This document shows positions 1 to 64,000 of a stretch of 64,000 nucleotides of DNA, in pieces. Below the pieces are notes generated by a model that saw nothing but the letters and a program-made list of their open reading frames with translations, did no database searches and was not told the DNA's origin. The number at the start of each line of letters is the position of its first letter. Positions within the stretch are counted from its first letter, which is position 1. This DNA comes from Cannabis sativa (lineage: Eukaryota > Streptophyta > Magnoliopsida > Rosales > Cannabaceae): assembly GCF_029168945.1 (NCBI RefSeq), contig NC_083604.1:48479686-48543685 (forward strand), written 5' to 3'. The position numbers were made by a program, and so were the translations under genes.

Positions 1-743
1 TAAATGGTGTTTAGTGATCTAATAATTAGTCAGTTAAACAAGAGCTCATCCATTTACTTCTATTTGCTAAGCTCGAAGGGAATCATCACTTGACTTCTAT
101 ACACCAGTAGAAGCTATAGATTCCATATTTATGTTCAGCACTCCCACTCAATCATACAATCATGTTCCCAAAATATACGTATCACCCTGACCCAAAAGTA
201 GGCTTAACTAATAAATCTAAGAACATGAATAGCACTCCTGAGTTGAGCCTAAGCATATCAGGATTTAGATTCTTTTAATCTTAAGATCAACTACTGATAT
301 TGACTTGGAAAGATATGTGTAACGGTAAGTTTGTAATATCTTAACTTAGTTGCAATATCGGTCCAGTCCAATGGATACCCCATACATTCGAAACTAGTAT
401 ACTTTACTAATGTCCTGGAAAGAACATAACACTTACTCCAAGTGTAAGTATACATCATCACTGATTATCACATTAGTGTAAATCCAATAACACTGATAAA
501 ACAGGGACGAAAACTTTCGATTCATATGATTACAATCACATTCCACTGTGTTGACGATACTGTAATTGTGAATAAACATATGATCTGGATTTAACTGATT
601 TTGTGTGTATGAATGTAATAAACATATCAAACATATTAAACCATTAGCATGTAAAATTCATGCAAACATCAATCACTTCAAATTTCTTATATTGATAACT
701 AATTAGATTGTAAAGAGTTTTATTTAGGGCATAAAACCCAACA
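1..743 (-). mobile_element. Partial LTR of a copia-type retrotransposon
   Basis: This stretch is nearly identical to the right-hand parts of the LTRs at 5305-6040 and 13457-14191. It ends in the same GGGCATAAAACCCAACA terminus at 743. The terminus is the reverse complement of a TGTTGGG LTR start, so the element reads on the minus strand. The rest lies left of the window. It abuts Athila gag sequence at 744, so this copia element inserted into the Athila element. The short ORFs inside are chance ORFs repeated in every LTR copy. Confidence 0.85.
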
Positions 744-1086
744 TATAATCTCTCAAGCTGAGGCCATTTGCTTGATCGTCGACGGCACCTCCATTATTAC
801 CGTTGTTACCTCCACTATTAGCAGCATTAGTGGTATCAGCTATGATTTCTGTTGTTTCAGCAGTTGCTGAAACTCTCTCTTGCCTCTTGTTCCTTCTGTT
901 TCTCCTACAAGTCTTCTCGATTTCTGGATCAACAGGTAATATGGCTCCCTGTCCTTAACGACGCATACACCTAAAATTCTTGAAATAGATAGAGACAATA
1001 TTGCAAGAAACAGATTAGAAATTAGCAAGAAAAATAAACCAAAGTAGAATTTAATATAATTTTATGTAATATCAATCTTTATACAA
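744..1086 (-). pseudogene. Athila-type gypsy leader and gag N-terminus, truncated
   Basis: On the minus strand, downstream of the primer site, a frame opens after a TAA near 948. It reads PVDPEIEKTCRRNRR, then an Asn/Gly-rich stretch and ends with SLRDY at the left edge, where the copia LTR begins. The DPEIE...RR pattern at the start of gag is what I recall for Athila/Tat gypsy elements. No ATG was found at the start of this frame, so translation start is unclear. The remaining gag and pol would lie left of the window, beyond the inserted copia element. Confidence 0.55.
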
Positions 1087-1105
1087 TTCCCCGGCAACGG
1101 CGCCA
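1087..1105 (-). other. Primer binding site, tRNA-Asp type
   Basis: The plus strand shows CCCCGGCAACGGCGCCA, the 3' end of plant tRNA-Asp including CCA. On the minus strand this is a perfect minus-strand primer site lying 6 nt inside the LTR end at 1112. A tRNA-Asp primer site is characteristic of the Athila lineage of Ty3/gypsy elements. Confidence 0.85.
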
Positions 1106-1111
1106 AAAACT

Positions 1112-2354
1112 TGTTACGAAAACTGTAAAACAGTACGCAAGTACAAGTAATCAAGTAGTAAACTCACGCAAGTGAGGTCGAACCACAGGGGATTGGATTG
1201 ATTACCACTAAACTATACTTATGATTCTATTCGGCAAATCAATAATTTTCAATATTTTAACATAATAAAAGTAATTCAAGAAACTTAAAGAAACAAGTAA
1301 ATATTAATCAAGATGAGAAGATAGGGAAGAGAATCCTGTTGTTTGTTACCCAATTGTTAATGCCTAATTGCTAACCTTTTCTTGACTTGAATGACAGATT
1401 ATAAATTTAACCTAACTCTTTTCAGATCTTTTAGGTTCTAAACCACATGTTCTCTAATTTATCTCTTAGTTAAACTCAAATGTAATCAGCATTAAGTAAT
1501 AATCTAAGTGACACATAGGTCATGCAAATACTCTCGTTTCACATAGAACCTCGATTATCCAATTTTAGCATTCTCAATTCTCACTTTTTCAGATTTTGAA
1601 TTGAGATCATAGAACATGTAGAAGGTGATCAAGCTTACACATGGAATTAAACACAAATATAAATAATTTCACAAATCAAGATTGAAGGAATGGCAATTAA
1701 TCATTAATTAGGCAAAACTTTAGACGACATTCATCATCCTCCCTAAATGGGAAATTTAGCTCATAAAAATAATATAAACATCCATGATTAATTCTGAAAC
1801 AAGAATAGACATAAAAGACAAATAGAGGGTAAAAGAAAGAAACTAGATGGTGATATCGCGACGGGTCTTCAAGATTGCTTCCTCTCCTCTTTCATTCACT
1901 TTTTGGGTCACTTTTGTGCTTGCTTTGGCCTTCTGAATCGTATCCCTTATATAGGAATGAGAGGTGTGCCTCTAATTGGGAAGAAATCAGAAGTAGGTCA
2001 AAAATCTCGTTTTCTGTACCTGGTCGCAACCCACTTAAAGGCTGGTCGCGACCACAGGCAAAACTCAAAAAACCGAGTTTTTGCCAAATCCCCAAGTCGC
2101 AACCATAGTCGCGACCATGAAAAAGGGTCGAGACTAGGCTTCAAGCTGGTCGCGACTACTGACTCCCCTTGAGCAGCTTTGGCCGATTTTTCACCAGTTT
2201 GTCCCGTCTTTTTGTCAATTGACTGAATTTGAACTCTAATGCCCCGGGAACCTAAAACAAGGAAAATCAAGCGTAAAATCGCTCCAAAAGACAAAAATAA
2301 TCGAGAAAGTTCTTATCTATTAAACTCGAGACATAGGCTAAAAATAGCCTAACA
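1112..2354 (-). mobile_element. Athila-type Ty3/gypsy LTR (5' LTR of a minus-strand element)
   Basis: The 1,243-bp repeat begins TGTTACG and ends CCTAACA, giving TG...CA ends with a TGTTA/TAACA inverted terminus. It is followed on the minus strand by the tRNA-Asp primer site. Near the right end a short palindromic stretch GGCTAAAAATAGCC is typical of this LTR class. Between 2025 and 2160 the motif GGTCGCGACC or near variants recurs several times. The right flank at 2355 is Cassandra sequence, so this element sits inside a Cassandra LTR. Short ORFs here on both strands have no coding signature. Confidence 0.75.
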
Positions 2355-2572
2355 GTAGTCCATCACGAAAGAACACCACAATTAAGATGGGTGACCTCCT
2401 GGTAAGCTTTCCCAGGAAGTGTGCGAGTGAGAACAAAGCATGTTGGAAACACTCTTATTGGTTTGTAGGGTGTGTCATCATTCCAAGAAAAACCAGAGTG
2501 ACATACTCGTGTAGAAGAGCCATTATTCTGTAGGTGTAAGGGCCAAGGGAGGCTTGAAGCAAGATCGTTACA
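2355..2572 (+). mobile_element. Cassandra TRIM LTR fragment with 5S-like segment
   Basis: Matches the right part of the complete Cassandra LTR at 15171-15552, ending GATCGTTACA. It carries the 5S-rRNA-like sequence with the C-box region GATGGGTGACCTCCTGG, but about 30 nt between the A-box side and the C box are missing compared with the other copies. The left part of the LTR was separated by the Athila insertion and lies outside the window. Confidence 0.75.
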
Positions 2573-2697
2573 AAAAATTGTATCAAAGCCTTAACCCAGC
2601 TGGATGTGTGGTCGACGAGGACGTCGAACCCCGTAAGGTGGGTGATTGTGTGACAATTAGTAGTCCCGTTATCCGTAAGGGGAAGCACCGGGTAAGC
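2573..2697 (+). mobile_element. Cassandra internal region with decayed tRNA-Met primer site
   Basis: Starts with a degraded primer site at 2578-2590 (TTGTATCAAAGCC against TGGTATCAGAGCC), then a short non-coding internal stretch with the GGTCGACGAGGACGTCGAACC palindrome-like sequence, then the purine-rich run before the next LTR at 2698. Cassandra elements are non-coding TRIMs, so no protein is expected. Confidence 0.7.
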
Positions 2698-2850
2698 TGT
2701 GTAATCCCACATCACTTGAAGAAAGTAAAGTGTGATGATTTTCAACTGTGTAGGTATGAGACTACATAGTTGGGGAGGGCTTAAATGGATTGATTGATAC
2801 TACCTATATCAAGGTGCATCATATTTTTTGGTAGCCCATCATGAAAGAAC
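2698..2850 (+). mobile_element. Cassandra LTR, left part, split by the copia insertion
   Basis: Starts TGTGTAATCCCACATC like the complete LTR at 15171 and runs to ...GCCCATCATGAAAGAAC, where the copia element begins. The right part resumes at 14192-14419. The last five bases, AGAAC, are repeated at 14192-14196 as the target-site duplication. The split falls inside the 5S-like segment. Confidence 0.8.
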
Positions 2851-3955
2851 TGTTGGATTATTATTTTACCAGGATCTTAGATCTACTCACAAGTATGTTG
2901 TTTAAACACCCTAAATATGAACTTTCTAAAACGATAAATTAAACACATATAAAGTTAAGAAAACCTTACATTGATGCAGCGGAATTAATGTCTCCTTCCG
3001 CTAAGATCTCTAACCCTTGTATCCTTTCTGTAGCAGAGTATAATTAAGATCTGAGCCCGAATGTCCTTCTTCTTCAAGTTTGATCCTTCACAGTCTTCCA
3101 ATCTATGATTGAGTTACTGCTTGTTGTGTGTGGGCACTTACTCTTTCACTAGGGTCACGAAATTGATGAAGGGAAAAGAGAATAGGGATTTCGGCCAGGT
3201 ATAGAAAGTGGGGAAGGCTCAGTTTTTCTGAAGAGAGAAATTTCTGTCAGAAAGCTTATGAAAGCATGTGTTGTGACTGAGCCATCACTTTTTATTTATA
3301 GGCAACTACTAGGTTTAGGTTAGGAATTATTTGGCATTAAAATAATGAAAATATTAATTTGAAAAACCTCATTAAGTGGCCGGCCATGGTGTTGTAGTGG
3401 GCCTCACTTGATTTTGCAGTTTTATCAAATTTTAAATCTATTTTCTCAAAAACGCCAATTTTCCAATTCTAACCTTTTAAATGCCAAAACTAATTATTTA
3501 GTAACTAAAATAGATTATTAAATAATATTGTCATTTAATTTAATTATTAATTAGACATATAAAGTCCATTAATAAATAAATAAACCTAGAAACTCTTTTC
3601 TTTACAATTTCACCTCTGCTTAGTGAAAATTCATAAAATTAGACATAGTCTAACTTTAGAATTATAATTGATCAATCACGAATCAATTAATGAGTCTTAC
3701 AAGCATAATATTCTCAACTAGAATGGGGACCATGGATCTATATGCTGAGCTTCCAATAAGTGAACCAAATTTACCAAGTAAATTCCTACTTAGGAATGTC
3801 AGTCGGGCCCGGCCCGGCCCGGCCCGGCCCGCCACAAACCCGGCCCGGCCCGACATCACTTTGGCCCGGCCCGGCCCGGCCCGGCCCGACTCCTTCTTTT
3901 GGCCTAGCGGGTCAAGCCCGGCCCGAGATAATTGGGTCGGGTTAGGCCCGACCCG

Positions 3956-3981
3956 TTTTTTTTTTTTTTTTTTTTTTTTTT
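3956..3981. repeat. Poly-T tract (26 T)
   Basis: An uninterrupted run of T just inside the left GGCCCG-repeat end of the hAT-like element. It may be a retroposition scar or a slippage tract. Confidence 0.9.
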
Positions 3982-4216
3982 GCATCTAGGAAACTCTGTC
4001 ACCCTCCCAACTTTTTTTCAAAATACAACAACGAATCCGTCCAAAAGAAAACATACTCTCTACTCTTGACCAAAGAAACCAATCATATTTTGACAACTCT
4101 CCCTACTCTTGACCTATTGTACTGTACTACTTTCAATACCATATACCAACATTCATAAACAACAGCAACCATATATATCTGGTTGTGGGCATCATAAAAA
4201 GGACATACCCCATACT

Positions 4217-4217
<1 letters not shown>

Positions 4218-4254
<37 letters not shown>

Positions 4255-4262
4255 GAGAGAGT
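4218..4262. repeat. (GA)n microsatellite in the hAT-like element
   Basis: An almost pure GA dinucleotide run. The ORFs overlapping it on both strands encode only Arg-Glu or Ser-Leu repeats and are not genes. GA tracts are common in plant 5' regions, consistent with a captured promoter. Confidence 0.9.
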
Positions 4263-4283
4263 ATGTTTTCTTTTGTGTGGTGG

Positions 4284-4310
4284 TGCATGCATGAGAAACG
4301 CACACGTGTC
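4284..4310. promoter_or_regulatory. RY-like and G-box/ABRE-like motifs in captured DNA
   Basis: TGCATGCATG (4284-4293) matches the RY element core and ACACGTGTC (4302-4310) contains a perfect CACGTG G-box. Both lie within 30 bp of each other in the middle of the hAT-like element, followed about 500 bp later by a UTR-like stretch with a consensus-like donor (AAGGTGAGAG near 4835). This suggests a captured host promoter and 5' UTR; function is inferred only. Confidence 0.4.
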
Positions 4311-6040
4311 ACAGATGTACCTATAGACGTGTGTGTTGGGTTGGGACTGACTGCACATTATAGATAAACAGCAATCATGAAAAGAAAGAAGAGAGAAAAA
4401 GGAAAAATTAAAATAAAAGATTACATCTTTTTTGTATCTGCATCTATATATATACAAATTTTTTATCTTATTTATTTTGTTGTTGTTGATGATGAGTAAA
4501 ATATGTGTGTCCAATATTATTATTAATTTTTATATAATATATATGATATACTATACATATAGCAGATAATTATTTTCTCAGAGAGGTTCTTTTGTTGGTA
4601 ATTTCATAAAAATTACTATATATCCATTATTATATATAGATATAGATGTGGTAGATGTAGTATTTTCTCATAAATTATTTGAGTCCAAGTTATATGTACG
4701 TACACAAAGTGGTGGTCAGCCATCAATGCCCACCACTCCAGATCTAAAACAAACCACAAAATCCCCAAATACCCAACACAGATCAAGTTCTTCCAAAGCT
4801 TGGGCTCTGTCGTCGGAGAGAGAGAGAAGTCGAAGGTGAGAGTCTGAGATTTAGGGATTTTTTTAGAATTTGGGATTTTTTTTTAGGGTTTTAGATTTTT
4901 TTTTTTTAATATTTAAAACCGGGCCGGGCCGGGCCCGACCCGAAATAATATATACCGGCCGGCCGGCCGGCTGGGAGCCCGATAAGAGCCCGAATAATTC
5001 GGGCCACGGTCGGCCCGTCGGGCCGGGGGCCCGGCCCGGCCCGCGAAAATAGCCCAGATTGACATTCCTATTCCTACTTATTAATTCTTCGTTGAATCCA
5101 CTCTTACAACTTAGAATTGCACTCTCAGACTTATATAGAGCATATTGTATGTTCCACGATATCAATATGCTATCTCATTTAACCATTGTTATAATCTTAT
5201 TAAGATTTTAAGATCCTCTATATAGATGATCTACATCGAGATGGGATTTCTTTACCGTTCTCACCCCCTCAATGTATTTTGCCCCTTAAAACACTTAGCT
5301 ACCTGTAAATGGTGTTTAGTGATCTAATAATTAGTCAGTTAAACAAGAGCTCATCCATTTATTTCTATTCGCTAAGCTCGAAGGGAATCATCACTTGACT
5401 TCTATACACCAGTAGAAGCTATAGATTCCATATTTATGTTCAGCACTCCCACTCAATCATACTATCATCTTCCCAAAATATACGTATCACCCTGACCCAA
5501 AAGTAGGCTTAACTAATAAATCTAAGAACATGAATAGCACTCCTGAGTTGAGCCTAAGCATATCAGGATTTAGATTCTTTTAATCTTAAGATCAACTACT
5601 GATATTGACTTGGAAAGATATGTATAACGGTAAGTTTGTAATATCTTAACTTAGTTGCAATATCGGTCCAGTCCAATGTATACTCCATACATTCGAAACT
5701 AGTATACTTTACTAATGTCCTGGAAAGAACATAACACTTACTCCAAGTGTAAGTATACATCATCGCTGATTATCACATTAGTGTAAATCCAATAACACTG
5801 ATGAAACAGGGACCAAATCTTTTGATACATATGATCACAATCACATTCCACTGTGTTGACGATACTGTAATTGTGAATAAACATATGATCTGGATTTAAC
5901 TGATTTTGTGTGTGTGAATGTAATAAACATATTAAAACCATTAGCATGTAGAATTCATGCAAACATCAATCACTTCAAATTTCTTATATTGATAACTAAT
6001 CAGATTGTAAAGAGTTTTATTTAGGGCATAAAACCCAACA

Positions 6041-7853
6041 AACTGCCACTTGCACTAATATAAAACAAACTGCGCAAATAGGTCAATCTGATGTCTTGAT
6101 CTTCAGATCAAGTGTAGTATATTTGAATCCACCCAAACTTCTGGAAACTAGTTCATAAAAACTCTTATGAAACATCCTTTACTATATGCTTTACTCATCA
6201 AGGGATACTGAAATCTTTACTGTTTAAAAGTACATCTGAATAAACAGAAGACATATCTCTCATATATAATACAGTGTAGACTTTTCTTCAGTGATATAAC
6301 TTTCTGGTATTTTCGAATTGACAAAGTTATAATTCTTCTCTGGTAGAGCTTGAATTATTATTCAATAATTCCTCCACCCCCAAAGTAAGCACCATCTCAT
6401 AGAAATTTCGAAATTAGATGGTGAGATACAAGGACAACTGATACACAGTTCCTTAATATCTAACATATAGATCACTTTCATAAATCTTTCTTGAATATCT
6501 TCTAATGTTCCCTATTTGATTACATCTCAGATAGCTCCCACTCAATAGCAGATGTCTGGTTAAATAATACTTTTAACCTCTTATTGTTTAGAGAGTTATC
6601 CAGTTGTGACTTTTGTATTAGTCTTAAAACTTTAAGTTAAGACTAAGTCATCAGCATAGCAGACTAGTATTTGAAGTGAAAAATACATGCCAGAGATAAA
6701 GTAATCAAAAGTAAGATACCATAAAATTTCATGAGGATCAAGAATTCTAGGTTCAAGTCATTCGAATTGACTGAACTAGAGTTCTTTATCTTATTCTCAT
6801 AATTCTGATAAGCTATTCCTATCCATGTGAATGGTTAGATTCGCTTTTCAGTAGTGTTCTTAAGTACCTATCACAATTATCAACCTAATAAAGATGGGTA
6901 TAGAGCTTTAAAATTCTCCCACTCAATTAAGGTAGTGTGGAACTTTAACAAAGAACTTTCAAAGGTATCAAACTTTTACTTACAACAGTAAAAACGAAAT
7001 GGAACATACAATCAAGATCAAGAATTTATATTGATAATAGCTGACTCATTATATTACTTCCATGTTTAAATAAGGTATGTGTTACATAGGGAATTGTGGA
7101 ATAGGCTCCACCCCTAAGAATATACATATAGGGTACTTGTGGATAGCCTCCACCCCTAAGTATATAGAGATTATGATCCACCTCTAAAGGTTGTAAAGAT
7201 CATTATTCTCTAAGTGTGATAGAGTTTATGTGGAGTTGAATACTATCCAGAGTACATTAGATATAAAAGATCGTTGAACTGCATAGTTTTCTTAACTTTT
7301 CTCCACCCCTATCAGATCAAAAGATCCTTTTATTAAACAAATTCTTAATAATTGTATTAGAATTAACCATTATTAATAAACATAGAATTAGTTTCTAGTG
7401 TTTATTTAATATAACTCTATGAAGAGTTGTAAATATTATAGAATTTGCATCAATAATAAAAACACTTACACATACAAACATACAAATATAATGTGGTAAT
7501 AATTGATGAAGATAAATTAAATGAAGCTCAATCTCATAATTTGCAATATTGAATTTCGAAAATAAAAGAATACTTTATTAATAAAATAAAAAAAATGTAT
7601 TGCAACAATATGAGAGAAACAGGAATAAATATCCCTTACTAAAATTTGAAATCCAAATTGTCTTTAAACTAAAACAATTAATTCAAAAATAATTGAAGAG
7701 CTTCATCTTCATCTGGACGATTTCACCCTTTGGTCCAGCTTTCTGATCCAACTCATCTGAGTTCAAGTAGCTTGGCCTATAAGAAGAAGAAAACAAATAA
7801 ACAAAGTTAGTCCAGAATCATAAATCCAATTGGATAACAATTCACTAAAACTC
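6041..7853 (-). other. Non-coding internal region between gag and 3' LTR
   Basis: AT-rich and full of stops in all frames. It starts at the polypurine tract next to the LTR. Short recurring CCACCCCTA motifs are seen near 7105, 7148 and 7310. The left part is recognisably similar to 51892-53770 in the related element. This is where pol would be expected; none of its motifs can be found. Confidence 0.6.
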
Positions 7854-8720
7854 TTAAAGTTTATAAATAGAAATACCTTGTCTCTTTGCAAGAAGTTTAG
7901 GACACTGGGGTTTCCAATGACCTTTCTCATTGCAGTAGAAACACTTTCCTTTAAGTGTAGCATCACCAGAAGGAACAACCTTTTTTTTCTTCATGGCTTT
8001 TGTTCGCTTCTTGGTGTTCTTCCACTTCTTCTTCGATTTGGGCTTCGAAGCAGAGGCAACATTTGCTTCAGGTTTCATCGTCCCATTACCATTCTCAGGA
8101 TTGTGAGGTTTACTCCCTTTCTTCTTGGGTCCTCCAATCAAATTTTCATAAGTTTGAAGGTCATTGACTAATTCATGAAAGTCAATTTCCTTCTTATTCA
8201 TGACATAATTTGATGTGTATGGTAAAAATGCTGGAGTCAGGCTATTCAAGATAAGACTAACTTGAGTAGCACTGTCCATTTCAGCACCATGATCCTGGGC
8301 TTCTTGGAAATAACTTGACATTAGGAGAACATGGTCACGCACGTTTTGATGAGATTCCATCCGTGCATTAATTTACTTCTTAGTCACGTCAAAGCGTGAC
8401 TGAAGTGATGCCTTACCAAATAGCTCATTTAACTTCGTCATAACTTCAGCAGCCTTCTCGGTTTTAGAAAACCGAGCTTTGAGGGTGTCAACCATGCTAG
8501 AAAGCATAAAGTATGGAGCTTTGTCATTTGCTTTCTGCCAACGCTCATACTTTTCTTTCACAGCTTTGGATGCATTATCTCCAGGCACTTCAGGTGACGA
8601 CTCAGTTAAAACAAACAAGGCACTTTCTCCTATGAGAGCAATATTAATGTTCTCATTCCACTTATTAAAGTTAGATCCATTCAGCTTGTTTTCAGTCAAC
8701 AGTGATAACATGGGATTCAT
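7854..8720 (-). pseudogene. Copia gag polyprotein with in-frame stop
   Basis: On the minus strand the frame starts MNPMLSLLTENKLNGSN at 8720, the usual start of copia gag (an LNGSNFNKW motif like the copia gag N-terminal domain). It runs to a TAA at 8373-8375 and continues in the same frame through a Met at 8360 to 7854. The second half has the gag capsid-like helices, a Lys-rich linker and a CX2CX4HX4C zinc knuckle (CFYCNEKGHWKPQC, near 7900-7945), which binds RNA during packaging. Together about 288 codons, near full length for a copia gag. The single stop is the only obvious lesion, so it may be recent, or two shorter proteins may be made. No protease follows. Confidence 0.8.
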
Positions 8721-8898
8721 TTTGATAATACAGGATACTACAAAATGATAGAAATCAACAAATAGAAATTAATAATGGTTTAACACAAAATCAATTCAGA
8801 AATTATAAGCACATAGCGAGTAGGAATGATATGAGAAAATACTTAAAAAAATTCAATCCTAAATAATTTCCAAGGTTTTTCAACAAACTGATATCAGT

Positions 8899-9033
8899 GT
8901 CCCGTTTAGGCGAGAGTCAAAGCTACCATCCATTGAATAGAGTTGTCAGCTCATCTAAAATGTTAAACATTCTAGCAACCTTTTATTCGATCAAGATTGG
9001 AATCCAGCGTTGTCCCGTTTAGGCGAGAGTCAA
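8899..9033. repeat. Repeated GTCCCGTTTAGGCGAGAGTC motif in leader
   Basis: Two copies of a 22-nt motif, at 8899-8920 and 9012-9033, lie about 180 and 290 nt upstream of gag in the sense direction. The related element has two copies at 54711-54730 and 54821-54841 that differ by small indels. A role in genome packaging or dimerisation is possible but only inferred from position and conservation. Confidence 0.6.
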
Positions 9034-10809
9034 GGCTATTCTATCTCATGAGCTTCTACCATTGTTTCGCAATTTGTAAGTCAAATATGGTCGCTACTAT
9101 TAGGGTGATCTATACCATATAAAACACTTACAAACTACTTATCATGCGAGATTAAACGGTGCAAAATTGCTAATGAACGTTCCTCCATTAGGGTGGATTA
9201 CTCACTAAAACAAACGCGGTGTAAAACCCACAATGGAGATCGAATATCTTAATAATAATAAAGCTCATTCTTTAAAATGTATTTTCTTTATTATTCTAAT
9301 AAATAAATTCTCATTAAATTTGAAATTTGAAATTCAAAAATAAGAATTTAATATAATATTTATAAAATTATACTTAGATGGTGATTGAAATAAAATTAAT
9401 TATTTCCATCTTAGTAATAATCTTAAATATAAATATTAAGGAAATTAATTTAAGTTGAATTAAATTAAATAATTAGCAACTTAAAAATTTCCGTTGAGAA
9501 TATGTTTATTGAATTCGAAAATTTAAAGTATATATTAAAAAAATATACAATTTTCGAAAATAATAATAAAAATTAGAAAAGGAATACTTCAAGCAAAAAT
9601 ATCACCTATCTAGATTTTCTTTTGACTAGTTAATTCAATTTCTAATAATATATATATTTTAAATTCATTTATTTTAAATTAATCAATTAAATGAAAAAAT
9701 CATTGATTGAAGTTGGCCCAAGAATTAATTAAAATAAATAATTAATTTACAACTCAATCTATTTTTCAAAATAAATAATTCGAAAAATATTGCATAAATA
9801 AAATGCAATTTTCGAAATTGATTAAGAAAATAAAGAAAAAATATATATTGAAAATTATTTAAATTTAAGTTGAAAAATTAAATTTCAACCCAAAAAATAA
9901 TTTTCTTTCTAATTAAGTGTCATGAAAAAACAATAAATATTTAAGTATCATGATGAAAATCAACTTAGATATTTAGATTTTTCAAGTTAATTAAATGTAT
10001 TAAATTCAAGAAATAATAATTAAGTGTAGAGAAGGCTTAATTATTTATTTCTAGTTTAATACTAGGAAAAATATACTTAATAAAATTGTACCAAAATTAA
10101 TTATTTAAATAATTAATTTCACAAAGTATAATATTTTCCTATTTAAATATTAGAAATAATAAGTAGTCTAAAAATTACTATCTAGAAAATATCTTATTTG
10201 ACTAAGTATCTTTTCAACAAAAATTTGAAAAATATCTAATTTAAGTTATATAGAAAACATCTAAAACTTAAATAATGTCAAATTTAGATTTAATTAAATA
10301 TCAAAAATTAAGTTATAACCATTTAATTTGAAGATATCTTTTTAAGTTAATATTCGAAAAGATATTAACCTAAAAAATATCTAAAATATTCCATTTTAAG
10401 TTAATATTCGAAAAGATATTAACTTAAAAAATATCTTAAGAATCTTTAATAACTAATGCCTAGGATTCCTCAACTTGATTTAAAATTTAAATCAAGAATT
10501 CAAATTTAAGTTAGATAAGAAAAATCAGTTGTTACAACTAATTTATAACTTAAATAGGAATATTTAATTAAATAAGCTCCAGAAAGAATCTAGTTAGTTA
10601 AAATTCTATATTTAATTAAATACAAGAAAAATACAAATAGTTTGTCTAGAAATAATATCTAAACTAAAAGTGTTTTTCTTAAAATTAACTTTAAAATATT
10701 AAAATGAAAATAAATTTCATATATTTTAAAAGTTAATTATGTTGCTAATTCAATTTTATTAGGTCAAACTAATATAATTAACCTAGTATAGTTATTCAAA
10801 TCAGGCAAA

Positions 10810-10903
10810 TGGGCCTTCACAATTGGGGTAATTCATGTGAGGGGGTACTGGGTTCAGTATGTCGTACCCACTTCTATGGCTCCCAACTCTCACACAAGGC
10901 CCA
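10810..10903. other. Conserved nested inverted repeats (candidate structured RNA) in leader
   Basis: Three nested pairings are visible: TGGGCCTT (10810-10817) with AAGGCCCA (10896-10903), GTGAG (10837-10841) with CTCAC (10889-10893), and GGGTAC (10843-10848) with GTACCC (10864-10869). The block is much more GC-rich than its surroundings and is almost unchanged at 56740-56833 in the other element. Confidence 0.55.
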
Positions 10904-12274
10904 AAAGAGAGGAATTTAACCTTAAAATAAATAACTGTTATTAATTGAATAGGCCCAATAACTAAATGGACCTAAATAAAATCTATCATGGTGTGACATT
11001 TTATTTAGCAACAACCTATATGCATCTATATTTAAATAAAATAAACATATAGGCTCACACAGGTACACACTTGGATGGATCCTATCATGTTGCTAGGTCA
11101 TACACAGATGAAAGAAGATTGTAAAATTTACCTGTTACAAATTATTAACTTGACGAAGGGAGCCATCAGATCATTAGATCTGGCAAAAAGTAACCATGGC
11201 TATTTGCAATCAAGTAATAATAGGTTTTGAAAAACTTACAAACAAGCTAAAACCATATACTCCTGTAACAAGGTTAGCTGGATAGTTGGAAGTAGGATTT
11301 ATTTAATTTTAAATAAATAAATTTCGAAATTAATAATTAAATAAAAAAAATTTAGTTTTCAAAAAAATAAAATAAATATTTATTTTCGAAATTAAAAAAA
11401 ATATTAATTTAAACCTACAATTTTGAAAAATTAGGTTTCAACCAACCTAAATATCATTTCAAAATTTGCTAACTACTTTTAAAATTTAAATGTTATTTTA
11501 TAAATAAAAATTAAATAAAAATTAGAAAAGATAAATGAAATATCTTTTTCAGATTTTAAATTTAATTTAAATAAATAAAATAACAAAATTTAAAAGTTAG
11601 CAAAATATCTTACATCTATTTAAAATTACATGATTATAATTATCTTATTTTAAATTTAAATAAGGTCAAAATATTTAAAAAAGATTTAATTTAAAAAAAT
11701 ATATATATATAAAATCTGACTTTAAATTTAAAAATAAGATAAGATATAATCAAATTTAAAAATAAGATAGATAATTAAGCAATAAGATAGATATTTACTA
11801 TTTTGAAATTCAAATTACACTAATATCTTGAATTAAATTTAAAAATTATTAAATTAATTCATAATGATAATTAGAATTGAAATAGGAATAGTAAATATAT
11901 AAATACAAAACTACACAAAAAGTTAATTCCATGAAAAAGCATGAAAAATCGAAGAAAAACGAAAAAATTGCGAGCTGTACGGACAGTTTTCGCTATCGCA
12001 GGAAAATTTCAGCACAACTCCGATTTTTCCGAATCTTCAAAAAATCATAACTAATTCAAATTCAATCAAAATTGAGTTCTGTAAAAAAGTAACTTGCTTA
12101 ATTTTTTCCATACTATCCAATAAAAATAATTCCAGAAACAGAATCGCAATTATTTTTCACCAAAATTCACAAACATCAATCAATAATCAAATAACACTCA
12201 ATACAACATGATACCATCCAAAAACAAACAAACAATCATTTTAAAGTCCAAATTTCTTGTAAGTAAATCAATTA

Positions 12275-12291
12275 CCATGGCTCTGATACCA
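12275..12291 (-). other. Primer binding site, initiator tRNA-Met type
   Basis: The minus strand reads TGGTATCAGAGCCATGG, complementary to the 3' end of initiator tRNA-Met. It lies 2 nt from the LTR end at 12294, the standard arrangement for copia elements. This fixes the element's orientation. Confidence 0.9.
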
Positions 12292-12293
12292 GT

Positions 12294-14191
12294 TGTTGGA
12301 TTATTATTTTACCAGGATCTTAGATCTACTCACAAGTATGTTGTTTAAACACCCTAAATATGAACTTTCTAAAACGATAAATTAAACACATATAAAATTA
12401 AGAAAACCTTACATTGATGCAGCGGAATTAATGTCTCCTTCCGCTCAGATCTCTAACCCTTGTATCCTTTCTGTAGCAGAGTATAATCAAGATCTGAGCC
12501 CGAATGTCCTTCTTCAAGTTTGATCCTTCACAGTTTTCCAATCTATGATTGAGTTACTGCTTGCTGTGTGTGGGCACTTACTCTTTCACTAGGGTCACGA
12601 AATTGATGAAAGGAAAAGAGAATAGGGATTTCGGCCAGGTATAGAAAGTGGGGAAGGCTCAGTTTTTCTGAAGAGAGAAATTTCTGTCAGAAAGCTTATG
12701 AAAGCATGTGTTGTGACTGAGCCATCACTTTCTATTTATAGGCAACTACTAGGTTTAGGTTAGGAATTATTTGGCATTAAAATAATGAAAATATTAATTT
12801 GAAAAACCTCATTAAGTGGCCGGCCATGGTGTTGTAGTGGGCCTCACTTGATTTTGCAGTTTTATCAAATTTTATCTCTATTTTCTCAAAAACGCCAATT
12901 TTCCAATTCTAACATTTTAAATGCCAAAACTAATTATTTAATAACTAAAATAGATTATTAAATAATATTGTCATTTAATTTAATTATTAATTAGACATAT
13001 AAGGTCCATTAATAAATAAATAAACCTAGAAACTCTTTTCTTTACAATTTCACCCCTGCCTAGTGAAAATTCATAAAATTAGACATAGTCTAACTTTAGA
13101 ATTATAATTGATCAATCACGAATCAATTAATGAGTCTTACAAGCAGAATATTCTCAACTAGAATGGGGACCATGGATCTATATGCTGAGCTTCCAATAAG
13201 TGAACCAAATTTACCAAGTAAATTCCTACTTATTAATTCTTCGTTGAATCCACTCTTAGAACTTAGAATTGCACTCTCAGACTTATATAGAGCATATTGT
13301 ATGTTCCACGATATCAATATGCTATCTCATTTAACCATTGTTATAATCTTATTGTGATTTAAAGATCCTCTATATAGATGATCTACATCGAGATGGGATT
13401 TCTTTACCGTTCTCACCCCTCAATGTATTTTGCCCCTTAAAACACTTAGCTACCTGTAAATGGTGTTTAGTGATCTAATAATTAGTCAGTTAAACAAGAG
13501 CTCATCCATTTACTTCTATTCGCTAAGCTTGAAGGGAATCATCACTTGACTTCTATACACCAGTAGAAGCTATAGATTCCATATTTATGTTCAGCACTTC
13601 CACTCAATCATACTATCATGTTCCCAAAATATACGTATCACCCTGACCCAAAAGTAGGCTTAACTAATAAATCTAAGAACATGAATAGCACTCCTGAGTT
13701 GAGCCTAAGCATATCAGGATTTAGATTCTTTTAATCTTAAGATCAACTACTGATATTGACTTGGAAAGATATGTATAACGGTAAGTTTGTAATATCTTAA
13801 CTTAGTTGCAATATCGGTCCAGTCTAATGTATACTCCATACATTCGAAACTAGTATACTCTACTAATGTCCTGAAAAGAACATAACACTTACTCCAAGTG
13901 TAAGTATACATCATCGCTGATTATCACATTAGTGTAAATCCAATAACACTGATGAAACAGGGACCAAATCTTTTGATACATATGATCACAATCACATTCC
14001 ACTGTGTTGACGATACTGTAATTGTGAATAAACATATGATCTGAATTTAACTGATTTTGTGTGTGTGAATGTAATAAACATATTAAAACCATTAGCATGT
14101 AGAATTCATGCAAACATCAATCACTTCAAATTTCTTATATTGATAACTAATCAGATTGTAAAGAGTTTTATTTAGGGCATAAAACCCAACA
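12294..14191 (-). repeat. 5' LTR of the gag-only copia element
   Basis: A 1,898-bp LTR with TGTTGGATTATT...AAAACCCAACA ends, followed by the target duplication AGAAC. It preserves the empty hAT insertion site. In the minus sense it starts TGTTGGGTTTTATGCCC. Short ORFs within it recur in the other LTR copies and look non-coding. Confidence 0.9.
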
Positions 14192-14419
14192 AGAACTCCA
14201 CAGTTAAACATGCTTGACCTGAGGTAATTTCAGGATAGGTGACCTCTTGGGATGTTTTCCCAGGAAACATGCGAGTGAGGACAGAGCACGCTAGAAATAC
14301 TCGTGTTAGTTTGTAGGGCCAGTCGTTAGTCTAGGAAGCAGCCAGAGTGGTTTACTTATGTATAAGACTCATTAGTTCGTGGGGGAACGCCAAATGGAGG
14401 CTTGAAGCGGGATGTTATA
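14192..14419 (+). mobile_element. Cassandra LTR, right part, after the copia insertion
   Basis: Resumes with AGAACTCCACAGTTAAACAT, which is close to plant 5S rRNA (AGAACTCCGAAGTTAAGCGT). The 5S-like C-box region AGGATAGGTGACCTCTTGGG follows. It ends near the expected GTTACA terminus, here mutated to GTTATA. Together with 2698-2850 it makes one complete LTR. Confidence 0.8.
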
Positions 14420-14422
14420 ATT

Positions 14423-14512
14423 TGTAACGCCCATGCTTAGCTATGTAGTCTTATACCTACACAGTCTTAGAATCATCACACTTAACCTTCCCAAATGATG
14501 TGGAATTGCATA
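14423..14512 (-). mobile_element. Shortened Cassandra LTR lacking the 5S segment (inverted)
   Basis: On the minus strand it starts like the LTR (TATGCAATTCCACATC against TGTGCAATCCCACATC) and ends GGGCGTTACA, but is only about 90 bp. The first ~80 bp of a normal LTR are joined directly to the terminal bases, so the 5S-like core has been deleted. Confidence 0.65.
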
Positions 14513-14614
14513 GCTTCTAGTATCTCCCCTTGCGGATCACAGAACTTTAATTGTCACAATCACCCTCCTTTCGGGATCTGACATCCTCATCAACCACAAG
14601 GCTCTGATACCATT
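14513..14614 (-). mobile_element. Cassandra internal region, inverted, with tRNA-Met primer site
   Basis: On the minus strand a perfect TGGTATCAGAGCC primer site (14600-14612) follows the LTR end at 14615, then a short non-coding stretch with the purine-rich AAGGGGAGATA before the shortened LTR. Confidence 0.8.
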
Positions 14615-14996
14615 TGTAATGTCCCCGCTTCAAGCCTCGATTGGGCTTTCTCCCACAAACTCATGGCTCTTATACATGGGTATGCCACTCTAGCTGCTTC
14701 ATGGACTAATGACCTAGCCTTACAAATCAACACGAGTGTTTCTAGCGTGCTTTGTCCTCATTTACACGCTTCTTGAGAAAACTTCCCAGGATGTAACCCA
14801 TCCTAAAATTACCCGAGTTCAAGTACGCTTAATTGTGGAGTTCTTTTGTGATAGGGTACCGGAAAACAAGATGTACCTTGTTGATATAGGTAGTACCAAT
14901 CAATCCATTTTAGTCCTCTTTAACTATGTTGTCCCATACTTACACTGTCTTAGAATCATCACACTTGACGTTCCTAAGGCAATGTGGGATTGCACA
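14615..14996 (-). mobile_element. Complete Cassandra LTR with 5S-like segment (inverted)
   Basis: 382 bp, the same length as the direct copy at 15171-15552. The minus strand starts TGTGCAATCCCACATTGCC and ends GGGGACATTACA. The 5S-like segment is at about 14777-14857, with GAACTCCACAATTAAGCGTA and AGGATGGGTTACATCCTGGG. Cassandra LTRs carry 5S RNA promoter motifs (A box, intermediate element, C box), read by RNA polymerase III in active elements. The C box here has point changes. Confidence 0.8.
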
Positions 14997-15170
14997 GCTT
15001 ACCTGGTATTTTCCCTTACAGATTATGGAACTACTGAATGTCACACAATAAAATGGTATCAGAGCCTTGACCTAGTTGGAAGTGTGGTCGATAAGTATGT
15101 CGAATCTCGTAAGGGGGGTGATTGTGACAGTCAATATTCTCGTATCTATAAGAGAAAATATTGGGTAAGT
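14997..15170. mobile_element. Head-to-head junction of two Cassandra internal regions
   Basis: 14997-15047 is the internal end of the inverted copy. From 15054 the plus strand has a perfect primer site TGGTATCAGAGCC (15054-15066) and a complete internal region running to the purine-rich AAGAGAAAATATTGGG just before the LTR at 15171. No LTR end precedes this primer site, so the two copies are joined through a rearrangement. Confidence 0.7.
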
Positions 15171-15552
15171 TGTGCAATCCCACATCGCCTAGAGAAGGTA
15201 AAGAGTGATGTTTCCGAGATTGTGTAGGTAAGGGACTACACAGTTGAAGAGTGTTTAAATGGATTGATTGGTACTACCTATACCAACAAGGTCATCTTAT
15301 TTTCTTGTAGCCCATCATGAAAGAACTCTACAATTTAGTGTGATTAACCTGGGGTAATTTCAGGATGGGTGACGTCATGGGAAGTTTTTCCAGGAAGCGT
15401 GCGAGTGAGGAAAAAGCACAATGGAAACACTCATATTGATTTGTAAGGTCAGTCATCATTCGAGGAAGTAGCCAGAGTGACGTACTCCTATATAAGATCA
15501 ATAATTTTGTGGGTGTAAGGGCCCAACGGAGGCTTGAAGCAGGGACGTTACA
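15171..15552 (+). mobile_element. Complete Cassandra LTR with 5S-like segment
   Basis: Starts TGTGCAATCCCACATCGCC and ends GGGACGTTACA, 382 bp. The 5S-rRNA-like segment lies at about 15311-15395 and includes the C-box region CAGGATGGGTGACGTCATGG. The A-box side is the more diverged (GAACTCTACAATTTAGTGTG). Confidence 0.85.
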
Positions 15553-15670
15553 AAATGGTATCAGAGCCTTGACTTTACCTACAAAGAAGTGCGGTCGATG
15601 AGAAAATTGATCCTTGTAAGGGGGCATGATTGTGACAGTCAGTAGTCCTATGATCTATAAGGGAAAATAC
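15553..15670 (+). mobile_element. Cassandra internal region following the LTR
   Basis: A perfect tRNA-Met primer site TGGTATCAGAGCC (15556-15568) lies 3 nt after the LTR end. The internal sequence runs to AAGGGAAAATAC, where the next LTR should start but unrelated sequence begins. LTR-internal-LTR-internal order shows a tandem array. Confidence 0.8.
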
Positions 15671-16378
15671 TATTAGGATATTTTAGCCTATTATTTATGT
15701 TATTTTAAGAGTTAATTTTCTTCTTCACTGTCACTTTTTGGAATAGAATTATGCTTGTTTTCTTTAATTTTAGGTTTTGACACTTAGAATGTATAAATTG
15801 GTCAAATCTCACAAAAACATGATTTATAAAATAGAGAAAATTGTGCACGAAAATAAAGTTGAAACTTCAAGCCTAAATTAGACTATGTTTTGACCGAATT
15901 TTGGAGAAAGTCAAAACATTAAAGTTCTAGATCTCTTTCTTTATCTTTCCAGAACATCTTGGATTGTCCAATTTTGAGCAATGTCGAGAGAGTTATGGCC
16001 AAAATACTATCAGTCAATGCAGCAAAAAACTCACTGCACAAATAAAAAGGGTTATGGCTAGGCATATAAATCCTATGCCTAGACCCATGTCTAGCAATCT
16101 ATGGAAGATGTGAAGATTTGGAAACATGGGTCGAGGCATAGGATTTCCATGCCAAGACCTGCCCCTTTAATTTTCAAAAAAATGATATTTTTTTTTTATC
16201 TTTTTTATCTTATACTGGCTATAAAAAGAGTGAGACTTTAATATTTTTCAGCAAGCAATCTAGGAGTACAAAAATTAGAGAGCAAAATCAATCGCAAAGG
16301 CTTTTTCAATGGGGTTTTCAACATTCTTTTCTTCTCTATTTTGAATTAATATGTGTGAATTTTCTACGATAAACATGA
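15671..16378 (+). mobile_element. Probable LTR fragment of another retrotransposon
   Basis: Starts TATTAGGATATTTTAGCC, close to a TGTTAGG LTR start, directly after Cassandra sequence. A TATA-like CTATAAAAAG occurs at about 16219-16228, followed by a UTR-like stretch. It is cut on the right by a copia LTR fragment. No ORF is present. Lineage is uncertain; the start resembles Athila-type LTRs. Confidence 0.35.
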
Positions 16379-16893
16379 CAATTTGAAGAACATAAACAAT
16401 ACAACTAAGTTGAACCTAACCATATCAGGATTAAGATCTATAGACCTAAGATCAACCATTGATATTGACTTAGAAAGATATAACAGTAAGTTTATGATAT
16501 CTTATCCAAGATCAATATTGATCCCTTCCAATTTATACTCCATATATCTGATACTGATAAACTTTGACAATGCCATGGAAAGGACATAACACTTATCCAA
16601 GGTGTAAGTATACCTTATCACCGATTATCATGTCAGTCTAAAGACAGTGAACTAACAAATCACGAGAATTAAACTTTTGAACATATAATCATGATTATAT
16701 TCCACTGTACTGACGACACTATAATCATCAATATGTATTTATATATATTCTGGACTTAATAGAATTTTTACATTAAGTATAATCATGAAATAAATCATGT
16801 GAACCATGCAACATAGAACGATTTTTGATATTTTATAAATTAGTAAATCTGATTATATTGAAATGGGTTTTATTTAGGGCACAAAACCCAATA
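16379..16893 (-). mobile_element. Truncated copia LTR
   Basis: Similar to the right third of the copia LTRs above (ATATCAGGATTAAGATC... to TTTAGGGCACAAAACCCAATA), with many substitutions. The other end is missing. It is older than the nearly intact copies and abuts LINE sequence at 16894. Confidence 0.7.
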
Positions 16894-17919
16894 ATAGCAT
16901 ACAACGAGAATACAATTAGGGGTTGATCCTCATGCAGTTATGGTTATTTACGATACAAAAAATCTTTTAAAGTTTTGTTTTAGATGTGGTATTATTGGTC
17001 ATGAGGTGAGTATGTGTAAGAAGCCTCCAGGGGCTTTCGTGGAGGGGCGTGAGAACCTACTGTATAAGAATTGGATGAAGGCTTTGGGTTCCATTAATTT
17101 GTTCAATAATAATCCCCGTGGGGTTGGTAAGTTCGACGGGGAGGTGCATGGTTTGTTTGGCTACGGTGGTCGTCTAGTTATAGAAGTCTGATCGGTTCAA
17201 ATTCTAGTGCTGGTCGGGGAGGGGATGTGAGAGTTAATGTGCCAGCTATTTTGCCAATGTCTAAGGAGGTTTTTTAGGTAAAGAAGTTCTTACGGGTAAC
17301 AAGATTGGTGGGATTTATGGTATTTTGGAATTTTTTTCCTATTAATTCAAAATTCAAAATTTCTTTTCCAAAAGGTAAGTCAATCTTTGATGAGGTGGAG
17401 TGTGATGTGGTGCGTGGGACTATTCACATGACTACTAATAAAGTAGTATGTAGAATAGGGAAGCACAAAAGTTTATAAATAAACGACATGAGGAGGTTTG
17501 TTTAGTGCACAGTACGTTATTTTTGGCCAAAACGACTTCTCCTTCAGTTGGCGTTACGTCCATGGGCGAACGATGACTCTATGGGGGTGGATGATGGTTT
17601 GGTAACAGGGAAGATGATAAAGGTTGACACATCGTATAACATAAGGATTTGAGGGTGATGGTGACTCCTGTAATGGGATGCTTGGACCGATCAAGGTGTT
17701 CTCTATTAGTTCTTCGAATGGCGATCTTGGCAAAGTTTGAAAATGGATGTCCCAAGCTCGTGACAAGAGCGATGTCTCAGTAGGGGAGTTTATTGGTGAT
17801 GATTCAAAATAGAGAGATGGCAAGCCAGTTGAGATGACAAAAGATTTGAAACTACGTAAAATTTTGGGTGATGATGAGTGCATGGTCCCATCGGCGAAGG
17901 TTGCAGAGCAACCTCGCTG
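16894..17919 (+). pseudogene. L1-type LINE ORF1 remnant with CCHC knuckle
   Basis: The frame at 16940-17191 contains NLLKFCFRCGIIGHEVSMC, a CX2CX4HX4C zinc knuckle in the form seen in plant L1 ORF1 proteins, which bind the element RNA. Downstream to about 17900 the sequence keeps coding-like composition but carries stops and shifts in every frame. ORF2 begins shortly after, the normal order for a LINE. The 5' end of ORF1 is missing at the junction with the copia LTR. Confidence 0.65.
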
Positions 17920-20900
17920 CTCCCCATAAAAGTCTTAGCTTGGAACACCTAGGGCTTGGGAAATCTTGGTGTGTTAAATAATTTATGGGGGCTCATTGCG
18001 AGCTCTCACCCCACTGTGGTGTTTTTAATGGAGACTCAAGTTTTTGGTACTTAGGCGACTTGTATTCGACATCGAGTGAGTTTTTCTAATGGGGTTCATG
18101 TGGATAGTTGTCGTCGTAGAGGTGGCCTAATGTTATGGTGGGACTGTTGGGATTTAATGCCCTAAATAAAACTCATTTCAATATAATCTAATTTGTTATC
18201 AACAAAATATTAGAAGTCATTTAAGTTAACATGATTATTTTCATAATTATGGTTTAATATACAATTTTTAATAAATTCGAAACATATAGTTATTCACAAT
18301 TACAGTTATATCATCACAGTGGAGGGTAATTGTGATTGTATGCTTTGAAGTTTAAGTCCCATGGTTCATCAGGGCATAGGATTTTTATTGACGTGATAAT
18401 AAGCGATAAAGTTTACTTACACCTTGGATAAGTATTATGTCCTTTCTAGGGCATAGGTAAAGTATACTAGTATCGGATGTATGAAGTATACATTGGATTG
18501 GACTGATATTGAAGTTGGATAAGATATTATAAACTTACTGTTGTATCTTTCTAACTCAATATCACTTTGTTGATCTTAGATCAAAAGATCTTAATCCTAA
18601 GATGGTTAGGTTCTAGCGTATGTGTGTTATTTGTGTTCTTTGAGTTGTTCGTTAAAGTTGACCAATTGGATCAGCCCAATACTTACATCTTGGAAACATG
18701 GTAGTACAATTGAGTGGGAGCACTAATCATAACTATGGAATCTATAGCTTCTATATAGACATAGAAGTAAAATGATGATTTTCTTTCAGCTTGACTTAAT
18801 AGAGATAAATGGAACAACTCTTATTTCAATAATTATATTAGTTTACTGAAATACTACTTATGGGAAGCTAAGTGTTTTAAGGATAAAACACATTGAGGGG
18901 TAGAATGGTAAATTTATCCCTACTTGATGTAAATCTCTATAGAGGATCTTTGATTAGTTGAATTATAACAATAGATAATTCATAGCGTATCTATATTTTG
19001 GAATATGTAGAACGTTCTATGTAATTAAGAGTGTAATTCTGAATCTATAGTGAAGTTAGAAGGAATTAATGAGTTAGAGAATTTATTCGGTAAATTCTAG
19101 AACTACTTATTGGAAACTTGATTATATAGGTCTATGGTCACCACACTAGCTGAGATAACACTAGCTTGTAGACTCAATTAATTGGTTTTAATTAACTAAT
19201 TAGAATTCTAAATTAGACTATGTCTTATTTATTAATTTTCACTAAGCAAGGGATTAATTTAGAAGAAAAGAGGTTTAAGGGTTTATTTGTTAATTAAGAG
19301 ACTTCGTAAGGTCTAACTAATAAATAAGTTAAATAGAAATTTTATTTAATAATTAATTATAATAATTAAATAAATAGATTTTACATTTAAAAGTATAAAA
19401 TTAAAATATGGCATTTGTGAAAGAAAAAGATAAATTATTAAATAGATAGCAAAATTAAAATTAGTGGGGTCCACTTCATGGTCGGCCACTTAAATAATTT
19501 TAAGCCATTTTTTTTATCTTTTTTAATTCCATATAAATAAAACCTAACCCTACATGAAATCCTATATAAGGAATAAGATGACTCTCATTCTCATAACCTA
19601 GTTTTTTAACTCTGTCAAACAACTGAAAATTGAGAGCCTCCTTCTATAGATTTTGAAATTCATCTCCCTCTTTCTCTTCATCAAATTCGAACCCTATAGT
19701 GATAGAGTACCTTGCCCACTCATATCAAGTCAGTTATAAATCATAGTATGGAAGGTGGTGAAGAATTCCAAAACCTAAAGGAGATCTAGGTTCAGATCTT
19801 GTTATTACCCTACGATAGAAAGGAACAAGGATTAGAAATCTGAATGGAAGGAGCCATAATATTTTGCTGTAACCAATGTAAGGTTTTCTAAAACTTTATA
19901 TGTGTTTAATTCATTATTTTAGGAAATTCATGTTTAGGATGTTGGATTATAGAATATAATAAACATACATGTTAGTAAATCTAGATTCTGGTAAAATAAC
20001 TTCCAACAAGGACTCTGACTCTGACGTTCAGATTTTGAATCTCTCATTGAGTCATATTTCGTGCCTTGTCTTGCTCAATAATGGCAAGGATTGGAGGTTT
20101 ACGGAACCCAATTTCTTGCAAAAGGAAGGATACTTGAGAACTTCTTGGTTGTTTGAAGAGAAAGTCTCCACTTCTATGGTTTCTCATGGGGGATTTTAAT
20201 GCAATCCTTTATGGGAATAAAAAAAGGGTGGGCCACTGAAATTGTCTAGTTCGATCCGTAAATTTTAGGAGGTTCTTAAGTCATGTGACCTTCAGGACAT
20301 GGGATTCTCAAGGGAAAAGTTTACTTGGTCAAACAGTCGAGGCAGTTTTGCAAATGTACGTGAGAGGCTGGATAGGAGATTGGTGTGTTCAGGTTGGTGT
20401 GATTCTTTCCAAGATTATCGACTTTCTCATCTCGAGATTCGGGATTCAGACCACAGGGATCTTTTGCTAGATTTGTTTGAAAGAAGAGTGGGGTTGAGTC
20501 TGGTGCCGTGTGGTTGTGACTTTTGTTTTGAACCAAGTTAGTTTAAGTAAAGTGATTGTTTTAAGGTGGTTAATAGTTTTTGGAAAAATTATGGGTTTAC
20601 TGGTGGTGTGAATGATTTTTTGAAGGGTCTTGATGAATGTGGCAAGGTCCTGGTAAATTGGAAGACAATGAAATTTGACAATATTCCTAGGAAAATTGCT
20701 CAGCTGAGGAATGAAATTGATGCTCTTCACTTGGGTATTCAATTGGTTGCAACAGTTGAGAGAATTCGTATGCTTAATCTTAAGGTTAGAAAGTATCAAG
20801 TTGTGGATGAAGATTACGAGAAGTAGCTGTCTAGAGTAGATTGGTTGGCCTACATTGATCGCAATTTGATGTTTTTTCATCAAAAAGCGAGCTCTAAAAA

Positions 20901-23900
20901 GTGGAAGAATAGAATCAAAGGTTTAGAGGATGCCAATGGGGTTTGGAGGGAGGATGATAGGAGTATGACTAGAATTGTTACTCTCTTTTATGAAGACCTT
21001 TTCACTTCTAATGGGGTGGATTGGGGAGCCATTTCTACAATTACTGCCAATATAACTCCAGATGTAACTAATGAGCTAAATGATGAGTTGAATAGGCCTT
21101 TTAAAGTTGATGAGATTGAGAAGGCTTTGGCTAGTGTTAGGGGAATGAAGGAACCTAGACTCAATGGTTTCCACTTTGTGCTTTATCACAGATGTTAAGA
21201 CATAGTTAAAGGTGAAGTTATCGAGGGTTTGCTTGAATGTCCTGAATTGAGGATCTTCGATGAATAGATTGAATAAGATGCATGCAATTTTCATTCCTAA
21301 GGTTAAAAATCCTCACAAAATCTTTGAGTATTTGTCTATTCGTCTTTGCAATGTTGTGTATGAGATTATTACAAAAGTTGTGGCTAATCGTTTCAAAAAG
21401 GCACTTCTTTGATTATTTCAGAGACCCAAAGTGTGTTCATTCTGGGTCATTTGATCTCGTTTAATACTGTTGTGGCTTATGAGGTTCTACATTCTATGAA
21501 AAATGTACCAATGGGCGTAATGGGTGGATGTGCGCTAAGTTGGATATGAGGAAAGCTTATGATAGAGTAGAGTGGAAATTTTTGGGTGCTATGATGAAGG
21601 CTTTGCATTTTAGTGCTTATTGGTGTGATTTAGTCTTGTGCTACATTAGTTTCCCTCAATTTTCCTTTCTAATTAATGAGACACCCAAAGATAATGTGGT
21701 GGCTAGTAGGGCTCTTCGGCAAGGGTGCCCACTCTCCTCTTATCATTTCCTATTGTGTGTAGAAGGCCTCTTTATACTCATTTTTTATGCTCAAAATGAT
21801 GGCGGGGTAATTGGTTTCTCTTGTAACCGGGGGCCAAAGGTGAGCCATTTATTTTTTATGGATGATAGTGTGGCTTTTGTAAGGCTTCTATCTTGGAGTG
21901 TACCAATCTTCTAGATCTCTTTAATGTTTATGAAAGGGCATCGGGCCAGAGTGTGAATTTAGCAAGTCTTTCATCACCTTCAGTCTGAATGTTGTGTCGG
22001 GATTGAGAAGCAATATCTAAGTTTTATTGGGGTTAGCTTCTATCTTAGAGATTAGAAAAATACCTGGGTCTTCCCTCTTTTGTTGGATGAAAGAAGAAAC
22101 AAGATTTTCAAGATGTTATTGATCGAGTGTGAAAAAGGCTCCAAGGGTGGAAAGGAATGCTCCTCTCTACTGGAGGAAAATAGGTGTTGATCAAGTCATT
22201 TGCGCTGGCCATTCCTAATAACTCCATGGGTATGTTTTGTCTTCCGTCTACTCTGTGTGATGAATTACATGCTATGGTAGCTCATTTTTGGCGGGGATCT
22301 ATGGAGTGTAAGCATAACATCCATTAGAAAAGTTGGGATAAGCTTTGTATTCCCAAGAAAAAAGGTGGGTTGGGATTTCTTGACCTTGTGGCTCATATCC
22401 AGACCCTTGTGGCCATGCAAAGTTGGTGTATTCTTACTTCATCTAATTTTCTTATGGTCCAAGTTATCAAATCCAAATATTTTAAGCATGAGAATTTCAC
22501 AGAGCTGGAACTCGGTAAGGGTCGTATGTTTGGAAAGGTTTTTTTTTTTGGGGCTGTGAGGTGCTTAGACTAGGGACTAGGTGGCGTGTTGGTGATGTCA
22601 CTTCTATTAATCCATTTACGAATTCTTGGCTCCCTAGAATAACTACTTTTAAGCCTACCACGAGTAAGTCTTGTCCTCTTTTAGATTGGTCCGTGGCTAA
22701 TTTTATCATTTCAAAAAGTAGTGAGAGGAATGTGGTTTTGTTAAACAAGTGCTTTGGGAGGTGGACAATAACCTTATTCTTTCTCTCCCGTTGAGCTGCC
22801 GTAACATCAAAGATGAGTTGGTCTGGCATTTTGAGAATGATGGTTGTTACTCTGTCAGGTCGGGATACAAAGAAAATATGGAAGCTAGTTATGAAGACTC
22901 TTCTTCCCCCAAGAATGGCTCATGGTGGACAACCATATGGAATCTTCAACTTCCACCAAAATTGAAGATTTTTTATATGGCGTGTGTTTCATGGTATCAT
23001 ACGTGTGACATTTGTGTTGCTTCAAAGGAAGATTCCAGTTGATCCTCGTTAATTTCAATGTAGATATGAGCGAGAGACAATTCGCCATTCACTTTTTGAA
23101 TGCTCGTTGTCAAGAGTTTGTTGGGATGTTACCCCTTGGGTAGCCAAAGTGGCGGATTGGAGTAAGGATCACCATGAGAAGGTGATTGTCGATATCATGT
23201 GCATCAATCCCTCTTCGGATCGTGAGGCTTGCTTTATGATGATGTGGTTGATTTGGCATGCGCGAAATAGAGGGAAGTTTGGGGATCGAGTTGATCAACC
23301 CTTGGTTGTAAAGGAAAAGGTGAGTGTCATTCTCTTTGAGTTCTAAGAGGCTGTCAATGGTGTGGGTGTTACTTTGTCTGGAAAGTTCACTCACTTTCAA
23401 TGTATGGATCAAAACGATAAGCTTATTGGTGGTAATAGTTGTGTGGCCAGAAAGTAGGGGGCTCATCACTCTCGAGATGCTATGTCCCACACATGGAAGC
23501 CTTATGATCGGGACTGTTTTAAGCTCAACATAGATGCTATTATAAGTTTGGACAATTGCGCTATTGGGTTGGGGGCAGTGATTCGAGACAAAGTGGGTTG
23601 TGTGGTTTGGGTCTTCACAAAGGTGATGGCAGGAAGTTTCTCGCCTTATTCAACTAAATTATATGCTTGCTTTGATGCTCTCAAATGGTGTTACGCTAAT
23701 AGACTGAAGATTGATTGCATGGAGAGGAATTCTCTTAATGAAATCCATGCAATAAACAAGGGAAGTAGTTGTAATGAAGATGGTGTGTATTGTTAGTGAT
23801 ATTTAATATTTTCTTGAGTTCTGTAATATTGGTTCTTGTCATTTATTTTTCGTGAGAGAAATATTATGGCCCATACATTAGCTAAACTATATTTTAGAGA

Positions 23901-24013
23901 GGACTTTGATCATATCTGTAAGAGTAATATTATATGGACTATATTACTCACTTGATAGTGAGACAATTTAATTAATATAATTTTGATGATACTTTTTCAA
24001 AAGAAAAAAAAAA
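17920..24013 (+). pseudogene. L1-type LINE ORF2 (endonuclease, reverse transcriptase, RNase H), decayed and split
   Basis: Domains occur in L1 order across several frames. The endonuclease start KVLAWNT.GLGN lies at about 17925 and its end FTWSNSRGSFANVRERLDRR at about 20325. Reverse transcriptase has KLDMRKAYDRVEW (21538), RQGCPLSSYHFLL and a FMDDS catalytic box (21858; canonical F/YADD). A zf-RVT-like region (WTTIWNLQLPPKLKIF) follows at 22925 and an RNase H fold at 23482-23796 (KLNIDAIISLDNCAIGLGAV). It ends with a short 3' UTR and an A-rich tail at 24001-24013. Numerous stops and frameshifts make it inactive. A solo copia LTR at 18145-20008 interrupts the endonuclease. Confidence 0.85.
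18145..20008 (+). mobile_element. Solo copia LTR inside the LINE
   Basis: A 1,864-bp LTR in the opposite orientation to the others: it starts TGTTGGGATTTAATGCCC and ends AAAATAACTTCCAACA. It is flanked by GGGAC and AGGAC, a 5-bp target duplication with one mismatch. LINE coding resumes on the far side (GGLMLWWD before, then SDSDVQIL). No internal region or second LTR is present, so it arose by LTR-LTR recombination. A TATA-like region and plain LTR sequence lie within; there are no genes. Confidence 0.85.
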
Positions 24014-24227
24014 CATTATTTATACCAGTGTAAAAGTAATATATATATATATACGAATATCATTATACATTCTTTATCAATTTAACAATAATCATGTAAA
24101 CACGATCAATAAAAAATAGATTCCTAAAACAATATGAATCTATAAAATAACCCTAATTCATCTGTATTAATATAAAATTTCATAATCACAATCAATATGA
24201 TTAACCCTAATAATCTAACAAAAAGAG
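24014..24227 (-). mobile_element. Leader remnant of a minus-strand copia element
   Basis: AT-rich non-coding sequence lying internal to the primer site at 24228. It resembles the start of a retrotransposon leader and contains a short TA repeat near 24038. No coding potential was found. Confidence 0.35.
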
Positions 24228-24240
24228 GGCTCTGATACCA
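24228..24240 (-). other. tRNA-Met-type primer binding site
   Basis: The plus strand has GGCTCTGATACCA, so the minus strand reads TGGTATCAGAGCC. It lies 2 nt from the TGATAAG start of the LTR-like stretch at 24243. Confidence 0.7.
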
Positions 24241-24242
24241 CT

Positions 24243-24700
24243 TGATAAGAATTAGATCTAAAATACATATGGATCATAAACTCACGCCAAATTATCAAGA
24301 TTACTCTATAAATCAATAAGATGGAAGACATACTTGATTCCATGATATTAGATATGAGATGAGATGATGGGTATATGGTTTTCTACAAAAACTAATCTTC
24401 TCTCTATGGGTTCTCACTCAATTGATGAGAATGGAGGAGAAGAGTGGTTGAGATTAGCCTTGGGGACCAAAACTTTATCTTTTATTTATAGCAAACTAAT
24501 TAGAGCCCCATAAACCATAATTAGATTTACTATTGGGTATTACACATTACAAAATACATACCAAATAAGATGTTTATTGAGCTCATTTATTTAGACAACT
24601 TATTTAGTCCAATTTAAAATATTAACTCAAACAAATTGTCTTAATTTATAAGCCTACATATAACATATTGATTTTTTTTTTAAAAAAAAATAATCCAACA
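24243..24700 (-). mobile_element. Short LTR (458 bp) of a truncated copia element
   Basis: Lies next to the primer site and has TG...CA ends (TGATAAGAATTAG ... TAATCCAACA). A LINE ORF1 fragment begins immediately after. It differs from the 1.9-kb LTR family in length and sequence. The second LTR was not found. Confidence 0.5.
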
Positions 24701-24990
24701 TTTGTCCAGTACAAATTTAACATCCTTCCTATAATCAAAATTTATCTGAAAACATAAAGCATCAATCACCTCTACCTTCCAATTCACCATATTTTCCCAC
24801 ATCCTACTAAAAATAGTTTAAAACAAATTGCCATTCACTTCACACTTGGGAACCACCCTTCCGAGAAGAGTTTGTGCCCCAAACTTAGTTGCCACCTCTT
24901 CATTCTCCTCTGAATCCTCAATCTTAACAACTTGCTTGTCATATTCACCAGTTCCTCAACTTCATTTGAAGAACCTAACTATCAAACTCA
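24701..24990 (-). pseudogene. LINE ORF1 fragment (DUF4283-like)
   Basis: The minus strand reads LLGRVVPKCEVNGNLF, a stop, then MWENMVNWKVEVIDALCFQI and NFDYRKDVKFVL. This matches the pattern of the DUF4283 domain of plant LINE ORF1 proteins (LVGR.....N...F...M..IW......V....N.F.F.F....D...VL). Stops interrupt it. It ends at the LTR boundary at 24700. Confidence 0.45.
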
Positions 24991-26053
24991 ATAGTGCCAG
25001 AATGCCAATCATTTTTGCAGGTGCAAACGTCCCAAAGATAACAACAATCACGCAAGGTCCCTCGTACCATTAACCTTTCATTCCTCCTTCAAACTATGCA
25101 AATTGTACTACATTTTAATCATTTTTATCATTCTTAATAGAGTAATGTTACAAACGTGCTTGCACCTTGATTCCATTATATATATTTTTTTAATTCCACT
25201 ATATATAAATACATATTTCATTGAATTAAATAGGATGGGCTAATTAAGATGAAGTATAGTTGATTCTTAAACAAAAAGAATTTGAAATAAGGAAGTTGAT
25301 TGGTTATAGTAATTTTCGGTCATTTTTTATTAAGCTTATTTAAATTATCTTTGTAAATGTTTGAATAAAAGCTATTTTTCTTAAGAACTAATTTAAATAA
25401 GGGTTTTTTATTCAGTTTTAACTAAAAAAAATAATAATATTACAAAAATATTTTCAGCTAGCCAAATAAATAAATATACAACCTAAATAAAAAAAAATTA
25501 CACAAATACTACTTATACACACATTCAATCCAGGATCCATGCAACCTGGGTAACCATCGCGCAACTATCGTGCAACTACGCAACAACCCAACGTAACCGA
25601 AACAAAAATTCAACCAAAAAGAGAACCACCATTAATTATGACGACTTCACTTGAGAAAAGGACCAGAATCGATCAAAACAGGGGCTATTTGGAATTCATG
25701 AAAAAAAATGTAAAAAAACTACTACGAAACTAAAATTCAACCAGAAATCGAGTTTAATTTGCATAAAACTAATGTCATGACTTCAATTTTCAAATTCATG
25801 AAAGGCAGATCTCAAAGTTGAACTGAAGTTCCCATACAATCCAACTCAAGTATAATCTAAAAAAAGTTACATTTATACTATAGTAAAATATTTATTCTGA
25901 TGTATTTTCGTTGTTTTCTAAATTTCTAATGGTGAATTTGTTCATATTAAATCATGAAGAGACATGTAGATAGAGTTACGTACGTGAAAATACTGAATAG
26001 ATTTTTAATGTTTCATAACAGTTGCATTACAGTTGCATAAATATTTTGCTAAC
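24991..26053. other. Intergenic, no gene recognised
   Basis: AT-rich sequence. A cluster of GCAAC-containing words (CGCGCAACTATCGTGCAACTACGCAACAACC, seen in pieces at about 25557-25592) resembles the tandem repeat at 26054-26255 and the GTTGCAACT words at 26485-26560. The whole 25.5-26.6 kb interval may therefore be one unrecognised repeat element. Confidence 0.4.
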
Positions 26054-26255
26054 AGTTATTTCGTCTGATTGAAACCTTCGTTTGATGCAACCTTCGACCA
26101 ACCACCCAGCAACTACCCAGAAACTTTCGTCTGATTGAAACTTTCGTTTGATGCAACCTTCGACCAACCACCCTGCAACCATCGTCTGACTGAAACTTTT
26201 GTCTGATGCAACGACCACCGCGCAACCACACACCAACCACCCTGTAACCATCGTC
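26054..26255. repeat. Degenerate tandem repeat, about three copies of 56-68 bp
   Basis: The word TCGTCTGA(T/C)TGAAAC starts each unit, followed by TTTGATGCAACCTTCGACCA and CCACCCTGCAACCA. Units start near 26060, 26128 and 26184. Minus-strand ORFs across it encode a repeated GWLVEGCIK-type peptide that simply follows the repeat. Confidence 0.75.
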
Positions 26256-26654
26256 TGATTATGTAAGTGATAGTGTAAGAGGTATATTGGTAATAAAAAT
26301 CACATAAAATGTACAAATGTTGTCCACTCCTTATAAAGTGTCAATTTATATTTTTTATGCAATAATTTATTTAATAATTCCTTTCAAAAAATTTAAATAA
26401 TAATAAGGAGTTTTTTTTTTTCATTTTTACACTTCAAAACAGCTTTTTTTTTTTTTGCATTTATACAGAATTCTGTATAGAAACTCGTATTGCAACTGGC
26501 GTTGCAACTTAAATTGCAACAAAAATTCGTATAGAAACCCCTATTGCAACTAGCGCTGCAAACCACTTTAGAAACCCAAAAAGTAAATTTTAAAAAAAAG
26601 TTTAAAAAACAGTATATGAAGTAATTTCCCTAATAATAAACTATAATAATTATG
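26256..26654. other. Intergenic, no gene recognised
   Basis: AT-rich with two T-rich runs near 26410 and 26445. Between 26480 and 26570 are words built on TTGCAAC. Nothing coding. Confidence 0.5.
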
Positions 26655-26962
26655 ACATGTTTGGTTTAGTGTAATGAGAATTGTAATGGAAACATTATTA
26701 CCATTACATTGTTTGCTATCATTTTTAAACCTTTGTAATGACTTTACATTATAATGGTCATTACACTATATATTGTAATCCCCATTACATCATAAAACCA
26801 ACTATGATTACATCGTTAGAAAATATCTCAATTATTATAGTTTATTACAGAGTTAAACCAAACATGAGAATACCATTCCTATCACAATTCTTATTCTATT
26901 ACATTATCATTCATATTACAATTACCATTTCCATTACATTACATCAATGCAAACACCACCTA
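26655..26962. mobile_element. MITE-like inverted-repeat element upstream of SAL1
   Basis: The left end reads ATGTTTGGTTTAGTGTAATG...TAATGGAAAC. The reverse complement of the right end reads GTGTTTGCATTGATGTAATG...TAATGGAAAT, giving imperfect terminal inverted repeats. The interior is rich in CATTAC/GTAATG words that can fold back. About 300 bp, non-coding. A clean target duplication could not be seen. It lies about 100 bp upstream of the SAL1 TATA box. Confidence 0.5.
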
Positions 26963-27053
26963 ATAAATCATTATCTAACCTATAATGATAGGAAAATGGA
27001 GCTGAAGACAGTACAAGGCAGCACATTTCTCCCAACCAAATGGCCAAAACCAT

Positions 27054-27062
27054 TATAAAATA
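27054..27062 (+). promoter_or_regulatory. TATA box of the SAL1 gene
   Basis: TATAAAATA lies 67 bp upstream of the ATG at 27129. It is followed by a T-run and a plausible start site around 27085-27095, giving a short 5' UTR of about 35-45 nt. Confidence 0.55.
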
Positions 27063-27128
27063 GTGTTTTTTTTTTTTTGGCTAGTTCTTTTGGGTACGAA
27101 GTTTTAAGACCCACTAGAAAGTAGAAAA

Positions 27129-30100
27129 ATGGCTATAAATTGTTGGAGACTACTGCCTAAAACTCCATTTTCTACAAAGCCCAACTCTGTCCTTCCAGTT
27201 CCACCATCTTCCTCCTTCTCAAGACGAGCCTCTCTAGTTGTAGCTGCTGCTGCATTTTCCCCAATGACTTACGATAAGGAGCTCGCTGCGGCCAAGAAGG
27301 CTGCCTCTCTCGCTGCTACACTCTGCCAGGCATCGCTCACTCACTCTCTCTTTCATTATCTATCTATCTATCTGTTGATTCTGTATATAAGTTGTATATA
27401 TGAGTTTCTCTATTTCTGCAGTATGAGAAATTGCTGTATTCCTAAAGCCCAGAACACTGATTAAAGATTTAAGAATGAATTTCTAGTATGGAACATCTGA
27501 CGTTTCAAATCATCTTTTGAGCAAAACCCACGCAGATTTTAATCTAGTTTCTTCTTTTGTGTGGATTTAGCTGTTGTTGTAGTTATCGACCCATTAGAAA
27601 ATTGTGGCGATAGGTTACCGATTAAATTTACTTAGTTGCAAATCGAAATAATATTATTTGGATGTTATGGTGTTTGGGGGTTTAAGTTAATGTTTTCCTT
27701 CTAATGCCAATATGGATGGTCGTCTTTCTGCTCATATCCTTGCTGTACCTTCTTATCTTTGGCCTGTTAAGTTAAAGTATATATATATATCTATAGATAT
27801 ATATATATAGTGAAATCTAGAGGTAATAGGTCTCATTTTGTGCATTATACTTCCCATAGTTTTATTCATTACATTTAGCGAACACTAGTTGGGAAATGTT
27901 TTTGGTCAAGGATATTGATTCAGTTGATTTCAAGTTTGTTTGTTTGTTTGTTTCTCAGAAAGTGCAAAAGGCACTGTTGCAATCAGATGTTCATTCGAAA
28001 TCAGATAAAAGTCCTGTTACTGTGGCCGATTATGGTTAGTTTTTATGTATTCCTATGTGTTGACTTTTTTAACAATTTGACAATTTAATGTGTATCTTGA
28101 TTTAAAAGAAGGTACATAATTATGAGTATCATCTTTCCTTTATTACTTGTACTAAATTCAGGTTCACAGGCTGTTGTTAGTTTTGTATTGGAGAAGGAAC
28201 TTCCTACTGAATTATTCTCTCTAGTGGCTGAGGAGGTGAATATTTGGACTTCCGTAGTCTCCTTGATCTTCTTTCTCTCATTAGTTGTAAATTTAAGTTA
28301 ATCAACTTCCCCAGGATACAGGAGATCTTCGCACGGAAAGTGGCCAGGAAACACTACAACGCATTACAAAACTTGTAAATGATTCTCTTGGGAATGAGGA
28401 AGTGTATGCTGATACACCTTCATTGAGCACAGAAGATGTGCTTAGAGCCATTGACCATGGAGAATCTGAAGGCGGTGCTGTTGGCAGGCACTGGGTTTTA
28501 GATCCAATAGATGGTACAAAAGGGTAAGCTTCAAAACTTGAATTATATACAACGTTTTGAAAGTTTTTTATCTTCATCTTCTTCAAATAATATTGTATCC
28601 TCACATAAATAATTAGTGAGTAGTTACCTTATTTTTCCATGATTGAAGAATAACGTGTGGTATGTTTGAGCTTGAGTATAACCCTCATGTCGAATATCTT
28701 TTGCAACTTAAAGTCAACTTTACACCACAGGACAAAGAAGAAAAGTTGAAAGTCTGTCAAAGGATAATAAACTAGCTAACTACCAAACCCTTATTTACAA
28801 CTCTCCATGTTCTCTCTTCTTGGATAGCAGATGGTGTTATTGCTAATGTACATTCATCTAGACAGTTGTAGAATGAATGGGGAAGAGTTTATACAGTAAC
28901 ATCTTTTCAGGGACTTAATCTTTATATGGTATATTTATTTTCCCAACATAATTTTGCACTTGTGCCCACATCTAATAAAGGAAATAGGATTTTCTCCCGG
29001 AATATGGTATTGTAGAGTTTTAGCCCTTGATTTCTTTTGAAAAAAATCCTCCAGAACTATAACAATCATTGACAATTGTACCGTAGGTTTGTCAGAGGAG
29101 ACCAATATGCCATAGCTTTAGCATTGCTAGATGAAGGGAAAGTAGTCTTGGGAGTTCTTGCTTGTCCAAATCTTCCTTTGGCATCCATTAATCAACATTC
29201 ATCAGAATCATCACATGATAAAGTTGGTTGTCTTTTCTTTGCCAAAGTTGGTGAAGGAACATATATGCAGTCACTTGATGGTTCTTCACCAGTGAAGGTC
29301 GATGCCTGCTCACATTCACTTATTTCATTATGCATTTAATTATTATTTTGATAGATTTTCTCATCAAAAAAGTCAAAAAAGTAGGCATTCGAATTTTGAA
29401 ACTGTAACTTATTACATGTGTGGTGTCCCCAGGTACATGTTAGTGCTATTGAAAATCCAGAAGAAGCATCGTTCTTTGAATCTTTTGAAGCGGCACACTC
29501 ATTGCATGACTTGTCTAGCTCCATAGCTAAGGTAATGCACATATTTTGCAGTTAACTTCTAAGCTGGCTGTCATTTTCCTTAACATCTTATTTATCACAG
29601 AAACTTGGTGTCAAAGCACCGCCGGTTAGAATTGACAGCCAGGCAAAGTATGGGGCACTCTCAAGAGGCGATGGAGCCATATACCTTCGTTTCCCTCATA
29701 AAGGATACCGGGAGAAGATTTGGGATCATGCTGCAGGATGTATTGTTGTGACCGGTAAGCATATTACAGTTTCCAAGTAATCTTATTTGTCATTCTCTTT
29801 TCTTGGGTTGAAGTTGCCTGCTAGCAGATATACTCGATGCAGGGAGGTATCCGAATTTCCATAGTAAAGTAAAGCAACTGATTCACTTCTCTTCCTGTAT
29901 TTTTAACGCCTGTTTGTTGATAAACGTAATTTACAGAGGCTGGTGGTGAGGTTACAGATGCTGCAGGGAACCCATTGGATTTTTCTAAAGGAAAATATCT
30001 TGATCTTGACACAGGGATAATTGTTACTAATAAGAAATTGATGCCATCACTATTGAAGGCAGTTAGAGCATCAATTGAAGAGAAGGTTTCTTCCTTGTGA
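27129..30100 (+). CDS. SAL1: 3'(2'),5'-bisphosphate nucleotidase, SAL1/FRY1 type, 8 exons
   Basis: Exons: 27129-27329, 27959-28034, 28162-28235, 28315-28523, 29087-29297, 29433-29531, 29601-29754, 29937-30100. All phases agree, giving 395 residues, near the usual family length. The enzyme removes the 3' phosphate from 3'-phosphoadenosine 5'-phosphate (PAP) in plastids and mitochondria; in Arabidopsis this controls PAP retrograde stress signalling and sulfur metabolism. The first ~45 residues are Ser/Ala/Pro-rich with a few Arg, a probable transit peptide, followed by MTYDKELAAAKKAASLA. Metal-binding motifs of the inositol monophosphatase fold are present: LVAEED (113-118), DPIDGT (180-185) and WDHAAG (331-336) with EAGG after it. 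Intron 1 starts with GC (27330) and ends with AG (27958); all others are GT-AG. No frame damage is seen. The start is the first ATG after the TATA box. Confidence 0.95.
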
Positions 30101-30130
30101 TTCATTTCGTACCATTGACTGTTAATGTCA

Positions 30131-30136
30131 AATAAA
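30131..30136 (+). terminator. Polyadenylation signal of SAL1
   Basis: AATAAA lies 31 bp after the stop codon, followed by T-rich sequence. It is close to the stop; alternative signals further downstream (AATAAAAG near 30250) could give a longer 3' UTR. Confidence 0.5.
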
Positions 30137-30139
30137 TGT

Positions 30140-30605
30140 GTCAATATAAGAATTTGTGTTTTTTTATGTTTGGCAAGTCATGAGACAGAGGTGGATATGT
30201 TTTCATGTAAGCCTCATGATTATCCAAACCTGAACATGCTTGAAACTTCAATAAAAGTGATTTCTTCCCATTATTGGGAGTTGCTATGGCCAAATTTTGT
30301 TTAAGATAAATTATATAATGTGAGGAATAAGTAGAAAAAGACTGTTTGTAACTTCAAATGAAAGTGATTTTCCCTTCGTTAACGTTTTAATTATTGTTAT
30401 TGTAGAGACATTACTTTTTACAATACACCGAATTTCAGTTATTAAATAGACTCTCTTTGCCTGGAACTTTGGTTCTGAGTTTACAATAACACATCGTAAA
30501 AAGTGAAGAAAAATGAGTTTTTTTTAGTAGTGCTTTTCCTTTACATTGGGACTTTGAAATGGTGATATAATATGAATTTGACAAAAAAAAAAATATCCAT
30601 AATGT
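30140..30605. other. Short intergenic stretch downstream of SAL1
   Basis: Contains the probable SAL1 3' UTR and AT-rich sequence. An A-run at 30582-30591 precedes the LINE insertion. Nothing else recognised. Confidence 0.5.
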
Positions 30606-32385
30606 GTTTTTTTTAATGCAAATAACAACTTTATTAGATGCAAACTTCAGCTACCAGACAAGGTAGCAAATCAGTAGGAATAGACTCCATATTAAAAAAA
30701 CAATCAGGATATAACATAGCAATTAAGATATAACATAGTAACTTTCGCGAACTTATGAACCACCACATTGTCAGATCGATTAACAAAAGAAACCAACACA
30801 TTCCTCAAACTTGCAAGCAAGTTTTTACACTCATTAATAATCACCCCAAATAAAGAAACCATAGATAAAGGACTCTGTAAAGCTTGTACTAAACATAAAC
30901 AATCAGTTTCCACTTTACACTATTGAAAGCTTGATTTCTTTATCCAACTAAGAGCTTCCCGAACACCAATGGCTTCAGCAAGGGCAGGTTCCACTTGGGC
31001 ATGAGCTAAGATGGTACGTCCTTCAATCAACATGTTGTTGTTGTCTCTAGCAACCATACCCAAACCATAGCTCCGTCCCTCGTAAAATATTCCTGTGTCG
31101 ACATTAATCCTCACACTATTTGCTTCATGAGAAACCCAATGCCCATTTCCAACCGTAAGCTAACTTGAAGCCTGTGTTGTATCATTTTTTCGAGCATCAA
31201 TCCGTTGGTGAAGATAAGTTTTTGCAACAACAACTATATTATCAGGTCGCACCCCTTTTCGATTCCATACAAAATCATTCCTTGCACCCCAAATCGCCCA
31301 ACAAGTGACTGCCAACATACATTTCAGGTCATTGTTAACTGCTTGAAACGCCTCCCTACACCAGTCAAAAAAAGTAGCTCCAGGAGTCGTTTGAGTGCAT
31401 ATTCCCACACTGTCTCAGCATGTCCTGATTACACTGCAAGTGACTAAGCAATGGAGAACGGTCTTCTCATGCTGACAACAGATCAGGCAAATGCTTGATA
31501 CATCAACCCGCTTGATACAGAGGTGTGTAAGGGTCGGCAGACAATTCGCACCAGCCCTCCACACCAGGTTAGAAACTTTTGGAGGAAGTTTCAGGCTCCA
31601 AAGTTTACTCCAGAACAAAGACGCTTCATCCTCGAACCATCTGCCTTTTAATTTTTGGAATGTTGAGTATGCACTCTTAACAGAGTACATACCCGAAACC
31701 TCTTTACACCAGAACAAGTGGTCAACGGTTGATGTGAGTTTCAATGGGATACTAAGAATCAATTGTTGATCCCTATCATTGAAGAGATCTGCAACTATTT
31801 CTTTATCCCAAGTTAAATCATCCAAAGTAATTAAATTAGACATAGACGCACCAGCAAGAGCATGGTGGTCCGATTCCACCATGGGGTTGCTGTCATCAAG
31901 TAGCCACGACTCACCAAGAACTGGGATAAAACTTCCATTGCCTATGCATTATCTAATGCCACTCTTCAACAGGTCTTGAGATTCTAGAATGCTTCCCCAC
32001 ACAAAGCTCGAATTGGCTCATATTTGGGAAAATAAAAACGTACCATGTGGAAAGTATATAGCCTTAAACACCTTTGACACAAGAGAGTTTGGCTTTGTCA
32101 AGATTCTCCAACCATGCTTACCTAATAATGCAAGATTAAAATCGTGCAAGTCACGGAACCCCATGCTGCCACCGTTTTTGTGTTTACTTAGTTTGTCCCA
32201 CGACATCCAATGAAATTCTTTTCGATCTCTATTAGACTGCCACCAGAACTTATTCATAAGCTTCTCAATTTCTCGAGTGATATCAAGGGGTAAAAGCAAC
32301 ACACTCATGGCGTAACTCGGTAATGATTGGACCACAACCTTCACTATCACTTCAATATCTCGTATGTGTTTTAAGAAGATGGATA
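30606..32385 (-). pseudogene. 5'-truncated L1-type LINE ORF2 (RT end, zf-RVT, RNase H)
   Basis: Read on the minus strand, the C-terminal part of a LINE reverse transcriptase comes first (32350-32018: SYAMSVLLLPLDITREIEKL and GGSMGFRDLHDFNLALLGKH). Next is the zf-RVT region (31882-31415: FWSKLWSLKLPPKVSNLVWR). The RNase H domain is split between two ORFs (31114-30920: MRINVDTGIFYEGRSYGLGM; 30913-30704). It ends in a T-run on the plus strand at 30606-30613, the A tail of the LINE. Truncated before the RT catalytic core, with several stops, so inactive. AATATCCATAATGTG on the left and AATATCTCGTATGTG near 32354 on the right may be a diverged target duplication. Confidence 0.85.
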
Positions 32386-33640
32386 CCTAAGGACTCTATT
32401 ATACATGGCAGCTTTTAGGGTGGGATGTCATGTCTGATTCAGAGTAGAAAGTAGAAGTATCTTTTAATAAAATAGTTTTACGTAAAATTGATCTTAACTA
32501 TAAGTCCTAAGATTTTCACATGATTATATAAATTAGCATGATTATATAAATTAAATTTACATTACAAGCAAAATAATTTTATTTCTTTGTCCCTATTAGG
32601 GTTTTTTTAAATTTTTTTCGTAATTTATATCGAACTTTCAATCCAAACACCGAATGAACTTGATGAAGATCATTTAAACTAAACACTTAATGAACTTGAT
32701 GAAGGCTTCACATTAGTGTCTACCAGATCAAACCCTCAACATTTATAATAAGAGTGGGTTTACAAAAATTAAAACAAAGGATGTAATTTTTTATTAGCAC
32801 TCAATTCATCATGCACTGTGAATTGAGATGAGAGAAATCACAACTTTCACTAGAGATAGAAAGAGAGGGAGACACTATTTGGGTTAGAAAATTATAACGC
32901 ATAATTTCTTATCACCAACCAACTAAATACATATTATGTATACTAGGTGGATGATACGTGCCAAGTCACGTATTGTTAGTTTTATTTAAAGTTTTAGTTT
33001 TTTTTAAGATTTTCCTAAATAAAGTAATATGATTATTTGAACGATTTGTTTTATAAAGATAAGTGAGTCAATGTATTTGGTAAGTAAACATAGCTGTGTC
33101 TATAAACGTGTGTGATATGTACATTGTTATTAATAATAAAAAGTACTTCTAACCCCAAAAGACAACATTGAGTAAAAGATTTGGCCACAAAGTGAAGCCA
33201 GAAGAGAACAATGAATAAGCCCACCAGTAAACAATAAGTTAAATTTGGTTTTGATGCACATAATTTGATGTTAAGGGCATCGTAGTGATGTCAGATGATG
33301 AAACATATGCTCCAAAACTTGCAATCCACAGCCATGCAACATTAAGAATTGTTCTTAATCTTCCTCCATTATTCAAAATATTGTTTGAAAAGTTGATCAT
33401 CTGCCATTTTAAATCACAGAAGCTTGATAATTATTTAAAAATTGCAGCAGAGGTAGAGGAAGATCGTGTGTATGTTTATATGTAAGGTCAAGACTACAAC
33501 ATGTGTAATAAATTGCAAGCTTTTTACAAAATTATTGCAAGAGCAATCAGCTAATAACTAAGTACAAAATAGAAATCATGTTATATAGGGGAGCAAACAA
33601 AATTTTAGAATAAACTCACAAGAGATCTTATATGCGAAAG
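32386..33640. other. Intergenic, no gene recognised
   Basis: AT-rich. A 66-codon plus-strand ORF at 33285-33485 has no recognisable motif. TAACCCCAAAAGA at 33150-33162 recurs inverted at 36119-36131 and might mark one border of the gene-fragment cluster that follows. Confidence 0.45.
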
Positions 33641-33651
33641 CAAGAGGACTA

Positions 33652-33900
33652 CTAAGTTCTAAAGCATGTATATATGGGATTATATATCCAGAAACTCAAA
33701 ATATCATCTTCAAAAATTGGAAAAACTCCATATATACCAAGGAAATGTAGAAACCTGAAAAACTCCAAAGAGTTTTTAGTATTGGCACTTTCTTTCCACT
33801 GATATGCTACCTTTATTGCATCTTCTCTCAAGTGAGATTCAATTCTTGAGATGAGATTCCCCCAATAGCTGCTCAACAAAAAAAAAAGATAACTCGTCAT
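33652..33900 (-). pseudogene. FRIGIDA-like protein fragment
   Basis: A minus-strand frame contains REDAIKVAYQWKES...KNSLEFFRFLHFLGIYGVFP, then FEDDILSF. This follows the conserved block of plant FRIGIDA-like proteins (EA..LA..WK......NSLEVLGFLQLLA.YGL...F..DEL). Only about 60 residues of the several-hundred-residue family protein are present, so it is an isolated exon fragment. It lies on the same strand as, and about 1 kb downstream of, the MFS transporter exon, and belongs to the same mosaic of fragments. Assignment is by pattern and not certain. Confidence 0.5.
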
Positions 33901-34843
33901 GACACTTTTATTTATTTATTTATTTTTTTAAATCAACATCTCCACTCTTCCAAAGTTTAGAAAAATGCATGTATATGCTTAGTTTTATTTATATAATATA
34001 GTATTTAATTTTATACATGATGATATAAAGAAGAGTGGTAAGCACTCTCTATTTGTGTCAATTCATTAAGGAAAACATGGTCAGAACTCTTTTGACTTGT
34101 GGTTGAACTGGATAGAAAATTTGGATGTTTTCTCCATGTCAACTACTGATTGAAAAAAAAAAATTGTAACAAAAAAATAAATTATAACAACACCACAGAT
34201 TACTTGCACTACATCGTGTATTTTAAGTTCTCTTTTGTCATTTATGAGATGTTTTAACTTTTGAGCATTTCTGTTATCTAATATCAAAAGCATATGGCAC
34301 TTCACTGAAGATAATATAACTAAAACCATAAAAATTGTAATTAACTAATATAATTGCAATTACCAAATAATGAAACAAATTAACAAAAAATAAACCAGAG
34401 CAATTTTCATCATAATGTTAATACAATACACACATTCACATGATAGTCTCACTAATAATTGTTGAATTTCAATAGTGACATTCATGTTGATAACTTTTCA
34501 ATTTATCTTCAACTCTCAAACAATGACTATTACAAAAATCATCACAAAATAAGATAAATATTTAAGTTTACCAATGTCTTAAAATGGAAAATAAAATTAA
34601 CAAGATTCATTGCCAAGAACAACAGTTGCTGAAGAGCATTAACCCTAAGCTATTAAATAAACAGATTACATTCTGGCTACAATGTAATGAGTATCCTCAC
34701 CTTAAATAGATTATGCAAACTAAGTTCTAAATTTTTGGAAGAGAGGAAATTCTAATATGTTGATGTTCTGCTAGTATAACTAATGAATTAAGATTTAGAA
34801 GTAGAGAAAAGCACTGATGAAGAAAATAGATGAGTAAACTTAC
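33901..34843. other. Intron-like or spacer sequence within the gene-fragment cluster
   Basis: AT-rich, stop-filled sequence between the MFS exon and the FRIGIDA-like fragment. No further MFS exons can be found here; a genuine MFSD5-like gene would continue for many more exons. Confidence 0.5.
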
Positions 34844-34985
34844 ATTAAGTCAGATACTACTCCTAAGATACCAAAGAATATAGAGACTCCAGTTCCTACC
34901 CAGAGAGACAACACTATGTGTTCCCCACTCACACCGTAATATGCAAGCTCCATTTCACCAAAAACTGACCATAATCCTTCAACAA
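34844..34985 (-). pseudogene. MFSD5-like transporter exon 2 fragment
   Basis: The minus strand has an acceptor (GGCAG) then VVEGLWSVFGEMELAYYGVS and ...VLSLWVGTGVSIFFGILGVVSDL, ending at a consensus donor GTAAGT. This matches the second exon region of the plant major-facilitator family related to MFSD5 molybdate-anion transporters: a transmembrane helix, the conserved GLWSVFGE...YYGVS loop, then a second helix. It splices in phase with the first MFS exon only in that exon's original frame, not in the chimeric frame. Confidence 0.65.
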
Positions 34986-35177
34986 CTGCCAGTAGTGGGT
35001 TATAAATAAAACATCATTAATAGAAGAAAACTAATTGAAACACACTCTGCTTTTCTGTTTGGTTGCCGAGAAAATTTAAGAAAGAACCAAGAAATTTCAA
35101 AAACCTCAAATCAACCAGTCTTACTGCTTGCGATGCTCAAATTTTCATTTCATTATCATGTCAAATTAATTCAACTT

Positions 35178-35859
35178 TCAAAGATTCAACAAACTTTCTA
35201 CATTGCCTACATGTTGTACGACACCCAACTTTTTGAAAGATGGATCAATACGTGAAGTTAAGGAAGTGTGCACAGACCTGAAGCAAGAGAGTAAAGGAGA
35301 ATAAAGTTCCTTAAGAAACGAGGAAATGAAGAGGAAGACGACTCCATGGTCGAAAACAACAGGAGTTCTGCTACTGCTGCTGAAATTCTTAGAGGCGTAA
35401 GGGAATAAAGCGATTGAGAAGACATAGACCAAGAATAAGAGAGTATACAGCGATGGATTTGGCTCCCAAATGGAGCTCTCAATAACCACGACTATTGATT
35501 CTCTCCACTGAACCTCTTTTGTCTGGAAAATCATCCCCAATTGTTTACTAAATTTACGATTCACATACCTAAACATCAATAACAAAAATAGATTATCAAA
35601 AAAATCCTTCAAGTAACAAAATTTAAGCAGGGAGGTATATGATCTAGGTTCAAAGAAAGTACTGATTCATCAGCGATGTCTTCCCAACCCTGGCAAAAGA
35701 ATTATACAAACTATATTTCAATACAATGATCAGCCCTTCATTATTTCAAATCAAAACGCAAAATTCATTCTAATCAATACATATAATAATAATAAAAAAA
35801 AATTACTCGCTGTCGCCGAGGATGATCACCTTTAGGAGCATACGCCTACGAGAAGCCAT
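35178..35859 (-). pseudogene. Chimeric gene: RAB7 (RABG3) N-terminus fused in frame to MFS transporter N-terminus
   Basis: Minus strand. Exon 35859-35807 encodes MASRRRMLLKVIILGDS, the start of plant RAB7/RABG3 GTPases. Exon 35689-35663 gives VGKTSLMNQ, the P-loop. The third exon starts at 35568 with YVNRKFSKQ, then loses about four codons and shifts frame relative to RAB7 around TKEVQ. At about 35500 it passes directly into VVIESSIWEPNPSLYTLLFL, the N-terminus and first membrane helix of an MFSD5-like transporter. The joined ORF is open for about 156 codons to 35178. The transporter frame itself is broken near 35345: the proper continuation SSSFPRFLRNFILLYSLASG is in another frame, ending at donor GT after 35278. 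The P-loop reads GDSEVGKT, with Gly to Glu at the exon joint. Probably a pseudogene, but promoter, introns and a chimeric ORF are in place. Confidence 0.65.
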
Positions 35860-36131
35860 TGATGGAATTAAGGTTTTATGAAATTCGAAATAAAAAATGA
35901 GAGAAAGAGGGGTTTGAACAATGACAAAGAGTATTCACCAATCGATGTATATTTGTTACCTTCGTAGAAATCGTGGAATAGGAAGAAGAATGCAGCAGAG
36001 ATAGAAGGTAAAAAAATCACAGAATTAATGGAACTTTGATTGTGAAGAACTGTCTCCTATTATATAATTCAGGTCTATACATTTAAATTTCATTAGGTTT
36101 TAACGGAGCAAGGATGGTTCTTTTGGGGTTA
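35860..36131 (-). promoter_or_regulatory. Probable captured RAB7 5' UTR and promoter
   Basis: The sequence upstream of the RAB7-like ATG has a UTR-like TTCAAACCCCTCTTTCTCTC stretch and a GAAGGTAACAAA donor-like site near 35955, so it likely came along with the gene fragment. The inverted repeat partner of TAACCCCAAAAGA lies at 36119-36131. Confidence 0.35.
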
Positions 36132-36179
36132 AATTTAACAGAATATTCTTTTATTTGTAAAGTATATTCTGTTAAACCA

Positions 36180-36600
36180 AAAAATACCATTAGATAGACA
36201 CTTTTAATATATAAAGATATCATATATATATATATAAATATTTAAATCATATAAATTAATCTAATAAAATAAAAATATATTATTTTTTATTAAAATTATA
36301 ATATTTATTTATGAATAATCATATTTAGTTATATTTTTATTTTATAATCTTTTTAAGTTATAAGTATCTTATCTATTATCCAACAAAATATTTAATTAGA
36401 TAATAAAATGAATAATTATTATTTATTTTGATTAATATTATTCAATAATAAAAAATCAAAATAACCATATTTAGTTATATCTTTATTTTATAATCTTTTT
36501 TAATTATAAATATCTGATTAAATAATAAAATAATATTTATTATATATTTTGATTAATCTTATTTAATAATAAAATAATCAAAATAAATCTCATGGAATTT
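36180..36600. repeat. AT-rich region with two imperfect direct repeats
   Basis: Two blocks share ATATTTAGTTATAT(T/C)TTTATTTTATAATC followed by related AT-rich text, starting near 36327 and 36467, a spacing of about 140 bp. A TA microsatellite is at 36222-36236. No coding sequence. Confidence 0.55.
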
Positions 36601-36756
36601 TATATGTCACCCTAAACAGGGCCGCCCCTAGGCATAGGCGGGCTAGGCCCATGCTTAGGGCCCACACTTTTCGGGGGCCCAAAATAAAAAATAAAAAAAA
36701 TTATTAGACTTTTATTTAAGTAAAATGAAGTGTATTTTAAACAAAAAATATTGATA

Positions 36757-36784
36757 GCTTAGTTGGTTAAGATATATGACATAT
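36757..36784 (+). other. tRNA-like A box, separated from its B box by the SIRE insertion
   Basis: TAGCTTAGTTGGTTAAGA resembles a polymerase III A box as in tRNAs and tRNA-derived SINEs. If the 10.2-kb element at 36785-47013 and one target copy are removed, the B-box-like GGGTTCAAATCCC at 47030-47042 lies about 40 nt downstream, a tRNA-like spacing. Upstream at 36616-36680 is a GGCCGCC/GGGCCC-rich stretch. Confidence 0.45.
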
Positions 36785-37909
36785 TGTAAAGTCCTTTTTT
36801 GGCAAGTTAGGTGACAAAATAATTTTTCATTTTTATGGTAAGATTGCTTTGCATTAATTTTCGAAATCTTACCTCTTTTATTCGGTTATAAGTTGCCATT
36901 TTCCTTGTTTGGAAAGTTGCACTTTCAGCTGAACTTTCCTTTGTTGAAAACTTCTCAAAAGAGAAGGAACTCTCTTTTGGAAAGTTGTCATTTTAAGGGA
37001 AACTTTGATTATTGCCTTTTTCCTTATTAATTTCGATTGTATCTTGATACAATCAGAATATCTAATCTGTTTTTGGCAGGAATCAAGCTTTGAAAGAAGA
37101 TCGGACCCGATTTTAGTAAGTTTCCCGTTTCTGGGCAGATCTGCTTCGTCGGCAACCGAATCGATGTAGCAGATCGTGTTTGTTTTTGGAAAGTTTTGTC
37201 TGTTGCTAATTCGAACTTGTGGTTGCCTCTTTGGTTTCTATGATCTATAAATAGAGCCTAGAGAGCAACCATTCGAATGACCTCTTCCAATATTCATTTT
37301 TTGCATTTATCTTTTGTGAGAAGAGAGTGTTTCTTTGTTTTGTGAGAGCCTAGTTGTTCACCTAGGTTCTAGTTGTTCTATTTCTGTTCTTACTCTATCT
37401 TAGAGGTTGTGAAGAACTACTGATCGAACAAGAGATTGGTCTTCGGGAGAAGACTTGATTAAGCCTTACTTCGGGAGGAAGTAAGCACTTGGTCTTCGGG
37501 AGAAGACTTGCTAAAGCCTTACTTCGGGAGGAAGTAAGCACTCACACTTCAAAGACGAAGGGAGTTCGGGCTTGAAGGTGTTTCAAGAAGTCAGATTCAT
37601 AAAGTGGATTACAAAGGATTGCGGCAATACTTTAGAGGGAGTCTAAACTTGTTTAAGTCAATTGTCTTTGTAATTTTGATACTTTATTAATTGATTTCAT
37701 TCTCTGGCGTGGCCCGTGGACTAGGAGTGTTCGTGAGAACAACGATACCACGTATAAATCTCTTGTGTCAAGTTATTTATTTTTACGCAAAATATTTTAT
37801 ATTACGCCTGTTCGGTTTTCTTGTAGCAGAATTACTTTTCGCCGCAAACGATTACGAGTTTTTATATTTTCTTATATATAGCCGACATTTGCAAAAACAC
37901 GGTTTTTCA
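36785..37909 (+). repeat. 5' LTR of the SIRE-like element
   Basis: 1,125 bp. Contains TATAAATAGAG at about 37246, a likely TATA box, with the transcript start about 30 bp downstream. A pair of TCTTCGGGAGAAGACTTG / ACTTCGGGAGGAAGTAAGC repeats lies at 37440-37540, present in both LTRs. Confidence 0.9.
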
Positions 37910-37926
37910 ATTGGTATCGAGCGGGA
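37910..37926 (+). other. Altered tRNA-Met primer site
   Basis: ATTGGTATCGAGCGGG follows the LTR end. The expected site is TTGGTATCAGAGC; here CAG reads as CG, a one-base loss that matches the pattern of other changes in this element. Confidence 0.7.
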
Positions 37927-37966
37927 CACTAAACTCTTAGTGTGGTCCTATAACGTTTTTGTTAGA

Positions 37967-39108
37967 ATGTCATTTTTTGCAGAAGGAAGTTCTATTTCTA
38001 GACCACCGTTGCTTAATGACTCTAACTATCCTTATTGGAAAGTTAGAATGAGGGCCTTCATCAAATCTCAAGATGAGAAGGCGTGGAGAATGGTTCTATC
38101 AGGTTGGTCTCCTCCGGTTGAGTCGGATTCTTCGGGTAATACTATTATAAAATCTGACTGGAATGGTCTATTGAAGATGATAAATTATCTGCCTACAATA
38201 GCAAAGCCTTGCATGCTATCTTTAATGGTGTAGGTGAGGGTTACATTAAACTTATATCATCTTGTGTTTCTGCTAAGGAAGCTTGGGAGATTCTTCAAAC
38301 TCAGTTTGAAGGAACTTCTGATGTGAAAAGATCTAGATTTATCATGCTTCAAACTAAATTTGATGAGCTTAGAATGTCTGATAATGAAACTTTAACTGAA
38401 TTTTATGAAAAATTATCGACATTGCTAATGAATATTTTGCTCTTGGAGAAAAGCTTGATGATTGTTCTTGTGAGAAAAATTGTTAGAGTTCTTCCGGAAA
38501 GGTTTGATACTAAACTTTTGGCAATGGAGGAAGCTAAAGATTTTAGCACTATGAAAGTGGAAGAATTGATGGGTTCCTTACGTACTTTTGAATTAAATCA
38601 ACGATTAAACAAAAGGACAAACCCAAATCCATTCTTGATAAAGGTAAAAGTATTGCTTTGAAAGTTGCGATAATGAAAATTCTGATAGTGAATGTGATGA
38701 TGAGATTGCTTTATTAACTAAGAATTTTCAGAAATATATGAAAAAGATGGGAAATAAAAAGAACATATCAAAAGGTTCAATAGGTAATTCTTTCATTAAA
38801 CCTTCTGTCTCTAACAAAAAGGGAATTCAGTGCAGGGAATGTGAAGGTTTTGGGCATATTCAAGCTGAGTGTGCAAACACTTTGAAAAAGAATAAGAAAA
38901 GTTTCAATGTCACTTGGAGTGATGATGAAACCGAAAGTGATGAAGATATTGCTGAAAATGTTGCCCTAACCTCTGTTATGACTAATGTGTTGTGTGATTC
39001 ACAGGTGAAAGCTAGATTGGTATGTCTGAATAATACCACCAAACAAGAGGAATCGGATTCGGATGAGTCGAAATCTGTGAAGAATCTCTTGCTGAATCAT
39101 ACAAAGTC
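37967..39108 (+). pseudogene. SIRE-like gag, with frameshifts
   Basis: The ATG at 37967 begins MSFFAEGSSISRPPLL, then NYPYWKVRMRAFI, the conserved start of copia gag. ALHAIFNGVG and AKEAWEILQTQFEGTSDVK, typical of the gag (UBN2-like) domain, follow in another frame after a one-base loss near 38170. A second shift occurs near 38620 and a third at 38667 (GTTGCGATAATG, one base short). A zinc knuckle CRECEGFGHIQAEC is encoded at about 38832. An acidic C-terminal part leads into pol. The protein would form the virus-like particle and bind RNA. The Met at 37691 in the LTR is not used, since it lies upstream of the primer site. Confidence 0.8.
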
Positions 39109-42100
39109 ATGTATGAAAAATGGATTCAGGTTGCTTCTGAAAATAGAGAGTTGAATAAATTGAATAAAAAATTGTCTCATCAGATTGAAATGTGTGATTT
39201 GAAAATAAAAGAATATGAGACAAGTTTTTGTGATAAAGATGAAAAAATCTCTCTATTAAAGAAGGAACTTGAAAATTTTAAGAAAAATGTTCAAATGCTT
39301 AACCCTGGATCTTCTATTTTTGAAAAAGCTCAGAATGCAGGTCAGAGAGGTTTCGCAGGCCTTGGTTCTAATGGAATGGAAAGTTCTGGAGTCACGAAGT
39401 TTGTAAAATCTAGTGTTCCAACGAATCACCTTGAGGCTACAAACTCTGCCGTAACAGTTTCACAGCCTGTTACAGCAAGAACAGCTTCTGACGCTGCAAA
39501 ATCTCCAGGATTTTTAAAAAGGGTAAGATCTCAGGTAAAAAGATTTATTCCCATTTGTCATTTTTGTGGTAGAAAAGGACATATCAGACCTAAATGTTTC
39601 ACGTTGAACAATCTGTTTAAAATAAATTATTTTGATAATTTGAAAAAATCTCAAAAGAAACATAAAATTTTGAAACAAATATGGGTGAAAAAGAAGTGTC
39701 TAGCTGGTTTTTCTGATAAAACTGCTGTATCTCAAATGTGGTATTTTGACAGTGGTTGCTCTAGACATATGACAGGTGACAAGGATTTTTTGACTAACAT
39801 TCGGCCTATGCAATGTGGAGAAGTCACTTTTGGTAATGGCCTATCTGGAAAAGTTGTTGGTATGGGAACTCTAAATTTTGAAGGGTTACCTAAACTGAAA
39901 AATGTGATGTTAGTTGAAGGACTGAGGGCTAATTTACTTAGCATCAGTCAAATCTGTGATCAAGGGTTTACTGTTTCTTTTGATAGTGATCATTGTTATG
40001 TTCTGAATGATGACAATGAATGTATCTTGCAAGGATTTCGATCCAATGATAACTGTTACACTCTAACCCCTGTGTTTACTTGTCACTCAGCTATCAACAA
40101 CACCACAGATCTGTGGCATGCCAAGCTTGGGCATATTAATTTTAAAAACCTGAAAAAATTGTCAAATGCAGGTATTGTTCGAGGTCTTCCCAAGCTTGGT
40201 AAGGAAAGTGAAGGTAAGTGTGAACCGTGTCAACTTGGGAAGCAATTAAAAATCACTCACAAGCCTGTGTCTGATATCAATACCTCAAAGGTATTGGAAT
40301 TGCTTCACATGGATCTTATGGGTCCAATCCAAGTTGAAAGTTTGAATGGTAAACGATATATCTTTGTGTGTGTTGATGATTTCTCTCGTTTTACTTGGGT
40401 AGATTTCTTAAGAGAAAAATCTGACACTTTTGATGCCTTTAAAACTCTTTGTCTGAGATTAAGAGTTGAGAAAGGTTGTAATATTGGGAAAATTGTTCGA
40501 ATTCGAAGTGATCATGGTAAGGAGTTTGAAAATTCTGTGTATGATGATTTTTGCAAGTCTACAGGTATAACTCATGAATTTTCAGCTCCCAAAACTCCTC
40601 AACAAAATGGAGTTGTTGAGAGGAAGAATCGAACATTGCAGGAAATGGCAAGAGTGATGTTAAATAGCAAGAAGTTGACAAAGCGCTTATGGGCTGAAGC
40701 TATTAACACAGCTTGCTACATAATAAACAGAGTGTTTATTCGTCCAGGTACCTCAAAAACATCTTATGAAATCTGGAAAGGTAAGCGCCCCAATGTAAGT
40801 CATTTTCATGTTTTTGGATGTGTGTGTTATGTCTATAGAGATCGTGAGCATATTGGTAAATTTGATGCTAAAAGTGATGTTGGTGTGTTTATTGGATATT
40901 CCTTAAACAGTAGAGCTTATCGTGTTTATAACATGAGAACTCAAATTGTTTTGGAATCAGCTAATGTGGTTGTTGATGATTTTAGAGATTTTTCAGAGTT
41001 TTCCACAGAAGCCAAGATAGATAGTCTCATGGATATTCCTCCAAAAGTTGTAACAACAGATCCTGATGCAGCAGAACCCATTGCTGATGCTGCAAATGAC
41101 GAATCTGCTGCTGCAACTGAAACTGGAGAACCAGAACCGTCTATCTTGACTCATCCAAACATCATCACTGACTCTATTCAGAAAGAACCAAGCACCAGAG
41201 TCAAACTGAATCATCCAAAAGATCTCATCCTTGGAAATCCTGAAGAAAGCATGGTAACTCGCAGAAGGTACATTAATTTAATCAGCTTTCTTTGCTTTGT
41301 TTCTCAATATGAACCGAAAAATGTGAAGGAAGCCATGACCTTTGAGGAATGGCTCAATGCAATGCAAGAGGAACTCAACCAATTTGTTCGCAACAAGGTA
41401 TGGATTTTGGTCCGAAGACCAAAAGGTATAAATGTTATTGGAACAAAGTGGTTATTTAAAAATAAAAGTGATGAGTTCGGTACAATTGTGAGAAACAAGG
41501 CTCGTTTGGTGGCACAAGGGTACACTCAGGTAGAAGGTATTGATTTTGATGAAACTTTTGCTCCTGTTGCAAGATTAGAATCAATACGTTTACTTTTATG
41601 TATTGCTTGTATTCTCAATATTAAATTGTTTCAAATGGATGTGAAATCTGCCTTCCTTAATGGTATTTTGAATGAGGAAGTTTATGTTGAGCAACCAAAA
41701 GGATTCGAAGATCCTCAATTTCCAGACCATGTATACAAACTTGAAAAAGCTTTGTATGGACTGAAACAAGCTCCTCGAGCTTGGTATGAAAGGTTGACTC
41801 AATTTTTACTTTCTCATGGCTATCACAGAGGTAGTGTGGATAAAACTCTTTTCATCAAACATATAAAATCTGATTTTATCATTGCTCAAATTTATGTTGA
41901 TGATATAGTTTTTGGGTCTACATCTAACCATGAAGTGCAGGTATTTGTTGATCAAATGAAAAGTGAATTTGAAATGAGCATGGTTGGTGAGCTTAATTTC
42001 TTTCTTGGTCTTCAAGTGAGACAAATGGAAGGAGGTACATTTGTATCTCAAAGCAAGTATGCTAAGAACCTTGTCAAGAAATTTGGCCTTGAATCGGCTA

Positions 42101-42838
42101 AGCAGGTAAGTACTCCTATGAGCACCACACTGAAATTAACAAAAGATGAGAATGGAGTAAAGGTAGACACTACACTCTATCGTAGCATGATTGGAAGTCT
42201 TTTGTATTTAACTCGCTAGTCGCCCTGATATATGTTACAGTGTGGGAGTGTGTGCTAGATATCAAAGTAATCCTATGGAATCTCATGTATCAGCTGTAAA
42301 AAGGATTATTAGATATGTTAATAGCATTCCTGATTATGGAATTTGGTACTCGAAAGATACCAATTCAAATCTTGCTTGTTTTAGTGATGCAGATTGGGCA
42401 GGAAATGCGGATGATCGAAAGAGCACAAGTGGAGGGTGTTTCTTCCTTGGGAATAATCTAGTATCTTGGCATAGCAAGAAACAGAATTCCATCTCCTTAT
42501 CCACTGCCGAAGCTGAGTACATAGGCTGTTTGGCGAGTTGTTGCACTCAACTATTGTGGTTGAAACAAATGTTGATTGATTATGGGTTTGATTTGGGTGT
42601 TTTGACTATTTTTTGTGATAATACTAGTGCCATAAATATTTCCAAAAATCCTGTTCAACACTCTAGAACAAAGCACATTGATATAAGACACCACTTTATT
42701 AGGGAACTTGTTGAAAATTAATCATTGCAATTAGAATATGTTGATACTGAAAAACAATTAGCTGATATTTTCACAAAGGCCCTAGATGCAAGTCGCTTTG
42801 ACTCCCTCAGAAAGTCTTTGGGAGTTTGCATTGTTTAA
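39109..42838 (+). pseudogene. SIRE-like pol: protease, integrase, reverse transcriptase, RNase H
   Basis: A 1,036-codon ORF (39109-42219) plus a shifted remainder. Coiled-coil-like N-terminus, then a knuckle CHFCGRKGHIRPKC (about residue 150) and protease motif WYFDSGCSRHM (D214). The integrase zinc region LWHAKLGHINF...CEPCQLGK is followed by a catalytic D402, D468 and E504 triad; the last two are 35 residues apart, as in copia integrases. Reverse transcriptase has QMDVKSAFLNG and the YVDD box at about 929. A one-base insertion at 42212-42215 (CTCG for CTG) breaks the frame at LLYLT. RNase H follows at 42242-42721 (FSDADWAGNADDRKSTSG, STAEAEYIG, CDNTSAI). A stop at 42719-42721 precedes ADIFTKALD and the true end near 42838. 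Confidence 0.9.
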
Positions 42839-43997
42839 TTTTATCTGTTCATCATTCGTGTACAATAGTGTTGTGTGATTCTTCTCTAGCTCTAATTCTT
42901 CTATCATTGTTTTTGACAAATCATGTTTATGCTTTTGGAATATAATTAGTTAGGATCTCTGTCTGATCATACTTTGTGATGTTGTTTTAAAAGATTCATG
43001 TTACTCTTTATTTGTGTCTGGGATTAAAAAATGTTCTTATACAGAGTTGAGCAATTTTTGTTTCATGCTTGTCAGGCCCCTTGCTGGAATAGAGCTACCC
43101 ATACTGAAGTGTGAAAGCCATCTGATGAGTAAGCTGGAACATTGTAATTAGCAACTATGATGAGGATGCACTACCATAGAAAAGGGCTACCTTCAGTATG
43201 GTGTGAAAGCATCCAGTTGCGGGATCAATTTGAAAAAGGCGAAAATGAAAAATCATGCCAAGGACAATGATCCTATTTTCACTGCACACACTTATGTCTG
43301 ATAAGTGTGTTCAACTCTGTAAGTCTCCTCTATTAAAATTAAATTAATAATCATGGTTCACAATTCTCAGTAACATGCATATCTTTTTCTTCAACATCAA
43401 TTAAGTATGATCATCTCATGAGATTCTAATTAGTTATTTTCCTTGAAAGCATAAAATGTAATCTACTTTGTCAATTGTCAATGATATTTGATCTCTCTGC
43501 TTGATTCGAATCACATATACTCACTGTACACATTTTTTTTTAGTTTCGGTTTTATTTTAAAATAAAAAAAAAAAAAGGGGAGGCGTGTGACTTGCTTCAT
43601 GGGTCAAGGAAAATCTTGTGCATAAATGGTAAGTATCAACATTCATTCTTTCTTTGATTTATTATGATATTTTTCCAAGTAAAGATTAATCTTTATATGG
43701 TAATGTGTCTTTATTCTTGAAAGATTGCTTTATTTTTGGAAAAATTTGTTGGCATTTCTAGTTTCCTTTTATTTTTTTAAAAAAAAAAAGGAAAGGGGAA
43801 AGGAGTTGAGAAGTGGGCGGTTTCCTCTTTTGGTTCATGGGCTGGCGGTTTCAATTGATTTTTCAAAATTGGTTTCCTTTTTCTTGTTTTGATTCCAAGG
43901 TTATATAAACCAAATTTTGTCACTTATTTCACCACCTACCCGAACCCTCTTCTTGTTCCTTTGTCAGACACTATTCATCTTCTATTTCAGTTTCAAA
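42839..43997 (+). other. Spacer between pol and extra ORF
   Basis: Non-coding. Holds A-rich runs at 43561-43576 and 43777-43793 and a GGGTCAAGGAAAATC stretch. A TATATAAACC near 43902 and the CACC/CTTCTT-rich sequence after it could be an internal promoter for the extra ORF, but that is speculative. Confidence 0.4.
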
Positions 43998-45564
43998 ATG
44001 GTGAGAACCAAAAATCTAGGGCACTCAAAAAAAATTAGAAGAAACCGTCCCAACTCCTTCTAGTGCACCCCCTGCTGCCTCAGTTCCTCCTCCTGCTATT
44101 GCAAAGCCTGGAGATTCATCGCTTCCCCAGCGTGAATCTCAAGCCGAGAAGCCAAAACGTCCACCCAAGCAAGTTGCTCGCAAATCTGTAAGGCCCTATC
44201 GCACCTGGACTTCGTCGTCTGAATCCTCGAAGGAATCTCCTCCTCCATTGGCTGTTCCTCCTCCTGCTGCATCAATGGCTGGCACCACTCCAACAGGCCC
44301 TTCCACTCGAACTCGAGCCCAGCAAGCCTCGGCTGAGAAAGAACTTCAAGCCTCTCAATCTCGAGAGAAGTCTGCTCCTCCAGCCAAGAAGAAACTCAAG
44401 ACCAATCCTCCCTCGGCTTCCTCGAGTTCCAGTTCAGAAGAAGAGGATCCAATGGAAGTCTCTTCAGACAAATCAGTTTCTCTGCATACTGAGAAGGACA
44501 GTGAGGACACAGAACTCGAGCCAGAGCCTCCTCGTTCAAAAACTGCTTCTGCAGCAAAGGCCTCTGCTGCTGCCAAAGGCAAGCAGCCCATTGAAGATCC
44601 TCCATCTGGTAATATCCCTTCCTCTATCTCTGGCTGTCCAACTTTTTACTATCGAGACAATGAGCGTGACTGGAATCTTTATGCAACTCGTAAGTTTGAA
44701 AGTGAGAGGAATTATGATTTGCATGCCCATCGTGTTTATGGTATTGTAAAGTTCATCCAATTTCATCAATGGGAACACACTCTTACTGGTTTTATTGGAT
44801 TCATTGCTAACATTATTAAAGAATTTTATGCTAATCTTGCGATGATTTCCTTGATGAGAACTCTAGTTGTATAGAAGAGTGTATGTTAGGGGTCATTGGT
44901 TCTCATTTTCTGAAAAGGACATTGCTCAGGCCCTGCAATTGCCTGAGAATGTTTCCAATGCTGTGATGTCCATGGATCGTGACCTGATGCACTCTGAACT
45001 CACTGGTGCACGTTCAGAATTGAAACCAGGGGAGAGTCTTCGAATTACTCACCTCACCTTTGCTCATGCTTCCCTTATGCGGTTTGCACTAAGCAATTGG
45101 GTTCCAAATTCGAACAAGACCGTGGTGTCTCAAGAAGTGGCTACACTCCTATACCGCATCACCTCTGGAACTTCCATTGATCTAGCCTCTCATATTCTCA
45201 ACCAGATTGTCTCCTTTCGAAGAGGTAAAAAGCCAACCTTCAAACTTGTGTTTCCAAATTTAATCTATAAGGTTTTATCCTCTCAGAAGAATGTGGCCCA
45301 AGCACATGAAACACTTGAGCCTCCCATCACTGGCCCTACATTCCAACCTTCTGAGTATTTTGATGGTGTGTTCCAAAAACGGCCAAAGGCTGGTCTTTGC
45401 GCCCCGCTTCGCCGTGGTGCAAGTTCGAGCTCGCTGGCTGGGCAGAGCTCCTGGAAGTCAAGTCAGAACTTCAGAATGTGTACACTCGTCTTGAAGCAAT
45501 GGCTGATGTCCAGCATGACATGTCCAGGCAACTGTCCACCTTAATTCAACTCTCCAAACATTAA
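43998..45564 (+). pseudogene. Extra ORF of the SIRE-like element (putative plant transposon protein domain)
   Basis: Starts MVRTKNLGHSKK at 43998. After a one-base A-run shift near 44030 it continues as a Pro/Ser/Ala-rich, then Glu/Ser-rich low-complexity region. The domain with CPTFYYRDNERDWNLYATRK, EFYANL, VYVRGHWFSFSEKDIAQALQ and SHILNQI is the pattern I know as the putative plant transposon protein domain found in extra ORFs of copia and gypsy elements. Shifts near 44839 (GCGATGAT) and 44872 break it. The C-terminus (LLEVKSELQNVYTRLEAM, then DMSRQLSTLIQLSKH) is a likely coiled coil ending at TAA 45562. About 520 codons. SIRE elements often hold an env-like ORF here; no signal peptide or membrane segment is seen in this one. 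Confidence 0.7.
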
Positions 45565-45880
45565 AGTGTTATAGTTTGTTTCTTTTTACTTAAACTTTGG
45601 TTTATTTTTGTTCTTTGTTTACTTTGGCACTCCGATAAACAAAAAGGGGGAGAGATATTATATTTGTGTTGCCCAACTCTGGACCCTTTTTTTTCAGGGG
45701 GAGTTGTGGTTTGTTAGTACTTATGAACTTAATGTTTAAAGTTAGCATGTTCTTTGTGTTCATTGTGATATTCGATTGTGTTACTCAGGGGGAGTAGTAT
45801 TGTTTGCTCTTGCTAACTTTGCATTGCAGGTACTTTATGAAAAAATTATTTTGTTCATCTAAAGTGCCAAAGGGGGAGAT
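45565..45880 (+). other. Spacer and polypurine tract of the SIRE-like element
   Basis: The G-rich motif AGGGGGAG recurs (about 45645, 45697 and 45789), and AAAGGGGGAGAT at 45869-45880 abuts the 3' LTR as the polypurine tract that primes plus-strand synthesis. Repeated tract-like motifs upstream are a known feature of SIRE-type elements. Confidence 0.75.
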
Positions 45881-47013
45881 TGTAAAGTCCTTTTTTGGCA
45901 AGTTAGGTGACAAAATAATTTTTCCTTTTTATGGTAAGATTGCTTTGCATTAATTTTCGAAATCTTACCTCTTTTATTCGGTTATAAGTTGCCATTTTCC
46001 TTGTTTGGAAAGTTGCACTTTCAGCTGAACTTTCCTTTGTTGAAAACTTCTCAAAAGAGAAGGAACTCTCTTTTGGAAAGTTGTCATTTTAAGGGAAACT
46101 TTGATTATTGCCTTTTTCCTTATTAATTTCGATTGTATCTTGATACAATCAGAATATCTAATCTGTTTTTGGCAGGAATCAAGCTTTGAAAGAAGATCGG
46201 ACCCGATTTTAGTAAGTTTCCCGTTTCTGGGCAGATCTGCTTCGTCAGCAACCGAATCTGATGTAGCAGATCGTGTTTGTTTTTGGAAAGTTTTTGTACA
46301 GCTGCTAATTCGAACTTGTGGTTGCCTCTTTGGTTTCTATGATCTATAAATAGAGCCTAGAGAGCAACCATTCGAATGACCTCTTCCAATATTCATTTTT
46401 TGCATTTATCTTTTGTGAGAAGAGAGTGTTTCTTTGTTTTGTGAGAGCCTAGTTGTTCACCTAGGTTCTAGTTGTTCTATTTCTGTTCTTACTCTATCTT
46501 AGAGGTTGTGAAGAACTACTTGACTGAACAAGAGATTGGTCTTCGGGAGAAGACTTGATTAAGCCTTACTTCGGGAGGAAGTAAGCACTTGGTCTTCGGG
46601 AGAAGACTTGCTAAAGCCTTACTTCGGGAGGAAGTAAGCACTCACACTTCAAAGACGAAGGGAGTTCGGGCTTGAAGGTGTTTCAAGAAGTCAGATTCAT
46701 AAAGTGGATTACAAAGGATTGCGGCAATACTTTAGAGGGAGTCTAAACTTGTTTAAGTCAATTGTCTTTGTAATTTTGATACTTTATTAATTGATTTCAT
46801 TCTCTGGGCGTGGCCCCGTGGACTAGGAGTGTTCGTGAGAACACTGATACCACGTATAAATCTCTTGTGTCAAGTTATTTATTTTTCTGCAAAATATTTT
46901 ATATTCTGCCTGTTCAGTTTTGCTGTAGCAGAATTACTTTCTGCTGCTGCAAACGATTACAGTTTTTATATTTTCTTATATATAACTGACATTTGCAAAA
47001 ACACGGTTTTTCA
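45881..47013 (+). repeat. 3' LTR of the SIRE-like element
   Basis: 1,133 bp, TGTAAAGTCC...GGTTTTTCA. Very close to the 5' LTR over the first 350 bp; most differences are clustered at CTG and CAG triplets in the second half. Followed by the target copy CATAT. Confidence 0.9.
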
Positions 47014-47018
47014 CATAT

Positions 47019-47240
47019 TATACAATGTCACGGGTTCAAATCCCATAACACTTTTTTTTAAATATTTTTTTTATATATATTTTTGAGGGCCCCAAAATCT
47101 AATTCACCTTAGTCCCATATATTCCCTGACCTTAAACGTGTTGATCCTAGCCCCACATGTGTTGATCATATTTTAAAGCATAAATCAATTTTGTCTTAAA
47201 TAAATTTATTATTCATTTTATAATAGATAATAGTTGATTA
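47019..47240 (+). other. Right flank of the SIRE insertion with tRNA-like B box
   Basis: GGGTTCAAATCCC at 47030-47042 is a B-box-like match. It is followed by T- and A-rich sequence and GAGGGCCCC, which mirrors the GGGCCC-rich stretch on the left flank at about 36655-36680. The interrupted unit may be a tRNA-derived SINE or another short element. Confidence 0.4.
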
Positions 47241-48490
47241 ATTCTCATTAATCTCTTATTTAATCAGAATTAATTAAATATTATTTTCCAATAAAATAAA
47301 ATATTTCTCTCATTATATTATTTAATAATAATATTAACTAATATATATAGTTTTAAATAAATAAAACTAATTATTTAAATCTATTTTAATTAATTAATTA
47401 ATAATTAAATAATTATATACAATAATAATTCATACAAAATTACTATTTTGCTCTCAATAATTATTTATCTTCGAGATCAATTCTTTCTCAATCCATTCAT
47501 CAAATTAATCTTTTCATTGTACAGTGTTATATAGAAGTGATCTGGGCACCAAAGACCTATATTTCGAAGCTCTAATAAACTCATGATTATTATTGAACTC
47601 ATCAATAAAATAATCAAATTCATTAGTTATATTATATGGAGTTGTACTCTTTGACAATATAAAAGTATAGTCCACTGATATAATCAATGAGAAGTTCATC
47701 CTCTAATTATTAGTTAATAATTAGAGCTGGTACAAATTATTATTTTACCCTTCTGATTATCTCTTGAATTTCATATGTACCATTAATTCAATGTGAACAG
47801 TTAATCTATAATTTTAATTATAGATTTTGATCCAACTAGTAGTTCTCCCAGAATTAACACTATAAGAGAACTAATATTTGATCTTTTCTAAAAGGTTGAA
47901 TTTTATTATTATATAACATGTTTCAAACCACACATGTTATTAGATTCCCAAAACTGAAGTTCTAAGAATCATCTTTTTTGAGAAACTTTAACAAGTAAAT
48001 CAAAAAAAAATCAAATGAATGCAAACAAGAGTTCACGAATATTCATGATTTAGATTGATCTATTAATGATCATCATTGTGATATGAATAACTCTTTTATG
48101 ATATGCGACACATTGATAAAACATGTTATTTCATATTGGTGTTGACATGAATAATTAAATTATACAAAGTACAATTACTAAATGTCTATCCACATATGTG
48201 ATTTGAATCAAAATCACACACACACACACTAAAGTATAGTGCTTTGTAAACCGTACTTAGTAATTCGATACTCTAATACATTACCAACTTATTCTATTCA
48301 TATTGTATGATCTTGATTCTCTTGTACTTCTTGAAAGGATTATGCCTTCTCAATATGAATATGGAATTTACAGATATTCATTAATTATATTTCTATAATT
48401 AACATATTCATTTATTTTATATTTGTATTTCGTATGTTCTCTAATATATTATCCATTAAATACTTGCTTTCAGAGCATAAATCTTAAAAA
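47241..48490 (-). mobile_element. Decayed copia LTR
   Basis: AT-rich sequence with LTR-like phrases in the same order as other copia LTRs. It ends with AGAGCATAAATCTTAAA followed by a polypurine-tract-like complement (AATCTCATACTTCCACT) at 48490. The left border is unclear. Different subfamily from the 1.9-kb LTRs. No coding sequence. Confidence 0.4.
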
Positions 48491-48955
48491 TCTCATACTT
48501 CCACTAAAAGTAACTGCAACACCTTCCATAACTCTTATAGATGTTATTCCTCATCCGTCTATTCAAGCTAATCTTTTGAAGTTATAGATCCCGGAGACAC
48601 CACCACACTATCATTGGACGAATATACAGAATTAATTTTATTATATTTTGCTTATTTCTTCTCTTACTTCCATCAAGTTCATTTCTCTAGACTAATCATT
48701 TAATATTGTAGAAAAATTAAATATTCGATTCCGATTTAAAAATATAAAATTTTGAAACAGAATAATCTTAGACCCTCTATTAGCCACATCTAATCATTTA
48801 TAAATTATCGTAATTAATAATCTTGTTAGATCCCATGATTATTCATATTAGATGCTAAAATCAGTTTTCTACTCTACAACTTCTTCGGTTAAATCATTGA
48901 TTGAATCAATGATTTCATTATTTAACTTCTTACCCAGAAACTAACCCTAGTGATG
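48491..48955 (-). mobile_element. Decayed internal remnant next to the copia LTR
   Basis: Starts with sequence similar to the region flanking the polypurine tract of copia elements. Beyond that it is AT-rich with no recognisable domain. Confidence 0.3.
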
Positions 48956-49913
48956 TAGACATCAATATTTGACACGTGTAAAGATGAAAAATATTTACAA
49001 AATTTAGTGCCCCAAGTTATAGCAGTCAACCTCGATGGGGTCCCTTGCCCTGCACCCAGGTTGACTTCGGTACCTTTGGAATGGGTTTAGATCCCACAAA
49101 GTTTTTTCTAACTGACCATCCTTCAATATTTTGAACAAAGAAGTAAAGACGAATCCAAGTCTCAACCCTAAGAATTGAAAAGAGTCAAAACAACCTCCTG
49201 AAAGTCAACCCGAGCACCTAACACCCAGGTTGACATCCCGGACTAAGGTTTAAATTTTTGGGCCCATCTTAGTGAAAATGACTCAAACTTTGTACTTAGA
49301 CATGAATGACCTTCCATAAACATGCTAGAGGCAACAAAATCAGAATTATAACATTTCCCATTAGAAGCACTTGGGCACCTGATGCCCAAATCACTTGGTG
49401 ATGCACCTAGTGCCTAGGTTGACATGTTGTCAACCTAGGGCGCTTCCAACCACATTATTTAAGGTATTTCCTGAGAATTATATTCATCTTCTTCTAAAAT
49501 GAGGAAAAAAGTACTTTCGGGAAAGAAATAGATCGACCTAAAGGCAAAAAATGGGACCCAACACCCATGTTGGCATATTATCAACTTGGGCCATTTAAAA
49601 CAACAATTTTGATGAAGTCTTCTAGGCATATTCTCCGTTTTTATCAATTATTAAGATATAGGTGCTTTCTGGAAACAAATGGTCAATTGAACAGCGCGCC
49701 ACTTTCAGCCGTTGTTGCTTGCTGCTTGCAGGAAATTTTAGAGCTCTTGGAGAACAAATATGATGTGGAAAACCTCCCTGTCTCCATTCTAATTGATTCG
49801 CTTCTTCCTTCGCGCAAGCGCTTGGTTCGCCCCTTGTTGTGTTGCATTTATTTTTGTGATCCATAGCTTCAATCTGCGTTTTTCGGATAGCCGGGATCCG
49901 ACGTTGATTTCCG
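48956..49913 (+). mobile_element. Probable gypsy LTR and adjoining remnant
   Basis: TGATGTAGACATCAATATTTGACACGTG near 48953, followed by several CACCCAGGTTGAC and TTGACATGTTGTCAACCTAG repeats (49058-49440), looks like LTR sequence of a gypsy element. 49450-49913 is less clear. It joins directly to RNase H coding at 49914, so the intervening gag and pol sequences have been deleted or this is an unrelated fragment. ORFs here on both strands lack motifs. Confidence 0.35.
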
Positions 49914-49995
49914 ATTTGGGGCAGTTTGACATAACTTATCACCCACGAACATCCATCAAGGGCCAAGCCTTGGCAGATTTCTTGATAGAAGGAAT
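49914..49995 (+). pseudogene. Gypsy RNase H end, interrupted by copia
   Basis: The plus strand encodes LGQFDITYHPRTSIKGQALADFLIE, the well-known end of the RNase H/connection region in Tat-type gypsy elements. The frame continues across the copia insertion at 60226 when one copy of the target duplication GGAAT is removed, proving the two pieces were once one gene. Confidence 0.85.
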
Positions 49996-51891
49996 TATTG
50001 GAAATTATTTTACCAGGATTTTAGATCTACTCACAAGTATGTTTATTAACATCCTAAATATGAACTTTCTAAAACGATAAATTAAACACATATAAAGTTT
50101 AAGAAACCTTACATTGGGTGCAGCGGAATTAAATGACTCCTTCCGTTCAGATATCTAGCCATTGATTCCTTTCTGTAGCAGAGCATTATCAATATCTGAA
50201 CCTGGATCTCTTTCTCTGAATCTTTGATACTGAAACTCCTTTACTGATGATCTTTCTTCACGATCTTCCTCACTATGATTGAGGTATTGCTTGATGTGTG
50301 TGGGCACTACTCTAATCACTAAGGATTTCGAAATTCAAGAGGGAAGAGAAAGAAGAAGTGGCAGCTAAAGATAGGGAGAGAGAAAGGCTCAGGTTTTTCT
50401 CTGAAGGAAAAATAGAAAATTTAAGTGTAATTTTCCTGAAGCCTTCACTATCTATTTATAGCATTCCACTAGGGTTAGGTTTGAATTATTTGGCGTTAAA
50501 ATAATGAAAATATCAGTTTAAATTTCCTACAAAAGTGGCAGGCCCTATACTAGTTGATTTGGGCCTCACGTTTTGCAATTTTGCAGTTTTACCTTTTCTG
50601 CATCTGATTTTCTCAAAAACGCCAATTTTCTAATTCAACCATTTAAATGCCAATTCTAACTATTTAATAACTATAAATAATTATTAAATAATATTGTCAT
50701 TTATCATATTTATTAATTGAACCATACAAAGTATCATAATTAACAAATATGCCCCTATAAACTCTTTCTTTACAATTTCGCCCTTACTTAGTGAAAAATT
50801 CACAAATAGACATAGTCTAATTTGAGAATTATAATTGATTAATCAAAACCAATTACATGAGTCTTACAAGCAATATTATCTCAACTAGTGGGGGGACCAT
50901 GGGTCTATATAACCGAGCTTCCAATAAGTAGATCAAGAATTTAGCACTAAAATTCACTAACTTATTAATTCTTCGTTGAATCCACGCATAGAACTTAGAA
51001 TTGCACTCTCAGTATATAGAATGCTCTATATGTTCCACCATATAGACACATCATTAGTTATCCATTGTTATAATCCTAATGTGATCAATGATCCTCTATA
51101 TGAATGATCTACACTGTAAAGGGATTAAATTACCGTTACACCCTACAATGTATTTATTCCTTAAAACACTTGACCCCGTATAAATGATATTTCAGCTTAT
51201 GTGAAATGAGTACTCCACCATTTATGTTCGTTTGGTCAAGCTCGAAGGAGATCATCCTTTGCTTACTATTCGCCAGATAGAAGCTATAGATTCCATGTTT
51301 ATGCTAGCGCTCCCACTCAATTGCACTACCGTGTTCCCAAAATGTACGTATCACCCTGACCTAAAAGTAGGCTTAACTAACAAATCAAAGAACACGAATA
51401 GCCTCTCGAGATTGAGCCTAATCATATCAGGATTAAGATCATTTGATCTAGGATCAACTAGGCGATATTGACTTGAATAGATATTACGGTAAGTTTAATA
51501 AATCTAAGTCAAAGTTCAATATCGGTCCCTTCCGATGCATACTCCATGCATCCAACCTGAGCTTTACTTTAACCAATGTTCTGGAAAGAACATAGTATTT
51601 CTCCAAATACAAGTAAACTCTTGTTGTAGATTATCATATCAGTAAAACCCTGTGTCTGATAAATCTAGGAAACTTTATTCACATAGTCATGTTTACTTTC
51701 CAATGTGTTGACGGCACAATAAACAGGATCAAGTATGTGAAAAGGGTTTCAGATGAATTTATACATTATGTACATATAATCATGAAATAAATCATGTGAA
51801 CCATGCAACATTAAATGTTATTTCTGATCTATATTAATAAGTAAATCTGATTATATTGAAATGAGTTTTATTTAGGGCATAAAACCCAACA
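49996..51891 (-). repeat. 3' LTR of the young copia element
   Basis: 1,896 bp. On its internal side the plus strand reads AACTCCCACTTGCAC, the complement of a clean polypurine tract AAGTGGGAGTT. The 79-codon ORF in it is repeated identically in the other LTR and is not a gene. Confidence 0.9.
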
Positions 51892-54540
51892 AACTCCCAC
51901 TTGCACTAATATAAAACAAAAAAGTGCGTTTCAAATAATCTCAACACTTTGATATACAAATCAAGTGTAGTAGTAGTAAACTCCTCGTAATAGGATCTGA
52001 AAGGTTGAATTAAACACAACATTTTCTCCACCATTACTCTTCCTTTAATCACAAAATCATTGATAATGTGAAATTCCTCTCTATATGTCTACTCTCTTGG
52101 GATACTGGATTCTATATCTTTGGCAACTACTTTTGGTTAATCAGGAAATTAACACTAGTAGTTTAAGGCAATTTGGAATGGTGCCAAAAATGTATAGAAC
52201 TTTCCTTAGACTGAATAAGTACCTTTCCTGCAACTTTAACATTCAGTCCCTCTCTGGTAGACCTAGAGACTTCAGATAGGTTTTTACACTTCTCCAAAAT
52301 CACTATTCCACCCCCAGAGTAACCACCATCTTATCAGAAAGATTTACTAGCACAAAGGCAAATTTCGAAATCTGGTATGGTGTAGTCTAAGAGTTTTAAA
52401 CACACCCTTATAGACTAACATATAGTTCCTCTTCTTAATCTTAAAATTTCCTTGATTGTCTTCCAATGTTCTTCTCCTGGATTAATCTGATACCTACTCA
52501 TTACTCCCACTCAACAGCAGGTGTCTGGTCTAAGGCATACAAAAGCATATCTAAGACCTCTCACTGTTGATATAAGAAATTCTTTCATGGCTTTATCTTT
52601 TTTGGAATAGTTGAGACTTTTCCTTAAAATCTATGTCTAAGAAGTTGTGAAGCTTCTATAGATCGCCATTAGAAAGAAAATGCTTCAGCATGTTACTAAA
52701 GTAAGTTGCTTGCATTAGAGTAAGTAATTACCAGGTATACCACAAGCCATAGGTTTAGATAAACTCAAACCTATAATACTAGGAACAGGAAGTTTTGTTA
52801 AGTCCATTGAATGGACTTATAAACGAAAATTTCCTTTTATGTCCTTGTAATAGAAAACTTTAGGTTATTCCATGTGAATGGATTAAACCATAGTTCTATT
52901 GGCTTTCTTCTTAGTTTCTTATCTTGACAATCCATTACTTGTTTAAACTCACAATGGATTTTAATCACTAGTGTCTCCCAAGTCATAAGAAGGTGAGTTC
53001 CTAGAAACTCTCCCACTACGACAAGGTACCGTGAATTATGTCGAAGAAAAACTAAATGGTATTGATCTCTTCGGTTGTGACAAGACAACAGAGGTAGTGG
53101 GATCATCATATATCAAATAAGATGATAGAACACTTTTGGAATCAAGAATTAAATATCTCCTTTATTTGCTACTTGTTTTTCAGACTTAGTCATTTTCTTA
53201 GAAAAGTAGTATTTGTTTGATCAAACACTTTCTTATCTATTGACAATGGGATAGTCCACCCCTAATCACTTAGAATAGCTAAGAAACCATGGTTAACAGT
53301 TCTAGCTTTTCTTAAGATTTTGATTAGGTCATCCATGAATCTAGTAATGATTTACATTAAGTATACAACCATTACATCATTCTGAAATTGTATTACCATA
53401 GAAGGAATTAGGCAACGACTAGTAACTAATCATCAACATGCAACTCGAAATTTCTGGGGAGGTAAGTTTGGATATAATTCAAAAATCAATTTAATGATCT
53501 TTGAACTGCATATCTACTAACTATTTCTCCACCCCTATCAGTTCGCAAGATCTTTAACCACTTACCTTAATGGTTTTAACCATTGCTAGAAATTAATGAA
53601 ATATTTGAACATTTCAAATTTCTTGCTAAAAGGTATAATCTAGAGTTACGTTTTAAGAATACAACGAAAAACTCATATCCACCCCTGAATGTACATCCAT
53701 CTGCGAATGAGATGAACTACTTCAGTGGATATAGGCATATTAACTCTTTGCAGAGATTGATCTTGTCAAATCCACTATGAACAAGATACAAATGCCATAG
53801 ATTAAAAAAAAAAATGTGGTAGTGTCTATTGATGACATAGGTTTAGTTACATCAAAGAGTTCTTAGAATACTGTAAGTGGATCCTGGTCACAAAATACCT
53901 AACTCATATTCCATACAGTTTTAATCCATTAATAGAAGATGGATAGTAAACAATTGAGAAAGTGTAACTGTATTGTATTCTGGAATTAGAAATATAAGAA
54001 AATTTCTGTTTGGATTCTAAATTTAAAGTCAAAGACTTAAATTCAACCAAATATAATGAGTAATTCTTTCTTGGACCACCACTACTAATACAAACTCTAA
54101 GTCAGATTTGCCCATACAAGTAGGAGATTTCTAAGATTGAGGATTTATATCAATTGGGAATAGAATTTCGGGATTATAATCATATGCGTCATTTAATTTC
54201 TTAAGAGAAAATATAATGACATGAAATGATTTATAGACCATTCATCCAATGATATATTATGGAGCTAATTCGAAATGAATAAGCTAAGAGGAATTAGGAT
54301 AATTTCGTTTAAAATAAGAATCCAACGATGCTTCGATTAGCGAAAGACAAAGTAATCTTATTTATGTAATCTTCTTGTTTCATATTGTAAAAATACTAGT
54401 CTAAGGTGTCATCAATTGATGAACAGTTAGATGTCGCATATACAATACTTATCTTTCGAGATCTTACACTATTATGTATGTCTAATGGTGAAAATCCACT
54501 AGGGATTTATCTCATTAGATAAACAAACATGTTAGACCAA
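51892..54540 (-). other. Non-coding internal region, 3' half
   Basis: Partly alignable with 6041-7850 of the gag-only element. Stops in all frames. Phrases with CCACCCC and CTCCCACT recur (e.g. near 52308, 52505 and 53257). Where gag would be expected, next to the leader, there is unrelated non-coding sequence. Confidence 0.6.
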
Positions 54541-57500
54541 CAATGAAGATTCGAAATTAAACTACAACTTAATAACAGAAAATAACATGGTTCAATATAA
54601 ATTCATACACAATTCAGAAATTATAAACATATAGCAAGTAGGAATGACTAGTGAAAATACTAAAACATACAATCCTAAATAATTTCCAAGGTTTTCAACA
54701 AACTGATACGGTCCCGTAGGCGAGAGTCAAAGCATCATTTATTGAATAGAGTTGTCAGCTCATCTAAAATAGAAACCATTCTAGCAACCTTTTATTCGAT
54801 CAAAATAAGAATCCAACGTTGTCCCGGTAGGCGAGAGTCAAGGTTATTCTCATTTTATGAGCTTCCACCATTGTTTCATGTTTCATAAGTTTATCTCTAA
54901 GTAGTCACCGTAGGGGAGAGTCTAATAGAGACGAAAACTTACAAAACACTTATCAAATGAAATCTTACGGTGTTAAATGCGTTCAACGAATAACCATCCA
55001 TAGGGGGACGAAGTCTAGCGTCTCGAGGTTATATTGAAAACATTTAACTTTTGTGAGACCAACAATGGAGATCGAATATCTTAATAATAATCAAGCTCAT
55101 TATTTAAAGTGAGTTGTATTTTCTTTGATTCTCTTTATTTAATTTATTATTTTAAATATATATTTATTTAAAATTTCCAATTTAGAATGAAAAATTCTAA
55201 ATATAAATTTTAATTTAATATTTATAAATTTTACTTAGATGAATTATTTCCATCTTAGTAATAATTTCCAATAAATATTTAGAAAAATATTCAATTTAAG
55301 TTGTTACAAAATTAATATAAATTAATTTACAACTCAAATTTAATTTTCTATAAATATATATTGCATTTCGAAAAATTAAAGTATTTAAGAATACAATTTT
55401 CGAAAATGCATGTTAAAATAAAAAATTAATCCTGGAAAAATTATTCTAATTTAATGTTGGCCCAAAATTAATTAATAAAATTAATTTACAACAAAAAATA
55501 TAATTTTCCTATCTAATTAAATATATAAGAAAAATTTCAAATATTCAAGTATGATGATGAAAATCAACTTAAATATTAATTTTCTATTTAATTAAATACA
55601 CTAGAAAAAATACTTCAAGCAAAAATATCACCTATCTAGATTTTCCTTTGACTAATTAATTTAATTTCTAATAATATACTTTAATTCAATTTATTTTAAA
55701 TTAATCAATAAATGAAAAAATCATTGATTTAAGTTGATCCAAGAATTAATTAAATAAATAATTAATTTACAACTTAATCTATTTTTCAAGATAAAATTCG
55801 AAATTCTAGCATTTAAGAAATGCAATTTCGAAAATTGATTAATAAAATAAAAAAATATATATTTTGAAAATTATTTAAATTTAGTTGAAAAATTAAATTT
55901 CAACTAAAAATAATTTTCTATTTCATTAAATGTCATGAAAAAGAAATATTTAAGTATGATGATAAAAATCAACTTAGATATTTAATTTTCAAATTAATTA
56001 AATGTATTAAATTCAAGAAATAAATAATTAAGTGTAGAGAAGGCTTAATTATTAATTTCTAGTTTAATACTAGGAAAAATATAATTAAAATAAATTGTAC
56101 CAAAATTAATTAAATAATTAATTTCACAATTTATAATATTTTCCTATTTAATATTAGAAATAATAAGTAGTCTAGAAATAACTATCTAGAAAATATCTTA
56201 TTTGACTAAGTATCTTTTCCACAAAATTTGAAAAAATATCTAATTTAAGTTGTATTAGAAAAAATCTAGAACTTAAATATTTTTCAAATTTAAATTTAAT
56301 TAAATATCAAAAATTAAATTGTAACCACTTAATTTGAAAATATTCCATTTTAAGTTAATATTCGAAAAGATATTAACTTAAAAAATATCTAAAGAATCTT
56401 AATAACCAATGCCTAAAATTCCTCAACTTAATTTTGAAATTTGAAATTCAAAAAATATTCAGATTTAAGTTGGTTAGTTGTAGATAACTAAATATCAACT
56501 TAAATAAGAATATTTAATGAAAAATTTAAATTAAGTTCCAGAAAGAATCTAGATGGTTATAATTCTATATTTAATTAAATACAAGAAAATACATATAGTT
56601 TAGCTTAGAATAAAGAATTCTTTAAACTATAATTTTCTTAAATTAATTTCAAAATAAATGAAATTAATTATGTTGCTAATCAATTTTATTAGGTTAAACT
56701 AGTATAATTAACCTAGTACAGTTGTTCAAATCAGGCAAATGGGCCTTCACAATTGGGGTGGTTCATGTGAGGGGGTGCTGGGTTCAGTATGTCGTACCCA
56801 CTTCTATGGCTCCCAACTCTCACACAAGGCCCAAAAGAGAGGAATTTAACCTTAATAAGAACAACTGTTATTAATTGAATAAGCCCAATAACTAAATGAG
56901 CCTAAATAAATTCTATCAAGAACTATGATAATTTATTTTAGCAACAACAACCTATATGTATCTATAATCAAATTAAACACATAGGCTCACACAGGCACAC
57001 TTTGGATGGGTACTATCATGTTGCTAGGTCATACACAGATGAAACAAGATTGTAAATATACCTGTTACAAATTATTATCTTGATCAAGGGAGCCATCAGA
57101 TCATTAGATCTGGCAAAAAGAAACCATGGCTATTTGCAATCAAGTAATAATAGGTTTTGAAAACTTACACATAAGCTAAAACACATACTCCTGCAACAAG
57201 GTTAGTTGGATAGTTGGATGTAGGATTTATTTAATTTTAAATTAAATTTTTAATTTCGAAAATAATTAATTAAATAATAAAAAAAAATCGAAATTTTTTT
57301 AAAAAAAAATTGAAAAATTCAAATTTTTTTTTTTAAAAAATATAAAATTTAAATTTAAAATTAAACCTACAATTTTTGAAAAATTAGGTTTCAACCAACC
57401 TAAATATCATTTCAAAAATTTGCTAACTACTTTTAAATTTTAAATGTTATTTTATAAATAAAAATTAAATAAAAAATTAGAAAAGATAAATAAATATCTT

Positions 57501-58310
57501 TTCAGATTTTAAATTTAATTTAAATAAATAAAATAACAAAATTTAAAAGTTAGCAAAATATCTTACATCTATTTAAAATTACATGATTATAAATATCTTA
57601 TTTTAAATTTAAATAAGGTCAAAATATCTAAAAAGATTTAATTTTAAAAAAAAAACTTAAAAGATAAGATATAATTAAAAATATCTTAAAAGATAAGATA
57701 TCTTAAAAATATCTTAAAAGATTTTATAAATATCTTATAAAATCTGACCTTAAATTTTTTTAAAAAATAAGATATAATCATATTTAAAAATAAGATAGAT
57801 TTTTAAGCAAGAAGATAGATACTAATTCTATTCAAATTCAAATTACACTAATATCTTGAATTAAATTTAAAAAATATTAAATTAATTCAAAATGATAATT
57901 AGAATTGAATTAGGAATAGTAATAGTATAAATACAAAACCATACAAAAAATTGGAAGTTAATTACATAAAAAAGCATGAAAAATCGAAGAAAAACGAAAA
58001 AATTCGAAACTGTACGGACAGTTCTGCGATCGCAGGAAAAAATCAGCACAGCCCCGATTTTTCCAAATCGTCAAAAAATCATAACTAATTCAAATAAAAT
58101 CCAAATTAAGTTCTGTAAAAGGCTAACTTGCTTAATTTTTTCCATACTATCCAATAAAAATAATTCCAGAGATAAAATCGCAATTATTTTTCACGAAAAT
58201 TTCACAAACATCAATCAATCATCAGATAACACTCAATACAACATGATACCATCCAAAGAACATACAAACAATCGTTTTAAAGTCCAAATTTCTTGCAAGT
58301 AAATCAATTA
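54541..58310 (-). other. Conserved non-coding leader of the young copia element
   Basis: AT-rich, similar to 8721-12274. Contains the GTCCCG-TAGGCGAGAGTC motif at 54711-54730 and 54821-54841, and the nested inverted-repeat block at 56740-56833. A 108-codon ORF at 57976-58302 next to the primer site is AT-driven and without motifs. Confidence 0.65.
56740..56833. other. Second copy of the leader inverted-repeat structure
   Basis: TGGGCCTT (56740-56747) pairs with AAGGCCCA (56826-56833). The inner GGGTAC of the first element is GGGTGC here against GTACCC. This keeps a G-U pair in plus-sense RNA but gives an A-C mismatch in the element's own (minus-sense) RNA. The rest is nearly unchanged. Confidence 0.55.
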
Positions 58311-58327
58311 CCATGGCTCTGAGGCCA
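58311..58327 (-). other. Primer site with two changes
   Basis: The minus strand reads TGGCCTCAGAGCCATGG, differing from TGGTATCAGAGCCATGG at two adjacent positions. It lies 2 nt from the LTR at 58330. Confidence 0.8.
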
Positions 58328-58329
58328 GT

Positions 58330-60225
58330 TGTTGGAAATTATTTTACCAGGATTTTAGATCTACTCACAAGTATGTTTATTAACATCCTAAATATGAACT
58401 TTCTAAAACGATAAATTAAACACATATAAAGTTTAAGAAACCTTACATTGGGTGCAGCGGAATTAAATGACTCCTTCCGTTCAGATATCTAGCCCTTGAT
58501 TCCTTTCTGTAGCAGAGCATTATCAATATCTGAACCTGGATCTCTTTCTCTGAATCTTTGATGCTGAAACTCCTTTGCTGATGATCTTTCTTCACGATCT
58601 TCCTCACTATGATTGAGGTATTGCTTGATGTGTGTGGGCACTACTCTAATCACTAAGGATTTCGAAATTCAAGAGGGAAGAGAAAGAAGAAGTGGCAGCT
58701 AAAGATAGGGAGAGAGAAAGGCTCAGGTTTTTCTCTGAAGGAAAAATAGAAAATTTAAGTGTAATTTTCCTGAAGCCTTCACTATCTATTTATAGCATTC
58801 CACTAGGGTTAGGTTTGAATTATTTGGCATTAAAATAATGAAAATATCAGTTTAAATTTCCTACAAAAGTGGCAGGCCCTATACTAGTTGATTTGGGCCT
58901 CACTTTTTGCAATTTTGCAGTTTTACCTTTTCTGCATCTGATTTTCTCAAAAACGCCAATTTTCTAATTCAACCATTTAAATGCCAATTCTAACTATTTA
59001 ATAACTATAAATAATTATTAAATAATATTGTCATTTATCATATTTATTAATTGAACCATACAAAGTATCATAATTAACAAATATGCCCCTATAAACTCTT
59101 TCTTTACAATTTCGCCCTTACTTAGTGAAAAATTCACAAATAGACATAGTCTAATTTGAGAATTATAATTGATTAATCAAAACCAATTACATGAGTCTTA
59201 CAAGCAATATTATCTCAACTAGTGGGGGGACCATGGGTCTATATAACTGAGCTTCCAATAAGTAGATCAAGAATTTAGCACTAAAATTCACTAACTTATT
59301 AATTCTTCGTTGAATCCACGCATAGAACTTAGAATTGCACTCTCAGTATATAGAATGCTCTATATGTTCCACCATATAGACACATCATTAGTTATGCATT
59401 GTTATAATCCTAATGTGATCAATGATCCTCTATATGAATGATCTACACTGTAAAGGGATTAAATTACCGTTACACCCTACAATGTATTTATTCCTTAAAA
59501 CACTTGACCCCGTATAAATGATATTTCAGCTTATGTGAAATGAGTACTCCACCATTTATGTTCGTTTGGTCAAGCTCGAAGGAGATCATCCTTTGCTTAC
59601 TATTCGCCAGATAGAAGCTATAGATTCCATGTTTATGCTAGCGCTCCCACTCAATTGCACTACCGTGTTCCCAAAATGTACGTATCACCCTGACCTAAAA
59701 GTAGGCTTAACTAACAAATCAAAGAACACGAATAGCCTCTCGAGATTGAGCCTAATCATATCAGGATTAAGATCATTTGATCTAGGATCAACTAGGCGAT
59801 ATTGACTTGAATAGATATTACGGTAAGTTTAATAAATCTAAGTCAAAGTTCAATATCGGTCCCTTCCGATGCATACTCCATGCATCCAACCTGAGCTTTA
59901 CTTTAACCAATGTTCTGGAAAGAACATAGTATTTCTCCAAATACAAGTAAACTCTTGTTGTAGATTATCATATCAGTAAAACCCTGTGTCTGATAAATCT
60001 AGGAAACTTTATTCACATAGTCATGTTTACTTTCCAATGTGTTGACGGCACAATAAACAGGATCAAGTATGTGAAAAGGGTTTCAGATGAATTTATACAT
60101 TATGTACATATAATCATGAAATAAATCATGTGAACCATGCAACATTAAATGTTATTTCTGATCTATATTAATAAGTAAATCTGATTATATTGAAATGAGT
60201 TTTATTTAGGGCATAAAACCCAACA
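58330..60225 (-). repeat. 5' LTR of the young copia element
   Basis: 1,896 bp, TGTTGGAAATTATT...AAAACCCAACA, nearly identical to the 3' LTR. Followed by GGAAT and by resumed gypsy coding. Confidence 0.9.
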
Positions 60226-61980
60226 GGAATACCTCCAAAGGAAAATCTGCTTGTTGAGCGAGACACGGATACTTGGAGATTATTTATGGATGGTGCATCC
60301 AACAAGCAGGGCTTAGGTGTAGGGGTGATATTAATTTCGCTAGAAGGCTTTAAGTTTCATTATGCCTTGAGATTTCAATTCGACGCGTCAAACAATGAGG
60401 CTGAGTATGAAGCCTTGATCGGTTGTTTGAGGATAGCTAAAGCGTTGAAGGTCAAAAATCTCATATGTCACAGTGATTCACAACTGATAGTAAATCAGGT
60501 TCTCGGGGAATATCAGGCTAAGGGACTGAAAATGGCCAAGTATATAGAGAAAGTTTAGAAGAACTTGGAAAAGTTTTATTATTTTAAAATCGAGAAAATC
60601 CCAAGAGAACAAAAATCTAACGTCGTTGCCTTAGCAAAACTGGCCTCGCAGAATGACTTGGATGAGCTAAACTTGGTTCTGGTGGAAATGTTAAACGAGC
60701 CAAGTATTTGCGAAAAGGAAGATGTCAAGATGATAGATAGCTCACCCACGTGGATGACTCCCATAATTAACTGTCTACTCAACGGACAACTTCCAACTGA
60801 CAAAAAGGAAGCACAAAAACTCCTATATTCAATGCCTCACTACACAATAATAGATGGCAAGTTGTATAGAAGGGGCTATTCAATGCCTTTCCTTCGGTGT
60901 GTTCTTCCTGCAGAAGCAAATGAGATCATCAGAGAAATTCATGAAGGTTTTTGCAGAGATCATGCTGGTTGGCAAAGTCTATCAAAAAAGATCATTAGAC
61001 AGGGATATTACTGGCCAACCATAAACAAGGACACCCATGAATTTGTCAAAAAGTGTGATAAGTGTTAAAGATTCTCGCATATGCCTCGCGTACCACCAAT
61101 AGAACTGAGGATGATGATCTCGCCTTATCCATGTGCAATATGGGGGATTGACTTGATTGGAGCACTTTCCACAGGGTGAGGAGGAGCCAAGTACGCAGTG
61201 GTGGCTGTCAATTTTCTTTACTAAATGGACTGAGGCTGAACCTCTAGTTTCTATAAACTGTAAGAAAGTCCTCAACTTTGTTGTCAAAAATATTGTCTGC
61301 AGGTTTGGAATTCCAATGAAAATTGTATCCGATACCGAGACTCAGTTTGATGGCAATTTATTCACTGAGTTTTGCAAAAGGAACAAAATAATTAAAAGCT
61401 TCTCGTCAGTATCCAGGCCTCAGGCGAATGGACAAGTGGAAGCTGTTAACAAGAACTTGAATGATACTATCAATAAGAAATTAGAGGCTGCCAAGGGTAG
61501 ATGGGTCGACGAACTACCTCAAATACTTTGAGCTCATAGGAAAACTGAGAAGACAACAACGGGACATACTCCATTCTCGTTAGCATTTGGCTCGGAGGCA
61601 ATGTTGCTTGTAAAAGTAACTATCTCGACTCATAGACGAGAGCTTTATAATCAAGAAGAAAACTAAGAACTTTTAAAATTGTCCTTGGATCTACTTGATG
61701 AAAAACCTACTAAGTCGTAGCTTACTAATGCAGCATACCAACACCGAGTAACAAGATACTTCAACAGAAGGGTGAAAAAGAGGCTATTCAATGTTGGAGA
61801 CTTGGTGCAGAGGCAAGTAGTTATAAATACGAGAGACGCATCTGCAGGAGTATTCAACCCAAATTGGGAGGGTCATTATGTGATCGAAGTAGTAGTAGGA
61901 ATCAAGGTTTACAAATTGGCTCGGCTGAATGGCTCGCTAATAAGGAACTACTGGAACGTGAAACATTTGTGACCTTACTA
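60226..61980 (+). pseudogene. Tat-type gypsy pol: second RNase H and integrase
   Basis: Resumes as IPPKENLLVE, then WRLFMDGASNKQGLGVGVIL with EAEYEALIGCLRIA and HSDSQLIVNQV: an archaeal-type second RNase H, diagnostic of the Tat lineage. After stops at 60556-60558, REQKSNVVALAKLAS and the integrase zinc region (HEGFCRDHAGWQSLSKKI...YYWPT...CDKC, 60940-61066) follow. The core shows WGIDLIG, KWTEAEP, FGIPMKIVSD and RPQANGQVEAVNK; the middle aspartate and final glutamate are visible. The end (FNVGDLVQRQVV, NWEGHYVIEVV, ...RNYWNVKHL) is the usual C-terminal module ending at 61971. Several in-frame stops (61066, 61180, 61529, 61664 and 61719 areas) make it a pseudogene. Confidence 0.9.
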
Positions 61981-62849
61981 CCAATAAATTGATGTTGTAA
62001 CTCATATTTTTGATGTAACATTTTGAACTTCAGTTATGAATAAAGTTAATCATTTTTTCTAGTTATTACAAAGTGTTACTCTTTAAAATTACTTAAGGGG
62101 AATATGTGTATGATTAACCAGAATTTATCTGAAAATACATGATATATTGCAAACCCACTATACTTTAAAAAAATTTCAAAATTTTTAAAGTTCTTTCTGA
62201 TTGAACCTTTCTGACGAGAAAGGAAAGTAAAAAATTATGACTGACTTTTTAATTAAAGAACCTTTCTGACGAGAAAGGAAAATTAAAAGTTATAAATGAG
62301 ATATAACTCATAACTCACATGCAAAGCTGAATACTAACGCTTCGCATTGTATAGGAAAGTATTAAACAAGACACCAAGATGCCTTGAAAAAAATACTTAA
62401 ACCTAATATATGGATAGACGACCTAACTTTTTATATTGGCAATCAAAAATATACAAAGTGATAAATCATTAACAATATATTCAAGTTTGCTTAAAAACAG
62501 ATTATAACTGTCTATGTGAAGCAGAATTGATAATTGCTCGCAAATCAAAAGCATAGTAGATAATAACTGCTTGCACATATCAAAGGAAAATATGAGCAAT
62601 GAGAATTCCTAAAGTATTTTGCATTTAATCAAAATATAGTTGTTTAAGTTGTGAATAAAAATGCAAGCAAACAAACATATATTAAGTTCAAATATAAAAG
62701 TACGAAGTGTTCAATAAAGATAAAATAAAAGTAAAGTTGGCCATCCAACCTTGCAAAGTTGTTTTTATAAAAGTGCCACAAGGGGCATACCATTGTCTCG
62801 GCCTTAAGGCCATTTGCCTAAATAAAATAGAAATTAATAAAAACCAAGT
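61981..62849. other. Spacer between pol and antisense ORF
   Basis: AT-rich and non-coding. Contains AATAAAG at 62038, a possible polyadenylation signal for the pol transcript, and two identical 18-nt hairpins at 62206 and 62261. Confidence 0.6.
62206..62278. repeat. Two identical 18-nt perfect hairpins
   Basis: CCTTTCTGACGAGAAAGG occurs at 62206-62223 and again at 62261-62278. Each has a perfect 7-bp stem (CCTTTCT/AGAAAGG) and a GACG loop. They lie between the convergent pol and antisense ORFs. Confidence 0.8.
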
Positions 62850-64000
62850 CTACATAGTAGGAGACTTCAATAGTTCTTCTTCTGTTACTGCCTCGGCATC
62901 CTCTTCCTCCTTTCTAGTCTCCTCGCAGAAGGCAAGAATTTCCTCCTCAGTGACTTCCAATAAACTCGTATTCATCTTCACATTTTCCATCCAAGCCTAA
63001 TAAATGGTACGAAGGCCAACAAAGTTGCATCGTTCAATGGTTTTAGCCTCTTTCCCATCAAGTGCAACCTTAGCTGCATTGAGTTCCCCTTTGAGTTTCT
63101 GACATTCATCGGTCTTGTCCTTTCCCTCCTTCTCGGTTGCTTCAAGCTTGGCCTCAAGGCTCTTCTTCATCTTTTCGGCATCTTTGGTAAGGCAAGTAAT
63201 ATCAAGTTGGGCATTATTCCATTGTTTAGTCACAATCTCGCACTGGCCTATCAAGTTCAGGATCTCACCCTCCAGGTACTTGATCTTGTCCATGCCTGGC
63301 TGTTGGGCAAAAAAAGAAATGAAAGATGTCTGGAAACCAACCAACAAAAATACATAAGTATTTTGAAGAAAAAAAAAGAAGAGAAGTGAGCAAATAAAAG
63401 TAAGGAAATTTACCGAAAGACTGTGAAACAAACTCCTTGTAAGAACTTCCCCCAGATCCCCATGATTGATTAAATCCCACTCATGGGGGAGGAAAGACTT
63501 GAAGTGACGCCAACATATTGCACTAAACCCTGTAGTGTACTCTGGGCCAGTTTTTCCAACCTCGACAGGTAAAGTTTTAAGGGCTTGGCTCGAGGAGGCA
63601 GAGGCTTGGGGCGCATTGGGAATAGGCTCCCCGGTACTTGCGTGGGCCAAAGGAGGGATTGGATCCCGATTCTCAATCTCAGGAACCTCAAGGTTAGCAG
63701 GTTGGGAGGCTCGCTTCTTGTTAGTCGTAGTCTTCTTGGACCTCTTTGGGGGCTCTACTTTTGTGTCTGATGGGACCTCTAAGATGGTCAGCCTCTTCTT
63801 TCCCTTCTTGTGGACGAGACCCTCAAATTAATCTCTGCAAGACAAAACAAAGTGTTAAGCATTAATTGAAAGACAAATTAAAGGGGAGATTGGGACATAA
63901 TTTCCTACCTAAGGAATTTACCATAATCACTAGAAGACGAGGTAGAGCAGCTATAATATCCACTAAAATCCCTACAACCCGTGATCCTGAATACATCATA
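62850..64000 (-). pseudogene. Antisense ORF of the Tat-type gypsy element, spliced, partial
   Basis: Minus strand. An upstream exon at the window edge reads RDFSGYYSCSTSSSSDYGKF and ends at a GTAGG donor (63908). After an acceptor TTGCAG (63841) comes a Lys-rich segment ([20 protein letters not shown]), then [17 protein letters not shown] and [21 protein letters not shown] donor GTAAAT at about 63416 and acceptor GCCCAACAG near 63300 bound an intron. The last exon [14 protein letters not shown]... is a long coiled coil with an acidic tail (TEEEILAFCEETRKEEEDAE) ending at 62850. A TAG at 63000 and a TAA just after the acceptor at 63841 break it. Retand/Tat elements are known to hold antisense ORFs between pol and the 3' LTR; the product's function is unknown. 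Confidence 0.65.

What the first reader, a model, noticed from the sequence alone, without database searches (positions are those of the whole stretch)
33652..35859. Mosaic of three gene fragments with an in-frame RAB7-MFS fusion
RAB7/RABG3 exons 1-3 (with introns) run directly into the N-terminus of an MFSD5-like transporter within one open frame of about 156 codons. A second MFS exon and a FRIGIDA-like fragment follow on the same strand. Unrelated genes joined with introns kept is the signature of capture by a Pack-MULE, Helitron or similar DNA element, and can create new genes. The RAB7 promoter region is retained, so the fusion could be transcribed. The transporter part is frameshifted and the P-loop has a Gly to Glu change, so a functional product is unproven.
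Basis: partly seen in the sequence, partly recalled or inferred. Interest (0 to 1): 0.78.

Follow-up and report, generated by a model that had tools for sequence, protein, structure and literature searches.

The report
Gene-capturing Helitron transposon in Cannabis
The three joined gene pieces are passengers inside a 3.3-kb rolling-circle transposon (a Helitron) of a Cannabis genome that picked up bits of host genes and copied the mixture to other chromosomes; this is a well-known process, and nothing found here shows that the fused gene does anything.

Summary
The mosaic is real. It lies inside a 3,275-bp non-autonomous Helitron on the minus strand, window 36217 to 32943. The window's own genome (770.7 Mb, by its proteins Cannabis sativa) holds three more full-length copies on other contigs. 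All four start TCTTTATAT, end with a hairpin plus CTAG/CTAA, sit between A and T, and have unrelated flanks. Parents: a RAB7 tandem pair (85% DNA identity), a molybdate-transporter-like MFS gene (94%) and a FRIGIDA-like gene (about 80%), on three contigs. A weak fourth fragment matches a methyltransferase family. One element with like ends elsewhere encodes a Rep/helicase, a plausible source of mobility. Corrections: the carrier is a Helitron, not a Pack-MULE (no terminal inverted repeats found), and no RAB7 promoter is kept, only 58 bp of leader. The fused frame is open in all four copies, and three copies match Cannabis gene models (one of which lacks the RAB7 part), but it diverges about as fast as its surroundings, and an open frame would survive by chance with probability 0.44. 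Verdict: well-resolved new member of a known kind, probably a non-functional passenger.

The parts
32943..36217 (-). Whole non-autonomous Helitron, 3,275 bp
   Evidence: Homology among four copies stops at these ends, within the few bases allowed by AT-rich flanks; A before, T after.
36128..36217 (-). Helitron 5' end, TCTTTATATATTAAAAGTG...
   Evidence: Same start in the three other full copies; related 5' ends in L014 (TT instead of TC), L019, L020, a second site in L011, L051 and L052.
35860..35918 (-). Remnant of RAB7 5' leader (58 bp aligned); no promoter
   Evidence: Blast against RAB7 parent locus L013.
35807..35859 (-). RAB7 exon 1 (MASRRRMLLKVIILGDS + 2 nt)
   Evidence: tblastn with Rab7 P0042, 17 of 17 residues identical; parent alignment.
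35663..35689 (-). RAB7 exon 2 (VGKTSLMNQ)
   Evidence: Splice sites and parent alignment.
35507..35568 (-). RAB7 exon 3 piece, with 13-nt deletion and 1-nt insertion
   Evidence: Alignment to both RAB7 parents.
34543..35506 (-). MFS (MFSD5/molybdate-anion-transporter-like) piece: exon 1, intron 1, exon 2, part of intron 2
   Evidence: 94% identical to L012 over 975 bp.
35278..35495 (-). MFS exon 1; start codon changed in this copy only (of four); 2-nt frameshift deletion shared by all four copies
   Evidence: Alignment to parent.
34844..34985 (-). MFS exon 2; one codon deleted relative to parent in all four copies
   Evidence: Alignment to parent; tblastn with P0001.
35178..35859 (-). Spliced RAB7-MFS open frame, 156 residues plus stop (three exons)
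   Evidence: Open in 4 of 4 copies.
33490..34210 (-). FRIGIDA-like piece (two aligned blocks, 34210-34132 and 33965-33490)
   Evidence: PF07899; 82% and 79% identity to gene at L016, whose frames hit PF07899.
33242..33385 (-). Weak fourth fragment, methyltransferase (PF03141)-like
   Evidence: 24.0 bits against cut-off 23; recurs in repeated loci.
32943..33146 (-). Helitron 3' region shared with many loci
   Evidence: 28 of 43 match rows reach the query end, own copy included; 1,055 first-look candidates, 40 scored.
32943..32973 (-). 3' terminus: hairpin ATACGTG-ACTTGG-CACGTAT, 7-nt spacer, CTAG, followed by T

Best explanation
A non-autonomous Helitron acquired pieces of at least three host genes (RAB7/RABG3, an MFSD5-like molybdate-anion-transporter gene, a FRIGIDA-like gene) with introns and in sense orientation, and was then copied by a Rep/helicase supplied in trans to at least four sites. 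Shown: termini, A|T insertion, copies with unrelated flanks, parents on different contigs, one Rep/helicase-encoding element with like ends. Inferred: rolling-circle copying, mobilisation in trans, capture in several steps (parent identities about 80%, 85%, 94%), and that the RAB7-MFS reading frame is a neutral by-product.
For: Four full-length copies of 3,275, 2,476, 2,476 and 3,350 bp share both ends, lie A|T in 4 of 4, and differ by 0.8-2.9%. The 3' 204 bp recurs across the genome, and in five loci tested with a longer query homology stops at or just past the terminus. Parents found in the same genome. A 12,751-bp element on C1 has the same 5' end, a related 3' hairpin-CTAG end, A|T flanks and an 1,130-codon open frame with PF14214 and PIF1 helicase. 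A 5-nt stretch (TTCAG) is shared by both parents at the RAB7-MFS junction.
Against: The 3' hairpin is modest: taken alone, an equal or better one arises in about 2% of simulated 1.4-kb stretches of like composition, and seven other sites in the window score higher. Its stem is 7 bp in the window copy and 6 bp in the other three. The C5 copy ends in CTAA (allowed by CTRR). Of the Rep/helicase loci examined (ten 3.5-kb loci, L041-L050, and four places fetched with more sequence), only the C1 one shows these ends, and I chose it because a listed 3'-end match lay nearby. No empty site from another haplotype could be checked.
Confidence: 0.97

Rival explanations
1. A Pack-MULE or other TIR element captured the fragments.
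For: Gene pieces with introns are typical Pack-MULE cargo (recalled; start of the abstract of PMC1947982 in the listing). One of four flank comparisons scored 36 against a best of 34 in 20 shuffles, with arms far from the cargo ends.
Against: The other three comparisons scored 32, within the shuffled range; no inverted pair of 25 nt or more in 30000-40000. Copies end at Helitron termini; no target duplication evident by eye.
Confidence: 0.01
2. The fused RAB7-MFS frame is a young functional chimeric gene under selection.
For: Frame open in 4 of 4 copies; one in-frame codon deletion in the C2 copy; pN/pS below 1 in all six pairs, 0.43-0.96. Cannabis gene models match the C5 (P0002), C10 (P0038) and C2 (P0004) copies.
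Against: Exons diverge about as fast as the rest of the element (1.1-3.4% against 0.7-2.8%); chance of no nonsense change with 21 substitutions is 0.44; counts are tiny. Most of both parent domains is missing; the transporter part is out of frame after about 50 residues; no RAB7 promoter. The gene models are predictions that splice differently: P0038 skips exon 2, P0004 starts at the MFS part and runs into unrelated sequence.
Confidence: 0.04
3. Three adjacent host genes decayed in place and were never captured.
For: All fragments lie on one strand in one block.
Against: Parents lie on C1, C4 (23 Mb away) and C2; the same fusion exists at four sites with unrelated flanks.
Confidence: 0.005

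Closest known systems
Gene-capturing non-autonomous Helitrons of maize (PMC3288121, passages seen; PMC4528327, start of abstract and passages seen)
   Same: TC and CTAG ends, 3' hairpin, A|T insertion, several host gene fragments in one element, stepwise capture.
   Different: Host is Cannabis; this family's terminal sequences and cargo were not compared with maize families.
Mothra, a high-copy non-autonomous plant Helitron (PMC4683698, passages seen)
   Same: TC/CTAG ends with a 16-bp hairpin near the 3' end and a captured gene fragment carried by the family.
   Different: No sequence comparison made; the mother element reported there lacks RepHel, whereas one RepHel-bearing element with like ends was found here.
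Pack-MULE
   Same: Transduplicates host gene pieces with introns (recalled).
   Different: Has terminal inverted repeats; none found here.

Membership tests
Helitron | 5' TC terminus (PMC3288121, PMC4683698) | tested here: met
   4 of 4 copies begin TCTTTATATA[TC]TAAAAGTG.
Helitron | 3' CTRR terminus | tested here: met
   CTAG in 3 of 4 copies, CTAA in 1.
Helitron | 16-20 bp palindrome/hairpin about 10-12 bp from the 3' end | tested here: met
   Window: 7-bp stem, 6-nt loop, stem ends 11 nt from the terminus; the other three copies keep the TACGTG/CACGTA core. Weak if taken alone.
Helitron | Insertion between A and T | tested here: met
   A before and T after in 4 of 4 copies; empty sites not available.
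Helitron | No terminal inverted repeats | tested here: met
   No inverted pairs in 30000-40000; flank alignments near shuffled scores.
Helitron | Multiple copies with the same ends and different flanks | tested here: met
   C4, C10, C2, C5.
Autonomous Helitron | Encodes its own Rep/helicase | tested here: not met
   Pfam scans of reading frames in the element showed no Rep/helicase, and no PF14214 match row lies in the window (C4:48479686-48543685); hence filed as non-autonomous.
Pack-MULE | Terminal inverted repeats with 9-11 bp target duplication (recalled) | tested here: not met
   for the repeats; target duplication only looked for by eye.
RAB7/RABG3 GTPase (functional) | Complete GTPase domain | tested here: not met
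   Only about the first 51 residues, with an internal deletion; Pfam Ras matched over profile positions 1-42 of 162.

The most novel reading that the evidence does not exclude
The Helitron-borne RAB7-MFS fusion is transcribed and translated in Cannabis and has gained a role, for example as a small membrane-anchored competitor of RAB7, or the copies feed small RNAs that silence the three parent genes.
Probability: 0.04. Interest if true: 0.55.

Novelty: new member of a known kind. Interest (0 to 1): 0.27.

Why it matters
It is a clean worked example of Helitron transduplication in a dicot crop: ends, copies, parents and a candidate Rep/helicase source in one genome. It also indicates that three Cannabis protein records (P0002, P0004, P0038) derive wholly or partly from gene fragments carried by a transposon and should not be read as ordinary genes or gene fusions.

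Tried and rejected
Rejected: Pack-MULE (no inverted repeats); decayed neighbouring genes (parents on other contigs); the hAT-like GGGCCC end at 36617 as the element border (it faces away from the finding). A protein search for the FRIGIDA parent found nothing at E<=1 among 4 candidates; the genomic search then gave a gene with 563- and 231-codon frames, both matching PF07899. The PDB sequence search gave only weak matches to complement C5, E 0.039 or worse, taken as chance. The parent of the methyltransferase-like piece was not settled: its matches lie in repeated loci. The origin of 36077-35933 (absent from the C10 and C2 copies) and a genome-wide count of the 3' end were not obtained, because the genome search stayed busy. 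A genome search with Rab7 itself was sent once, not answered and not repeated, so other RAB7 genes may exist that are closer to the captured piece.

Full report
Check of the observation. The minus strand of window 35859-35178 holds RAB7 exons 1, 2 and part of 3, joined to the start of an MFS transporter gene; MFS exon 2 and a FRIGIDA-like piece follow. The spliced frame is 156 residues plus stop. The best protein match of the MFS piece is a Cannabis sativa molybdate-anion-transporter-like protein (P0001, 89%); a Cannabis gene model, P0002, is a RAB7-MFS chimera like the window's. A search with P0002 gave 160 proteins at E<=0.001, 120 listed. The three best, P0002, P0038 and P0004, all Cannabis, stand apart (545, 221 and 208 bits; the next has 92). 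Of the listed proteins I read P0002, P0004, P0038, P0042 and P0057 only. P0002 and P0038 are chimeras; P0004 starts at the MFS part.

The element. Upstream of RAB7 the minus strand reads A|TCTTTATATATTAAAAGTG (from 36217), and far downstream a hairpin, a short spacer and CTAG|T (ending at 32943). These were proposed as Helitron ends from the window alone (notebook). The hairpin alone has about a 2% chance in a comparable 1.4 kb, and seven other sites in the window score higher. The window's own genome then tested the proposal. From 22 match rows, the query's own site and sites on C10, C2 and C5 proved to be full-length copies. With flanks included, their homology begins and ends at the proposed ends, within the few bases that AT-rich flanks allow (the C5 blast block runs 35 bases further upstream through TA-rich flank). 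Lengths are 3,275, 2,476, 2,476 and 3,350 bp. All four lie between A and T, and their flanks look unrelated. Pairwise differences are 0.8% (C10-C2) and 2.6-2.9% for the other pairs. At a recalled plant rate near 7e-9 per site per year that would be very roughly 0.5 and 2 million years.

Family and machinery. A search with the 3' part found 43 match rows from 40 scored of 1,055 first-look candidates; 28 rows, own copy included, reach the query's end. Since the query stops at the terminus, that alone does not show a border. In L009, L010, L011, L035 and L037 a longer query stops at the terminus or runs at most 19 bases into AT-rich flank. The genome has 99 Helitron_like_N match rows. On C1 an element of 12,751 bp has the same 5' end, a related hairpin-CTAG end (5 substitutions), A|T flanks and an 1,130-codon open frame with Helitron_like_N and PIF1 helicase domains. 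I picked this locus because a listed 3'-end match lay near it. The ten short Rep/helicase loci (L041-L050, 3.5 kb each) and the three other places fetched with more sequence (L053 with L054, L055, L056) showed no such ends. That the C1 kind of element moved this one is inference.

Parents. RAB7: a tandem pair on C1, 85% over window 35918-35507 for the better one, introns included. MFS: C4 near 71.75 Mb, 94% over 975 bp. FRIGIDA: C2 near 76.33 Mb, blocks of 82% and 79% in a gene with PF07899 frames. Degenerate relatives of the FRIGIDA piece lie at L014, L015 and L017, and L014 also has a related 5' end. A further piece passes the Pfam cut-off for a methyltransferase family by 1 bit and recurs in repeated loci. 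The differing identities fit stepwise capture, as described for maize (PMC3288121, passages), but unequal constraint on the parents, or closer parents not found, could also contribute.

Junction and damage. RAB7 sequence ends near 35507 and MFS 5' leader begins there, with a shared TTCAG. All four copies carry the same 13-nt deletion and 1-nt insertion in RAB7 exon 3, the same 2-nt deletion in MFS exon 1 and the same lost codon in exon 2, so these predate the spread. The P-loop Gly became Glu in the window and C5 copies, Ala in C10 and C2. Of the four, only the window copy has lost the MFS start codon. The RAB7 promoter is not carried: the best parent match upstream of the ATG is 58 bp.

Function. 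Gene models P0002, P0038 and P0004 match the C5, C10 and C2 copies by diagnostic residues; whether they lie at the same sites in their own assemblies was not tested. In favour of a gene: the frame is open in 4 of 4 copies and pN/pS is 0.43-0.96 across six pairs. Against: the exons differ by 1.1-3.4%, other sites by 0.7-2.8%, and 21 random substitutions would leave the frame open with probability 0.44 (the simulation ignores indels). Transcription could not be tested. I take the fusion to be a passenger. Reports that some maize Helitrons are transcribed as chimeras, and that captured sequences can seed silencing of donor genes, keep the bolder reading possible (PMC4528327 and the review PMC13317346, passages).

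Literature. A search for Helitron with Cannabis sativa gave 25 papers, 15 listed. The Cannabis pangenome paper (PMC12286863, passages only) mentions Helitrons near genes and near cannabinoid synthases, with no hit for 'gene capture' in its main text. A search for any three of Cannabis, Helitron, gene capture, captured gene and RAB7 gave 20 papers, 10 listed, none of whose titles or abstract openings describes this element. Most subscription papers are not held, so this is no proof that the element is undescribed.

Changes made on re-checking: methyltransferase piece coordinates corrected, Pfam support added for the FRIGIDA parent, the negative Rep/helicase loci and the selection of the C1 locus stated, and the reading of P0004 limited.

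Noticed in passing
36783-47013: Copia-type LTR retrotransposon with about 1.1-kb repeats (97.4% identical over the aligned 1,136 bp) directly beside the Helitron, with RVT_2 and integrase domains and, downstream, an open frame matching Pfam Transposase_32.
   Followed up: partly
36617-36782 and 47014-47110: GGGCCC-rich sequence resembling a hAT end, with tRNA-like box motifs, apparently split by the copia element (labels recalled; sequence).
   Followed up: partly
27108-30097: Probable host gene of the inositol monophosphatase family on the plus strand (four exon pieces hit PF00459, three above cut-off); looks like a SAL1-type nucleotidase (name recalled).
   Followed up: partly
49995-60225: Pair of 1.9-kb direct repeats, 99.6% identical, LTR-like, related to repeats at 2843-6119 and 12293-14199.
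   Followed up: no
L051 and L052 (C1 near 3.85-3.86 Mb): Rep/helicase-bearing Helitron followed within about 50 bases by another 5' end and further ends of the same kind, suggesting close insertion of family members one after another.
   Followed up: partly
L011 (C5), window-equivalent near 35251-35180: The C5 copy carries a 112-nt tandem duplication just after the fused frame's stop, and another Helitron 5' end lies about 0.5 kb beyond its 3' end.
   Followed up: no
L018 (C7 near 18.82 Mb): Isolated piece, 91% identical to window 35744-35558 (RAB7 intron-exon-intron), possibly from an earlier RAB7-bearing element.
   Followed up: no
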